41,631 nucleotides of DNA from Clostridia bacterium (GTDB taxonomy: Bacteria; Bacillota; Clostridia; Oscillospirales; CAG-272). A program made the translations under genes and the position numbers. The notes under the pieces were generated by a model. That model worked only from the letters and a program-made list of their open reading frames with translations, had not been told where the DNA came from and made no database searches. The DNA is taken from the NCBI GenBank assembly GCA_017462605.1, contig JAFTQV010000004.1, forward strand, positions 1 through 41,631, written 5' to 3'. Of this stretch, positions 1-41,631 are shown piece after piece (position 1 is the first letter of the stretch; the number at the start of each line of letters is the position of its first letter).

Positions 1-1
1 C

Positions 2-217
2 ATAACGGAGGCACAGTATCCGCAGAGCCTTGCGGATATGCTTTCCAAATTTGAAATTGCACGCAAGGAATGCGCCGAAACAGAGTCTTGGCTCAAGCTT
101 ATTTTTGCATCGGGAGCAATAGATGAAGAAACTTTCAAATCGCATCGTAATCTATGCGGAAGAATTAAAAGAATGCTTACCGCATCGTGTATAACCATAG
201 AGAAAAAGTTAAAATAG
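2..217 (+). CDS. Four-helix bundle protein (S23/IVP type), C-terminal part
   Basis: An open frame enters from the left edge and gives 71 residues before the TAG at 215-217. The text is helical and charged, with a stretch reading KFEIARKECAETESWLKLIF followed by an acidic turn and a second helix ending in EKKLK. This matches the last two helices of the S23 / 23S rRNA intervening-sequence family of four-helix bundle proteins, which are usually about 115-125 residues, so roughly the first 45-50 residues lie outside the window. Family members bind nucleic acid or act as accessory proteins (the Avd protein of diversity-generating retroelements is a relative); the role of the stand-alone clostridial form is unknown. 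The structured RNA candidate at 481-621 lies close by, but no reverse transcriptase is seen here. Confidence 0.75.
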   Translation: MTEAQYPQSLADMLSKFEIARKECAETESWLKLIFASGAIDEETFKSHRNLCGRIKRMLTASCITIEKKLK

Positions 218-244
218 GGTTGATTTTTTATTACGGAGGTTATT

Positions 245-460
245 ATGCAAAAAGATATTGGCTCACTAATCAATACTGCCTTGATAGAATATGGTAAGTG
301 CCACGATGAATATAGTGGCAATATTATGTAGTTTATAAATTACATCGATAAAGCAATAAAATCTATTCAAAATCTGCCTATCGATGCACAAAACGAGTTG
401 AAACAGACGGTTTCAACTATCTTGATAGCAAATGGTATTTCGTCAATATTTTTCAAATAA
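245..460 (+). pseudogene. Small hypothetical gene interrupted by an in-frame amber codon
   Basis: An ATG at 245 follows the ribosome site TACGGAGG by a normal distance and opens a frame that hits TAG at 329-331 after 28 codons. The same frame then continues without a stop for 42 more codons to TAA at 458-460. Both halves are helical and compatible with one protein of about 71 residues (start MQKDIGSLINTALIEYGKCH, end ANGISSIFFK). It lies 27 nt after the four-helix-bundle gene and may be co-transcribed with it. I do not recognise the family. The simplest reading is a point-mutation pseudogene. Alternatives are a sequencing error, suppression of TAG, or two separate short peptides. Confidence 0.5.
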
Positions 461-480
461 TTGTATGAAGGCGTTTTATG

Positions 481-621
481 CCGCGAAAGACTCTTTACAC
501 GAGCAGGAAGTGCGGTAGGCTCTCGTGCCAAGGCAAACAATCAAGCCCCTTGGGGCTTGGGTGGTTGGCTTCTTTGCCTTGCACCCACACTCCCGAGAGG
601 CTCGTGTCAAGAGTACCGTGG
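481..621 (+). ncRNA. Candidate structured RNA: long nested hairpin
   Basis: The stretch folds into one long nested helix. Bases 481-485 pair with 617-621 (one G-U), 490-504 with 600-614 (14 of 15), 520-524 with 595-599, 525-537 with 573-584 (one bulged C), and an apical hairpin forms from 542-548 with 553-559. A 15-nt bulge (505-519) and a 9-nt bulge (585-593) sit on opposite sides. The G-U pair holds on the plus strand only, and a T-rich run (about 633-640) follows on that strand, so plus is the likely orientation. There is no ribosome site for the overlapping TTG-initiated frame at 461-658. It could be an unnamed small RNA, an interspersed MITE-like repeat, or a terminator-like element. It does not look like 6S, tmRNA, RNase P or SRP RNA. 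Confidence 0.5.
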
Positions 622-832
622 AATAAATCGCCTTTTTGTTTTAGATTGTTATAGTTAGTCTTATGGTTTTCAATCTCATTTTAAGCGAATTTTGCACGTG
701 TACAGGTATCTTCACTTCCTCGGTTTCAAAGAAAACTACGATATTAGTCGCAAGACACATTGCAATTTCCTTCGCACTTAGTTTTACTATTTGACTTCGT
801 AAAGGTCACGTTGGCAAATTTTCCCTGCCCCC
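622..832. other. Non-coding stretch, nothing recognised
   Basis: Apart from the T-rich run at its start, this spacer shows no convincing gene, hairpin or repeat. A short minus-strand open frame (about 40-50 codons) has no ribosome site and no recognisable product. Confidence 0.5.
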
Positions 833-861
833 TTGAAAAATCTCTGATAAAGTGATATAAT
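833..861 (+). promoter_or_regulatory. Promoter for the gene at 915
   Basis: TTGAAA at 833-838 and TATAAT at 856-861 are separated by exactly 17 bp. Transcription would start near 868, leaving a short leader before the AAGGAG ribosome site at about 901. Confidence 0.75.
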
Positions 862-914
862 CTAACTGTGTTAAAGTTCCCTAACCAATTTATTTATTTT
901 AAGGAGATAATCTG

Positions 915-1457
915 ATGAACTTTCCCATTATGGTCGACAACGCCTATTACTGCTTAAGAACGCAAAGCCCCGATGAATATAAAAATCAGATCGTAAGGCT
1001 TATCAGCGACGCATATTATGCGCTTGACCGCTGCATGGATGCTCTTTCATACAGCGTTAATAAAAGCACCGAAGGATTTGCCTTTAGCTTAATCAAAAAT
1101 ATTATGCTGCTTATGATGACTGAAAACAACTCCATATCATACAGCAAGGAATATGACGTTTATTGCCGCTTCTGCCAAAAAGTCGGTTACGAGCCCGTCA
1201 GCCAGAGCGCGCTTACCGGCCATCAAAGCCGACTTACGGATAATAACTACATAAATACCATAAAATCGATCTCTTACCACCGTGAAAAGATGAACTCAAC
1301 CAACTATCAGAACCTTATCTACGGCTTGATCATGCTCGCAATTATAGACGAGGGCAGATTTACCGAGGATATGTATACCGTCCTTAAGCCCTTCTTTAAT
1401 TCAAGCGCGGATAGATGCCCCTCGTACAGAGAGCTGATGAGCGAAGTATACGGATAA
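915..1457 (+). CDS. Hypothetical protein, 180 aa
   Basis: The ATG is preceded by AAGGAG at good spacing and by a near-consensus promoter (833-861), and the gene ends just before a bidirectional terminator, so it is a complete single-gene transcript. The product is soluble and mostly helical, with no signal peptide or membrane segment. Visible features are a pair of cysteines in CRFCQKVGY (near residues 83-91), many Tyr/Met/Asn residues, and two hydrophobic helices (about residues 56-67 and 131-143). I do not recognise the family. The all-helical layout would suit a small stress or regulatory protein, but nothing in the sequence shows a catalytic motif. Downstream lies a convergent AraC regulator with no evident functional link. 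Confidence 0.75.
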   Translation: MNFPIMVDNAYYCLRTQSPDEYKNQIVRLISDAYYALDRCMDALSYSVNKSTEGFAFSLIKNIMLLMMTENNSISYSKEYDVYCRFCQKVGYEPVSQSALTGHQSRLTDNNYINTIKSISYHREKMNSTNYQNLIYGLIMLAIIDEGRFTEDMYTVLKPFFNSSADRCPSYRELMSEVYG

Positions 1458-1484
1458 AACACTACTTAGGTTTGCTTTTTAACT

Positions 1485-1538
1485 AAAAAGCCTACGGATT
1501 TTGAGCCGGCTTAATGCTGACACTCCCGTAGGCTTTTT
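1485..1538. terminator. Bidirectional terminator between convergent genes
   Basis: A 13-bp stem pairs AAAAAGCCTACGG (1485-1497) with its complement at 1526-1538. T runs follow on the plus strand (1534-1540) and, after the complementary arm, on the minus strand. The loop contains a small AGCCGGCT palindrome. It serves the gene at 915-1457 and the converging regulator at 1636. Confidence 0.85.
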
Positions 1539-1635
1539 TTATTGACATCTTAATTTTTGTCTGCTTTTGCTTGCAGTCTGTCTAAAAAATATATTACATT
1601 TATGCTATACTATAATCGAAAGTGGGATATAAGCA

Positions 1636-2451
1636 TCAATCGAAACGCTTGAAGAAGCCGTGATTTATATTTTTTCCGTTTACCTTCAACCGATACTCCT
1701 TCGGAGTTCTGCCCGTATTTTGCTTGAACTGCCTATGAAAGCTTCTCTCGCTTCCAAAGCCGCATTCAAAGCAGATCTCAAGACCCGTCTTATCCGTTTC
1801 AAGCAAAAGATATTTCGCTTTATCCGAGCGGATGCTTGCGATAAGCGAGCAAAGATTCATAGAAAAGACCTTCTGTATGCAGCTTGAAAGATAGTTCGGC
1901 GCGTAATTAAGCTCCCTTGCGATATCCGAGAGCGATATTTTTTCCGAAAGATGCTTGTTGATATAATAGACGACCTTTGAAGCAAGATTTATGTCATTCG
2001 AGCCTTCTTTTAGCTTAATTTTACTTAAAAACTCACCCAAAATGAGATAAAGCGCGCCTTTTATATCATAAAGCTCAAGATCGCTCTTTGGAAAAATCTT
2101 TTCGTTGAAGAGCTTTAAGGTGACGTCCTCGGGCTTAAAAACCGCTCCCTCTCCGACCTTACCGTCCGTAGCCTTAAAGAAATCCGGAATGAAGGAAGGC
2201 GAAAAGGTGAAGATCGCAATATCATTCATTTCCGAGGAAATATATTTATGCGGCTGGAACGAGCCAATGAATGCCGCATCGCCAGCGCGCATATGCTCGC
2301 GTCTATCCTCAACTATTATATCAAGCTCGCCGCCGAGCAGAATAACAAGCTCCGCGAACTGATGCAGATGCATCGGGTAATCGTATATTTTATTTAAATG
2401 CTGAAATCTGACGGCTCGCTCATTGCTGAAATTCACGCTTTGAATTCGCAT
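1636..2451 (-). CDS. AraC-family transcriptional regulator (cupin + HTH)
   Basis: This 271-aa protein has the two-domain plan of AraC/XylS regulators. The N-terminal half is a cupin-like sensor with the MHLHQFAELVILLGGEL histidine-containing strand (near residues 27-45). The C-terminal 100 residues carry two helix-turn-helix motifs, with LSDIARELNYAPNYLSSCIQ as the first and the family signature around ICFECGFGSERSFHRQFKQ and GRTPKEYR as the second. The start is set by AAGGAG just upstream and the consensus promoter at 2487-2515. The gene is divergent from the giant secreted phosphoesterase at 2625, with palindromes in the 173-bp gap, so it most likely regulates that gene and itself in response to a small molecule, probably a sugar or sugar phosphate. 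The ligand cannot be read from the sequence. Confidence 0.92.
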   Translation of the reverse strand: MRIQSVNFSNERAVRFQHLNKIYDYPMHLHQFAELVILLGGELDIIVEDRREHMRAGDAAFIGSFQPHKYISSEMNDIAIFTFSPSFIPDFFKATDGKVGEGAVFKPEDVTLKLFNEKIFPKSDLELYDIKGALYLILGEFLSKIKLKEGSNDINLASKVVYYINKHLSEKISLSDIARELNYAPNYLSSCIQKVFSMNLCSLIASIRSDKAKYLLLETDKTGLEICFECGFGSERSFHRQFKQNTGRTPKEYRLKVNGKNINHGFFKRFD

Positions 2452-2486
2452 CTTTTACTCCTTCGCCCTTTTCGCTTTTTATTTTG

Positions 2487-2515
2487 ATTATAATGCTTTT
2501 TGTCTGCTTTGTCAA
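2487..2515 (-). promoter_or_regulatory. Promoter for the AraC-family regulator
   Basis: On the minus strand TTGACA (2515-2510) and TATAAT (2492-2487) are both full consensus with a 17-bp spacer. The start point would be near 2480, just ahead of the AAGGAG site, so the leader is very short. Full consensus suggests high basal activity unless repressed. Confidence 0.85.
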
Positions 2516-2534
2516 TAGCGGCGCAAAGCTTTTT

Positions 2535-2550
2535 AACGGGGTACCCCGTT
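2535..2550. promoter_or_regulatory. Perfect 16-bp palindrome (possible operator)
   Basis: AACGGGGTACCCCGTT is a perfect inverted repeat lying between the divergent regulator and the phosphoesterase gene, 20 bp upstream of the regulator's -35 box. There is no T run suitable for termination in either direction that serves a gene, so an operator or an mRNA-leader hairpin is more likely. Confidence 0.5.
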
Positions 2551-2575
2551 ATTTATGCACATTATGTGCATAAAT
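2551..2575. promoter_or_regulatory. Perfect 25-bp interrupted palindrome (probable operator)
   Basis: ATTTATGCACAT and its exact reverse complement are separated by a single T. The symmetry, length and place between two divergent genes fit a dimer-binding operator. It directly abuts the preceding 16-bp palindrome. Confidence 0.6.
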
Positions 2576-2624
2576 AAGTTGATTTTTGCTTAATTAAAAA
2601 TAATATAATAAAAGGAGAAAACCA

Positions 2625-5600
2625 ATGAAAAAACGCAAGATCATTTCCATTTGCATTGCTGCGCTTCTCACGGTCGTTTCGCTTTTCGCATTCATGCCTG
2701 CGACCGAAATAGCTGCGGCAAGCTCGGTTGTGGAGTCTGATTTCGTTTCTTCGGGTCTCGGTCTCGTCAAGGGTGAGGATTACGATTATTCCTTCGCCGT
2801 GGTCGGAGATACTCAGAACCTCAATTACCGCGATGCTAAAGAGGGCTCGAAGAACATGAACAAGCTCTACACGTGGATCAAAAACAACACGGAAGCTCTT
2901 AACATCAAGTACGTTATGGGACTTGGTGATATTACTCAGTCATTCAACGCAAATCAGACTTACTACGATGAAGAGTGGGCAAACGCAAAGGAAGCTCTCG
3001 CTATCCTTGATGATGCTGATATTCCCTACTCTCTTATCAGAGGTAATCACGATATTTCTTCGGGTCTTAACGCGACCTTCGGCGAAGGCTCGGAGTATTA
3101 CAATGATCTTCTCGCGCTTGCGGCTGAAGGCAAAGCTGGCTTCTACCGCGAAGGCAAGATCGAAGAGACGTGGCGCAAGGTTGAAGTCGGAAGCGATAAA
3201 TTCCTTATTATAACTCTCGATTGGTTCCCCACCGAGGGCTCCATGTATTGGGCGGAAAATATTATTAATCAGAACCCCGATCACAGAGTTATCGTAACTA
3301 CTCACACCTTCCTCGCATCCGATGGAACCTTTTACGATGATCCTGACGGAACATTCCCCTATGAGCAGGAAGCAAGCTCCAATACCGACTGGATCGGCGC
3401 TGCGGGCGGCAACGTTTCTCCGAGAACTCTTTGGGAAGAGGTTCTTTCTCAGTATGCAAACGTTGAGATGATCCTCTGCGGTCACGTTGACGTTGACGAT
3501 ATAGAGACCACTCAGCTCCGCGGCGTTAACGGCAATACCGTCACCTGCATGCTTATCGATGCGCAGTCGGTCGATATTCAGAGAGACGATTTCGAGGGCA
3601 ACGTAGGTATGGTAACGATGTTCTACCTCAAGGAAGGCGGAGAGGTTGTAAACGTTGAGCATATTTCAGCCGTTCGCGCTATGGATAACCTTACCGAAGG
3701 CGCAACGCAGAAGAATATCTACCTTAAGGCTAAAAACCAGTTTACCGTAAAGCTCGAATACGAGGACGGCTGGACAAAGACCGATTACGGATATATTCCT
3801 ACCGAAAAGTACAATGCTGCAAACAATTATTTCCATATGTTTGTTGATGACGACGGAATATCCACTAATGATAGCGTTTATCTCGGCAGCTTCGAGAGAT
3901 GGGTAAACGATAGCGGAACGGGCGGCGCTTGCGTTGCGGCAAAGCAATATTATGATCTCGGCGGTATCACTGTTAGAAGAAATAAAACGCTTTTCGTTCT
4001 TATGAATAAATCTTATGACGGACACGGTGATGAAACCTATCAGAATATAGGAAATGCTCCCGGCGGAGTCGTTCTCGATCTGGGCGGAAATACTTATACC
4101 GTCGGAAACAATCCCGTCTGGATCTTATACGCAAGAAACAGCGACCGCGCAGGTGCTTTCAGTATGGTAAACGGTGACGTTAAGCTGTCCGGCTGGAATG
4201 CTTTGGTCTTCACAGGAAGCAACGCAAGCAACGGCGCAGAGATGAATCTTAACTTCCGCGACCTTAACGTATATTACGACGAGGACGGATCGGGAACCTC
4301 AGCTAAGGTAATCGCTTCAACGATGGCAGGCTACACCACCGCTTCAAGTACACTTAATATAACGATTGACGACTGCAGCTTCAATCTTAAAGACAATGCT
4401 CCGGATAAAGCTATCACAGCTTTCAGCCTTGCGGAAGCCAATCTTAATCACCACACCAAGCTGACGGTCAACGGCGGCTCCTTCAAGGGAGCAAGCTCCT
4501 CGGTATTTACTCTCTTCGCGGGCAATGACGGCAGCGACAGTCTCACCTTCGGCAAGGGAAGCGACGGCAACTATACCACGCTTACTCTTGGCGATGAAGC
4601 AACTCTTTCTAATATCTATAAGAACGACGAGGGCTCTTACGTAAAATTCGGCGCAGCGACCAAGGTCAGCGATACCGAATATACATACTCTATTGAGGAT
4701 GCAACGGTAACCGACACCGGATTTGATATATCACAAGTTCCGGATACTAAAGTTTTCGGTAATTATGATCAGTCTGGCGTATACAAAGGAAGTCATCCGA
4801 CTTGGGATGGCGCTTTCTGCACCGACAATGCAGCTAATGACAGAGTACTTGTTCTGACCATAGATTATACTGCAGAAAAGAGAAAGGCAGCCGGAGCAAT
4901 ATCCGGAAGCATTACCATTGATCTAAATGGCAAAACCCTCACCGCCGCAAGCAACGGGTTAATGAATTTTTATTATACGTCAAGCACTACGACGGACTCT
5001 CTTAATATTACTTTTAAAAACGGCACTATAAATTATAGCAACACCAGCACGGGATTGTTCCAGTTTCAGCATGCGGATTTGGGTGAGCAGGATGCGAAGT
5101 CATATAATTTTACCTTTGAGGACGTAACTTTTGAAGGTAATAACAATATGTTTACAATTTGGAGTAGCCCTACCGATCAAAGCGGAACGAGAACAACAGC
5201 AATTTTCAACAACTGCACGTTCAATTATTCCGATCAGATAATTTTCAATGTTGGATCGGGAGATACTAATCATAAAAACTTATTTAATATTACCGTAAAC
5301 GGCGGAAAAATCATAACCGATACCCCTCTAACTCAGACGATGATCTTCTCCGCAAATACCACAGCTGACTATGAAGACACCTTTGCAATCGGCAAGTACA
5401 ACGGCAAATATCCCGAGATCTATCTTACGAGCGGTACGCAGGCAGGCGGCTTCACCCTTGTTAACGGACTTACCGCTAACGCTGTAAAGCTCCCCGATAC
5501 CGTTACTCTTGAAGAAATCGCTTACAACGTATATCCGATCGGCGATGTGCTTACCACAGTCAGCACTCCTTACGGTATAATCCCCGAAGCATTCAAGGAT

Positions 5601-7310
5601 GAGGAGAGCTATCCCTTCGCAGTATTTAAGGACGGCTCATTCGTCAATGCTTATAGCGATTGGGCAACGCTTCTTAATGCATTAAACGCTAAGCTCAATG
5701 CTGATGCTGATACCGCCGACGTGCTTCTCAGACGTAATTTCAGCATTGCGAATCCCTCATTCAGCAATCTTTCTCAGCTCCGCGGAACTGCTACCTTCGA
5801 TCTCGGAACATATGAGCTTAAGGTAGAAACCGGCAATCTCTTTGCCGCAAACAAGAAAACCGCCTATAATACTACAATAAACGTGAAAAACGGTGATATT
5901 CTTCTCGGTGGAAGCTCGATGCTTGTTTATCTCGGAACGTCAAGCAACGGATCCGGTATGAATTTCAACTTTACCTTTGACGAAGTAGATATCTCTTACG
6001 CGTCAGGCGCAACAGGCTCGACTTTCATAAATACTATGCAGCTGTCAGAAGTTGCTCCCTCCACCGCAAATATCACCTTTAAAAACTGCAATATCGACCT
6101 CGTTACAAACGTAACGAAAGCGGCTGTTACATTACTTAATATTGCAAACGATGCGAACAATAATATCGCTAACGTGGTATTTGACGGCGGATCTATCTAT
6201 GCAAATAATAACGTCGTTACCTTCGCGAAGATGAATACTTCGGGCGCAGCTATTGACTCTGTGAAATTCTCAAGCGACTCCGGCAGATACACTAAGATCA
6301 TAGCTCCTATCGGCGGCGAAGCGGTCGTATTCGATTACGTGACCGCTGCGGGATCGGTGGCAACCGCCGCTAAGTGGAATGACAACGAGACTCTCGGAAC
6401 CACTACCTACATAGTTCGTGAGAGCGCGCTTACCGCATTCGCTCCCAAGACGAGCATCACCCTCGGATCTACTCTTATATACAACGTTTACGTTCCCGTT
6501 TGCGCTGAGCTTAAGAGCATTACCCTTATGGGCAGTAAGTTTGACGATCTTACTCTTCTCGATCCTTATATCAAGACTCTTGATGACGGAAAGAGCTATT
6601 ACGAAATACCCGTCAAATTTATCGCCGAGTGCCTTGCAGACGAATTCGCCCTTGAAGCAGAGCTTCAGGTTGGCACGAAGACCTACTCGGGTAAATGGAC
6701 TCTCAGCATTCCGAAGTATGCAAGCACCGTACTCAATAGCGATGCTTCCGAGATCGAAAAGACTCTTATAAAGGACGTCCTCGTTTACATCAGAAGCGCA
6801 TACAACTACTTCGCGCCCGAGAAGGATACGGTCATCTCGAATATAAGCTCAATGCTTGGAGATTACACTCAGGGTGAATTCAAAATGGACGAAGTCAACG
6901 TAAATACTTCCGAGCTTGCAGCAGCAACCTATTCTCTCGGCTCGCTTCAGTCGGTATGGCTCTGGCTTCCCGAAAATGCAGATATCAGCGAATACAGCTT
7001 CAAGGTAGGCGAAAGAGTGCTTGACTTCACGTATGACACTTACGTAAGCGCAGACGAGCTTAACGGTCATATATACGTTAACGTTGAGCTTTACGCATAC
7101 GAGATCCTCAAGACTATCGACGTTTATAAAAACGACGTAAAGTGCGCAGATTACCACATAAGCTGCTATTATAATTATGCAAAGGGTACCGGCGAAACCG
7201 ATTATAACGCTGAGGATAAGGATGCCCTCGTTGCTCTCGTTGAAAGCTTCTATACCTACTGCAATAGCGCTGAGTCTTACAGAAATTCTGTAATTAACTC
7301 TGCAGACTGA
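2625..7310 (+). CDS. Giant secreted metallophosphoesterase with beta-helix repeats and shared C-terminal domain
   Basis: The 1561-aa product begins with a signal peptide (KKRK, then a hydrophobic core to about residue 32). Residues 55-350 are a calcineurin-like metallophosphoesterase with all metal motifs visible: GDTQ at 61, GD at 101-102, GNHD at 140-143, TH at 226-227 and GH at 286-287. The centre (about 455-1230) holds three long blocks rich in Asn, Thr and Gly with repeated strand patterns (such as LNITFKNGTINYS), typical of right-handed beta-helix or polymorphic surface repeats. Residues from about 1276 to the end match the C-terminus of the GH95 protein at 30459. There is no LPXTG motif or C-terminal anchor, so retention must come from another part. 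The start has AAAGGAG 7 nt upstream. Likely role: a phosphodiester- or phosphomonoester-cleaving enzyme at the cell surface; the substrate is unknown. Confidence 0.88.
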   Translation: MKKRKIISICIAALLTVVSLFAFMPATEIAAASSVVESDFVSSGLGLVKGEDYDYSFAVVGDTQNLNYRDAKEGSKNMNKLYTWIKNNTEALNIKYVMGLGDITQSFNANQTYYDEEWANAKEALAILDDADIPYSLIRGNHDISSGLNATFGEGSEYYNDLLALAAEGKAGFYREGKIEETWRKVEVGSDKFLIITLDWFPTEGSMYWAENIINQNPDHRVIVTTHTFLASDGTFYDDPDGTFPYEQEASSNTDWIGAAGGNVSPRTLWEEVLSQYANVEMILCGHVDVDDIETTQLRGVNGNTVTCMLIDAQSVDIQRDDFEGNVGMVTMFYLKEGGEVVNVEHISAVRAMDNLTEGATQKNIYLKAKNQFTVKLEYEDGWTKTDYGYIPTEKYNAANNYFHMFVDDDGISTNDSVYLGSFERWVNDSGTGGACVAAKQYYDLGGITVRRNKTLFVLMNKSYDGHGDETYQNIGNAPGGVVLDLGGNTYTVGNNPVWILYARNSDRAGAFSMVNGDVKLSGWNALVFTGSNASNGAEMNLNFRDLNVYYDEDGSGTSAKVIASTMAGYTTASSTLNITIDDCSFNLKDNAPDKAITAFSLAEANLNHHTKLTVNGGSFKGASSSVFTLFAGNDGSDSLTFGKGSDGNYTTLTLGDEATLSNIYKNDEGSYVKFGAATKVSDTEYTYSIEDATVTDTGFDISQVPDTKVFGNYDQSGVYKGSHPTWDGAFCTDNAANDRVLVLTIDYTAEKRKAAGAISGSITIDLNGKTLTAASNGLMNFYYTSSTTTDSLNITFKNGTINYSNTSTGLFQFQHADLGEQDAKSYNFTFEDVTFEGNNNMFTIWSSPTDQSGTRTTAIFNNCTFNYSDQIIFNVGSGDTNHKNLFNITVNGGKIITDTPLTQTMIFSANTTADYEDTFAIGKYNGKYPEIYLTSGTQAGGFTLVNGLTANAVKLPDTVTLEEIAYNVYPIGDVLTTVSTPYGIIPEAFKDEESYPFAVFKDGSFVNAYSDWATLLNALNAKLNADADTADVLLRRNFSIANPSFSNLSQLRGTATFDLGTYELKVETGNLFAANKKTAYNTTINVKNGDILLGGSSMLVYLGTSSNGSGMNFNFTFDEVDISYASGATGSTFINTMQLSEVAPSTANITFKNCNIDLVTNVTKAAVTLLNIANDANNNIANVVFDGGSIYANNNVVTFAKMNTSGAAIDSVKFSSDSGRYTKIIAPIGGEAVVFDYVTAAGSVATAAKWNDNETLGTTTYIVRESALTAFAPKTSITLGSTLIYNVYVPVCAELKSITLMGSKFDDLTLLDPYIKTLDDGKSYYEIPVKFIAECLADEFALEAELQVGTKTYSGKWTLSIPKYASTVLNSDASEIEKTLIKDVLVYIRSAYNYFAPEKDTVISNISSMLGDYTQGEFKMDEVNVNTSELAAATYSLGSLQSVWLWLPENADISEYSFKVGERVLDFTYDTYVSADELNGHIYVNVELYAYEILKTIDVYKNDVKCADYHISCYYNYAKGTGETDYNAEDKDALVALVESFYTYCNSAESYRNSVINSAD

Positions 7311-7322
7311 TATAAGGAGTAA

Positions 7323-7466
7323 ATGAAAATGAAACTTTACAATTCTCCCGAAATATCCATCGAAGTAATGGATAATGCAGATGTTATAACTACATCGGAT
7401 GTTACCCTTGGAACTACTACTTCCACGATTGAAAGCGGCATCGGAAGCTGGGAAGTTATCGGGTAA
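7323..7466 (+). CDS. 47-aa peptide gene
   Basis: ATG at 7323 follows ATAAGGAG by 3-4 nt and starts 12 nt after the stop of the phosphoesterase gene. The frame encodes 47 residues, starting MKMKLYNSPEISIEVMDNAD and continuing VITTSDVTLG, then a Ser/Thr/Gly/Ile tail ending SWEVIG. It has no cysteine, no membrane segment and no signal peptide. The (K)xYxSPEI...DVITTSD pattern resembles short, unstudied proteins often met in clostridial and Bacteroidales genomes; that is recollection, not a search. Tight coupling to the upstream gene suggests an accessory or modified peptide. A terminator follows at 7505. Confidence 0.7.
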   Translation: MKMKLYNSPEISIEVMDNADVITTSDVTLGTTTSTIESGIGSWEVIG

Positions 7467-7504
7467 TACCGTGCCTTAGCACTTAGCAAAAAAAGAATAT
7501 AAAA

Positions 7505-7542
7505 AAGACTGCTCAGATACCGATCAAGGTCTGAGCAGTCTT
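7505..7542. terminator. Bidirectional terminator
   Basis: A 12-bp perfect stem (AAGACTGCTCAG, 7505-7516, with 7531-7542), extended by ACC/GGT, has A and T runs on both sides. It ends the phosphoesterase/peptide transcript and the converging infB operon. Confidence 0.9.
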
Positions 7543-7564
7543 ATTATTTTTGTTTGTTTTTCGA

Positions 7565-10438
7565 TTAACGCTTGACTTCTTCCATTATGAAGGCCTCGTA
7601 CATATCGCCTTCCTTAATGTCATTGAACTTATTAAGTCCGACACCGCACTCGTAGCCCTCGGCTACCTCGCGCATATCGTCCTTGAAGCGCTTGAGCGAG
7701 GATATTTCGTCCTCAGCGATGATTATACCGTCACGGACGATACGTATCTTAGCATTTCTCGCGATCTTACCGTCCTTAACGTAGCAGCCTGCGATAGTTC
7801 CAACGTTGGGCACTCTGATGGTCTGGCGGACCTCGGCGTGACCGAGAACGACTTCCTTATAGGTAGGAGCAAGCATACCCTTCATAGCTGCCTCGACCTC
7901 GTCTATGATCTCGTAGATAATTCTGTGTGTTCTGATATCTACGCCGTTTCTCTCAGCGGAGTCGATAGCGTTCTTATCGGGGCGAACGTTGAAGCCGACG
8001 ATAATAGCGTTCGAAGCGGTAGCGAGCATAACGTCCGACTCGGTGATACCGCCGACGGCGCTATGAATAACGCTGACCTTGACCTCTTCGCCCGAAAGCT
8101 TAACAAGAGATGCCTTGACAGCCTCTGCAGAGCCTGCGACGTCTGCCTTAACGATGATATTGAGAGTCTTAACGCCCTCGGAGATCTGGCTGAACAGCTC
8201 GTCAAGATTAACTCTCGCATTGGCATTGAGTATCTCCTGCCTATGCTTCTCACGGCGCTCCTCTGCAAGAGCCTTAGCCATTCTTTCATCCTCAACCGCG
8301 TTCAGCTCGTCGCCCGCCTGGGGAACGTCGTCAAGACCTATGATCTCAACGGGAACGGAAGGACCTGCGGTCTTTATGGTCTTACCCTTATCGTCTACCA
8401 TCGCTCTGACACGGCCTACCGCATCGCCAACGATGACGTAGTCTCCCTGGTGAAGAGTACCGTTCTGAACGAGGACTGTTGCAACAGGGCCTCTTCCTCT
8501 ATCGAGCTTTGACTCGATAACGAGACCTCTTGCTCTCTTGGTGGGGTTAGCTCGAAGCTCCTTGACCTCTGCAACGAGAAGCACGTTATCAAGAAGATCG
8601 GAAATACCCATACCCGTGTGAGCGGAAACGGGGACGCAGATGACGTCTCCACCCCACTGCTCGGGAACAAGCTCATACTGAGTGAGCTGATTAAGAACGT
8701 TATCCGGATTTGCCTCGGGCTTATCCATCTTGTTGATCGCGACGATGATATCTATGCCTGCCGCCTTTGCGTGGCTGATAGCCTCAACGGTCTGAGGCAT
8801 TACTCCGTCATCAGCCGCAACGACGAGGATAGCAATATCGGTGGACTTAGCGCCGCGCATACGCATTGCGGTGAACGCCTCGTGACCGGGGGTATCAAGG
8901 AAGGTTATATCCTTATCCTGCGCCTTGACTCTGTACGCGCCGATAGCCTGGGTAATTCCGCCTGCCTCGCCGCGGGTAACGTTGGTGTGCCTGATAGCGT
9001 CAAGAATAGAGGTCTTACCGTGGTCAACGTGACCCATAACGCAGACGACGGGCGCTCTCTCAACGAGATCCTCTTCTCTATCCTCTGCCTCGGTAAAGAG
9101 CTTCTCTTCCTTGGTGATGACGATCTCACGGGTGACCTTTGCTCCGAATTCGTCTGCAATGATCTCCGCGGTAGCGAAATCGATTGTATCATTTATGGTC
9201 TTCATCTCGCCCATAAACATAAGCTTTTTCATAACCTCAGCCGAGGTCTTCTTAAGTCTTGTAGCAAGCTCGCCAACGGTGATCTCATCGGGAACGGTGA
9301 TCTCAAGCTGCTTCTTTCTTGCCTTTTCAGCCTCAAGGCGCTTGATCTTCTCGGCAGCCGCTCTTTCCTTATCTCTTGCGCTCTTCTGGTTCTGACCCTT
9401 ATTGTCCTGCTTCTTAAGCTTCTGCTTCGAAGCCTTGGTGTCGGTTCCGTTTGCTATTCTGTAATACTGGTCGTTGTATCTCTCATCGTACTTCGAGAGG
9501 TTAACGTCCGAAATTCTCGTATCGACGACACGGGTCTTGGTTACAGACTCGCTTCTGAGGTCGGACGAGATATTTACTCCGCCCTTGACGTCCTTCGCCT
9601 GAGGGTTCGGAGTTATGGTCTTGAACTGCCGCTTCTCATGCTTTTCGCGCTTAGGCTCAGCCTTAGGCGCAGCCTTGGGAGCAGTATCCTGAGCCTTTGC
9701 TCTTGCTTCTGCCTGCTTCTGCTTTTCAAGCGCGCGAAGCTCTGCGGGGCGCTCCTCGATAGGCTTGGGTGTGGGTACGGGCGCAGGCGCTGCCGCAGGC
9801 TTCTGCTGAGGCGCGGATACGGGCGCCGCAGGCTTTCCTTGCATAGGCTTTGCCTGACCCTGATTGCCCTGCTGACCCTGGCGGAAGCCCTGAGCCGCTC
9901 TATTCATATTCTCTCTCTTCTTTGCGAAGGGATCGAAGGTCTCAGCGGAATAAGAGGAACCTCTTCCCGATCTGTCTCTATCGTTATTCCTCTCGGGTCT
10001 TCTCTGAGTGTCCTGAAGGCGGCGATTATCCTGGGCGGGTCTTTGCGCCTCGGGTCTTCTCTCGGGAGCGGGCGCGGTATGTACCTCTGCCTTGACCGAG
10101 GGAGCCTTTTCGGGCGCCTTCTTTGCCACCGTCTCCGCCTTCTTCTGGGGAAGAGGCTCTGCCTTTACCTCGGGAGCCTTCTCCGCCTTAGGCTCAGCCT
10201 TCGGCTTCTCGGGTCTTTTTATAGTTATCTTCGTCTCGCCGGAAAGATAAGAATCAACGTTCTTTATCTGATGCGAGGCGGTCATTTTTTGCATAAAGAG
10301 CTCAAACTCCTCAACGTCTGCAGCTCCGCCGCTCTTTTTCTCTATTTTCAGCTCGGTCGCGAAAAATCCTATAACTTCCTTCGAGCTGATATTAAAATCC
10401 TTGGAGATTTGCGAAATCTTAATTGATCCTCCTGCCAT
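7565..10438 (-). CDS. infB: Translation initiation factor IF-2
   Basis: IF-2 is the GTPase that brings initiator tRNA to the 30S subunit and promotes subunit joining. The protein begins with the IF2_N helical motif ([19 protein letters not shown]), followed by a long Ala/Pro/Lys/Gln-rich linker to about residue 380 and a second IF2_N motif (near 385-440). The GTPase domain (counted from the GTG at 10447) starts with GHVDHGKT at 472-479, then DTPGHEAF and NKMD, and is followed by the C-terminal beta-barrel and IF2 domains ending at about 960. I start at ATG 10438, which has GGTGG 5 nt upstream; a GTG at 10447 is also possible and adds three residues. It is the last gene of the rimP-nusA-ylxR-ylxQ-infB operon. 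rbfA, which often follows, is absent here and a terminator comes directly after. Confidence 0.97.
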
Positions 10439-10474
10439 ACAAGCCACCGGTTTCCATAAGGAAACTTCCTTTCA

Positions 10475-10801
10475 TTAATTTAGTCTCGATGCCGCCTTCT
10501 CGATCTCTTTAGCAAAGCCCTCGTCTGTTACTCCCACGCAGGCGGGCGAGTAGGTCTTGCCGAGAAGCGTACCGAGCGCATCGGTTCTCATATCTATTAG
10601 TACCGCTTTAATTCCGTAAAACTCACACTTCACGAAAAGCTTTTTTTGGGTCGACTCGGACGCATCGCTTGCCACCGCCACAAGATAAGGCTTTTTCTTC
10701 TTAGCCATAGCGACGCAAACGTTTTCCGTTCCTATGATCAGCTTTCCTGCTCTCATAGCAAATCCGAGCATGCCCGAAAGCCTCTGATTAGTATTCTCCA
10801 C
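10475..10801 (-). CDS. ylxQ: YlxQ, L7Ae/L30e-family RNA-binding protein
   Basis: This 108-aa protein has the L7Ae/L30e fold signature: GMLGFAMRAGKLIIGTENV near the start, followed by a strand-helix pattern with VAVASDAS and a late GVTDEGFAKEI. YlxQ is a K-turn-type RNA-binding protein encoded between ylxR and infB in most Firmicutes; its exact target is unsettled. Translation starts at a GTG (10801-10799) one base after the ylxR stop codon, so the two are translationally coupled. It is of the usual length and intact. Confidence 0.93.
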   Translation of the reverse strand: MENTNQRLSGMLGFAMRAGKLIIGTENVCVAMAKKKKPYLVAVASDASESTQKKLFVKCEFYGIKAVLIDMRTDALGTLLGKTYSPACVGVTDEGFAKEIEKAASRLN

Positions 10802-10802
10802 T

Positions 10803-11069
10803 TCAGTGAAGCTCCTTTTCTATTCTATCCCAGATCTCGGAAGGGATCGAGCATTCAAGCGAGCGCTCTATACGCGATGAGCGGCGCGCCTTTATAAGGC
10901 ACTCCTTACTCTTACATATATACGCTCCTCTGCCTGATACCTTGCCGACGAGGTCAAGCACGATATTTCCGCTCGGCTCTCTCACTACTCGGACAAGATC
11001 CTTTTTCGGGAAGTGCTCACCGCACCCGGTACATCTTCTGGTGGGTGTTTTCTTTACCTGCAAGCTCAT
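10803..11069 (-). CDS. ylxR: YlxR (RnpM, DUF448) RNA-binding protein
   Basis: The 88 residues carry the DUF448 motif: RRCTGCGEHFPKKDLVRVVR, then GRGAYICKSKECLIKA. This small basic protein binds RNA and has been reported to modulate RNase P in Bacillus subtilis, hence the newer name RnpM. The ATG lies one base after the nusA stop, the classic arrangement. The two CxxC-like pairs are intact and the length is normal. Confidence 0.95.
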   Translation of the reverse strand: MSLQVKKTPTRRCTGCGEHFPKKDLVRVVREPSGNIVLDLVGKVSGRGAYICKSKECLIKARRSSRIERSLECSIPSEIWDRIEKELH

Positions 11070-11070
11070 C

Positions 11071-12102
11071 TTAAGACTTTATATCGATCTTGCAGCCTGT
11101 AAGTCTTGCAACGAGCTTTGCATTCTGACCTTCCTTACCGATAGCAAGTGAAAGCTGATCGGGGCTGACGGTTACTCTGCAGGAGCGCTCGCCTTCCATT
11201 TCTACCGAAATTACCTTTGCGGGAGAAAGCGCTTCCTTAACGTACTCTGCGATGTCCTCGCTGTACTTGATTATATCTACCTTTTCATTGCCAAGCTCGG
11301 CGAGAATAGCGTTTATTCTCATACCGTTCTTACCTATACAAGAGCCTACTGCATCAACGTTCTCATCAGTTGAATAGACCGCGATCTTAGAGCGGCTTCC
11401 CGCCTCACGGGATACTCCCTTGACAACTATCGTGCCGTCCTGGATCTCGGGGATCTCAAGCTCGAAGAGCCTCTTTACAAAGTGGGGGTGAACTCTCGAA
11501 AGAGTTACTATCGGGCCTCTTGTCTCACCCGTCTTTACCTCGGAGATGAATACCTTTATTCTATCGCCGACGTCGTGGACCTCACCGGGGATCTGCTCGC
11601 CCTTAAGAAGGGTCGCATAACCCGTACCCGTGTCAAGAATAAGGTTGCCGTTGGTCATATCGACCTTATCAACGATAGCAGTGATGATCTCTTCCTTCTT
11701 ATCCTCGTATTCGCGGGTCTGTCTTTCACGCTCCGCGTCTCTGATCGCCTGAATGATCATCTGCTTTCCTGCCTGAGCGGAAAGACGTCTGAAGGTCTTT
11801 GTCTTAAGCTCGGTCTCAACTATTCCGCCAAGCTTATTTCTGCGGCTGAGCGCCTTTGCCTCCGAAAGAGAGATCTCGGTGTAGCGATCTGTTACCTCGC
11901 CGTCCGGAAGGACTGTGCGCTGCTGGAAGACTCTGAAGTCTGCCTTATTCGGGTTGAGCTGAACTCTGATGATAGTTGAAGATCCGACCTCCTTCTGGCA
12001 AGCCTTAGTAAGAGCCGCCTCGATCCTCTCTATCATATACTCCTTGGGGATACCCTTTTCCTTCTCGATGAGATCAAGGGCGTTGAAGAAATCTGCGTTC
12101 AT
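11071..12102 (-). CDS. nusA: Transcription termination/antitermination factor NusA
   Basis: The 343-aa protein has the full Firmicutes NusA plan: the N-terminal RNA-polymerase-binding domain (to about 130), an S1 domain (about 135-200; GEVHDVGDRIKVFISEVK), and two KH domains (about 205-343) with the CIGKNGMRINAI GXXG loop and IGKEGQNAKLVARLTG in the second. It lacks the C-terminal acidic repeats of proteobacterial NusA, as expected. It modulates pausing, termination and ribosome-coupled transcription. It is second in the operon after rimP, with about 56 nt between them. Confidence 0.97.
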   Translation of the reverse strand: MNADFFNALDLIEKEKGIPKEYMIERIEAALTKACQKEVGSSTIIRVQLNPNKADFRVFQQRTVLPDGEVTDRYTEISLSEAKALSRRNKLGGIVETELKTKTFRRLSAQAGKQMIIQAIRDAERERQTREYEDKKEEIITAIVDKVDMTNGNLILDTGTGYATLLKGEQIPGEVHDVGDRIKVFISEVKTGETRGPIVTLSRVHPHFVKRLFELEIPEIQDGTIVVKGVSREAGSRSKIAVYSTDENVDAVGSCIGKNGMRINAILAELGNEKVDIIKYSEDIAEYVKEALSPAKVISVEMEGERSCRVTVSPDQLSLAIGKEGQNAKLVARLTGCKIDIKS

Positions 12103-12158
12103 TTTTTCCTTTCACCTCGTAATTATCCCTTACGATTCCTTTCTTTATACAAACTTTT

Positions 12159-12620
12159 TTAATTTTCAAAATATACGGTCGTGATCTTCGAGACCTCGGC
12201 TCTCTCAAACTGAAGCTCCGCATCCGCGATCTTAACGGTGATAACACCGCCCTCGTAGGAAAGAAGCTCGCCCGTGTGCGACTTTGCGCCGTACTTCTCG
12301 GCAAAAAGAAAAAGCTTTACTCTTTCGCCGATGGAAAGCGAGATATGCTCGTCAGATCTCAGCTCTCTTTCAGCTCCGGGTGAGGAGACCTCAAGATAGT
12401 AGAAGCCCTCGATCGGGTCGACCTCGTCAAGTATCGGGTCGATCGCTCTATGCACCTTTTCGCAATCGTTGATATCAATGCCGCCGTCCTTATCGATCGT
12501 TATCTCAAGATGATAGTCGGCTCCGATCTTGGTATAAGTCACGTCCCAGATCCTGTATCCAAGCTCGGTGACGGTTGGCAAGATCGCTTCTCTGACGGTT
12601 TCTCTTATCGGTTTTTTCAT
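12159..12620 (-). CDS. rimP: Ribosome maturation factor RimP
   Basis: The 153-aa protein matches RimP, which helps assemble the 30S subunit. It starts with REAILPTVTELGYRIWDVTY, has the conserved acidic segment LEITIDKDGGIDINDCEKVH and the YYLEVSSPGAERELRSDEH signature, and ends with the small SH3-like C-terminal domain. As first gene of the operon it lies behind the promoter at 12697-12725 and a leader hairpin (12647-12672). Confidence 0.95.
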   Translation of the reverse strand: MKKPIRETVREAILPTVTELGYRIWDVTYTKIGADYHLEITIDKDGGIDINDCEKVHRAIDPILDEVDPIEGFYYLEVSSPGAERELRSDEHISLSIGERVKLFLFAEKYGAKSHTGELLSYEGGVITVKIADAELQFERAEVSKITTVYFEN

Positions 12621-12646
12621 TTTTTCGTCGTTCCTTTACAACAAAC

Positions 12647-12672
12647 GAGAGTGGCTCTTTCGAGTCACTCTC
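12647..12672 (-). promoter_or_regulatory. Leader hairpin of the rimP-infB operon
   Basis: An 11-bp near-perfect inverted repeat (GAGAGTGGCTC at 12647-12657, complement at 12662-12672, one mismatch or wobble) lies between the promoter and rimP. It would form in the operon's 5' leader. There is no long T run after it in the operon direction, so it is not a plain terminator; a role in mRNA stability or processing is possible. Confidence 0.45.
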
Positions 12673-12696
12673 CTTTTACTTTATTTAACTATGTAT

Positions 12697-12725
12697 ACTA
12701 TATCATATTTTCTATAAAAATGCAA
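12697..12725 (-). promoter_or_regulatory. Promoter of the rimP-nusA-ylxR-ylxQ-infB operon
   Basis: On the minus strand TTGCAT (12725-12720) and TATAGT (12702-12697) are spaced by 17 bp, about 75 bp upstream of rimP. Confidence 0.65.
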
Positions 12726-12771
12726 TAGCTTTTTCTAAAAAAGTTTTGTTTTTACATTATTATATGATCTA

Positions 12772-12996
12772 TTATATAGCATCGGGGTTCTTTCCGTCCA
12801 AAAGGAGCTTGCAAAGCTTCTTCTTTTTGCGCTTTTTCTCCTTGAACTTTCTCTTCTTGCTGATCTTTACAAACTCGGATATCGCAGTCTCAATATCTTC
12901 CTCAATATCGGCTTTCATCATCTCAAGTCGCAAAATTTCAGCATCACGCTCGTTGAAAACGACGTCGTAAACACTATCCTGAATTTTCTTTGCCAT
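12772..12996 (-). CDS. Small lysine-rich protein, 74 aa
   Basis: The gene starts 18 nt after the stop of the giant coiled-coil gene, with AGGTAGG as ribosome site, so the two are probably one transcript. The first 45 residues form an acidic amphipathic helix (NERDAEILRLEMMKADIEED); the rest is extremely basic (KISKKRKFKEKKRKKKK), ending in LLLDGKNPDAI. No family is recognised. The acid-then-base charge plan echoes that of its neighbour and suggests either a partner binding it or a nucleic-acid or membrane-surface contact. This is inference from charge and position only. Confidence 0.65.
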   Translation of the reverse strand: MAKKIQDSVYDVVFNERDAEILRLEMMKADIEEDIETAISEFVKISKKRKFKEKKRKKKKLCKLLLDGKNPDAI

Positions 12997-13014
12997 AACG
13001 ATTACCTACCTTTA

Positions 13015-16000
13015 TTATTTAGAGGGAAGAAATTTTGCGATAAGCTGAGTTATCCATGCAAGAATGGGCTCTCTGAATACGATCACAACAGCCACGGCTG
13101 CAACGATCAGAAGCAGAAGAAGGAGCCAGAGAAGCTGGACCTTGGGATTAGGCGTTCTTGCCGAGCGCTTACCAAGCTTGACGATGCCGCGGGAAATATC
13201 TCCCTTGGTGTGCTTAAGTCTTCTCTTCGTATCTCTTATCTCATTCTTGATCGCGCGGCGAGCCGCTCCCTTCGGGCGCTCGTGCTTAAGCCTGTACTTA
13301 AGCTCGGCAAGATATCCGAAAAGCTCTATGCGCTTATTCATCGAATCGTAAACTCTCTGCTTAGCCTGAAGAGTCACTCTGAACTTCGAGATCTTTCTGT
13401 AATTTCCGCGCTGACCTCTGAATGCGCGCTTTACCTCACCAAGTCTTACCGATGCAAGCTTAGCTCTGAAATTACGCCTCTTCTTCTTATTCTTCTTGAG
13501 ATTTTCCTCTGCGTAAAGCGCATTGAGTCTTCTATTGATCTCATCTCTTTCAAGAAGAAGATTTTCAACTCTCGCCTGAAGCTCCGCAAGTCTTTCGGAG
13601 TTTGCCTTAGACCTTGTCTTTATTGTGGAAGCATCGAGCATAACGAGGTCAAGATATCTCTTATTGCACTTCTTACGGTACTTGATGACCGCGCCCTTGC
13701 CGCTCTTCATAGCCTTGAGCTTTGCGTTTTCCTCGCTTAAGCGCTTCTTTTCCTTACCGGTCTTCTCGCCGTATCTGTAGCAGGAAAGCTCAATGTGCCT
13801 TGAATATCTTTCACGCCTGTAATCTATCTTATCCTTAAGCGTTCTGATATCGTCATCCATATGAGCCTGGGTTATGAGAATCTCCCTACCGTCTACTATG
13901 GCTAAAGGGATCCTTGATTCTCTTCTTTTTTCTCTCTCGTTTTCTTCCTTGAGAAATCTTTTCTGCTCGGAGATCTCTTCAGCCCTATCTTTTTTTGGGT
14001 CGCGTTTCCTCTCTTCCTCGGCGTCCTTGATAAAGACGTAGCCAAGGTATTCGTACTCACCCTTATCCGCGATATCGCGAACGAGAGTATCAGAGGGCAG
14101 GTCGGCAGTCATATCGGTGAGAACAGTCCAGCTCTCTGCGTCCTTCTTGTACTGCCTGAGCGCCTTCTTGAGCTTGCCCGAATAGCTTCTCTTGTACTTA
14201 CCGATGCCGGAAAGCACAGTTATTCTGTAGGTATCCATATAGCCGTTGATAAGATCTACCTCGGAGTCGAGGCACTTCTTCATCTCACCTATACGCTCTT
14301 TGCCTACCTTTTTCTTATGGTTTTTTCTTGCCGTATTTGCGGTCTTTATGAGCTTACGCTCCTCGGAGTCCTTCTTATTGAGGTACTTCGCGAGGTCCTT
14401 TTTGCTCATAGCAGTGACGCTGACGTCACTTCCGACGACAGAAGCCTTCTCGGCATTCTCAAGCGCTCTCTGCTTCTTGGGATCAGCCTTTTCGGGGACG
14501 GGCTGCTCGTCGTTATAAACTATCGGGCAAAGGTAGCTGTATTCCTCGCCTCTTGAAATATCCTTTGCAAGAGTATCGCTCGGGATATCGGGATTAAGGT
14601 CTGTAAGAGACGTCCATACTGCAGCGTCTTCCTTATACTGCTTAACAGCCTTCTTGATCTTACCCGCATAGCTTCTCTTATACTTACCGATACCTGAAGC
14701 TACTGTGATGCGGTAGGTATCCATATATCCGTTGATAAGCTCTACCTCGGAGTCAAGGCACTTCTTCATCTCGGATATTCTCTCTGTGCCGTCTGCCTTC
14801 TTGTGCTTCTTTCTCGCGGTATTCGCTCTCTTGATAAGCTTGCGCTCCTCGGAGTCTCTCTTATTGAGATACTTTGCAAGGTCCTTCTTGCTCATCTTCT
14901 CAACGTTATCGGTCTCGCCCGCGTTTCTGACGCCCTCGGAATACTTTTCCTTCTCGGAAACGGGTTCTTCCTTCGGGTCTGCCTTAGGCTCAGCTACGAG
15001 ATACGAAGCTGCATCGGGCTCTGCCTTATAGCGGTATTCGCTGACCGTCTCGGGCGCGCTTACCGAATTGAATACGGGGACGGGTCTCTTTCCTCTGATA
15101 TCGTCTGAAAGAGTCGTGGGAGCAAAGACGACCTCGGTCTCGGCTGCGGATCTATATACCTGAAGGTCGGTATTATAGGTCTTTACAAGCGAGTCTATCT
15201 TGCCCTTATATTCCTTCTTATACTTCTTCTTTCCGTCCGATGCGATTATCGTCTGATAATCGGTGACGTAGCTATTAAGAAGAGTTGCTTCCTTATCAAC
15301 GTACTCGGTGATGTAAAGAGTCGGCTCGTATACCTTGGAGTTTCTCTCCTTCTTGCGGAGATCCTCGATCTCAGTGACAAGCTGCTCCTCGCCTACCTTT
15401 CTCTTTTCAAGGAATCTCTTAAGCTCCTTTGCGGAGAGAGCGGTAGCGCCTGCAGAGACTGTCGCAGCCGCAAAAACAACTCCGTTCTTATTCTTCTTGC
15501 TCTTCTTATCTCCCGCAAGCTCCTTATCAACCAGTCTCACACCTGCCTCGGTGGGGCGGTATGCAACGGGGATAGTGGGAACCTCGCCGCCGTTCTTGAT
15601 ATCGTCCGCAAGAGTCTCGGGCAGACTTCCTACCTCGGTATCCGTAAGAGCCTGCCAGGTCTTGAGATCCATATTGTAATCCTTGACCAGGCGATTGATC
15701 TTACGGCGATAAGAAGCAGAATACTTCTTGTGATTTGCCTCTTCCGTGTGCTTATAGGAAATTATGTAGCTTCCGAGAAGCTCGCGCTCATTCTCTATGA
15801 CCTTTTCAAGGTGATCGGTAGCGCGCTCGGGATCCTTAAGATTTTTATTGTACTTCTTCTTTGCCGAATTCTTAGCCTTGACAAGCTTACGCTCGCGGCT
15901 ATCCTGAGAATTGAGGAATTTCGAGAGCTTCTTGCCCTTAAGAGTGGCAATAGCAGCGCCGTTGATCGCATCGGCAGCCGAAAGCTCCTCTCTTTCGCGC

Positions 16001-18033
16001 TTCTCATCAAACGCGGCGCGATCCTTTGCGTCCTGTATGCTCTTCTCGCGAGCCTCATGCTCGGCTATCGCGCTTTCAACGGCAGCCTTGCGCTCCTTAT
16101 GCGCGCGGTCGAGGTCATCAAGCTTTTTATTAAGCTCGCCGATCTCCCTCTCATAGCCTTCCTCTTTTTCTTTGAAGTCAGCTTCTGCTGCGGCTTTTTT
16201 CATAGCGCGCTCGCGGTCGGTGAGCTCTCTCATCTCCGCATCGTTCTTATCCTCTGTGTCGCGCACCGCGGCTTCAAGTCTCTCCTTCTCCTCACGAAGA
16301 GTCTTAAGCTTTTCGTCCTCAGCGGGAGCATCCGCGGTCTCGGGTGCTTCTTCCTTATCGGCGGGAGCATCTGCGGTCTCGGGAGTCTCTTCCTTATCGG
16401 CAGGAGCATCTGCGGTCTCGGGAGCTTCGTCTTTATCAGCGAGAGCTTCAGCCTTATCCTCATCCGGCTCTCTATCCTTATTCTTATTAGCGGCTGCTCC
16501 TGCAAGAGCGATCGCTCCGCCGGCTACAGCTACGCCAAGAGCTGCGGCAGCAGCATTGCTATCCTTTTCGCCATCCTCTCCGATATTAGCTCCGTCCGCT
16601 GGGATGGGAGCATCGGCATCGGTATCAACAGGCACTACCGCAACAAGCGCGCCGTCCTCGCCATCGCTGCCCTTCTTATTCTTCTTTGCCTTCTTAGCCT
16701 TCTTAGGCTTAGCGTAATCCTCGGGATGAAGGACCTCGCCCGCATCGTACTTATAAACTAAACCGTCATCCGAAAGTCCTGCGGGAACCTCTGCGCCGTC
16801 CGCTTCTCTGTATCTTTCAAGATCCTCTTCGGTCTTTCTTCTCTTCTCATCGTAGTCCTCGCCATAATCCGAGGTCTTCTTCATCATGGCGTAGGTGCTT
16901 CCGCCGAAGAGGTAAGAATCGAGTATATCGGGCTTTTTCTCGTCCTCGGGCTCATCCGCAGGGAGATCCTCGGGTTCGTCCTCAGGTTCGTCCTCAGGCT
17001 CATCCTCGGGTTCGTCAGTCTCGTCGCCGTCGGTATCGGGAGCATCCTCAGGCTCGCCTTCATCATCTCTGTCATCCGCGGGGAGATCCTCGCCGTCAAG
17101 AGTGATGACAAAGTCATCGTCATCCGAGTCAATAGGCTCATCCTCGTCCGTATCGCTGCCGGGAAGATCAAGACCATCAAGAGTGATAATGAAGTCCTCG
17201 GGCTCTTCAGCATCAGCTGCATCAGGCTCTGCCTCGGGAGCAGGCTCTGCGGCAGGCTCATCCTCGGGAGCATCCTCTTTATCCTTCTTATCCTCGTCGC
17301 GCGCGGCAAGCTTTGCTTGAATTGCGCGAAGCATTTCCTCTGATGCAAGAGTAGGACCTTCATCCTCTTCCTTCACTCTTGCGCCCATAGCGAGAGCTTC
17401 CTCGTATCCATCGCTTCCGGGGAACAACTCAAGTCCGTCTGCCGTGATTATGATAGGACCTGAATTCTTAGAGGATTCAAGCCTGCGAAGAAGAGCTGCG
17501 TTAGCCTCAGCCTCAGCCTTTTCTCTTGCTTCTTTTCTCTTGGCGTCAAGCTCAGCCTGCGCCTTTTCATTCTCCTTAGCCTTGGCGGACATTTTATCGA
17601 CAAGAGTATCGGACTCAGCATTCCTGCGCGCCGCATCCTCAGCCTCTTTACGCGCAAGCTCATCTGCTTCCTTCTTCTTTCTTTCCTCTTCCGCTGCTCT
17701 CTTAGCGGCGCGTCTTTGCGCGGCAAGAAGCTGAGCGCGATCTTTATCCTCACGAAGCTTCTTTCTGTAGCTCTCCGCATAGTCAAGCTCGGCCTGCTTC
17801 TTACGAATCGTAGCCTGATTTCGCTTTTCGTCCTCCTCGCGGCGCTTTTCTTCCTCTTCGAGGCGCGCTTTTTCTTCCTTTTCGAGAAGAGCCTGCTGCT
17901 TCTTTTCTTCCTCACGGCGCAGCTTAGCCTCAGCGTTTGCATCCTCAAGAGTCTGCGCGGCTGAATTGAGCTTATCGGCTACCGTTTCGACCTTAGCTTC
18001 GTCGGCGTTGTTGTTCTTGATCTCGTCGCTCAT
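13015..18033 (-). CDS. Giant coiled-coil protein with four internal repeats and C-terminal membrane anchor
   Basis: The product is 1672 aa; I start at the ATG at 18033, which has GGAGG 6 nt upstream, rather than at a GTG six codons earlier. Residues about 20-190 are a highly charged Glu/Lys/Arg/Ala coiled coil. About 240-390 is very acidic, with EPED repeats. Alanine-rich hydrophobic stretches occur near 493-515 and before the second repeat. A 13-residue repeat (ETADAPADKEEAP) occurs three times near 532-570. Four tandem repeats of about 130 residues (near 698, 866, 1047, 1209) share a K(D/E)LxK(Y/F)L start, an L(I/L)xxY(M/V/I) centre and a TLxxDI end. The last 330 residues are strongly basic, and a single hydrophobic helix (about 1631-1655) lies at the C-terminus, as in tail-anchored proteins. 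No enzyme motif or signal peptide is present. I do not recognise it; a cytoplasmic membrane-tethered scaffold is the plainest inference. Confidence 0.85.
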   Translation of the reverse strand: MSDEIKNNNADEAKVETVADKLNSAAQTLEDANAEAKLRREEEKKQQALLEKEEKARLEEEEKRREEDEKRNQATIRKKQAELDYAESYRKKLREDKDRAQLLAAQRRAAKRAAEEERKKKEADELARKEAEDAARRNAESDTLVDKMSAKAKENEKAQAELDAKRKEAREKAEAEANAALLRRLESSKNSGPIIITADGLELFPGSDGYEEALAMGARVKEEDEGPTLASEEMLRAIQAKLAARDEDKKDKEDAPEDEPAAEPAPEAEPDAADAEEPEDFIITLDGLDLPGSDTDEDEPIDSDDDDFVITLDGEDLPADDRDDEGEPEDAPDTDGDETDEPEDEPEDEPEDEPEDLPADEPEDEKKPDILDSYLFGGSTYAMMKKTSDYGEDYDEKRRKTEEDLERYREADGAEVPAGLSDDGLVYKYDAGEVLHPEDYAKPKKAKKAKKNKKGSDGEDGALVAVVPVDTDADAPIPADGANIGEDGEKDSNAAAAALGVAVAGGAIALAGAAANKNKDREPDEDKAEALADKDEAPETADAPADKEETPETADAPADKEEAPETADAPAEDEKLKTLREEKERLEAAVRDTEDKNDAEMRELTDRERAMKKAAAEADFKEKEEGYEREIGELNKKLDDLDRAHKERKAAVESAIAEHEAREKSIQDAKDRAAFDEKREREELSAADAINGAAIATLKGKKLSKFLNSQDSRERKLVKAKNSAKKKYNKNLKDPERATDHLEKVIENERELLGSYIISYKHTEEANHKKYSASYRRKINRLVKDYNMDLKTWQALTDTEVGSLPETLADDIKNGGEVPTIPVAYRPTEAGVRLVDKELAGDKKSKKNKNGVVFAAATVSAGATALSAKELKRFLEKRKVGEEQLVTEIEDLRKKERNSKVYEPTLYITEYVDKEATLLNSYVTDYQTIIASDGKKKYKKEYKGKIDSLVKTYNTDLQVYRSAAETEVVFAPTTLSDDIRGKRPVPVFNSVSAPETVSEYRYKAEPDAASYLVAEPKADPKEEPVSEKEKYSEGVRNAGETDNVEKMSKKDLAKYLNKRDSEERKLIKRANTARKKHKKADGTERISEMKKCLDSEVELINGYMDTYRITVASGIGKYKRSYAGKIKKAVKQYKEDAAVWTSLTDLNPDIPSDTLAKDISRGEEYSYLCPIVYNDEQPVPEKADPKKQRALENAEKASVVGSDVSVTAMSKKDLAKYLNKKDSEERKLIKTANTARKNHKKKVGKERIGEMKKCLDSEVDLINGYMDTYRITVLSGIGKYKRSYSGKLKKALRQYKKDAESWTVLTDMTADLPSDTLVRDIADKGEYEYLGYVFIKDAEEERKRDPKKDRAEEISEQKRFLKEENEREKRRESRIPLAIVDGREILITQAHMDDDIRTLKDKIDYRRERYSRHIELSCYRYGEKTGKEKKRLSEENAKLKAMKSGKGAVIKYRKKCNKRYLDLVMLDASTIKTRSKANSERLAELQARVENLLLERDEINRRLNALYAEENLKKNKKKRRNFRAKLASVRLGEVKRAFRGQRGNYRKISKFRVTLQAKQRVYDSMNKRIELFGYLAELKYRLKHERPKGAARRAIKNEIRDTKRRLKHTKGDISRGIVKLGKRSARTPNPKVQLLWLLLLLLIVAAVAVVIVFREPILAWITQLIAKFLPSK
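14020..15942 (-). repeat. Four diverged tandem repeats within the coiled-coil gene
   Basis: Repeat units begin near 15942, 15437, 14895 and 14409 (minus strand), spaced about 505, 540 and 486 nt. The last two are close copies: both begin MSKKDLAKYLNK, with CLDSEV, INGYMDTYRITV, SGIGKYKRSY and PSDTL in the same places. The first two are older relatives. Between units lie variable acidic linkers. This points to one old and one recent internal duplication. Confidence 0.85.
16322..16438 (-). repeat. 39-bp tandem repeat, three copies
   Basis: Three near-identical 39-bp units in frame encode ETADAPADKEEAP-type 13-residue repeats inside the giant coiled-coil gene. Differences are a few single bases. 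Such arrays vary in copy number by slippage. Confidence 0.85.
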
Positions 18034-18113
18034 TTTTGTCCTCCATGCCACAGTGGCGAATTAATTGGCAGCATGATCCGCGTTCCGCGCTGCCGAGCGG
18101 TATATGTGAAGTG

Positions 18114-18527
18114 TTATTTATCCTCAAAATATTTTAGCAAATAATTCAGCACCTCGCGCCTCAGCACGATGCCGATGAAGCAGCCTCTATCATCCACTAT
18201 CGGGACAAAGTTATGCTCCTTGACGCTCTCTATCAGCTCTCTCATAGAGGTGCTGTGCAAAAGCGGCTTCTGATAAGAGCGGTTAAGAACCTCGGAAAGG
18301 GGAACTCTATCCGCCATTACCTTATCAAAATTTCCTTGCTTCAGAAAGTAATCGAAAAGATCGTCATTCCTGAGCGTTCCCACGTATTTTCCTTCCTTAT
18401 CAAGGACTGGGATCGCCGTGTATCTGTGAAAATTCATTTTTTCAAGAGCCTGACGCATCGTTGCGTCCTCTGTAATATATTCAACAAGGCTCTTGGGTAT
18501 CATAAACCGAAGAATGCTTTTATTCAT
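18114..18527 (-). CDS. Protein with paired CBS domains
   Basis: This 137-aa protein is almost only two CBS domains. The first spans LVEYITEDATMRQALEKMNF to about residue 65; the second starts near PLLHSTSMRELIESVKEHNF and ends FIGIVLRREVLNYLL. CBS pairs bind adenine nucleotides (AMP, ATP, S-adenosylmethionine, c-di-AMP) and usually act as a regulatory switch; stand-alone ones such as CbpB in Firmicutes bind c-di-AMP. I start at ATG 18527, which has AAGGCAGG 5 nt upstream, rather than an upstream ATG at 18548 that overlaps the preceding gene. It lies 11 nt after the pantothenate kinase gene, so a nucleotide-sensing role next to CoA synthesis is plausible but not shown. Confidence 0.85.
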   Translation of the reverse strand: MNKSILRFMIPKSLVEYITEDATMRQALEKMNFHRYTAIPVLDKEGKYVGTLRNDDLFDYFLKQGNFDKVMADRVPLSEVLNRSYQKPLLHSTSMRELIESVKEHNFVPIVDDRGCFIGIVLRREVLNYLLKYFEDK

Positions 18528-18538
18528 CGATACCTGCC

Positions 18539-19381
18539 TTACGTGCAAAGCGACGTTCCTATAACCGTCGCAAACTGGGATAGCTTTGGAATTATGAAAT
18601 TCAAGCCTTCCTTTTCATACATTCCATTGAACTGGGAGAATTTCTCCGAGGCAAATTCAAGCTGAGTTAAATTTCCCGTCAGAATAATATTCTTGACCCC
18701 CGCGCTTCTCGCTCCGAATACCGATATCATTCCTATCGTCTCAAGCACCATATTGAGAAGTCCCGAGGCGATGTCCTCGCGAGAGGCGATATCGGATACG
18801 TTGCCGAAGTTTGCCGCAGTCAGATCGCGCGAAAGCTCGGTAAGATTATTATTCTTCGTGATATCGCTGATCCTTAAGTCTATTTTCGAAAGATCACCGA
18901 GCCTTGCGGTCTCTGTGATGTGATTAATTTCCTCAATATTAAGTAAGAGCTTCGAAAGTCCGACAAGCGTTCCGCCGCCGACTCCCGTTCCGCCAAGATA
19001 GGTCATCTCACCGCCCGCCTTGGCATGGACAAGGGCAGTTCCCGTTCCCATACTTACGCAAAGCGCCTCGGATAATCCCGAAAGGTAAAGTCCTCCAAGA
19101 CCTATCGAGCGGAATTCGGGGACGGTCACGCAAGGCAGACCGTAAAGCTTGCCGCCCGAAAGATAGGCAGAGCCTACCCCCGTCATCATTACCTTATCTA
19201 TATCTGAAAGTGAGAGTCCGTTTTCATCCGTAAATTTTCCGAAAGCTCCGTATATAGAGGTTATCGGATCGTCCGCCTTGACGAAGATCGGAGCAATAAG
19301 CTCTCTTTTTCCCTCGCTATGACGAAATCCCACTATCTTGGTCGTGCTTCCTCCAACGTCAATTCCGATCACAACGCTCAT
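18539..19381 (-). CDS. coaW: Type II pantothenate kinase
   Basis: The enzyme phosphorylates pantothenate, the first step of coenzyme A synthesis. The 280-aa protein has the ASKHA/Fumble-type nucleotide-binding signatures: GIDVGGSTTK at residue 6, MGTGTALVHA near 112, and the glycine-rich GGTGVGGGTLVGLSKLLL near 130 that marks type II kinases. Type II enzymes (Staphylococcus CoaW, eukaryotic PanK) are poorly inhibited by CoA; that is known of the family, not seen here. Its ATG overlaps the stop of the MutS-like gene by 4 nt (ATGA), showing translational coupling. Confidence 0.9.
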   Translation of the reverse strand: MSVVIGIDVGGSTTKIVGFRHSEGKRELIAPIFVKADDPITSIYGAFGKFTDENGLSLSDIDKVMMTGVGSAYLSGGKLYGLPCVTVPEFRSIGLGGLYLSGLSEALCVSMGTGTALVHAKAGGEMTYLGGTGVGGGTLVGLSKLLLNIEEINHITETARLGDLSKIDLRISDITKNNNLTELSRDLTAANFGNVSDIASREDIASGLLNMVLETIGMISVFGARSAGVKNIILTGNLTQLEFASEKFSQFNGMYEKEGLNFIIPKLSQFATVIGTSLCT

Positions 19382-21003
19382 TTTCTGATAACTCCGTTTT
19401 CTTTTGCTTTGGCTACAAGGCTTTCATATGAAAGACCGTATTTATCAGCGATGTCCTTCGCATAGGACTTACCGTCCGGCTTTGCTCTCACTATCTTGAA
19501 GGAGCGCTTGCCCTCTTCTATTCCCGCAACGAGAGTATCGAGCAGAATTCCGCCCGACGCCTCGGATCTTTCGTTGATCTCGGGCACGCTTGCCGCAAGA
19601 TCGTGCAGGTGAGTCGAGAATATTCCGCGCACCCTCATTGCCGCAAACGCGGTAAGTATCTCGGACGCTATATAAGTAGCCTCGAATGCGCCCGTTGAAG
19701 AGAGAGATTCATCGAGAAGTATCAGGCTATTCTCCGTCACCTCGTCGAATATCTCGCGAAGCCTCGCGCATTCCTCGCCGAGCCTTCCTTTATCTATCGT
19801 ATCGTCCGCTCCCTCGGGGAAGTGGGTGAATATACCGTCCGTCACCGAGACCTCGGCGTATTCGGCAGGCACGGGCAGACCGAGCATGGTAAACGCCTCA
19901 GCGGCTCCGAGAGCCACTGTTATGACCGATTTTCCGCCTCGGTTAGGGCCTGTGAGGACGTAGATCCTCGCATCATCGTCAAACTCAAGATCGTTGGTAA
20001 CTATCTCGTCTGTTATCGCAAGAGCTACCCTCGGGTTATAAAGCCCCTTCGCCTTGAATATCTTCTCCTCTGCTCCAAAGACCTTAGGCATGACCACCTT
20101 GCAGCCCGGGTGAGCGGCAAGCTTTTCTATAAGCTCGGACGCCTTTGAGATAAACTCTATCTCGGGGAGCAGGCGAAGAAGGAAATCAGTATTATCAAGC
20201 ACGTATTCGCCGACGATATTTCTCCAGCCCTTGATCGAAGAGCGAAAAACGTCTTCTATCGCGGAATGGAAAGCAGCAACGAGCGCTTCCTTTTTATTGT
20301 CGCTCTGACCCTTACCGAGAGGCGAAAGCTCCGCGATGCAGGTCAAGGCATCGTTCTTAAATGAAAATCTTAATATCTTATCAAGCGTCTTTCCCGATTT
20401 AAACTGCTCGGAATTGACCGAAATAACTCCTGCGGACGAGGGGCGAAGCTCCCTGTCAAGATTGACTCCTATCGTCACGCTCTTGACCTCGTGAACTCTC
20501 GAGGCAAGGGCGGAAAGCTTCTGATTAAGCTCCTTATAATAATCCGATGCGGCAAGTCTGAGAACAAACTCGGAAAGATTTTTGAAAGCGGGGCTTTCGA
20601 TCTTATCCGCCACAGGCTCAAAGCCGCGGCACAAAGTGTCTATACAAGTGACGTAAAGCTCGATCTCGGTAATGCTGTAAAGATAAGAGTCGCCCGAATT
20701 CGCGCTCTCCTTATCGAGGCGGCGAAGCTCCATTATATCCGCAAGGATCGGGTGGATATTAGCGAGCGTCTCCTTAAGCTCGGGAATGGAAAGAATGTCC
20801 TTCACCGTCTTTTGGCGGTATTCGATAACTCCGATATCGGTAGTAAAGAAATCGGTGAGGCTGCTGCTCTTCAGGTTGAAAAGCTCGGTAAGACCAAGCT
20901 CGTCGCACACAGACTCCTTGATATTCGGCAAATTATCGCGGTATGAATGATATATCTGCGCTTCTTCATTCGGGTAAAGAAGGCTTATGTATTTCTCTTC
21001 CAT
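19378..21003 (-). CDS. MutS-like ATPase (non-canonical MutS family)
   Basis: The 541-aa protein has the MutS C-terminal ATPase: Walker A TGPNRGGKS near residue 350, a Walker B with LILLDESLSST, and a FSTHLHDLA switch. The N-terminal half is helical and matches only the core/clamp part; the mismatch-recognition domain I (with its Phe-x-Glu motif) and the MutS2 Smr nuclease domain are both missing, and a canonical MutS is over 800 residues. Walker A has Arg where MutS has Met (GPNMGGKS). Stand-alone proteins of this class exist in Clostridia and their role is unknown. It heads a three-gene operon with pantothenate kinase and a CBS protein, behind the promoter at 21053-21081. Confidence 0.85.
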   Translation of the reverse strand: MEEKYISLLYPNEEAQIYHSYRDNLPNIKESVCDELGLTELFNLKSSSLTDFFTTDIGVIEYRQKTVKDILSIPELKETLANIHPILADIMELRRLDKESANSGDSYLYSITEIELYVTCIDTLCRGFEPVADKIESPAFKNLSEFVLRLAASDYYKELNQKLSALASRVHEVKSVTIGVNLDRELRPSSAGVISVNSEQFKSGKTLDKILRFSFKNDALTCIAELSPLGKGQSDNKKEALVAAFHSAIEDVFRSSIKGWRNIVGEYVLDNTDFLLRLLPEIEFISKASELIEKLAAHPGCKVVMPKVFGAEEKIFKAKGLYNPRVALAITDEIVTNDLEFDDDARIYVLTGPNRGGKSVITVALGAAEAFTMLGLPVPAEYAEVSVTDGIFTHFPEGADDTIDKGRLGEECARLREIFDEVTENSLILLDESLSSTGAFEATYIASEILTAFAAMRVRGIFSTHLHDLAASVPEINERSEASGGILLDTLVAGIEEGKRSFKIVRAKPDGKSYAKDIADKYGLSYESLVAKAKENGVIRK

Positions 21004-21052
21004 CGGGCTCTCCGTTCGCTTTCCACAGGGGTAAAATTACACTTATTAATTT

Positions 21053-21081
21053 ATTCTAACATAAGTTTAAAGATTTTTCAA
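21053..21081 (-). promoter_or_regulatory. Promoter of the MutS-like/coaW/CBS operon
   Basis: On the minus strand TTGAAA (21081-21076) and TAGAAT (21058-21053) are spaced by 17 bp, 50 bp upstream of the start codon. Confidence 0.75.
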
Positions 21082-21110
21082 GTATTTTGGAAGATTTTTT
21101 AAATATTATA

Positions 21111-21977
21111 TTAAAGAACGAGAGTCTCACCCGGCTTTACGCTGTATTCCTTGCCGTCTATATGCATGAATACCTCGGTCACCGTCGGGTTATATATGCG
21201 GCTTCCGTCCGCTGAGGTGACGAGTCTTCCGTACGCCTCAACGTATTCGTATATCTCGATATTGGTGGCGTACCAGATATCGCTTCTTCCGGACATTTTT
21301 TCCGCAAATCTCTCTATGACGTCCCAGTTATCATTGTTGTCAAACTCATAGCTGTGACCCCAGAGGTAGAAGAGTCTCGGGTATCTTCTCGTGATTATCT
21401 TATGGTATCCGTCCGCCTCGATAAACTCATCCGCCCACTTCATAAGGTTCGGATTATTGTGATGCGCCGTGGGCACCCACGCAAGAAAGTCCTCGGGAAG
21501 CATAAATGAATTATTGTCCGCGCTGAGAGTCCTCGAATAGACAATGCCAAGCTCGGAAAGATACGAGCGGATAGAGGCGAAGCTGTTGGGATAATGAATC
21601 TTCGTTATACCCGTATCGGGATACGCCATTCCGCGCACAACGGTGCCGAATATTTCCTCAAGCTCGGTTCTGCAATCGAGAACGTCCTTTATAGCAACGG
21701 GAGCTGAGGCTATTCCCGGGGCAAGATGCCTTCTGCCGTGGACGGCTATCTCGTGCCCTGCGCCGACGATATGCTCCTTTATCTCGTCAACCGTCAATCT
21801 GTTGGGATTTATCATCGAAGGCAGGGTAAGGCTTCCGCTATTGATATTGAAGGTGCATTTCAATCCGTATTTTTTTAAGATCTCGCAGAGCTTAAGGTCT
21901 GCTCTTATTCCGTCGTCATAGCTGAGGGTGAGCGCCTTCGGCTTTCCGCCGGGGTATCTCATAAGTCTGTATCGCAT
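21111..21977 (-). CDS. Polysaccharide deacetylase (NodB-like, CE4)
   Basis: The 288-aa protein has the NodB fold: TLSYDDG (residues 17-23) with the catalytic/metal Asp pair, the metal-binding HGRRH (near 79-83) and the later GMAYPDTG segment. Members remove N-acetyl groups from peptidoglycan or other N-acetylated glycans. It has no signal peptide or membrane segment, so as read it is cytoplasmic, which is unusual for a peptidoglycan enzyme; an intracellular glycan or a metabolite is a possible substrate. The C-terminal 35 residues (NPTVTEVFMHIDGKEYSVKP) look like a small beta-sandwich addition. It has its own promoter (22012-22040) and GGAG 8 nt before the ATG. Confidence 0.88.
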   Translation of the reverse strand: MRYRLMRYPGGKPKALTLSYDDGIRADLKLCEILKKYGLKCTFNINSGSLTLPSMINPNRLTVDEIKEHIVGAGHEIAVHGRRHLAPGIASAPVAIKDVLDCRTELEEIFGTVVRGMAYPDTGITKIHYPNSFASIRSYLSELGIVYSRTLSADNNSFMLPEDFLAWVPTAHHNNPNLMKWADEFIEADGYHKIITRRYPRLFYLWGHSYEFDNNDNWDVIERFAEKMSGRSDIWYATNIEIYEYVEAYGRLVTSADGSRIYNPTVTEVFMHIDGKEYSVKPGETLVL

Positions 21978-22011
21978 AGCATTTTCTCCTGATTATTTTT
22001 TATCTGAAACT

Positions 22012-22040
22012 ATAATAACACATCGTAATCGGAAATTCAA
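22012..22040 (-). promoter_or_regulatory. Promoter of the polysaccharide deacetylase gene
   Basis: On the minus strand TTGAAT (22040-22035) and TATTAT (22017-22012) are spaced by 17 bp, ahead of the GGAG ribosome site. Confidence 0.65.
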
Positions 22041-22062
22041 TATTTCAAAGCGAAGTATCGGG

Positions 22063-23028
22063 TCAATTCTTTTCACCGGCGAGCATTCGGATATAATGGA
22101 ATATGTATTGCTGAGCCACTCCCGCATATTCTCCGAGGGCAGTCGAGTCAAGATTTCCACCGAAATATTCGTCTATCGCTCGCTTCATCCATACGTCGAC
22201 AGGAAAGGCATTAAGGTTGGAAAATGCAAACAAAGCTGTGCAAGAAGCCACCTTTTCGCCCACTCCTTTGATTTTTTGAAGCTCTGAGAGAGTGACGGAA
22301 TAGTCGCTCGCATCTTTGATTTTTTCAAGGTCTACCTCACCCGAAAGCACCTTAGCGGCGGCGTCTGTCAGATACTTATATCTGAAGCCGGGGTGAGAAT
22401 CAAGAAGCTTCTCGGGAGACGTATTTACCGCCTCGGCAGATGGGAAGGTATAGCATATTCCGCATTCGCGGCAGGGCGAGGTATCGAGGGGCGAGGTGCC
22501 GTTTTTATAGCCCTTCGCCTTCAGGGGGCATTCGGAGATGCCCGAGCGCTCCGCGAGATTTTCGCCGTACGCCGCCGAGATCGATCTGATGATCTTCTTT
22601 ATTCTCGGTATATTGTTGTTCTGCGAGATGATAAACGAGAAAAGCGCTTCCCATGGGTCCTGGCGGAGAATGCGTATGCCCGAGGCTGCATCTGCCGCCG
22701 CATGGAGAAACTCCGAGTCGGTGCGGCTGAGAATATCGGATTTTATCGCGGCGTAGTCCTCGCCGAGGGCGAAATATTCTCCGATAAAGCCATCTATATC
22801 CCTTTCATCCGCGCCGAAAAATATCAGCTCTCCCCTTTCCTTCTGTCCAACAAAAACGAGCTTCTCTCCGACGACGGTCAGGTATTCGACGTAATCTCCC
22901 TCTCGGCAAAGCTCGACCGCGCGGAAGCACTGACCGCATTCGAGAGTATCCTCGAGCGAATAATCGCCAAGTCCCGAGACGGTTATGGCGTCTTTACCAA
23001 AAACCGAGCCTGCTTTTTTATCAAACAT
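22063..23028 (-). CDS. ogg: 8-oxoguanine DNA glycosylase/AP lyase (OGG1 type) with a four-cysteine insertion
   Basis: This bifunctional glycosylase removes 8-oxoguanine and nicks the DNA. I start at ATG 23028, with GGGGGGAG upstream, not at an ATG 40 codons earlier whose leader is unlike the family; this gives 321 aa. Landmarks are the NNN loop (SQNNNIPRIKKIIR), the helix-hairpin-helix with catalytic lysine K259 in KGVGEKVA, and D278 in PVDVWMKR. The Lys-Asp distance of 19 equals that of human OGG1 (K249, D268). Between them and the NNN loop lies an unusual insertion with C167 and C186/C189/C192 (PCRECGIC), which looks like a metal-binding site. The gene is divergent from the DUF6062 gene. 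Confidence 0.9.
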   Translation of the reverse strand: MFDKKAGSVFGKDAITVSGLGDYSLEDTLECGQCFRAVELCREGDYVEYLTVVGEKLVFVGQKERGELIFFGADERDIDGFIGEYFALGEDYAAIKSDILSRTDSEFLHAAADAASGIRILRQDPWEALFSFIISQNNNIPRIKKIIRSISAAYGENLAERSGISECPLKAKGYKNGTSPLDTSPCRECGICYTFPSAEAVNTSPEKLLDSHPGFRYKYLTDAAAKVLSGEVDLEKIKDASDYSVTLSELQKIKGVGEKVASCTALFAFSNLNAFPVDVWMKRAIDEYFGGNLDSTALGEYAGVAQQYIFHYIRMLAGEKN

Positions 23029-23043
23029 TTTTCTTCTCCCCCC

Positions 23044-23072
23044 TTGAAAATAAAAAAAACATAGTGTATAAT
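23044..23072 (+). promoter_or_regulatory. Promoter of the DUF6062-galK gene group
   Basis: TTGAAA (23044-23049) and TATAAT (23067-23072) are spaced by 17 bp. It would transcribe through the promoter of the divergent ogg gene. Confidence 0.7.
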
Positions 23073-23104
23073 ATTGTTGATGTACTATAATTTTATTTAA
23101 AAAT

Positions 23105-23133
23105 AGTATACCACAATCGGCATTTTTTTGCAA
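23105..23133 (-). promoter_or_regulatory. Promoter of ogg
   Basis: On the minus strand TTGCAA (23133-23128) and TATACT (23110-23105) are spaced by 17 bp. The start near 23098 lies past the start of the opposing promoter, so the two face each other with crossing 5' ends. Confidence 0.6.
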
Positions 23134-23161
23134 GAGGATCTTTTTCAAAGGAAAGGCGAAT

Positions 23162-23899
23162 ATGGTACAGATTTTTTCTATCCCCGTTCTTGAAGCCTTT
23201 GAGGCGTGCGAGGCGGACGGCTCGGTAGGATGCCCCTACTGTAAAATTTACAGAGAGCTTCAGTCAAACGAGCTTGACATAATACTCGGCGCATCTATGA
23301 TGGAGCCGGATATCCGAATAAAGACCAACGAGCTTGGCTTCTGCAATCCCCATTTCGGAATGATGATGACGCGTAAGAGAATGCTCGGAATAGGTCTTAT
23401 GCTTGAAAGTCACCTCGCCGAGGTCAGAAAGAAGATCGGCGCGAAGGCGCTCCTCGGAGACCCCTCGGCAAAGAGCTTGCCTAAGATATCAAAGCTCAAC
23501 CGCGACTGCTACGTCTGCGAGAGGATAAATAAAAACCTTGACGCGGTAATTTCAACAACGGTGTATCTTTACGAGAAGGACGAAAATGATTTCAGGAGAA
23601 AATTCAAGTCTCCCGAATACTTCTGCCTTCCGCACTACGCCATGCTTATGGAATACGCGTCAAAGAAAATGGATAAAAAGCTCTTCCGCGAATTTTTCGA
23701 TATAGCGGAAGGACTTGAAGAAAAATACGCAGAAACTCTTTCGGGCGACGTCAGCTGGTTCTGCAAAAAATTCGACTATCGCTTCGATGAGGAGCCGTGG
23801 TACAACTCTAAGGATTCGGTCCAGAGATCGGTCAAATTCCTTACGGGCTCTATGGAAGACGAAGGCGAGGGAGGACGGAAGAATAAAAATGGTAATTGA
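23162..23899 (+). CDS. DUF6062 family protein
   Basis: The 245-aa protein matches DUF6062 as I recall the family: a CPYC pair at the start (near residues 24-27), the PDIRIKTNELGFCNPHFGMM segment near 49-68, LMLESHLAEV near 80, a second CYVC pair (near 119-122) and an FCLPHY near 154. The repeated Cys-x-x-Cys and Cys-x-x-His elements suggest metal binding; no catalytic function is known. It is the first gene of a plus-strand run and overlaps the next gene (SMC-like ATPase) by 11 nt, so the two products are probably made together. No signal peptide or membrane segment. Confidence 0.8.
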   Translation: MVQIFSIPVLEAFEACEADGSVGCPYCKIYRELQSNELDIILGASMMEPDIRIKTNELGFCNPHFGMMMTRKRMLGIGLMLESHLAEVRKKIGAKALLGDPSAKSLPKISKLNRDCYVCERINKNLDAVISTTVYLYEKDENDFRRKFKSPEYFCLPHYAMLMEYASKKMDKKLFREFFDIAEGLEEKYAETLSGDVSWFCKKFDYRFDEEPWYNSKDSVQRSVKFLTGSMEDEGEGGRKNKNGN

Positions 23900-26204
23900 A
23901 AGAATTGAGATAAAAAGCTTCGGTCAGCTGACCGATATGACTCTTGATTTTTCGGACACGATAAACGTCATCGAGGGTCAGAACGAGGCAGGTAAAAGCA
24001 CAATAGCTTCATTCATCAAATATATGCTCTACGGCTTCGAGGCAACCGAGGCTGAGGGCGAGCTTGGCGAAAGAAGAAAGAGAATAAACTGGATGACGGG
24101 TATTGCCGAAGGCACCATGACCGTCTCTGTCGGCGGCAAGAAGTATCTTATCACGAGATCCACCGTTCAGTCCGAGAACGCGGGCAGAACGACTTATAAG
24201 GAAGAAAGCGCGATAATCGACCTTGAAAGCGGCACACCCGCTTTCGGAAAGCTCCCTGCGGGAGAGGTATTCTTCGGCGTTGACCGCGAGCTTTTCCTGA
24301 ATACCGCATTCATCGGTCAGGTGGTGGACACCTCGATATCCGAGGGCTCGGTCAAGGAGTCGATAGAAAATATACTCTTCTCCGCAAGCGAGAAGGTCAA
24401 TACAGCAAGAGCCGCAAAAAGCATCTCGGATAAAATGGAGACGCTTCTGCACCCCGGCAATACGGGCGGCGCTATCATGGATCTTATAAAGAAGCAGGAA
24501 GAGCTTGAGGAAAAGCTCAGGAATACAGACGAGGACAATAAGAGGATACTCGCCAAGGAAGCCGAGCTTCACGAGATCAGAATGCGCAAGAAGGAAGCCG
24601 AGGAAAAGGAAGCGGGGCTTCTCGAGCTTGACGAATGCTATTGCAACGTTAAGATCATCCAGTCGTTTGACAATCTTCACACTCTTGAAGAGGATCTTGA
24701 CCGCAAGAACGAAGCTTATAGCGAATTTATCGCGGAGAATACTAAGAACGGATTTATTCCGACCAACGATTACGTCACCGAGATCGCAGTTGCGAGAAGA
24801 GCGGTCGACGATAACTACCGACGCCTCGAAAACGCGGAGCGCGCATACGCAAAGGAAAGAAGCGCTATCGGTATAACGAGAGAGATAGAGGGCGCGATCG
24901 AGCTTTCGGACAGCTTTGGCGGAGAGGCCAAGCTTGAGAGTAAGCTGAACGGATGCGCAATCAACAAGATCAAATGTATCGCGGGCGGTATCTTTGCGCT
25001 GATAGTTGCGCTCGCCTCGCTTGTGACAGACCTTGCCTGGACTTCCCTTCCCACTCCCGCAAAGATCGCTATCGCAGTGCTTGGAGCGATCTCGCTCGGC
25101 GGCGCCGGTCTTCTTGCATACCTCACCGTGGGAGCTTACCGAACCGAGGCTAAGATGTGCCGCGATTTCGAGACCGAAAGCGTATCCGAGCTTCGCGAAA
25201 AGCTCGCTGTCATAAGAGAAGCGAGAGGTAAGAGAGATACACTTATCAATAACACGGAAAACGCGCGACGCGCGCACGAGGGCGCAAAGCTTGATTATGA
25301 AAACGCGCGCCGTGAGCTTTCCGAGATCGCCATGCGCTGGAGCGACGAGGGTGTGGCTACCGATCCCTCATTCCTGAACGATCTTGAGGCGAGAGTACAT
25401 AAATTTCTTCGCGAAAATAACAGGCTTCTCGAAGAGAAGACGACCACCGAGATCGCCGTCAAGGAGATCCGCCGCTCTCTTGCGGATAAGAGCGAAATAG
25501 ACATAAGAAGCAAGGTTCCGCCTATCAGAAGAAAGGTCGTTGCCGAGATCAATCACGACGAGATACTTTCGAATATAGAGGAGAGCCGAGCTATCATAGA
25601 GGAGCAGCAAAGACTTTCCTTCGTTGTTGAAAACGAGCTTTCGGAGCTTAAGCTCCGCGCAAAGGATCCGGGAGAGCTTTACTCAAAGATCCAGGCTCTT
25701 GAGACCAAGATAAACGAGCTTCGCATGAAGCACAAGGCATATTTCGTTGCCCTCAAGGCGATCAATTCCGCGTCAGACAGTCTGCGCCGCGAGATCTCCC
25801 CGAGACTCGGAGAATATGCTACCGAGCTTCTCGGTATTATGACGGACAATAAGTATAGCTCACTTTCCGTGGACGGCGCGCTTAAGGTCAACTTCACAAC
25901 ACCCGACGGCAAGGAAAAGTCGGTTGATTATCTTTCGGGCGGAACGAGAGATCTTACCTATATCGCGGTAAGAATGGCTCTTATAGATATGCTCTACACC
26001 GAAAAGCCCCCGATCTGCTTTGACGAGACCTTCGCAAATCAGGACAACGCGAGAGCTGAGGCTATGATGAAGGCGGTAAGAAAGCTTTCGGATGACGGAC
26101 TTCAGAGCTTTATCTTCACCTGCCGCCAAAGAGAGGCTTCTATGGCGTCTGAGATACAGCCGAGATCAGCAATATTCAAGCTTTCAATAGCAAAAAGCGA
26201 ATAA
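23889..26204 (+). CDS. SMC/SbcC-like ATPase with central membrane helices (YhaN-like)
   Basis: I start at ATG 23889 (MVIERIEIKSFGQL), the normal beginning of this family; the frame is open further upstream only by chance within the DUF6062 gene. The 771-aa protein has Walker A GQNEAGKST at 30-38, long coiled coils (about 200-340 and 430-600), an ABC signature YLSGGTRDL and Walker B ICFDETFANQD near the C-terminus. In the middle, where a Rad50/SbcC hook would be, are two hydrophobic helices (about 361-385 and 391-417), so the coiled-coil tips probably sit in the membrane. That is the layout of YhaN of Bacillus. YhaN is normally beside an SbcD-like nuclease (YhaO); none is present here and the partner may be the DUF6062 protein. 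Confidence 0.85.
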   Translation: MVIERIEIKSFGQLTDMTLDFSDTINVIEGQNEAGKSTIASFIKYMLYGFEATEAEGELGERRKRINWMTGIAEGTMTVSVGGKKYLITRSTVQSENAGRTTYKEESAIIDLESGTPAFGKLPAGEVFFGVDRELFLNTAFIGQVVDTSISEGSVKESIENILFSASEKVNTARAAKSISDKMETLLHPGNTGGAIMDLIKKQEELEEKLRNTDEDNKRILAKEAELHEIRMRKKEAEEKEAGLLELDECYCNVKIIQSFDNLHTLEEDLDRKNEAYSEFIAENTKNGFIPTNDYVTEIAVARRAVDDNYRRLENAERAYAKERSAIGITREIEGAIELSDSFGGEAKLESKLNGCAINKIKCIAGGIFALIVALASLVTDLAWTSLPTPAKIAIAVLGAISLGGAGLLAYLTVGAYRTEAKMCRDFETESVSELREKLAVIREARGKRDTLINNTENARRAHEGAKLDYENARRELSEIAMRWSDEGVATDPSFLNDLEARVHKFLRENNRLLEEKTTTEIAVKEIRRSLADKSEIDIRSKVPPIRRKVVAEINHDEILSNIEESRAIIEEQQRLSFVVENELSELKLRAKDPGELYSKIQALETKINELRMKHKAYFVALKAINSASDSLRREISPRLGEYATELLGIMTDNKYSSLSVDGALKVNFTTPDGKEKSVDYLSGGTRDLTYIAVRMALIDMLYTEKPPICFDETFANQDNARAEAMMKAVRKLSDDGLQSFIFTCRQREASMASEIQPRSAIFKLSIAKSE

Positions 26205-26228
26205 CAACGATAAGGAACGGTCAGTACA

Positions 26229-27164
26229 ATGAAAAAAATTCTTCTTGTCGGAAGCGCCAATATGGATCTTTCGATGAATATATGCAGAGTCCCCGAGCCG
26301 GGAGAGACCCTGCTTGATGACGGCGGTATAGCCTACACCCCCGGCGGTAAGGGAGCAAACTCTGCCGTTGCATTCGCGAAGCTCGGCGCGGACTGCGTTT
26401 TCTGCACTAAGCTCGGCGCCGATGCTCACGGTCAGAAGCTCTTCAATTATTATAAGGAATGCGGAATAAATACGTCTTGCATCAAGGTCGATCCCGAAGC
26501 GCCGACAGGTCTTGCCGTCGTTATGAAGGAAGCAGACGGAGCAAACCGCATAATCGTCTATCCCGGAGCCAATAAGACTCTCACGAGGGAGAACGTGCTT
26601 GACGCATTCTTCACCGAGCCCGACGCGCTTTATATCGGCTTTGAGATCCCCTTTGACATTGCCGTTGCGGCGGCAAAAATCGCTTCGGTCAAGAATATCC
26701 CCATATTCGTCGATGCGGCGCCTGCCTCGAAGGACTACCCCCTTGAGATGCTGCCGCCCGTTGAGGTCTTCTCGCCCAACGAGTCAGAGACCCTTGAATA
26801 CACGGGAATATACCCCGACACCACGGAAAACTGCCTTAAGGCGGCTCTTGCCCTCAGCAACCGCGTGAAGGCTAAGTATATCGTCATTAAGCTCGGATCA
26901 AGGGGCTCATTCGTCTTTGACGGAAAGCATCTTGACGTTATCCCTGCTTACCGCCCGGATGCGGTAGTTGATACGACTGCGGCGGGAGACACATTTACCG
27001 CAGGACTCACCCTTGAGTATCTGCGCTCCTACGGCAACATAAAGAACGCTATGAGATACGGCTCTGCCGCTGCGGCTATCGCGGTATCGAGAAAGGGCGC
27101 GGGCTCGTCCATTCCGAGCGAGGATGAGGTAATCGAGTTTTTACGCAAAAGAATTAATTTCTAA
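26229..27164 (+). CDS. rbsK: Ribokinase (PfkB family)
   Basis: The 311-aa kinase phosphorylates ribose or a related sugar at the terminal hydroxyl using ATP. It has the PfkB signatures GSANMDLSMN at the start, GGKGANSAVAFAKLGADC (residues 38-55) and DTTAAGDTFTAGL (near 248), with catalytic Asp in AAGD. An ATG at 26229 sits 24 nt after the ATPase gene. The length and motifs are typical. The specificity for ribose is inferred from closeness to RbsK; deoxyribose or another pentose is possible, and no transporter or isomerase is adjacent. Confidence 0.88.
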   Translation: MKKILLVGSANMDLSMNICRVPEPGETLLDDGGIAYTPGGKGANSAVAFAKLGADCVFCTKLGADAHGQKLFNYYKECGINTSCIKVDPEAPTGLAVVMKEADGANRIIVYPGANKTLTRENVLDAFFTEPDALYIGFEIPFDIAVAAAKIASVKNIPIFVDAAPASKDYPLEMLPPVEVFSPNESETLEYTGIYPDTTENCLKAALALSNRVKAKYIVIKLGSRGSFVFDGKHLDVIPAYRPDAVVDTTAAGDTFTAGLTLEYLRSYGNIKNAMRYGSAAAAIAVSRKGAGSSIPSEDEVIEFLRKRINF

Positions 27165-27185
27165 ATAAATTATCGGGAGCTGCTT

Positions 27186-28115
27186 ATGAGCTACACTGTA
27201 ACCGAACTTACCTATCCGTCAAGCGACGGCAAAAACACTATATACGCAAAAATGTATATTCCCGAAGGGAGGATCTTAGGCGCAGTTCAGCTTTCTCACG
27301 GAATGGTCGATCACGTTGAAAGATACGAGGAGCTTGCTATCCGCTTAGCCGAGGCGGGCTTTGTCTTCGCGGGCAACGATCATCTCGGTCACGGAAAGAG
27401 CGTGCGCTCCGAGGAAGACTTCGGATATTTCACCGAAAAGGATCCCATCACCTGCATTCTCAGGGATATCCATACGCTCAATAGGATCATACGCGACCGC
27501 TTCGGAGTTAAGCCCTATCTTTTCGGGCATAGCATGGGCTCATTTATTTCAAGGCTATTTGCCGAGAGGCATTCCGCAAGCATACAGGGTCATATAATTC
27601 ACGGCACGGGCGGTCCTATGGGCGCAATACTGCCTATCGGCAAGGGCATAGTCAAGCTCATATCTCTTTTCAAGGGCGAGCGATACCGCTCAGAATTCGT
27701 CAAGAATATGTCCTTTATGGGTTATAACTCCCGCTTCCCGAAGGAAGAGGGCGAGAATGCCTGGCTCACGCGTGACACCGAAAGAGTTGCGGATAGACCG
27801 AATGACCCGAGAACAAGCTTCACCTTCACTCTCGAGGGATACAGAACTCTTTTCGAGCTTGTTGGCGAATCAAATAAAAAATCATGGTTCACGTCGTACC
27901 CGACTTCTCTGCGCACGCTGATTGTCAGCGGCAGTGATGACCCTGTCGGTAAATACGGCGAAGGCCCTACATATGTATACAAGCATTTACTTTTAGCAGG
28001 CGTAACAGACGTTTCGCTCGAGATCTTCGAGGGCGCGCGCCACGAGCTTTTCAACGAGACGAACAGAGAGGAATACTACGAATTCCTTATCGAATGGCTG
28101 CTCGGAGAGAAGTAA
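27186..28115 (+). CDS. Alpha/beta hydrolase, monoacylglycerol lipase/lysophospholipase-like
   Basis: This 309-aa serine hydrolase belongs to the Hydrolase_4 (serine aminopeptidase S33-like) group. The oxyanion region is LSHGMVDH (near residues 37-44), the nucleophile elbow GHSMGS near 117, a likely catalytic Asp in SGSDDPVG near 253 and His in GARHELFNE near 285. These are used on monoglycerides or lysophospholipids in the group. No signal peptide is present, so it is intracellular. The stop overlaps the miaA start by one base (TAATG), so the two genes are coupled. Confidence 0.85.
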   Translation: MSYTVTELTYPSSDGKNTIYAKMYIPEGRILGAVQLSHGMVDHVERYEELAIRLAEAGFVFAGNDHLGHGKSVRSEEDFGYFTEKDPITCILRDIHTLNRIIRDRFGVKPYLFGHSMGSFISRLFAERHSASIQGHIIHGTGGPMGAILPIGKGIVKLISLFKGERYRSEFVKNMSFMGYNSRFPKEEGENAWLTRDTERVADRPNDPRTSFTFTLEGYRTLFELVGESNKKSWFTSYPTSLRTLIVSGSDDPVGKYGEGPTYVYKHLLLAGVTDVSLEIFEGARHELFNETNREEYYEFLIEWLLGEK

Positions 28116-29068
28116 TGATCAAAGCATACGCCATAACGGGTCCTACCGCATCGGGCAAGACTGCCCTCTCGCTTGAGATAGCAAAGAGGCTCGGCTGCGA
28201 GATAATCTCCATGGACTCTATGCAGATATACCGCGGAATGGATATAGGGACAGCGAAGGCAACGGCAGAGGAAAGGGCGATAGCGCCGCATCACTGCCTT
28301 GATCTATTGGATCCGCCCGATACCTTTTCCGCCAATGCCTATAAGGAGATCGCCAAGGCGGCGGCTCTCGATATCGAAAGACGCGGGAAAATTCCGCTTT
28401 TCGTGGGCGGAACGGGGCTTTATCTCTCTACTCTTCTTCGCCCCGAATGCGAGTCTGCGCCCGAGTCGCGGCGCGAGTACCGCGAGAGGATAGAGGCTTC
28501 GCTCAAGACGGAAGAGGATAGGATCGCGCTTTGGGAAAAACTCCGAAGTATAGACCCCGAGTCCGCCGTGGCAACTCATTACAATAACGTGCGCAGGGTC
28601 ATCCGCGCACTCGAGATATTTGACAGAACGGGAAAGACCAAAACTTATTTTGACCGCCTCACAAGGGAGACGGCAGGTGAATTTGATATCCTTCATCTGA
28701 CTATTGATATCTATTCGAGAGAGACTCTTTATAAGAGAATAGACAATAGGGTCGATATTATGGTAAAGGAAGGACTTTTCGAAGAGGTTCTTTCATTATA
28801 TAATAAAGGGCTTCTGCCGCCCGAATCAACGGCGGCGCAGGCGATCGGATATAAGGAGATCATCGAGTGCCTCGAGCGCGGCGAGCCCGAGGATGCCGCA
28901 ACCGACCGCATCAAGCAGGCATCGCGGAACTTAGCGAAAAGGCAGCTCACTTGGTTTCGCCATATGGAGGGCGCGAGAGCGCTTTACCTCGATACCGAGG
29001 ACGGTGCGCCGAGAGCCTTTGCCGATATTCTCAACGAAGCGATAGATTATTTTAAAAATAAAGAATAA
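28115..29068 (+). CDS. miaA: tRNA dimethylallyltransferase MiaA
   Basis: MiaA adds a dimethylallyl group to A37 of tRNAs that read codons starting with U. I start at ATG 28115, which overlaps the previous stop and has GGAGAG 4-5 nt upstream; this gives 317 aa. The P-loop GPTASGKTAL (residues 8-17), the DSMQIYRGMDIGTAK segment (about 37-51) with the acceptor-binding residues, and the QAIGYKEI motif (near 238) are all present. The length is normal and the gene looks intact. Confidence 0.96.
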   Translation: MIKAYAITGPTASGKTALSLEIAKRLGCEIISMDSMQIYRGMDIGTAKATAEERAIAPHHCLDLLDPPDTFSANAYKEIAKAAALDIERRGKIPLFVGGTGLYLSTLLRPECESAPESRREYRERIEASLKTEEDRIALWEKLRSIDPESAVATHYNNVRRVIRALEIFDRTGKTKTYFDRLTRETAGEFDILHLTIDIYSRETLYKRIDNRVDIMVKEGLFEEVLSLYNKGLLPPESTAAQAIGYKEIIECLERGEPEDAATDRIKQASRNLAKRQLTWFRHMEGARALYLDTEDGAPRAFADILNEAIDYFKNKE

Positions 29069-29092
29069 AAAACTCAGAAAAGAGGACTTAAT

Positions 29093-30367
29093 ATGAAAGC
29101 TAATGAACTTAAGCAATTACTGAAGGGGGGCGCTCTTTCTAAGTACGCGCATCTCTACCTTGACGTTCAGGGTCAGACTGAAAGATTTATTGCGGCTATC
29201 GACTCCTTCGTGGCTCTTTACGGCGAGGATAGAGATATCTCTATATTCTCCGTTCCCGGCAGAAGCGAGATCTCGGGTAACCACACAGACCACAACAGAG
29301 GCTGCGTGCTTGCAGGCGCTATCGACCGCGATATCATCGCAGTTGCCGCTAAGAATGACGACGGACTTATCCGTATCAAGAGCGAGGGCTACGATGCTAC
29401 CGTCATCGATCTTTCAAAGATAGACGATCCCGATAATTTTGAGAACTACACGTCAGACGCGCTTATCGCAGGTCTTGCTAAGAGCTTTGTCAATAATTCT
29501 TACGCTATCGGCGGCTACGACGCATACGCTACCACCGAGGTGCTTAAGGGAAGCGGCATATCCTCTTCCGCGGCATTCGAGGTAATGATCGGAAATATCC
29601 TTAATTATATGTATAACGACGGCAAGATCTCCAACGTTGATATCGCTAAGTATTCTCAGTGGGCAGAGAACGTTTACTTCGGCAAGCCCTGCGGACTTAT
29701 GGACCAGATCGCTTGCGCTGTCGGCGGCTTTGTCTTCATCGATTTTGAAGATCCCAAGAGCCCCATCGTTGATCCCATCGACTTCTCTCTTACAGATGCA
29801 GGCTACTCGCTTTGCATAGTAAACACAGGCGGAAACCACGCAGACCTCAACGATGACTATGCATCCGTGCCCTACGAGATGAAGGCTGTTGCCCGTGAAT
29901 TCGGCAAGGAAGGTCTTCGCGGACTTACCGAAAGAGAGCTTGTTGCCAAGATCCCCGCTCTCAGAGAGACTCTTGGAGACAGAGCGATCCTCAGAGCCAT
30001 CCACTTCATCAGAGAGAATGACAGAGTAGGCGAGATCAGAGCCGCTCTCAAGGCATCGGACGTTGACGCATTCCTCAGCGGAATTCTCGACTCCGGCTCC
30101 TCTTCCTTCAAGTATCTCCAGAACGTATTTACAACCATTAACGTCAAGGAGCAGGGCCTTTCTCTCGCTCTCGCTCTCACAGAGGGCTGCCTTGCCGGCA
30201 AGGGCTGCGCATGGAGAGTACACGGCGGCGGATTTGCAGGTACTATCCAGGTATTCATCAAGAACGAGCTTGTTCCCAAGTACATAGAGCTTATGGACTC
30301 CGTATTCGGCAAGGGCGCTACTATGAACCTCAAGATCAGACCCGTCGGCGCAACTAAGCTTTTCTGA
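29093..30367 (+). CDS. galK: Galactokinase (GHMP kinase)
   Basis: The 424-aa protein phosphorylates galactose at C1 in the Leloir pathway. It has the galactokinase signature VPGRSEISGNHTDHNRG (near residues 54-70), the ATP-binding GSGISSSAAFE (near 153-163) and the late GGGFAGTIQVF (near 380). The form with ISGNHTDH instead of IGEHTDY is common among Firmicutes galactokinases. Neither galT nor galE is adjacent. It has AGAGGA upstream and ends at a terminator shared with the converging GH95 gene. Confidence 0.92.
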   Translation: MKANELKQLLKGGALSKYAHLYLDVQGQTERFIAAIDSFVALYGEDRDISIFSVPGRSEISGNHTDHNRGCVLAGAIDRDIIAVAAKNDDGLIRIKSEGYDATVIDLSKIDDPDNFENYTSDALIAGLAKSFVNNSYAIGGYDAYATTEVLKGSGISSSAAFEVMIGNILNYMYNDGKISNVDIAKYSQWAENVYFGKPCGLMDQIACAVGGFVFIDFEDPKSPIVDPIDFSLTDAGYSLCIVNTGGNHADLNDDYASVPYEMKAVAREFGKEGLRGLTERELVAKIPALRETLGDRAILRAIHFIRENDRVGEIRAALKASDVDAFLSGILDSGSSSFKYLQNVFTTINVKEQGLSLALALTEGCLAGKGCAWRVHGGGFAGTIQVFIKNELVPKYIELMDSVFGKGATMNLKIRPVGATKLF

Positions 30368-30395
30368 TAGATTATTCATTTAATATAATAGGAAT

Positions 30396-30446
30396 AAAAA
30401 AGGGATATCAGATCCGACCAAATTCGTCGGACCCGATGTCCCTTTT
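30396..30446. terminator. Bidirectional terminator between galK and the GH95 gene
   Basis: A long imperfect stem with AAAAAGGGAT...ATC GA-rich arms (30396-30418) pairs with 30425-30446, flanked by A and T runs on both strands. It serves both convergent genes. Confidence 0.8.
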
Positions 30447-30458
30447 ATTTATTGATAT

Positions 30459-33400
30459 TTATTGCAGTGATGTTCTGTATTCCAGAGCGCTCCTCGAATA
30501 CTTGATGAAGCGCTCCGTTAGAGTGATGAGAGCCTTGTCGCCCTCACTTCTTGCAAAGGCAAGGTAGCTTGAAATATGGTAGCTGCCCTTTTCTGTGCCG
30601 TCAATAAAGTAGGTGACCGTCTCGCACATCTGATAAGCATAGAGGCTTATCTCGATATAAGCGCCGTCTTTATCGGTTTCCACCTTGAAATCTACCTCTC
30701 CTTCACCTACCTTGAAGGTATAGCGTGAAGCATCAGCCCCCTCGGGCAGATAGAATACGAAGGAAGGCGCTGCCGTTAGCCTGAAGGTCGCCGCCGAAAG
30801 ACCCTCGTATGAGCCACCGAGGCTTCCGTCTTCATTTACGGGATTATCTATATCATATCCCTCTCCTATGACGGCGGTTATTTCCTTGACCGCGCCCGTA
30901 TTCTCGGGTGTGAAATAAAGGACTGCCGCTCTTATATAAGAAAGCATATCGCCCGCAAGCTGCTTTTCGGCGCCGCTTCCCGAGGCATCAATGCTTTTTG
31001 CATAATCAAGGATCGAGAAGGAGAATACTCCGCGAGCTTTGGAATCGCCGCGATCAACCGTTGCGATAAGCATGACATCGCGCGCGGCAAGATAGGAATC
31101 AAGCTCTATCTTCATAAGATAGTAGGTCTTACCGTCTCCGAGTGTCACCTCGTTTTCCGAAAGCTCGGGCATATCCGTATATTCCTTTCCGTCAAGCTTA
31201 AAGCTTTCGGTAAGGTTTTTCGGAACGTAAACGTTCATTATAAGGCAGCTATCGAGAGTAATGCTCATCTTAGGCTGATAAGAGGAGATATCGTCCGATG
31301 AAATATCGGATATATAAGCCTCTATTTCGCCTATATAATCGGACATTCTTTCGGTATTCAGAGTCTTATCAATGGCATAGCTCTTGAATTTAAGGTAATT
31401 TGCGTTTGTGAAATAAAGAGCCTTATCTGAGTCGCTCTTTATAGGAAGCTTCTCTATCGCTTCAATAAGCGCACCTCTGTCTATAAGCGAGATAGAGGTC
31501 TCGGTGCAGCTAATCTCTGAGATCACGGCGCCTCTATATTCGCTCTCGCCGTCAAACTTATTCGTATTCTTGAAGGTAATACGAAGCTTGGATGCTATAA
31601 TTCCGTAAAGATCAAAGAGAGTCGCTTCTCCTGTGGAGCTTAGCGCGCGATCGCTGATGATCTTTATCCATTTTCCGCCCGAATATACCTCGATCGAGGT
31701 TTTGTCTGAAGCCGTTGTAAGAGCGCCGTCCACAAGATTTGCGCTTCCGATAAGCTCAGATATCTTAAGAGTGTAAAGACGCTTATCTTCGCCGAGGTCA
31801 AGCTCTGCCGACCAGCTTTGAGAGCCGACGGAAAGCGAAGTGCCCTCATCACCGTCCGTGAGGCTTCCGGCACTACCCGACGTAACCGTTCCGCTGACGG
31901 TAGCAGAGACTCCCGATAACGCGTTCATCTCCTTGCCCTCAAATTTATTTGGAAGATAAGAGAAGCCCGAGCATTCGCTCTCATAGAAGGTGATCCAGCC
32001 CGAGCTGCCGTCATTGGGATCGGCTTCAAATCTTATCCTGCTTCCGATGATGCATCCAAGATCAAAGGTAAGCACAAGATCCGCTCTTCCATCTCCGTTG
32101 TTTACAACGCAGTCCGAGACGTCCGCTTCATCTATTACCGTTATCCATCTTCCGCTCGAATAGACCTCAACCTTCCAGTTCTTTCCCATCTCAGTGGTAT
32201 GACGCTTGAAAAGATAGAACTTAAGCTCGGAAAGCGCGTAATTTCTTTCAAGGTCGATCACAGCGCCCGCTTTTTCATTCTGCCGATTTGAAAATCTTCC
32301 GTCTTTATCGTTATCCGTATTTATGACACCGTCGGTCAGCTTTGAATAAGCGTAGGTGCTATTGAGAGATGAATATTTTTCTTCGAAAACGCGTCCCTCA
32401 AAAAGATTTTCCGAAAGCTGTGCAACCTTATATCCGTCGCACTCACACTCGAAGAAGGTGATAAATCCGCTGTTAAGACATTCTGCGGAAAATCTGATAC
32501 TTGAACCTACTACACCACCAAGATCAAAGACAAGCCAAAGACCGGAGTTGCCGCTCGCCTTGGAAACGAGATATCCGTTCTCGGTATTCGCAAGAGTCTC
32601 GTTTGAGAAGGGTCCGATAACGGAAACTACCTTATCGCCCTGATAGATCTCGATCTTGAAATCCGTACCGATCTGGGCGGTGGTTCTGTTGTAAAGGCAG
32701 AACCTTATCTCATTAAGAACGTAAAGTCCTTCGAGATCCACGCTTCCGTCAAAGCTTCCGTGCTGCTTCGAGGAATATCTGCCCGTGTTGGAATCGTACG
32801 TGCCGTCGTTAAGCTTGCTGTACGTAAAGTTGCTGTCGTAAGACTCGGCCGCTCCCACAATATCTTTGCCGAGAAGAACGTTCTCTCCGTCCGATGAGCC
32901 GATAAGAATGCCCGAAGCATCCATCTCATAATAGGTGACGTAGCCGTTCGCTATACTGCTTGAGCTTAGCCTTATCTTCGAGGCAACGGCGCCGCCCGAA
33001 TTGAATTCGAGCCAGGATCTTCCGTTACCGTCCGATACTATCACTCCGTTATCCTCAATATCGGATGAACCCGCCGTCACCGTGTTGTATGCGCCGACCG
33101 TCACCCACTTGCCGTTTGAAAATGCTTCGATCTTAAGATCCTGACCAACGTGGTCAAGGCTTGTTTTATAGAGGCAGAGTCTTACCTTGTCTATTGAGTA
33201 AAGACCGTCAAGATCTATCACGGCATTCACTTTTCCATTCTCTTTCGAGGAATATCTTCCGCCGCCGTTTTTGTCGAATGAGCCGTCCGTAAGATTATCG
33301 ATAGTATACGATGTGCCGTACTCGCTTGTGCCATTGCCCTTTATTACCTCTTTTCCGAGAAGTATATTTGTCGGGTCGTAATCAAGCGAGGATTCCATTA

Positions 33401-36400
33401 TCTCGGTAATCTCGTAAAGCTCGCTCTCGCTCTTATCATAATATGAGAGCGCCGATACGGCGTATTTGGCACTCTTACTGTATTCCTTTGCCACAAGGAG
33501 AGGAAATGCGCTCTCATATATGAGCTTATACTCGCTATTTTCCTCGTTCTTTTCATAGAGCCTGTATGCTGCACTATTAGCGCAGGAGTCAACAATTATT
33601 TGCAATTCCCCGGATTTTGCTACGTTAGCGGATACGCCGACAACCTTTGCAGACGTATCTATAGGATTATAGTAGCAAAGAGTTCTTTCACTCTCGCATC
33701 CGCTGCCGCTGACGGCGGTAACGGCGAATGTGGTTCTCTCGTTTTCATTATAATAATCGGGGCTGTATACGCACGACGTACCCTCAGTGCTTGCAATAAG
33801 AGTATAGGTAGGCGCATTTCCTGCCGCTGCGTAAACATTGTACCACGCGGCACCCTCAATCTCGGTCCAAGAAAGAGTAAAATCTCCGAAGCCCTCACGG
33901 GTTAAGGTTATTGCAGAAGGAGCGTTCAGCTTCTCTTCTGCCGCAAATGCAGAAATGATATAGGTCTCGCCCGCCTCGGTATCGAAGGTTATAAGATCGT
34001 TTTCCAAGACAGAATAGCTTACCGCTCTTCCCTTTGAGTCATAAAGGTTTGCTCCGGCAGCGGCAGGATAGCGGAAGGACACCTTGCCGCCATTATTTGA
34101 AAGGATATTAGCGGTCTTCAGTACTCCGCCTTCCCATGCCGCACTGACCTCAAAGTTACCTCTGGCAACGAGGCCTGTATATGAGCCGAAAGACCAATCC
34201 GAGGGGATCGCCGCAAGCGGCTCAATATAGCCCTCATGGCTCTGAAGGAGCATTTCGCCGATACCTGCGGTCGCGCCGAAGCTCGCGTCTATCTGGAATA
34301 CCTCCCAAAGCCTTGTGAAAAGATTGGGGAAGGTCTCTTCCTCAAGAAGAGTGCTGAGATTTGCTCCGGCATTCTCTCCGTCCTTTGTCCTTGCATATAG
34401 CGCCATTTTATGCGCGTATACCCAGCCGCCCGTTTTATTCTGACCTCTGCCCTCAAGGGTGACCTTAGCGGCGTCGATCCAAGCGGGCGTGGTTGCGTTT
34501 ATAATATTACCGGGATAAAGTCCGACGAGTTGAGATACGTGGCGGTGATTGGGATCGTCTCCGATCGAGCCGTAGTAGTCCTCCTCGCGGAATTCTTTTA
34601 TCTGACCCGAAAGACCAACGTGTATGGGATCGTATTTATCGACCTGCTCCATGACCGTCTTAAGTATCGAATACTCATCGGTTGAAAGAAGCTCTTCATT
34701 TGAAAGATCTATACCGAGAGCTTTCGCCGCCCTGAGCGCGTTATAATTATTAAGATATGCAAATGTCTGCGCATAGGTAGTTCCCACCGTGTAATACCAG
34801 TCTCCGTTAACGTGGACCTCGGGAGAATCACAGTAGGAAACGAGATAGTGCCCGTCCTCGTCTATCTCAACGCACTTGGTGATAAATCTCGCAGCATCGC
34901 TGAGAACCTTGTAAACCTCTTTAAGCACAGCCTCGTCGCCTGTGAATTCATACCAATCCCAGTAAAGCTGAGTCGTGAAGCCGAGGTTGCCCGCAGAGCG
35001 GTCACTCGATATATTGTAAGCATCGTTGCCTGTTCCTATTACCCAACCGTTGCCGCCGTCAAGCCCCGCCTTATCGGAGTGGTACTTCTCTACCACCTTA
35101 TCCGCATTGAGCTTCGCCTGCTTTCTAAAAGCCTCGTTGAAGTCGGCATACGGTATAAAGGTCTCGGCAAGATTTGAGGTGAATGCCGGCCAATAGTTCA
35201 TCTGAACGTTGATATTATGCCAGTATCCGCTTCTCCATTCGGGACTCTGATAGGTATTCCAGGTTCCTTGAAGGTTTGCAGGCAAGGATCCCTCTCGCGA
35301 GGATGCTATAAGAAGGTATCTTCCGTACTGAAACATAAGAAGCTCAAGATACGTGCTATGATCCTTCGCCTGATATTCTCTTAGAAGAGTATCCGTGGTT
35401 TTATCAAGATCCGCTCTGTCGCAGCCGAGGTCAAGGGTCACCCTTCCGAAAAGCTCGTCGTAGTCCTCTATGTGTCGGGACTTAAGTAAAGCATAAGCAT
35501 CGGCTAAGGAATCGGATGCCGAGATAATCTCTTCAAGCTTCGTCATATACGCGCCGATCTTACCTCTCGTATATTCAAGGTCGGTGCCCATCGTAGGTTT
35601 AGAATTAATATCCGATGTGAATATATCCTCGGAAAGCTCGTAGTCCGTGCCGAGAGTCACTACTATATAAGCCGTTGTCGCGCCTGAAACGGCGATCGCG
35701 CCGTTGTCATCGGTATAGACGGTCCCGTCCTTATCGGTATACTCATTCTTCGCAACGGTAGCCGACACACTTCCGCCCTCGGTGTATACCCTATACATAC
35801 CGCAAAAATCACCCCCAAACGACTCAAGGTTGCCCGTAAGCTCGATATAACCGACGCCATTCTCATCGACCGACGAGGTAACGGTACCCGTTTTTCCGCC
35901 GCGGTCACCGGCAACGTTCATATAGCTCTGCTTAAAGGGAACTGTGGGGCGAAGGATGAACTCAAGCTTGCCCTCGGTGTCCGCATCAAGCTTTATAACG
36001 AGCGCTCTATCCGGATAAGAGGTGAAATGCTCTCTTGTATACTTAACTCCGTCATAGGTATACTCCACTCCCGCGATAGCAGACTTAAGATCAAGATAGC
36101 GCTTATAATTTTCGACCTTGGTATGCCCGAAATCTATATAAGTCTCGGAAAAGTTATTGAGTCCGCCCGTACGGTCAACGTCATTTGAGCCGCCGTATCT
36201 TCCGTACCAGCTTGCAAGAGTTTTATCCGAGAGCTGAATTCGCTCGGTCTCGGTCCTGCCGAAGATATTTGCGCCGAAATATCCGTTTCCTATCGGAAGC
36301 GAATATTGCTCCCATGCAACGTCAGATCCGCTCTGCGACGTTGAAGTAGCCGAATTTTCGGTATTCGTTATCGGAGACGGCTCGTCATACCAAAGCTTAA

Positions 36401-36530
36401 GCGGAATATTGCTTTCCGATATCAAAACGCTGTTTTCATCTCTTTGCTCCGCGCTCACGGATATCACGGGAGATATGCTCGTAAATACAAGAGCCAGCAG
36501 GCATAAAAAGCTTACGATTCTTCTTCTCAT
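30459..36530 (-). CDS. Giant secreted GH95 alpha-L-fucosidase with four discoidin-like domains
   Basis: The 2023-aa product starts with a signal peptide (RRR, then a hydrophobic core to about residue 27). Residues about 40-860 are a GH95 catalytic domain: LWYDEPSPI, QYSLPIGNGYFGANIFG, GSLPANLQGTWN, the NxN pair N439/N441 in HNINVQMNYWPA, E571, and D748 in FQIDASFGATAG. These match the spacing of the catalytic residues of the Bifidobacterium enzyme AfcA (N421, N423, E566, D766), though the family's usual IDGN is IDAS here. An Fn3-like domain (about 870-950) is followed by four F5/8 type C (discoidin-like) domains at about 1054, 1216, 1374 and 1529. Residues from about 1755 are the C-terminal domain shared with the phosphoesterase at 2625. 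Substrate: alpha-1,2-fucosyl or L-galactosyl glycans. Confidence 0.92.
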   Translation of the reverse strand: MRRRIVSFLCLLALVFTSISPVISVSAEQRDENSVLISESNIPLKLWYDEPSPITNTENSATSTSQSGSDVAWEQYSLPIGNGYFGANIFGRTETERIQLSDKTLASWYGRYGGSNDVDRTGGLNNFSETYIDFGHTKVENYKRYLDLKSAIAGVEYTYDGVKYTREHFTSYPDRALVIKLDADTEGKLEFILRPTVPFKQSYMNVAGDRGGKTGTVTSSVDENGVGYIELTGNLESFGGDFCGMYRVYTEGGSVSATVAKNEYTDKDGTVYTDDNGAIAVSGATTAYIVVTLGTDYELSEDIFTSDINSKPTMGTDLEYTRGKIGAYMTKLEEIISASDSLADAYALLKSRHIEDYDELFGRVTLDLGCDRADLDKTTDTLLREYQAKDHSTYLELLMFQYGRYLLIASSREGSLPANLQGTWNTYQSPEWRSGYWHNINVQMNYWPAFTSNLAETFIPYADFNEAFRKQAKLNADKVVEKYHSDKAGLDGGNGWVIGTGNDAYNISSDRSAGNLGFTTQLYWDWYEFTGDEAVLKEVYKVLSDAARFITKCVEIDEDGHYLVSYCDSPEVHVNGDWYYTVGTTYAQTFAYLNNYNALRAAKALGIDLSNEELLSTDEYSILKTVMEQVDKYDPIHVGLSGQIKEFREEDYYGSIGDDPNHRHVSQLVGLYPGNIINATTPAWIDAAKVTLEGRGQNKTGGWVYAHKMALYARTKDGENAGANLSTLLEEETFPNLFTRLWEVFQIDASFGATAGIGEMLLQSHEGYIEPLAAIPSDWSFGSYTGLVARGNFEVSAAWEGGVLKTANILSNNGGKVSFRYPAAAGANLYDSKGRAVSYSVLENDLITFDTEAGETYIISAFAAEEKLNAPSAITLTREGFGDFTLSWTEIEGAAWYNVYAAAGNAPTYTLIASTEGTSCVYSPDYYNENERTTFAVTAVSGSGCESERTLCYYNPIDTSAKVVGVSANVAKSGELQIIVDSCANSAAYRLYEKNEENSEYKLIYESAFPLLVAKEYSKSAKYAVSALSYYDKSESELYEITEIMESSLDYDPTNILLGKEVIKGNGTSEYGTSYTIDNLTDGSFDKNGGGRYSSKENGKVNAVIDLDGLYSIDKVRLCLYKTSLDHVGQDLKIEAFSNGKWVTVGAYNTVTAGSSDIEDNGVIVSDGNGRSWLEFNSGGAVASKIRLSSSSIANGYVTYYEMDASGILIGSSDGENVLLGKDIVGAAESYDSNFTYSKLNDGTYDSNTGRYSSKQHGSFDGSVDLEGLYVLNEIRFCLYNRTTAQIGTDFKIEIYQGDKVVSVIGPFSNETLANTENGYLVSKASGNSGLWLVFDLGGVVGSSIRFSAECLNSGFITFFECECDGYKVAQLSENLFEGRVFEEKYSSLNSTYAYSKLTDGVINTDNDKDGRFSNRQNEKAGAVIDLERNYALSELKFYLFKRHTTEMGKNWKVEVYSSGRWITVIDEADVSDCVVNNGDGRADLVLTFDLGCIIGSRIRFEADPNDGSSGWITFYESECSGFSYLPNKFEGKEMNALSGVSATVSGTVTSGSAGSLTDGDEGTSLSVGSQSWSAELDLGEDKRLYTLKISELIGSANLVDGALTTASDKTSIEVYSGGKWIKIISDRALSSTGEATLFDLYGIIASKLRITFKNTNKFDGESEYRGAVISEISCTETSISLIDRGALIEAIEKLPIKSDSDKALYFTNANYLKFKSYAIDKTLNTERMSDYIGEIEAYISDISSDDISSYQPKMSITLDSCLIMNVYVPKNLTESFKLDGKEYTDMPELSENEVTLGDGKTYYLMKIELDSYLAARDVMLIATVDRGDSKARGVFSFSILDYAKSIDASGSGAEKQLAGDMLSYIRAAVLYFTPENTGAVKEITAVIGEGYDIDNPVNEDGSLGGSYEGLSAATFRLTAAPSFVFYLPEGADASRYTFKVGEGEVDFKVETDKDGAYIEISLYAYQMCETVTYFIDGTEKGSYHISSYLAFARSEGDKALITLTERFIKYSRSALEYRTSLQ

Positions 36531-36553
36531 ACTATTTCCTTCCTTTAATATAA

Positions 36554-36580
36554 TGTTCTTATAAATAAATTGTTCTTATA
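36554..36580. repeat. 10-bp direct repeat upstream of the GH95 gene
   Basis: TGTTCTTATA occurs at 36554-36563 and 36571-36580, 17 bp apart (start to start), between the GH95 start codon and its predicted -10 box. AraC-type regulators bind direct repeats with such spacing, so it is a candidate binding site. Confidence 0.5.
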
Positions 36581-36582
36581 TC

Positions 36583-36611
36583 TTGATTTTACCACAACAC
36601 CGTGTTATAAT
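36583..36611 (+). promoter_or_regulatory. Promoter of the AraC regulator at 36673
   Basis: TTGATT (36583-36588) and TATAAT (36606-36611) are spaced by 17 bp. It overlaps the promoter of the divergent GH95 gene almost completely. Confidence 0.75.
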
Positions 36612-36614
36612 CAA
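36586..36614 (-). promoter_or_regulatory. Promoter of the GH95 gene
   Basis: On the minus strand TTGATT (36614-36609) and TAAAAT (36591-36586) are spaced by 17 bp. Each box overlaps the opposite box of the plus-strand promoter. Confidence 0.6.
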
Positions 36615-36631
36615 TGTATAATTATACATTG
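36612..36631. promoter_or_regulatory. Perfect 20-bp palindrome (probable operator)
   Basis: CAATGTATAA and its exact complement abut with no spacer, just after the plus -10 box and overlapping the minus -35 box. A protein bound here would block both divergent promoters. Confidence 0.6.
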
Positions 36632-36672
36632 CTTCTTGTATAATTTTATTCAGACCGAAGTGAGAGATAACT

Positions 36673-37620
36673 ATGATTAAAGAAAAGCTTCCAAACGATA
36701 AGATATACAGATACAAGGTGGACGGCAGATTTACCGATGACCTTCCGGGCGTGACAGCCTACGTTATGCGCGATTACTCGATAGGTATGCATATCCAGGA
36801 TTTCTTTGAGATCAATATAGTGACGAGAGGATACGGAATGCATTATATAGGAGAGGGCTGCGCGGCGGCAAGCGTTGGCGACGTTTTCATTATACCGCCC
36901 CACGTCAGGCACGGATATACGGGTGGCAAGGGCTTTGACGTTTCGCACTTTATCGTGAGCGACGGATTTATCAAGCATAATTTTGATATATTGCAAAGGA
37001 TCCCGCATTTCTTCACTCTATTCAACGCCGAGCCGCTCATGCGAGCGCAAAGCGAAGACGGAGCCTTGCATCTGAAACTCGAAAATGAGCGTTTTTCTAA
37101 GCTTTTGCCTTATCTATACGAAATGTACGCTAACCATAAGGACATGCGGCTTTACTATTGGGATAAAATAAGCGAATGCAGGGAGATAAGCACCTTAGCC
37201 ATAGCAAAAAATATCGGGCTTGCCCTTTACGTTATAACTCAGCTCTGCGAGGCATACGGCGAATATACCAACAAAGTAAGTAAAGCTACCGAGAGCCGCG
37301 ACGCCAATTTTATGAATACGATATCTCTTATCCATGAAAAATACAGTGAAAAAATATCGCTTGCCGAGCTTGCGAAAACCGCTCGCCTCTCCCGAAGCGC
37401 CTTTATCAAGCGATTCAAGACGATCACCGGCATGACCCCCTCGGATTACATAATAAAGCAAAGGCTCGATGCAGCGGAAAATATGCTCATCAATACCGGT
37501 TATTCGGTCGCCGATATAGCCTTCAAATCAGGCTTTTACGATTCCTCTCATTTCTCCCGATCATTCAGTAAAGCTCGCGGAATCTCTCCCTCGGAATACA
37601 GGGAGAAGATAAAAAAATGA
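36673..37620 (+). CDS. AraC-family transcriptional regulator
   Basis: The 315-aa protein has the cupin-like N-terminal sensor (MHIQDFFEINIVTRGYGMHY, PPHVRHGYTGG) and the C-terminal AraC domain with two helix-turn-helix motifs (LAELAKTARLSRSAFIKRFK and VADIAFKSGFYDSSHFSRSF, then GISPSEYREK). It is divergent from the GH95 gene with overlapping promoters and palindromic sites, so it probably controls that gene and itself in response to a sugar freed by the enzyme. The ATG at 36673 has GAGAGATAAC upstream, a moderate ribosome site. It is not a close paralogue of the regulator at 1636 as far as I can see. Confidence 0.92.
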   Translation: MIKEKLPNDKIYRYKVDGRFTDDLPGVTAYVMRDYSIGMHIQDFFEINIVTRGYGMHYIGEGCAAASVGDVFIIPPHVRHGYTGGKGFDVSHFIVSDGFIKHNFDILQRIPHFFTLFNAEPLMRAQSEDGALHLKLENERFSKLLPYLYEMYANHKDMRLYYWDKISECREISTLAIAKNIGLALYVITQLCEAYGEYTNKVSKATESRDANFMNTISLIHEKYSEKISLAELAKTARLSRSAFIKRFKTITGMTPSDYIIKQRLDAAENMLINTGYSVADIAFKSGFYDSSHFSRSFSKARGISPSEYREKIKK

Positions 37621-37661
37621 ATTGACATATCCCCAAAGAGCCTTGCGGAGAAAAAATTTCT

Positions 37662-37948
37662 GAAGTATTGCAAAATCTATTCCCGCGAAAACCCTTGCGG
37701 AGAAGAAATTTCTGCAAGACGAAGAAAGCCGAGCGAGAAGGGCGACTGCGTAGTTTCCTACGCCGAGCCCGCCGAGTCGATGGGTTTCTGAAGTATTGCA
37801 AAATTTATTCCCGCAAGGAGCCTTGCGGAGAAGAAATTTCTGCAAGACAAGGCGTAAGGGAGTGAACGAAATGAAGCCGTAGTTACCTACGGCGAGTTGA
37901 GTGAATCGACCGACAACGAAGTATTGCAAAATTTATTCCCGCAAGGGG
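37662..37948. repeat. 128-bp tandem repeat, 2.2 copies, with preceding partial
   Basis: Units starting GAAGTATTGCAAAATYTATT begin at 37662, 37790 and 37918, exactly 128 bp apart. Each full unit contains CCCGC, a 25-nt inverted stem (CTTGC...GCAAG around AGAAATTTCT), a variable part and a second hairpin (GCGTAG/CTACGC or CCGTAG/CTACGG). A shorter copy of the stem lies at about 37640-37662. The gap of 420 nt between the AraC gene and recA holds nothing else besides a possible recA promoter. Confidence 0.85.
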
Positions 37949-37958
37949 AGATGTACAA

Positions 37959-37985
37959 TTTATCGGACACCGCCCCTGCTATAAT
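37959..37985 (+). promoter_or_regulatory. Possible recA promoter
   Basis: TATAAT at 37980-37985 is a consensus -10 box about 55 bp before recA. No good -35 box is found at 16-18 bp (TTTATC at 37959 is 15 bp away), and I see no typical Gram-positive LexA box (GAAC-N4-GTTC) here. Confidence 0.5.
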
Positions 37986-38040
37986 AGAGATGTAAAAAGC
38001 ACCAACTCAACTTAATTAGACAAGAAAGGTAATCTGAAAA

Positions 38041-39138
38041 ATGGCAGCAAGAAAAGCAGCATCGGCTTCCGAGAAGCTCCCCGTAAACGACAAAAAATCC
38101 GCCCTTGAGACGGTTATGCAAAGAATAGAGCGTGAGTGCGGCAAAGGATCTATTATGAGACTTGGCGAAAATTCCTCACTCAACGTTTCCGCAGTATCCA
38201 CAGGCTCTCTTTCGCTCGACTTCGCGCTCGGAGTCGGCGGTATTCCCCGCGGAAGGATCACGGAGATCTTTGGCCCTGAATCTTCGGGTAAAACGACTAT
38301 TGCTCTCCACGTTATCGCAGAGGTTCAGAAGCAGGGCGGAGTTGCCGCGTTCATTGACGCGGAGCATGCTCTTGATCCCATATACGCAAAAAAGCTCGGA
38401 GTTGATATCAACGAGCTTCTCGTCTCCCAGCCCGACTGCGGAGAGCAGGCGCTCGGCATCGCTGAGACCCTCGCAAATTCGGGCGCTATCGATATCATAG
38501 TTATCGACTCGGTAGCGGCTCTCGTACCCCGCCAGGAGATCGAAGGCGATATGGGCGCATCGCACGTCGGCGTTCAGGCGCGCCTTATGTCTCAGGCTAT
38601 GAGAAAGCTTATGGGCACTATCGCTAAATCAAATACTATCGTTATCTTCACGAACCAGCTCCGTGAGAAGGTCGGCGTTATGTACGGCAACCCCGAGGTA
38701 ACCCCCGGCGGACGCGCTCTTAAATTCTACGCATCGGTACGTATAGACGTAAGACGCTCTGAGTCTCTTAAGAACGGCAGCGAGGTCTACGGCTCGCACA
38801 CCAAGTGCAAGGTCGTCAAGAACAAGGTAGCTCCCCCCTTCAAGGTCGCAGAGTTTGACATTCTTTACGGCTCGGGCATCTCGAAGTCAAGCGAGATCAT
38901 CGATATGGCGATCCAGCTCGGAATAGTTGAAAAGAGCGGCGCATGGTTCTACTATGACGGCAACAGGCTCGGTCAGGGTAAGGACAACGTAAGAAAGCTT
39001 ATCGAGGGCGATAGCGAGCTTATGGCAACTCTTGAGACTCTCGTGCGCGATAAGGCAAAGAACCAAGCGTTTGATGCCGACGAGCTTCCCGGCGACGACG
39101 ATGATTTCGATATCGAGGATTTTGACGAGGAGGAGTAA
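38041..39138 (+). CDS. recA: Recombinase RecA
   Basis: RecA forms filaments on single-stranded DNA and carries out homologous pairing and LexA autocleavage. The 365-aa protein has Walker [10 protein letters not shown] (78-86), Walker B-type [12 protein letters not shown], the L1/L2 loops ([16 protein letters not shown] and [18 protein letters not shown]) and an acidic C-terminus ([14 protein letters not shown]). The first 20 residues are a short basic-alanine stretch, and an ATG with AAAGG upstream is the start. recX follows immediately. Confidence 0.98.
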
Positions 39139-39144
39139 TCTCGC

Positions 39145-39726
39145 GTGGCAATGAAAGAGGTTTCATACGTCAGATCTCACGGCTCTAAGGCACAGCTCGT
39201 CACAGTCGGGATCGCCCTGAGTGACGAAAAATATACTATAAGCGAGGGGACGTACCGAAGGATCGGCTGTCCCCTTTCGGGCGATTATTTAGATGAAGAC
39301 GATATGCGCGCTATCGCGCGCGAGGACGGTGAAAGGCGCGCGCTCGCAAGAGCCTTGAAGATCCTCTCTTATGCGGATAACAGCGAAAAGCGGCTTTACA
39401 CTAAGCTCATGGTGGCAGGCTTTGAGCCTGCTTATGCGAAATTTGCCACAGAGGAATGCGTAAGACTCGGATATCTTTGCGAAAAAAGTCAGCTCGAAAG
39501 ATTTACCGTTCGCCTTGCAGAGGAGCTTTGGGGACCGAAGAAGATCATGGCAAGGCTCATCTCGCGCGGTTACGCTCGGGAGGATATCGGGCAAGCGATC
39601 GAAAGGCTTACCGATAGCGGAGCGATCGACTTTCAACAGTCGCGGCGCAAGCTTATCGAAAAAAAGCTCGGCGATAATTTCACCGCCGAGGACAAGCATA
39701 AGCTATTCAAAAAATACGGGTATTAA
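39145..39726 (+). CDS. recX: Regulatory protein RecX
   Basis: RecX caps or disassembles RecA filaments and is commonly next to recA. The 193-aa protein has the repeated three-helix modules of the family (ALKILSYADNSEKRLYTKLMVAGF, then LERFTVRLAEELWGPKKIMA, then RRKLIEKKLGDNFTAEDKHK). The first 60 residues form a less conserved extension. I start at GTG 39145, 6 nt after the recA stop with GGAGGAG upstream; an ATG two codons later is also possible. Confidence 0.9.
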   Translation: MAMKEVSYVRSHGSKAQLVTVGIALSDEKYTISEGTYRRIGCPLSGDYLDEDDMRAIAREDGERRALARALKILSYADNSEKRLYTKLMVAGFEPAYAKFATEECVRLGYLCEKSQLERFTVRLAEELWGPKKIMARLISRGYAREDIGQAIERLTDSGAIDFQQSRRKLIEKKLGDNFTAEDKHKLFKKYGY

Positions 39727-39729
39727 AAT

Positions 39730-41472
39730 ATGGTAAAAAGATTTTTAAGCTACTATAAGCCTTATGTCGGCTTATTCATTTTGGATATGATAGCGGCGGT
39801 CGTGATCGCCGCCTGCAACCTCGTCTATCCCACGGTAGTCAAGGAGATCATCAATAAATACGTTTTTGAGGACACGCCGACGATGCTTATAATCTCATCG
39901 GCGATCCTTCTCGTTATTTATCTTATCAAGGCTGCCTCAACTTACATAGTCAGCTACCACGGTCACGTTATGGGTATAAAGCTTCAGCGCGATATGAGAC
40001 GAGATCTTTTTAAGAAATATCAGTCGTTGCCTGTCAAGTTTTACGACGATAATAAGACGGGCGATCTTCTGACAAGGCTGGTCAACGATCTTTTCGAGGT
40101 CTCCGAGCTTGCGCACCACGGCCCCGAGAACCTTATTCTTGCTGTGCTTATGTTTGTCGGTGCATTTTGTATTCTTATCACTATCGACGTATGGCTTACT
40201 CTTATCGTGCTTGCGATAATTCCCTTTATAGTTCTCTTCACGGGTCTTTCGCGAGTTGAGATGAAGACTGCTATGAAGAGCTACCGCCGCCAGACCGCGG
40301 TCATCAACTCCACTCTCGAAAATTCTCTTTCGGGCATAAGAGAGACCAAGGCTTATTCAAGAGAGGAATACGAGATCGAGAGATTTTCTAAGGCAAACGG
40401 ACTTTTCGCCACCCTTCGCGGCAAGGCAATGCACTCTCTCGGCAAGTACGAGACGGTAATGACTTTCATATCCGATCTGCTTTATCTCGTTATAGTTTTC
40501 GTTGGCGGTCTTTTCTTCTTTCACGGCAGAATAGACGCGGGCGAATTCGCAGCATTCATACTTTACATCAGCATGTTCTTGACTCCCATTGGCAAGATAA
40601 CCTTCCTCTTCGAGCAATTCCAAGAGGGTATGACGGGATTTTCGCGCTTCGTTGAGGTGATGGAGACCGAGAACGAGGAAGATCTCGGAACGCTTGAACC
40701 CGATACGGTCAAGGGCGATATAAAATTTTCGGGCGTTACCTTCTCCTATACCTCGGATCTTGATAAGACTGTAATCAAGGATCTTGATCTTTCGATCGGA
40801 GCAGGCGAAACGCTCGCCCTCGTTGGTCCTTCGGGCGGCGGAAAGACGACCCTTTGCAACCTTATTCCGAGAATGTATAATGTTGACAAGGGTAAGATCA
40901 CCCTTGACGGCAACGATATTATGGATATCAAGCTTGAAGCGCTGAGGCGACATATCGGCGTTGTCTCTCAGAACGTATTCCTTTTCGACGGCACGATACG
41001 TGATAATATTGCCTACGGCAAGGCAGATGCCTCGGATGAGGAGATCGCCGAGGCGGCAAGAAAGGCGAATATCCACGATTATATATCCACCCTTGAGGAC
41101 GGATATAATACCGAGGTCGGCGAGCGCGGTCTTAAGCTTTCGGGCGGTCAAAGGCAGCGAATAGCGATAGCAAGGCTCTTCTTAAAGAACCCCTCGCTTC
41201 TTATCCTCGACGAGGCAACGAGCGCGCTTGACAACGTCACCGAGCTTCAGATACAGAAATCTCTTGAGGAGCTTTCAGTCGGAAGAACTGTAATCGTCGT
41301 TGCGCACAGACTCTCTACGGTCCGTAATGCAGACAGGATCGCTGTCATCGATAAGAGCGGCATTATCGAAATGGGAACTCATGACGAGCTTATGAAAATG
41401 GAAGGTGAATACCACAAGCTATATACATCAAGCCTTAAGGTAGATACCTCGTCTATCAGCACAGAAGAATAA
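39730..41472 (+). CDS. ABC transporter, fused permease and ATP-binding protein (exporter type)
   Basis: The 580-aa half-transporter has a six-helix ABC membrane domain (about residues 1-310) with clear hydrophobic helices, and an ATPase domain with Walker A GPSGGGKTT (366-374), the Q-loop VVSQNVFLFDG, the signature LSGGQRQR and Walker B LLILDEATSALD, then the H-loop VVAHRLS. It is of the lipid/drug/peptide exporter class (MsbA/LmrA-like). A second half-transporter gene is not present, so it probably acts as a homodimer; the substrate is unknown. It starts 3 nt after recX. Confidence 0.92.
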   Translation: MVKRFLSYYKPYVGLFILDMIAAVVIAACNLVYPTVVKEIINKYVFEDTPTMLIISSAILLVIYLIKAASTYIVSYHGHVMGIKLQRDMRRDLFKKYQSLPVKFYDDNKTGDLLTRLVNDLFEVSELAHHGPENLILAVLMFVGAFCILITIDVWLTLIVLAIIPFIVLFTGLSRVEMKTAMKSYRRQTAVINSTLENSLSGIRETKAYSREEYEIERFSKANGLFATLRGKAMHSLGKYETVMTFISDLLYLVIVFVGGLFFFHGRIDAGEFAAFILYISMFLTPIGKITFLFEQFQEGMTGFSRFVEVMETENEEDLGTLEPDTVKGDIKFSGVTFSYTSDLDKTVIKDLDLSIGAGETLALVGPSGGGKTTLCNLIPRMYNVDKGKITLDGNDIMDIKLEALRRHIGVVSQNVFLFDGTIRDNIAYGKADASDEEIAEAARKANIHDYISTLEDGYNTEVGERGLKLSGGQRQRIAIARLFLKNPSLLILDEATSALDNVTELQIQKSLEELSVGRTVIVVAHRLSTVRNADRIAVIDKSGIIEMGTHDELMKMEGEYHKLYTSSLKVDTSSISTEE

Positions 41473-41492
41473 CTATTATTTACAAATAACGC

Positions 41493-41631
41493 AATCGAGT
41501 AGGAAGCTAACCATTAATTGATTAGCTGTCCTCTCACACCACCGTGCGTACCGTTCGGTACACGGCGGTTCAATCATAAATGATGCAGAGACTTGTACGC
41601 CTCGGATATGTCATAATATCCTCGGTATGCA
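41493..41631 (-). mobile_element. Group II intron, 3' end (domains V and VI and end of maturase gene)
   Basis: On the minus strand a classical domain V hairpin lies at 41538-41570: a long stem with a G-U wobble, a GAAC loop and a two-base bulge. It is followed by domain VI (41498-41530) with a 9-bp stem and a bulged A at plus 41500, 7 nt from the CTCGATT 3' end (about 41493). The wobble and bulged branch-point A hold only on the minus strand. The intron enters from the right edge and would be spliced from an antisense-oriented transcript relative to the ABC gene, about 20 bp past its stop. Confidence 0.85.
41574..41630 (-). CDS. Group II intron reverse transcriptase/maturase, C-terminal end
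   Basis: The frame running in from the right edge reads AYRGYYDISEAYKSLHHL and ends at TGA (41576-41574), just before domain V. The GYY...LxxAYKSLH ending resembles maturase C-termini in this class. Only 18 residues lie in the window, so the assignment rests mainly on the adjoining intron RNA domains. Confidence 0.7.
   Translation of the reverse strand, partial: AYRGYYDISEAYKSLHHL

Follow-up and report, generated by a model that had tools for sequence, protein, structure and literature searches.

A duplicated C-terminal domain shared by many large secreted proteins of a Clostridia bacterium: a candidate surface docking module

Two giant proteins encoded in the window (the whole 41,631-nucleotide stretch of Clostridia DNA that was analysed) end in the same domain, and the family to which this tail belongs is much larger than the earlier two-protein observation, with more than 30 matches in a single genome that is 60% complete. 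We propose, with a probability of about one half, that the tail is a position-tolerant, non-covalent docking module by which secreted enzymes would be held to a shared partner on the surface of the producing cell. We infer the binding itself, the surface location of the partner, the use of one partner by all tails of a genome, and the action of the neighbouring regulators on the adjoining genes. The relevant features of the window are as follows.

2625..7310, + strand: P0001, giant secreted Metallophos protein (calcineurin-like phosphoesterase) of 1561 aa with a signal-peptide-like start (Pfam)
6423..7304, + strand: tail domain of the Metallophos protein, 294 aa (BLASTP and family profile)
6423..6812, + strand: half 1 of the phosphoesterase tail, through the motif corresponding to LSYIRAAYxYF (half-versus-half hhalign)
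6813..7304, + strand: linker and half 2 of the phosphoesterase tail, with the motif corresponding to LVERFxxYCxSAxAYR (half-versus-half hhalign)
30459..36530, − strand: P0002, giant secreted GH95 protein with F5/8 type C domains, 2023 aa (Pfam)
30462..31295, − strand: tail domain of the GH95 protein, 278 aa (BLASTP and family profile)
~30912-31295, − strand: half 1 of the GH95-protein tail, hand-counted by the same motif
~30462-30911, − strand: half 2 of the GH95-protein tail, hand-counted likewise
1636..2451, − strand: divergent AraC-family regulator adjoining the phosphoesterase gene, with a cupin/AraC ligand-binding domain (Pfam HTH_18, HTH_AraC, Cupin_2, AraC_binding)
36673..37620, + strand: divergent AraC-family regulator adjoining the GH95 gene (Pfam HTH_18, HTH_AraC, AraC_binding)

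BLASTP of P0001 against P0002 gives a single significant alignment, located at the C-termini (residues 1272-1556 of 1561 and 1751-2022 of 2023, respectively), with 34% identity and 53% positives over 288 aa (141 bits, E 3e-37); all remaining segments have E ≥0.25. The Smith-Waterman score of the two tails is 376, compared to a maximum of 72 in 500 shuffles, and chance similarity is excluded by these two results. The original prediction of a C-terminal domain common to the phosphoesterase and the GH95 protein is therefore borne out, and the short motifs that it listed are present in both tail sequences and in their alignment. The stretch it gave for the phosphoesterase tail is indeed homologous, but the start at 6449 should be moved to 6423; the end is at 7304. 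Inspection of both proteins also bears out that they have neither an LPXTG motif nor a C-terminal segment of strong hydrophobicity. The domain has an acidic pI of about 4.1-4.7 and contains 0-3 tryptophans per copy in 24 copies from the window's own genome. The window also encodes a charged, repeat-rich protein of 1678 aa (13015-18051, − strand); it has a hydrophobic segment close to the C-terminus, and Pfam gives no match for it at E 0.001.

Profiles of the two halves of the tail align to each other with an hhalign probability of 98.3% (E 1.8e-14; score 80, compared to a best score of 12 in 40 column shuffles). By this comparison the tail is a tandem duplication of a unit of ~140 aa, and a conserved Tyr/Ala-rich motif, helix-like by its sequence, closes each unit. 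The core motif LSYIRAAYxYF corresponds to LNYGAAAQxYF in the class-level form. In three ORFs of the own genome, half 1 occurs alone, shortly after the signal peptide: L201:3527-6976 (contig C15), presumably a GH43-type-like enzyme; L202:3012-5915 (C42), presumably a 5'-nucleotidase-type-like enzyme; and L206:1551-2462 (C22), an ORF of 303 aa. Half 1 can thus occur as a separate unit outside the C-terminal position. One more weak place, C54, yielded no match on a renewed search of its stretch. A difference in conservation between the two halves, seen in the metagenome-assembled genome (MAG) SIG656, is absent in other genomes.

In the own genome (G000, 1.71 Mb), tblastn with one tail yields 25 matches, and profile searches yield 32 (A1), at least 35 (A2) and 34 (the class-level profile A3); the sets have matches in common, and some of the matches are fragmentary because they lie at contig ends. 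Iterating a profile over the retrieved stretches gave 24 own-genome carriers. In all, 118 carriers were compiled, or 117 after one cut copy from overlapping stretches had been dropped, 28 of them from the own genome. Among the 106 carriers with a visible stop, the domain ends within 5 aa of the stop in 82 and within 60 aa in 10 more, making 92 C-terminal and 14 internal copies; 11 further carriers are cut. Downstream of the internal copies there are, among others, SGNH/GDSL- or DUF4886-like esterases, an LRR-like region and F5/8C domains, in part by sequence reading. A simple hydropathy rule finds a signal-peptide-like start in 99 of the 102 carriers with an intact start, the exceptions being L026 (a frame without a start), L150 (no clear signal) and L134 (a fragment of 148 aa). 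The expectation that the domain would recur at the C-terminus of large secreted proteins has therefore held. L026:3652-9537 is a Metallophos tail gene without a start in frame, and a short ORF on the same strand (9538-10038) lies between it and an AraC-type gene; this tail gene may be split in two.

No carrier with a stop passes the hydropathy threshold in its last 60 aa, which rules out a C-terminal membrane anchor. The pattern LPxT[GAS] is absent from the last 80 aa of all 117 compiled carriers; three of them have LPxTG at a site remote from the end (positions 367, 1192 and 1181). The sortase family PF04203 has no match in any of 69 genomes of the genus, 22 of which are of good quality, although the same search finds matches in 3 of 14 control genomes. 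Covalent anchoring by sortase was rejected on these two counts. It had been suggested that the tail retains or sorts the proteins on the cell surface. Surface retention would still be the best fit, while a strictly terminal, processed sorting signal is disfavoured by the internal copies (14/106) and by the three ORFs in which half 1 lies by itself close to the signal peptide.

Searches of Pfam, NCBIfam and PDB sequences name no family for the tail, as the original prediction had it, and neither database of families matches the tail of P0001 or P0002. When 23 core and 22 class-level domains were compared to Pfam (the latter also to NCBIfam), no family matched more than one domain. The best single-member matches, to a forkhead model (E 0.0068), the phage XkdX model (E 0.00021) and a plant cystatin-related model (E 0.0048), are taken as chance hits. 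Consensus sequences reach at best E 0.011 in Pfam, and PDB sequences give a best E of 0.37 with the A1 profile, 0.068 with the consensus and no hit with A3. Literature searches by title or start of abstract found no paper on the domain. The tail is thus neither covered by a named family nor restricted to two proteins.

The families of established surface modules were looked for specifically. Our Pfam scan of whole carriers was confined to 19 of the 28 from the own genome and 18 of the 23 at class level. SLH (PF00395) matches neither the 23 plus 22 tails of the A1 and A3 sets nor the scanned carriers; dockerin (PF00404) is likewise absent from scanned tails and scanned carriers, and WxL (PF13731) from scanned tails and the consensus. 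Membership in SLH, CWB2 or dockerin was rejected, as no scanned tail has such a Pfam match, and none of the Pfam wall-attachment families listed in the available part of a review of wall-attachment domains (PMC5817068) matched the tail. At the level of genomes, CWB2 (PF04122) has no match in the 69 genus genomes, for which the counts of SLH, cohesin and dockerin are 33, 9 and 14. The SLH matches of the genus mostly belong to one separate protein of about 430 aa. The own genome has a single SLH match over the cut-off, near the C-terminus of L172:4792-6060 (C94), which has a signal-like start.

Across the genus, the A2 profile matches 40 of 69 genomes, the own genome included, and 10 of the 22 good-quality ones; 29 have no match, and the largest number of matches is at least 36, in G434. 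With the narrower A1 profile, 10 of 40 relatives match and none of the 19 good-quality ones. In the class, 20 of 391 genomes match with A2 and 20 of 391 with A3, the own genome being one of each 20. A phylum draw of 398 genomes contains two that match: the own genome and, from its order, G130. Copy numbers per genome in these scans are lower bounds. Named Clostridia MAGs with the domain include RGIG2037 (goat colon), RGIG9142 (water deer rectum), RGIG4071 (roe deer cecum), RGIG5312 (sheep colon) and SIG656 (Oscillospiraceae, source not stated), a list that comes from a single peptide pattern and is biased to the core form. By inference, L156/L157 are assigned to RGIG2037, L160 to RGIG4071 and L150/L151 to RGIG5312. 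The window tail has no match among the plasmid and phage records searched.

The proteins that carry the module are diverse. Among the 19 scanned carriers of the own genome, Pfam finds Metallophos in five, GH95 in two, alpha-L-rhamnosidase (which we take to be GH78) in one, SASA esterase in two, Big_5 in three and DUF4886 in one; two have a GDSL-like match below the cut-off, one of them together with Peptidase_S9, and three have no family. The 18 scanned class-level carriers contain LRR_5, F5/8C, Laminin_G_3 and beta-helix repeats, one cohesin (L137) and others, several being without a family. Within a single genome, then, the same module is attached to activities as unrelated as Metallophos, GH95, alpha-L-rhamnosidase, SASA esterase and DUF4886, among others, which is easier to reconcile with a shared destination than with a shared substrate. 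A gene run on contig C29 also speaks for docking: its GH95 paralogue (L027|11607-15170) has, by inspection, no signal-like start and also no tail, whereas the other three genes of the run are all tailed, two with a signal-like start and the third truncated where the contig ends. Against docking stand the 29 genus genomes without a match, which make the module no universal anchor, and its acidity, which disfavours an acidic wall polymer as the ligand. The partner is hypothetical, as only an AraC-type gene recurs widely beside the tail genes.

That AraC-type gene, the sole widely recurrent neighbour, forms a cluster of 40 genes at 36 loci; its identity is confirmed by Pfam for the two window genes. 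A receptor encoded beside the tail genes was rejected because nothing else recurs widely. By a strict automatic test, a divergent AraC-type gene lies directly upstream of 28 of 93 carriers, compared to 9 of 192 other genes of at least 200 aa. Among other genes of at least 800 aa the count is 2 of 17, both large and cut at the end of the stretch. We also counted pairings with second genes behind a domain gene set apart (nine in the four core genomes), and excluding carriers without an intact start or with less than 800 nt upstream and no AraC seen. The divergent AraC-type gene is then present in 14 of 20 cases in G000, 10 of 14 in RGIG2037, 3 of 5 in SIG656 and 6 of 10 in RGIG9142, or 33 of 49 together. 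Elsewhere it is absent or rare (0/4 in RGIG4071, 0/2 in RGIG5312, 0/16 at class level, 1/10 in other genus members), and the pairing is therefore a trait of the core clade, not of the domain as such. The tail gene L033:66-1100 has a divergent LysR-family regulator instead.

Tails and enzyme parts differ in where their closest relatives are found. We compared 54 of the 58 core tails, core being defined as at least 28% identity to one SIG656 tail. The best relative of the enzyme part is in another genome for 42 of the 54 carriers, and that of the tail is in the same genome for 38. Discordant carriers with the enzyme part pointing to another genome and the tail to the same one number 30, compared to 4 of the opposite kind (sign test p 6e-6, with rows that are not independent). 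By these counts, tails evolve in concert within a genome, whereas enzyme parts follow ancestry across genomes. For 17 clear counterparts (enzyme parts at least 45% identical over at least 1000 aa), mean identity is 53.8% in the enzyme part and 38.7% in the tail. The tail of an unrelated protein in the carrier's own genome is closer than the counterpart's tail in 15 of the 17. Some unrelated tail from the counterpart's genome is also closer in 11 of the 17, so part of the signal is plain shuffling; in a size-matched comparison the own genome beats the other in 13 of 17. A first comparison, in which an own-genome unrelated tail was closer in 51 of 62 cases, was set aside as it pitted the best of many against one. 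As an example, L051 of SIG656 and L064 of RGIG2037 share 66-68% identity in the enzyme part and 49% in the tail; between the L051 tail and the tail of an unrelated protein from SIG656, identity is 84%.

Label permutations agree with a genome-wise grouping of tails. In a tail tree of 75 rows, the genome label changes 19 times, compared to a mean of 43.1 and a minimum of 37 in 200 shuffles; for three genomes alone there are 13 changes, compared to 25.3 and a minimum of 20. The 75 rows include both copies of one duplicated carrier, which leaves the three-genome count unaffected. Tail identity within genomes exceeds that between genomes by 4.7 points, with a maximum of 3.0 in 1000 label shuffles. 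Homogenisation is strongest in SIG656 (70% within). G000 has no average excess (35.6% within, 36.6% between) and only some swapped pairs. At fourfold-degenerate sites, some within-genome tail pairs are 0.66-0.87 identical, compared to 0.36-0.41 for three orthologous enzyme-part pairs, and similarity rises at the domain start in all four within-genome pairs profiled; taken together, this points to recombination. Other SIG656 tail pairs, with a fourfold identity of 0.46-0.57 and a protein identity of 69-79%, point to shared constraint. Neutral gene conversion or recombination between repeats can produce the within-genome pattern.

The docking reading draws on several features in combination: fusion to unrelated activities, tolerance of position, signal-like starts, homogenisation of tails within genomes, and a genus with no match to sortase or CWB2. 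The mechanism we propose would work as follows. The duplicated extracellular module would hold many kinds of enzyme to one shared surface partner, either a wall polymer or a surface protein, and would replace the sortase route, for which the genus yields no gene match. In the core clade, the divergent AraC-type regulator would usually switch on its enzyme or a short run of enzymes, and with such individual regulators the cell could choose which enzyme fills the shared surface sites. A more specific version is tentative: homogenisation within a genome may turn the tails of an expanded set of giant enzymes into a species-specific address recognised by a single shared receptor, forming an exchangeable plug for sortase-free display that is acquired by recombination at the domain boundary while each gene keeps its own AraC-type switch. 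We hold both the docking and the exchangeable-plug reading slightly less probable because G000 has no average homogenisation.

Genome-specific homogenisation is also what a species-specific protein receptor would favour if the tails docked to a scaffold or to each other and built a cellulosome-like multi-enzyme complex, cell-bound or not. The class-level tail protein L137 carries a cohesin domain, and G430, the sole genus genome rich in dockerins (17) and cohesins (9), lacks any tail match, possibly a single case of an alternative display system. Such a complex is nevertheless unlikely: no recurrent scaffold candidate adjoins the genes, the own genome (60% complete) has no cohesin or dockerin match, and G430 stands alone.

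Several carriers act on glycans (GH95, alpha-L-rhamnosidase, SASA), AraC-type control would fit nutrient use, and the consensus has a weak, sub-threshold match to CBM27 (E 0.14), all of which would suit a carbohydrate-binding module aimed at dietary or host glycans rather than at the producing cell. We regard this as quite improbable, given that the module is also found on phosphoesterases, LRR proteins and a cohesin protein, that some carriers have separate lectin-like modules (F5/8C, Laminin_G_3), that tryptophans are few, and that a glycan ligand alone does not predict homogenisation within genomes. Least probable of all is a structural cap that serves folding or stability of long secreted proteins and has no dedicated partner, for although the tail is usually the last domain of very large proteins and in several follows repeat-rich regions that read as beta-helix-like, it follows an F5/8C region in the GH95 protein, is elsewhere internal or reduced to half 1 near the signal peptide, and tracks the genome more than the enzyme with which a cap should coevolve.

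If the docking reading is correct, it would account for the retention of large polymer-degrading enzymes at the surface of bacteria in which no sortase is detectable. It would also make enzyme display in ruminant gut communities accessible to study through a testable genome-specific address, and would offer an annotation route for many unnamed C-termini and possibly a surface-display tag.

Known display systems resemble the tail in different respects; CWB2, WxL, SLH and dockerin are the nearest working analogues, and by sequence criteria the tail belongs to none of them. The sortase/LPXTG system displays many unrelated secreted proteins; the compiled carriers differ in having no LPxT[GAS] near the end, and their genus in having no sortase match (0/69). 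The dockerin of the cellulosome is a duplicated docking module, C-terminal on many different enzymes, but the repeat unit of the tail is far larger and the scanned carriers have no dockerin match. The SLH domain is position-tolerant. Scanned tails and carriers differ from it in lacking any SLH match, yet SLH (PF00395) is, like the proposed module, a repeated unit that binds the wall non-covalently, as described in PMC5817068. WxL, according to the same source, is a C-terminal non-covalent surface domain of secreted proteins; the tail has no PF13731 match and is Trp-poor (0-3 per domain). From CWB2 the tail differs in having no PF04122 match and two repeats of ~140 aa rather than three of ~90. 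As in the CWB2 system of Clostridioides difficile, however, paralogous secreted proteins with differing functional parts share one repeated module; in the example reviewed there, 29 proteins with three CWB2 copies each are held non-covalently by a wall polysaccharide (PMC5817068).
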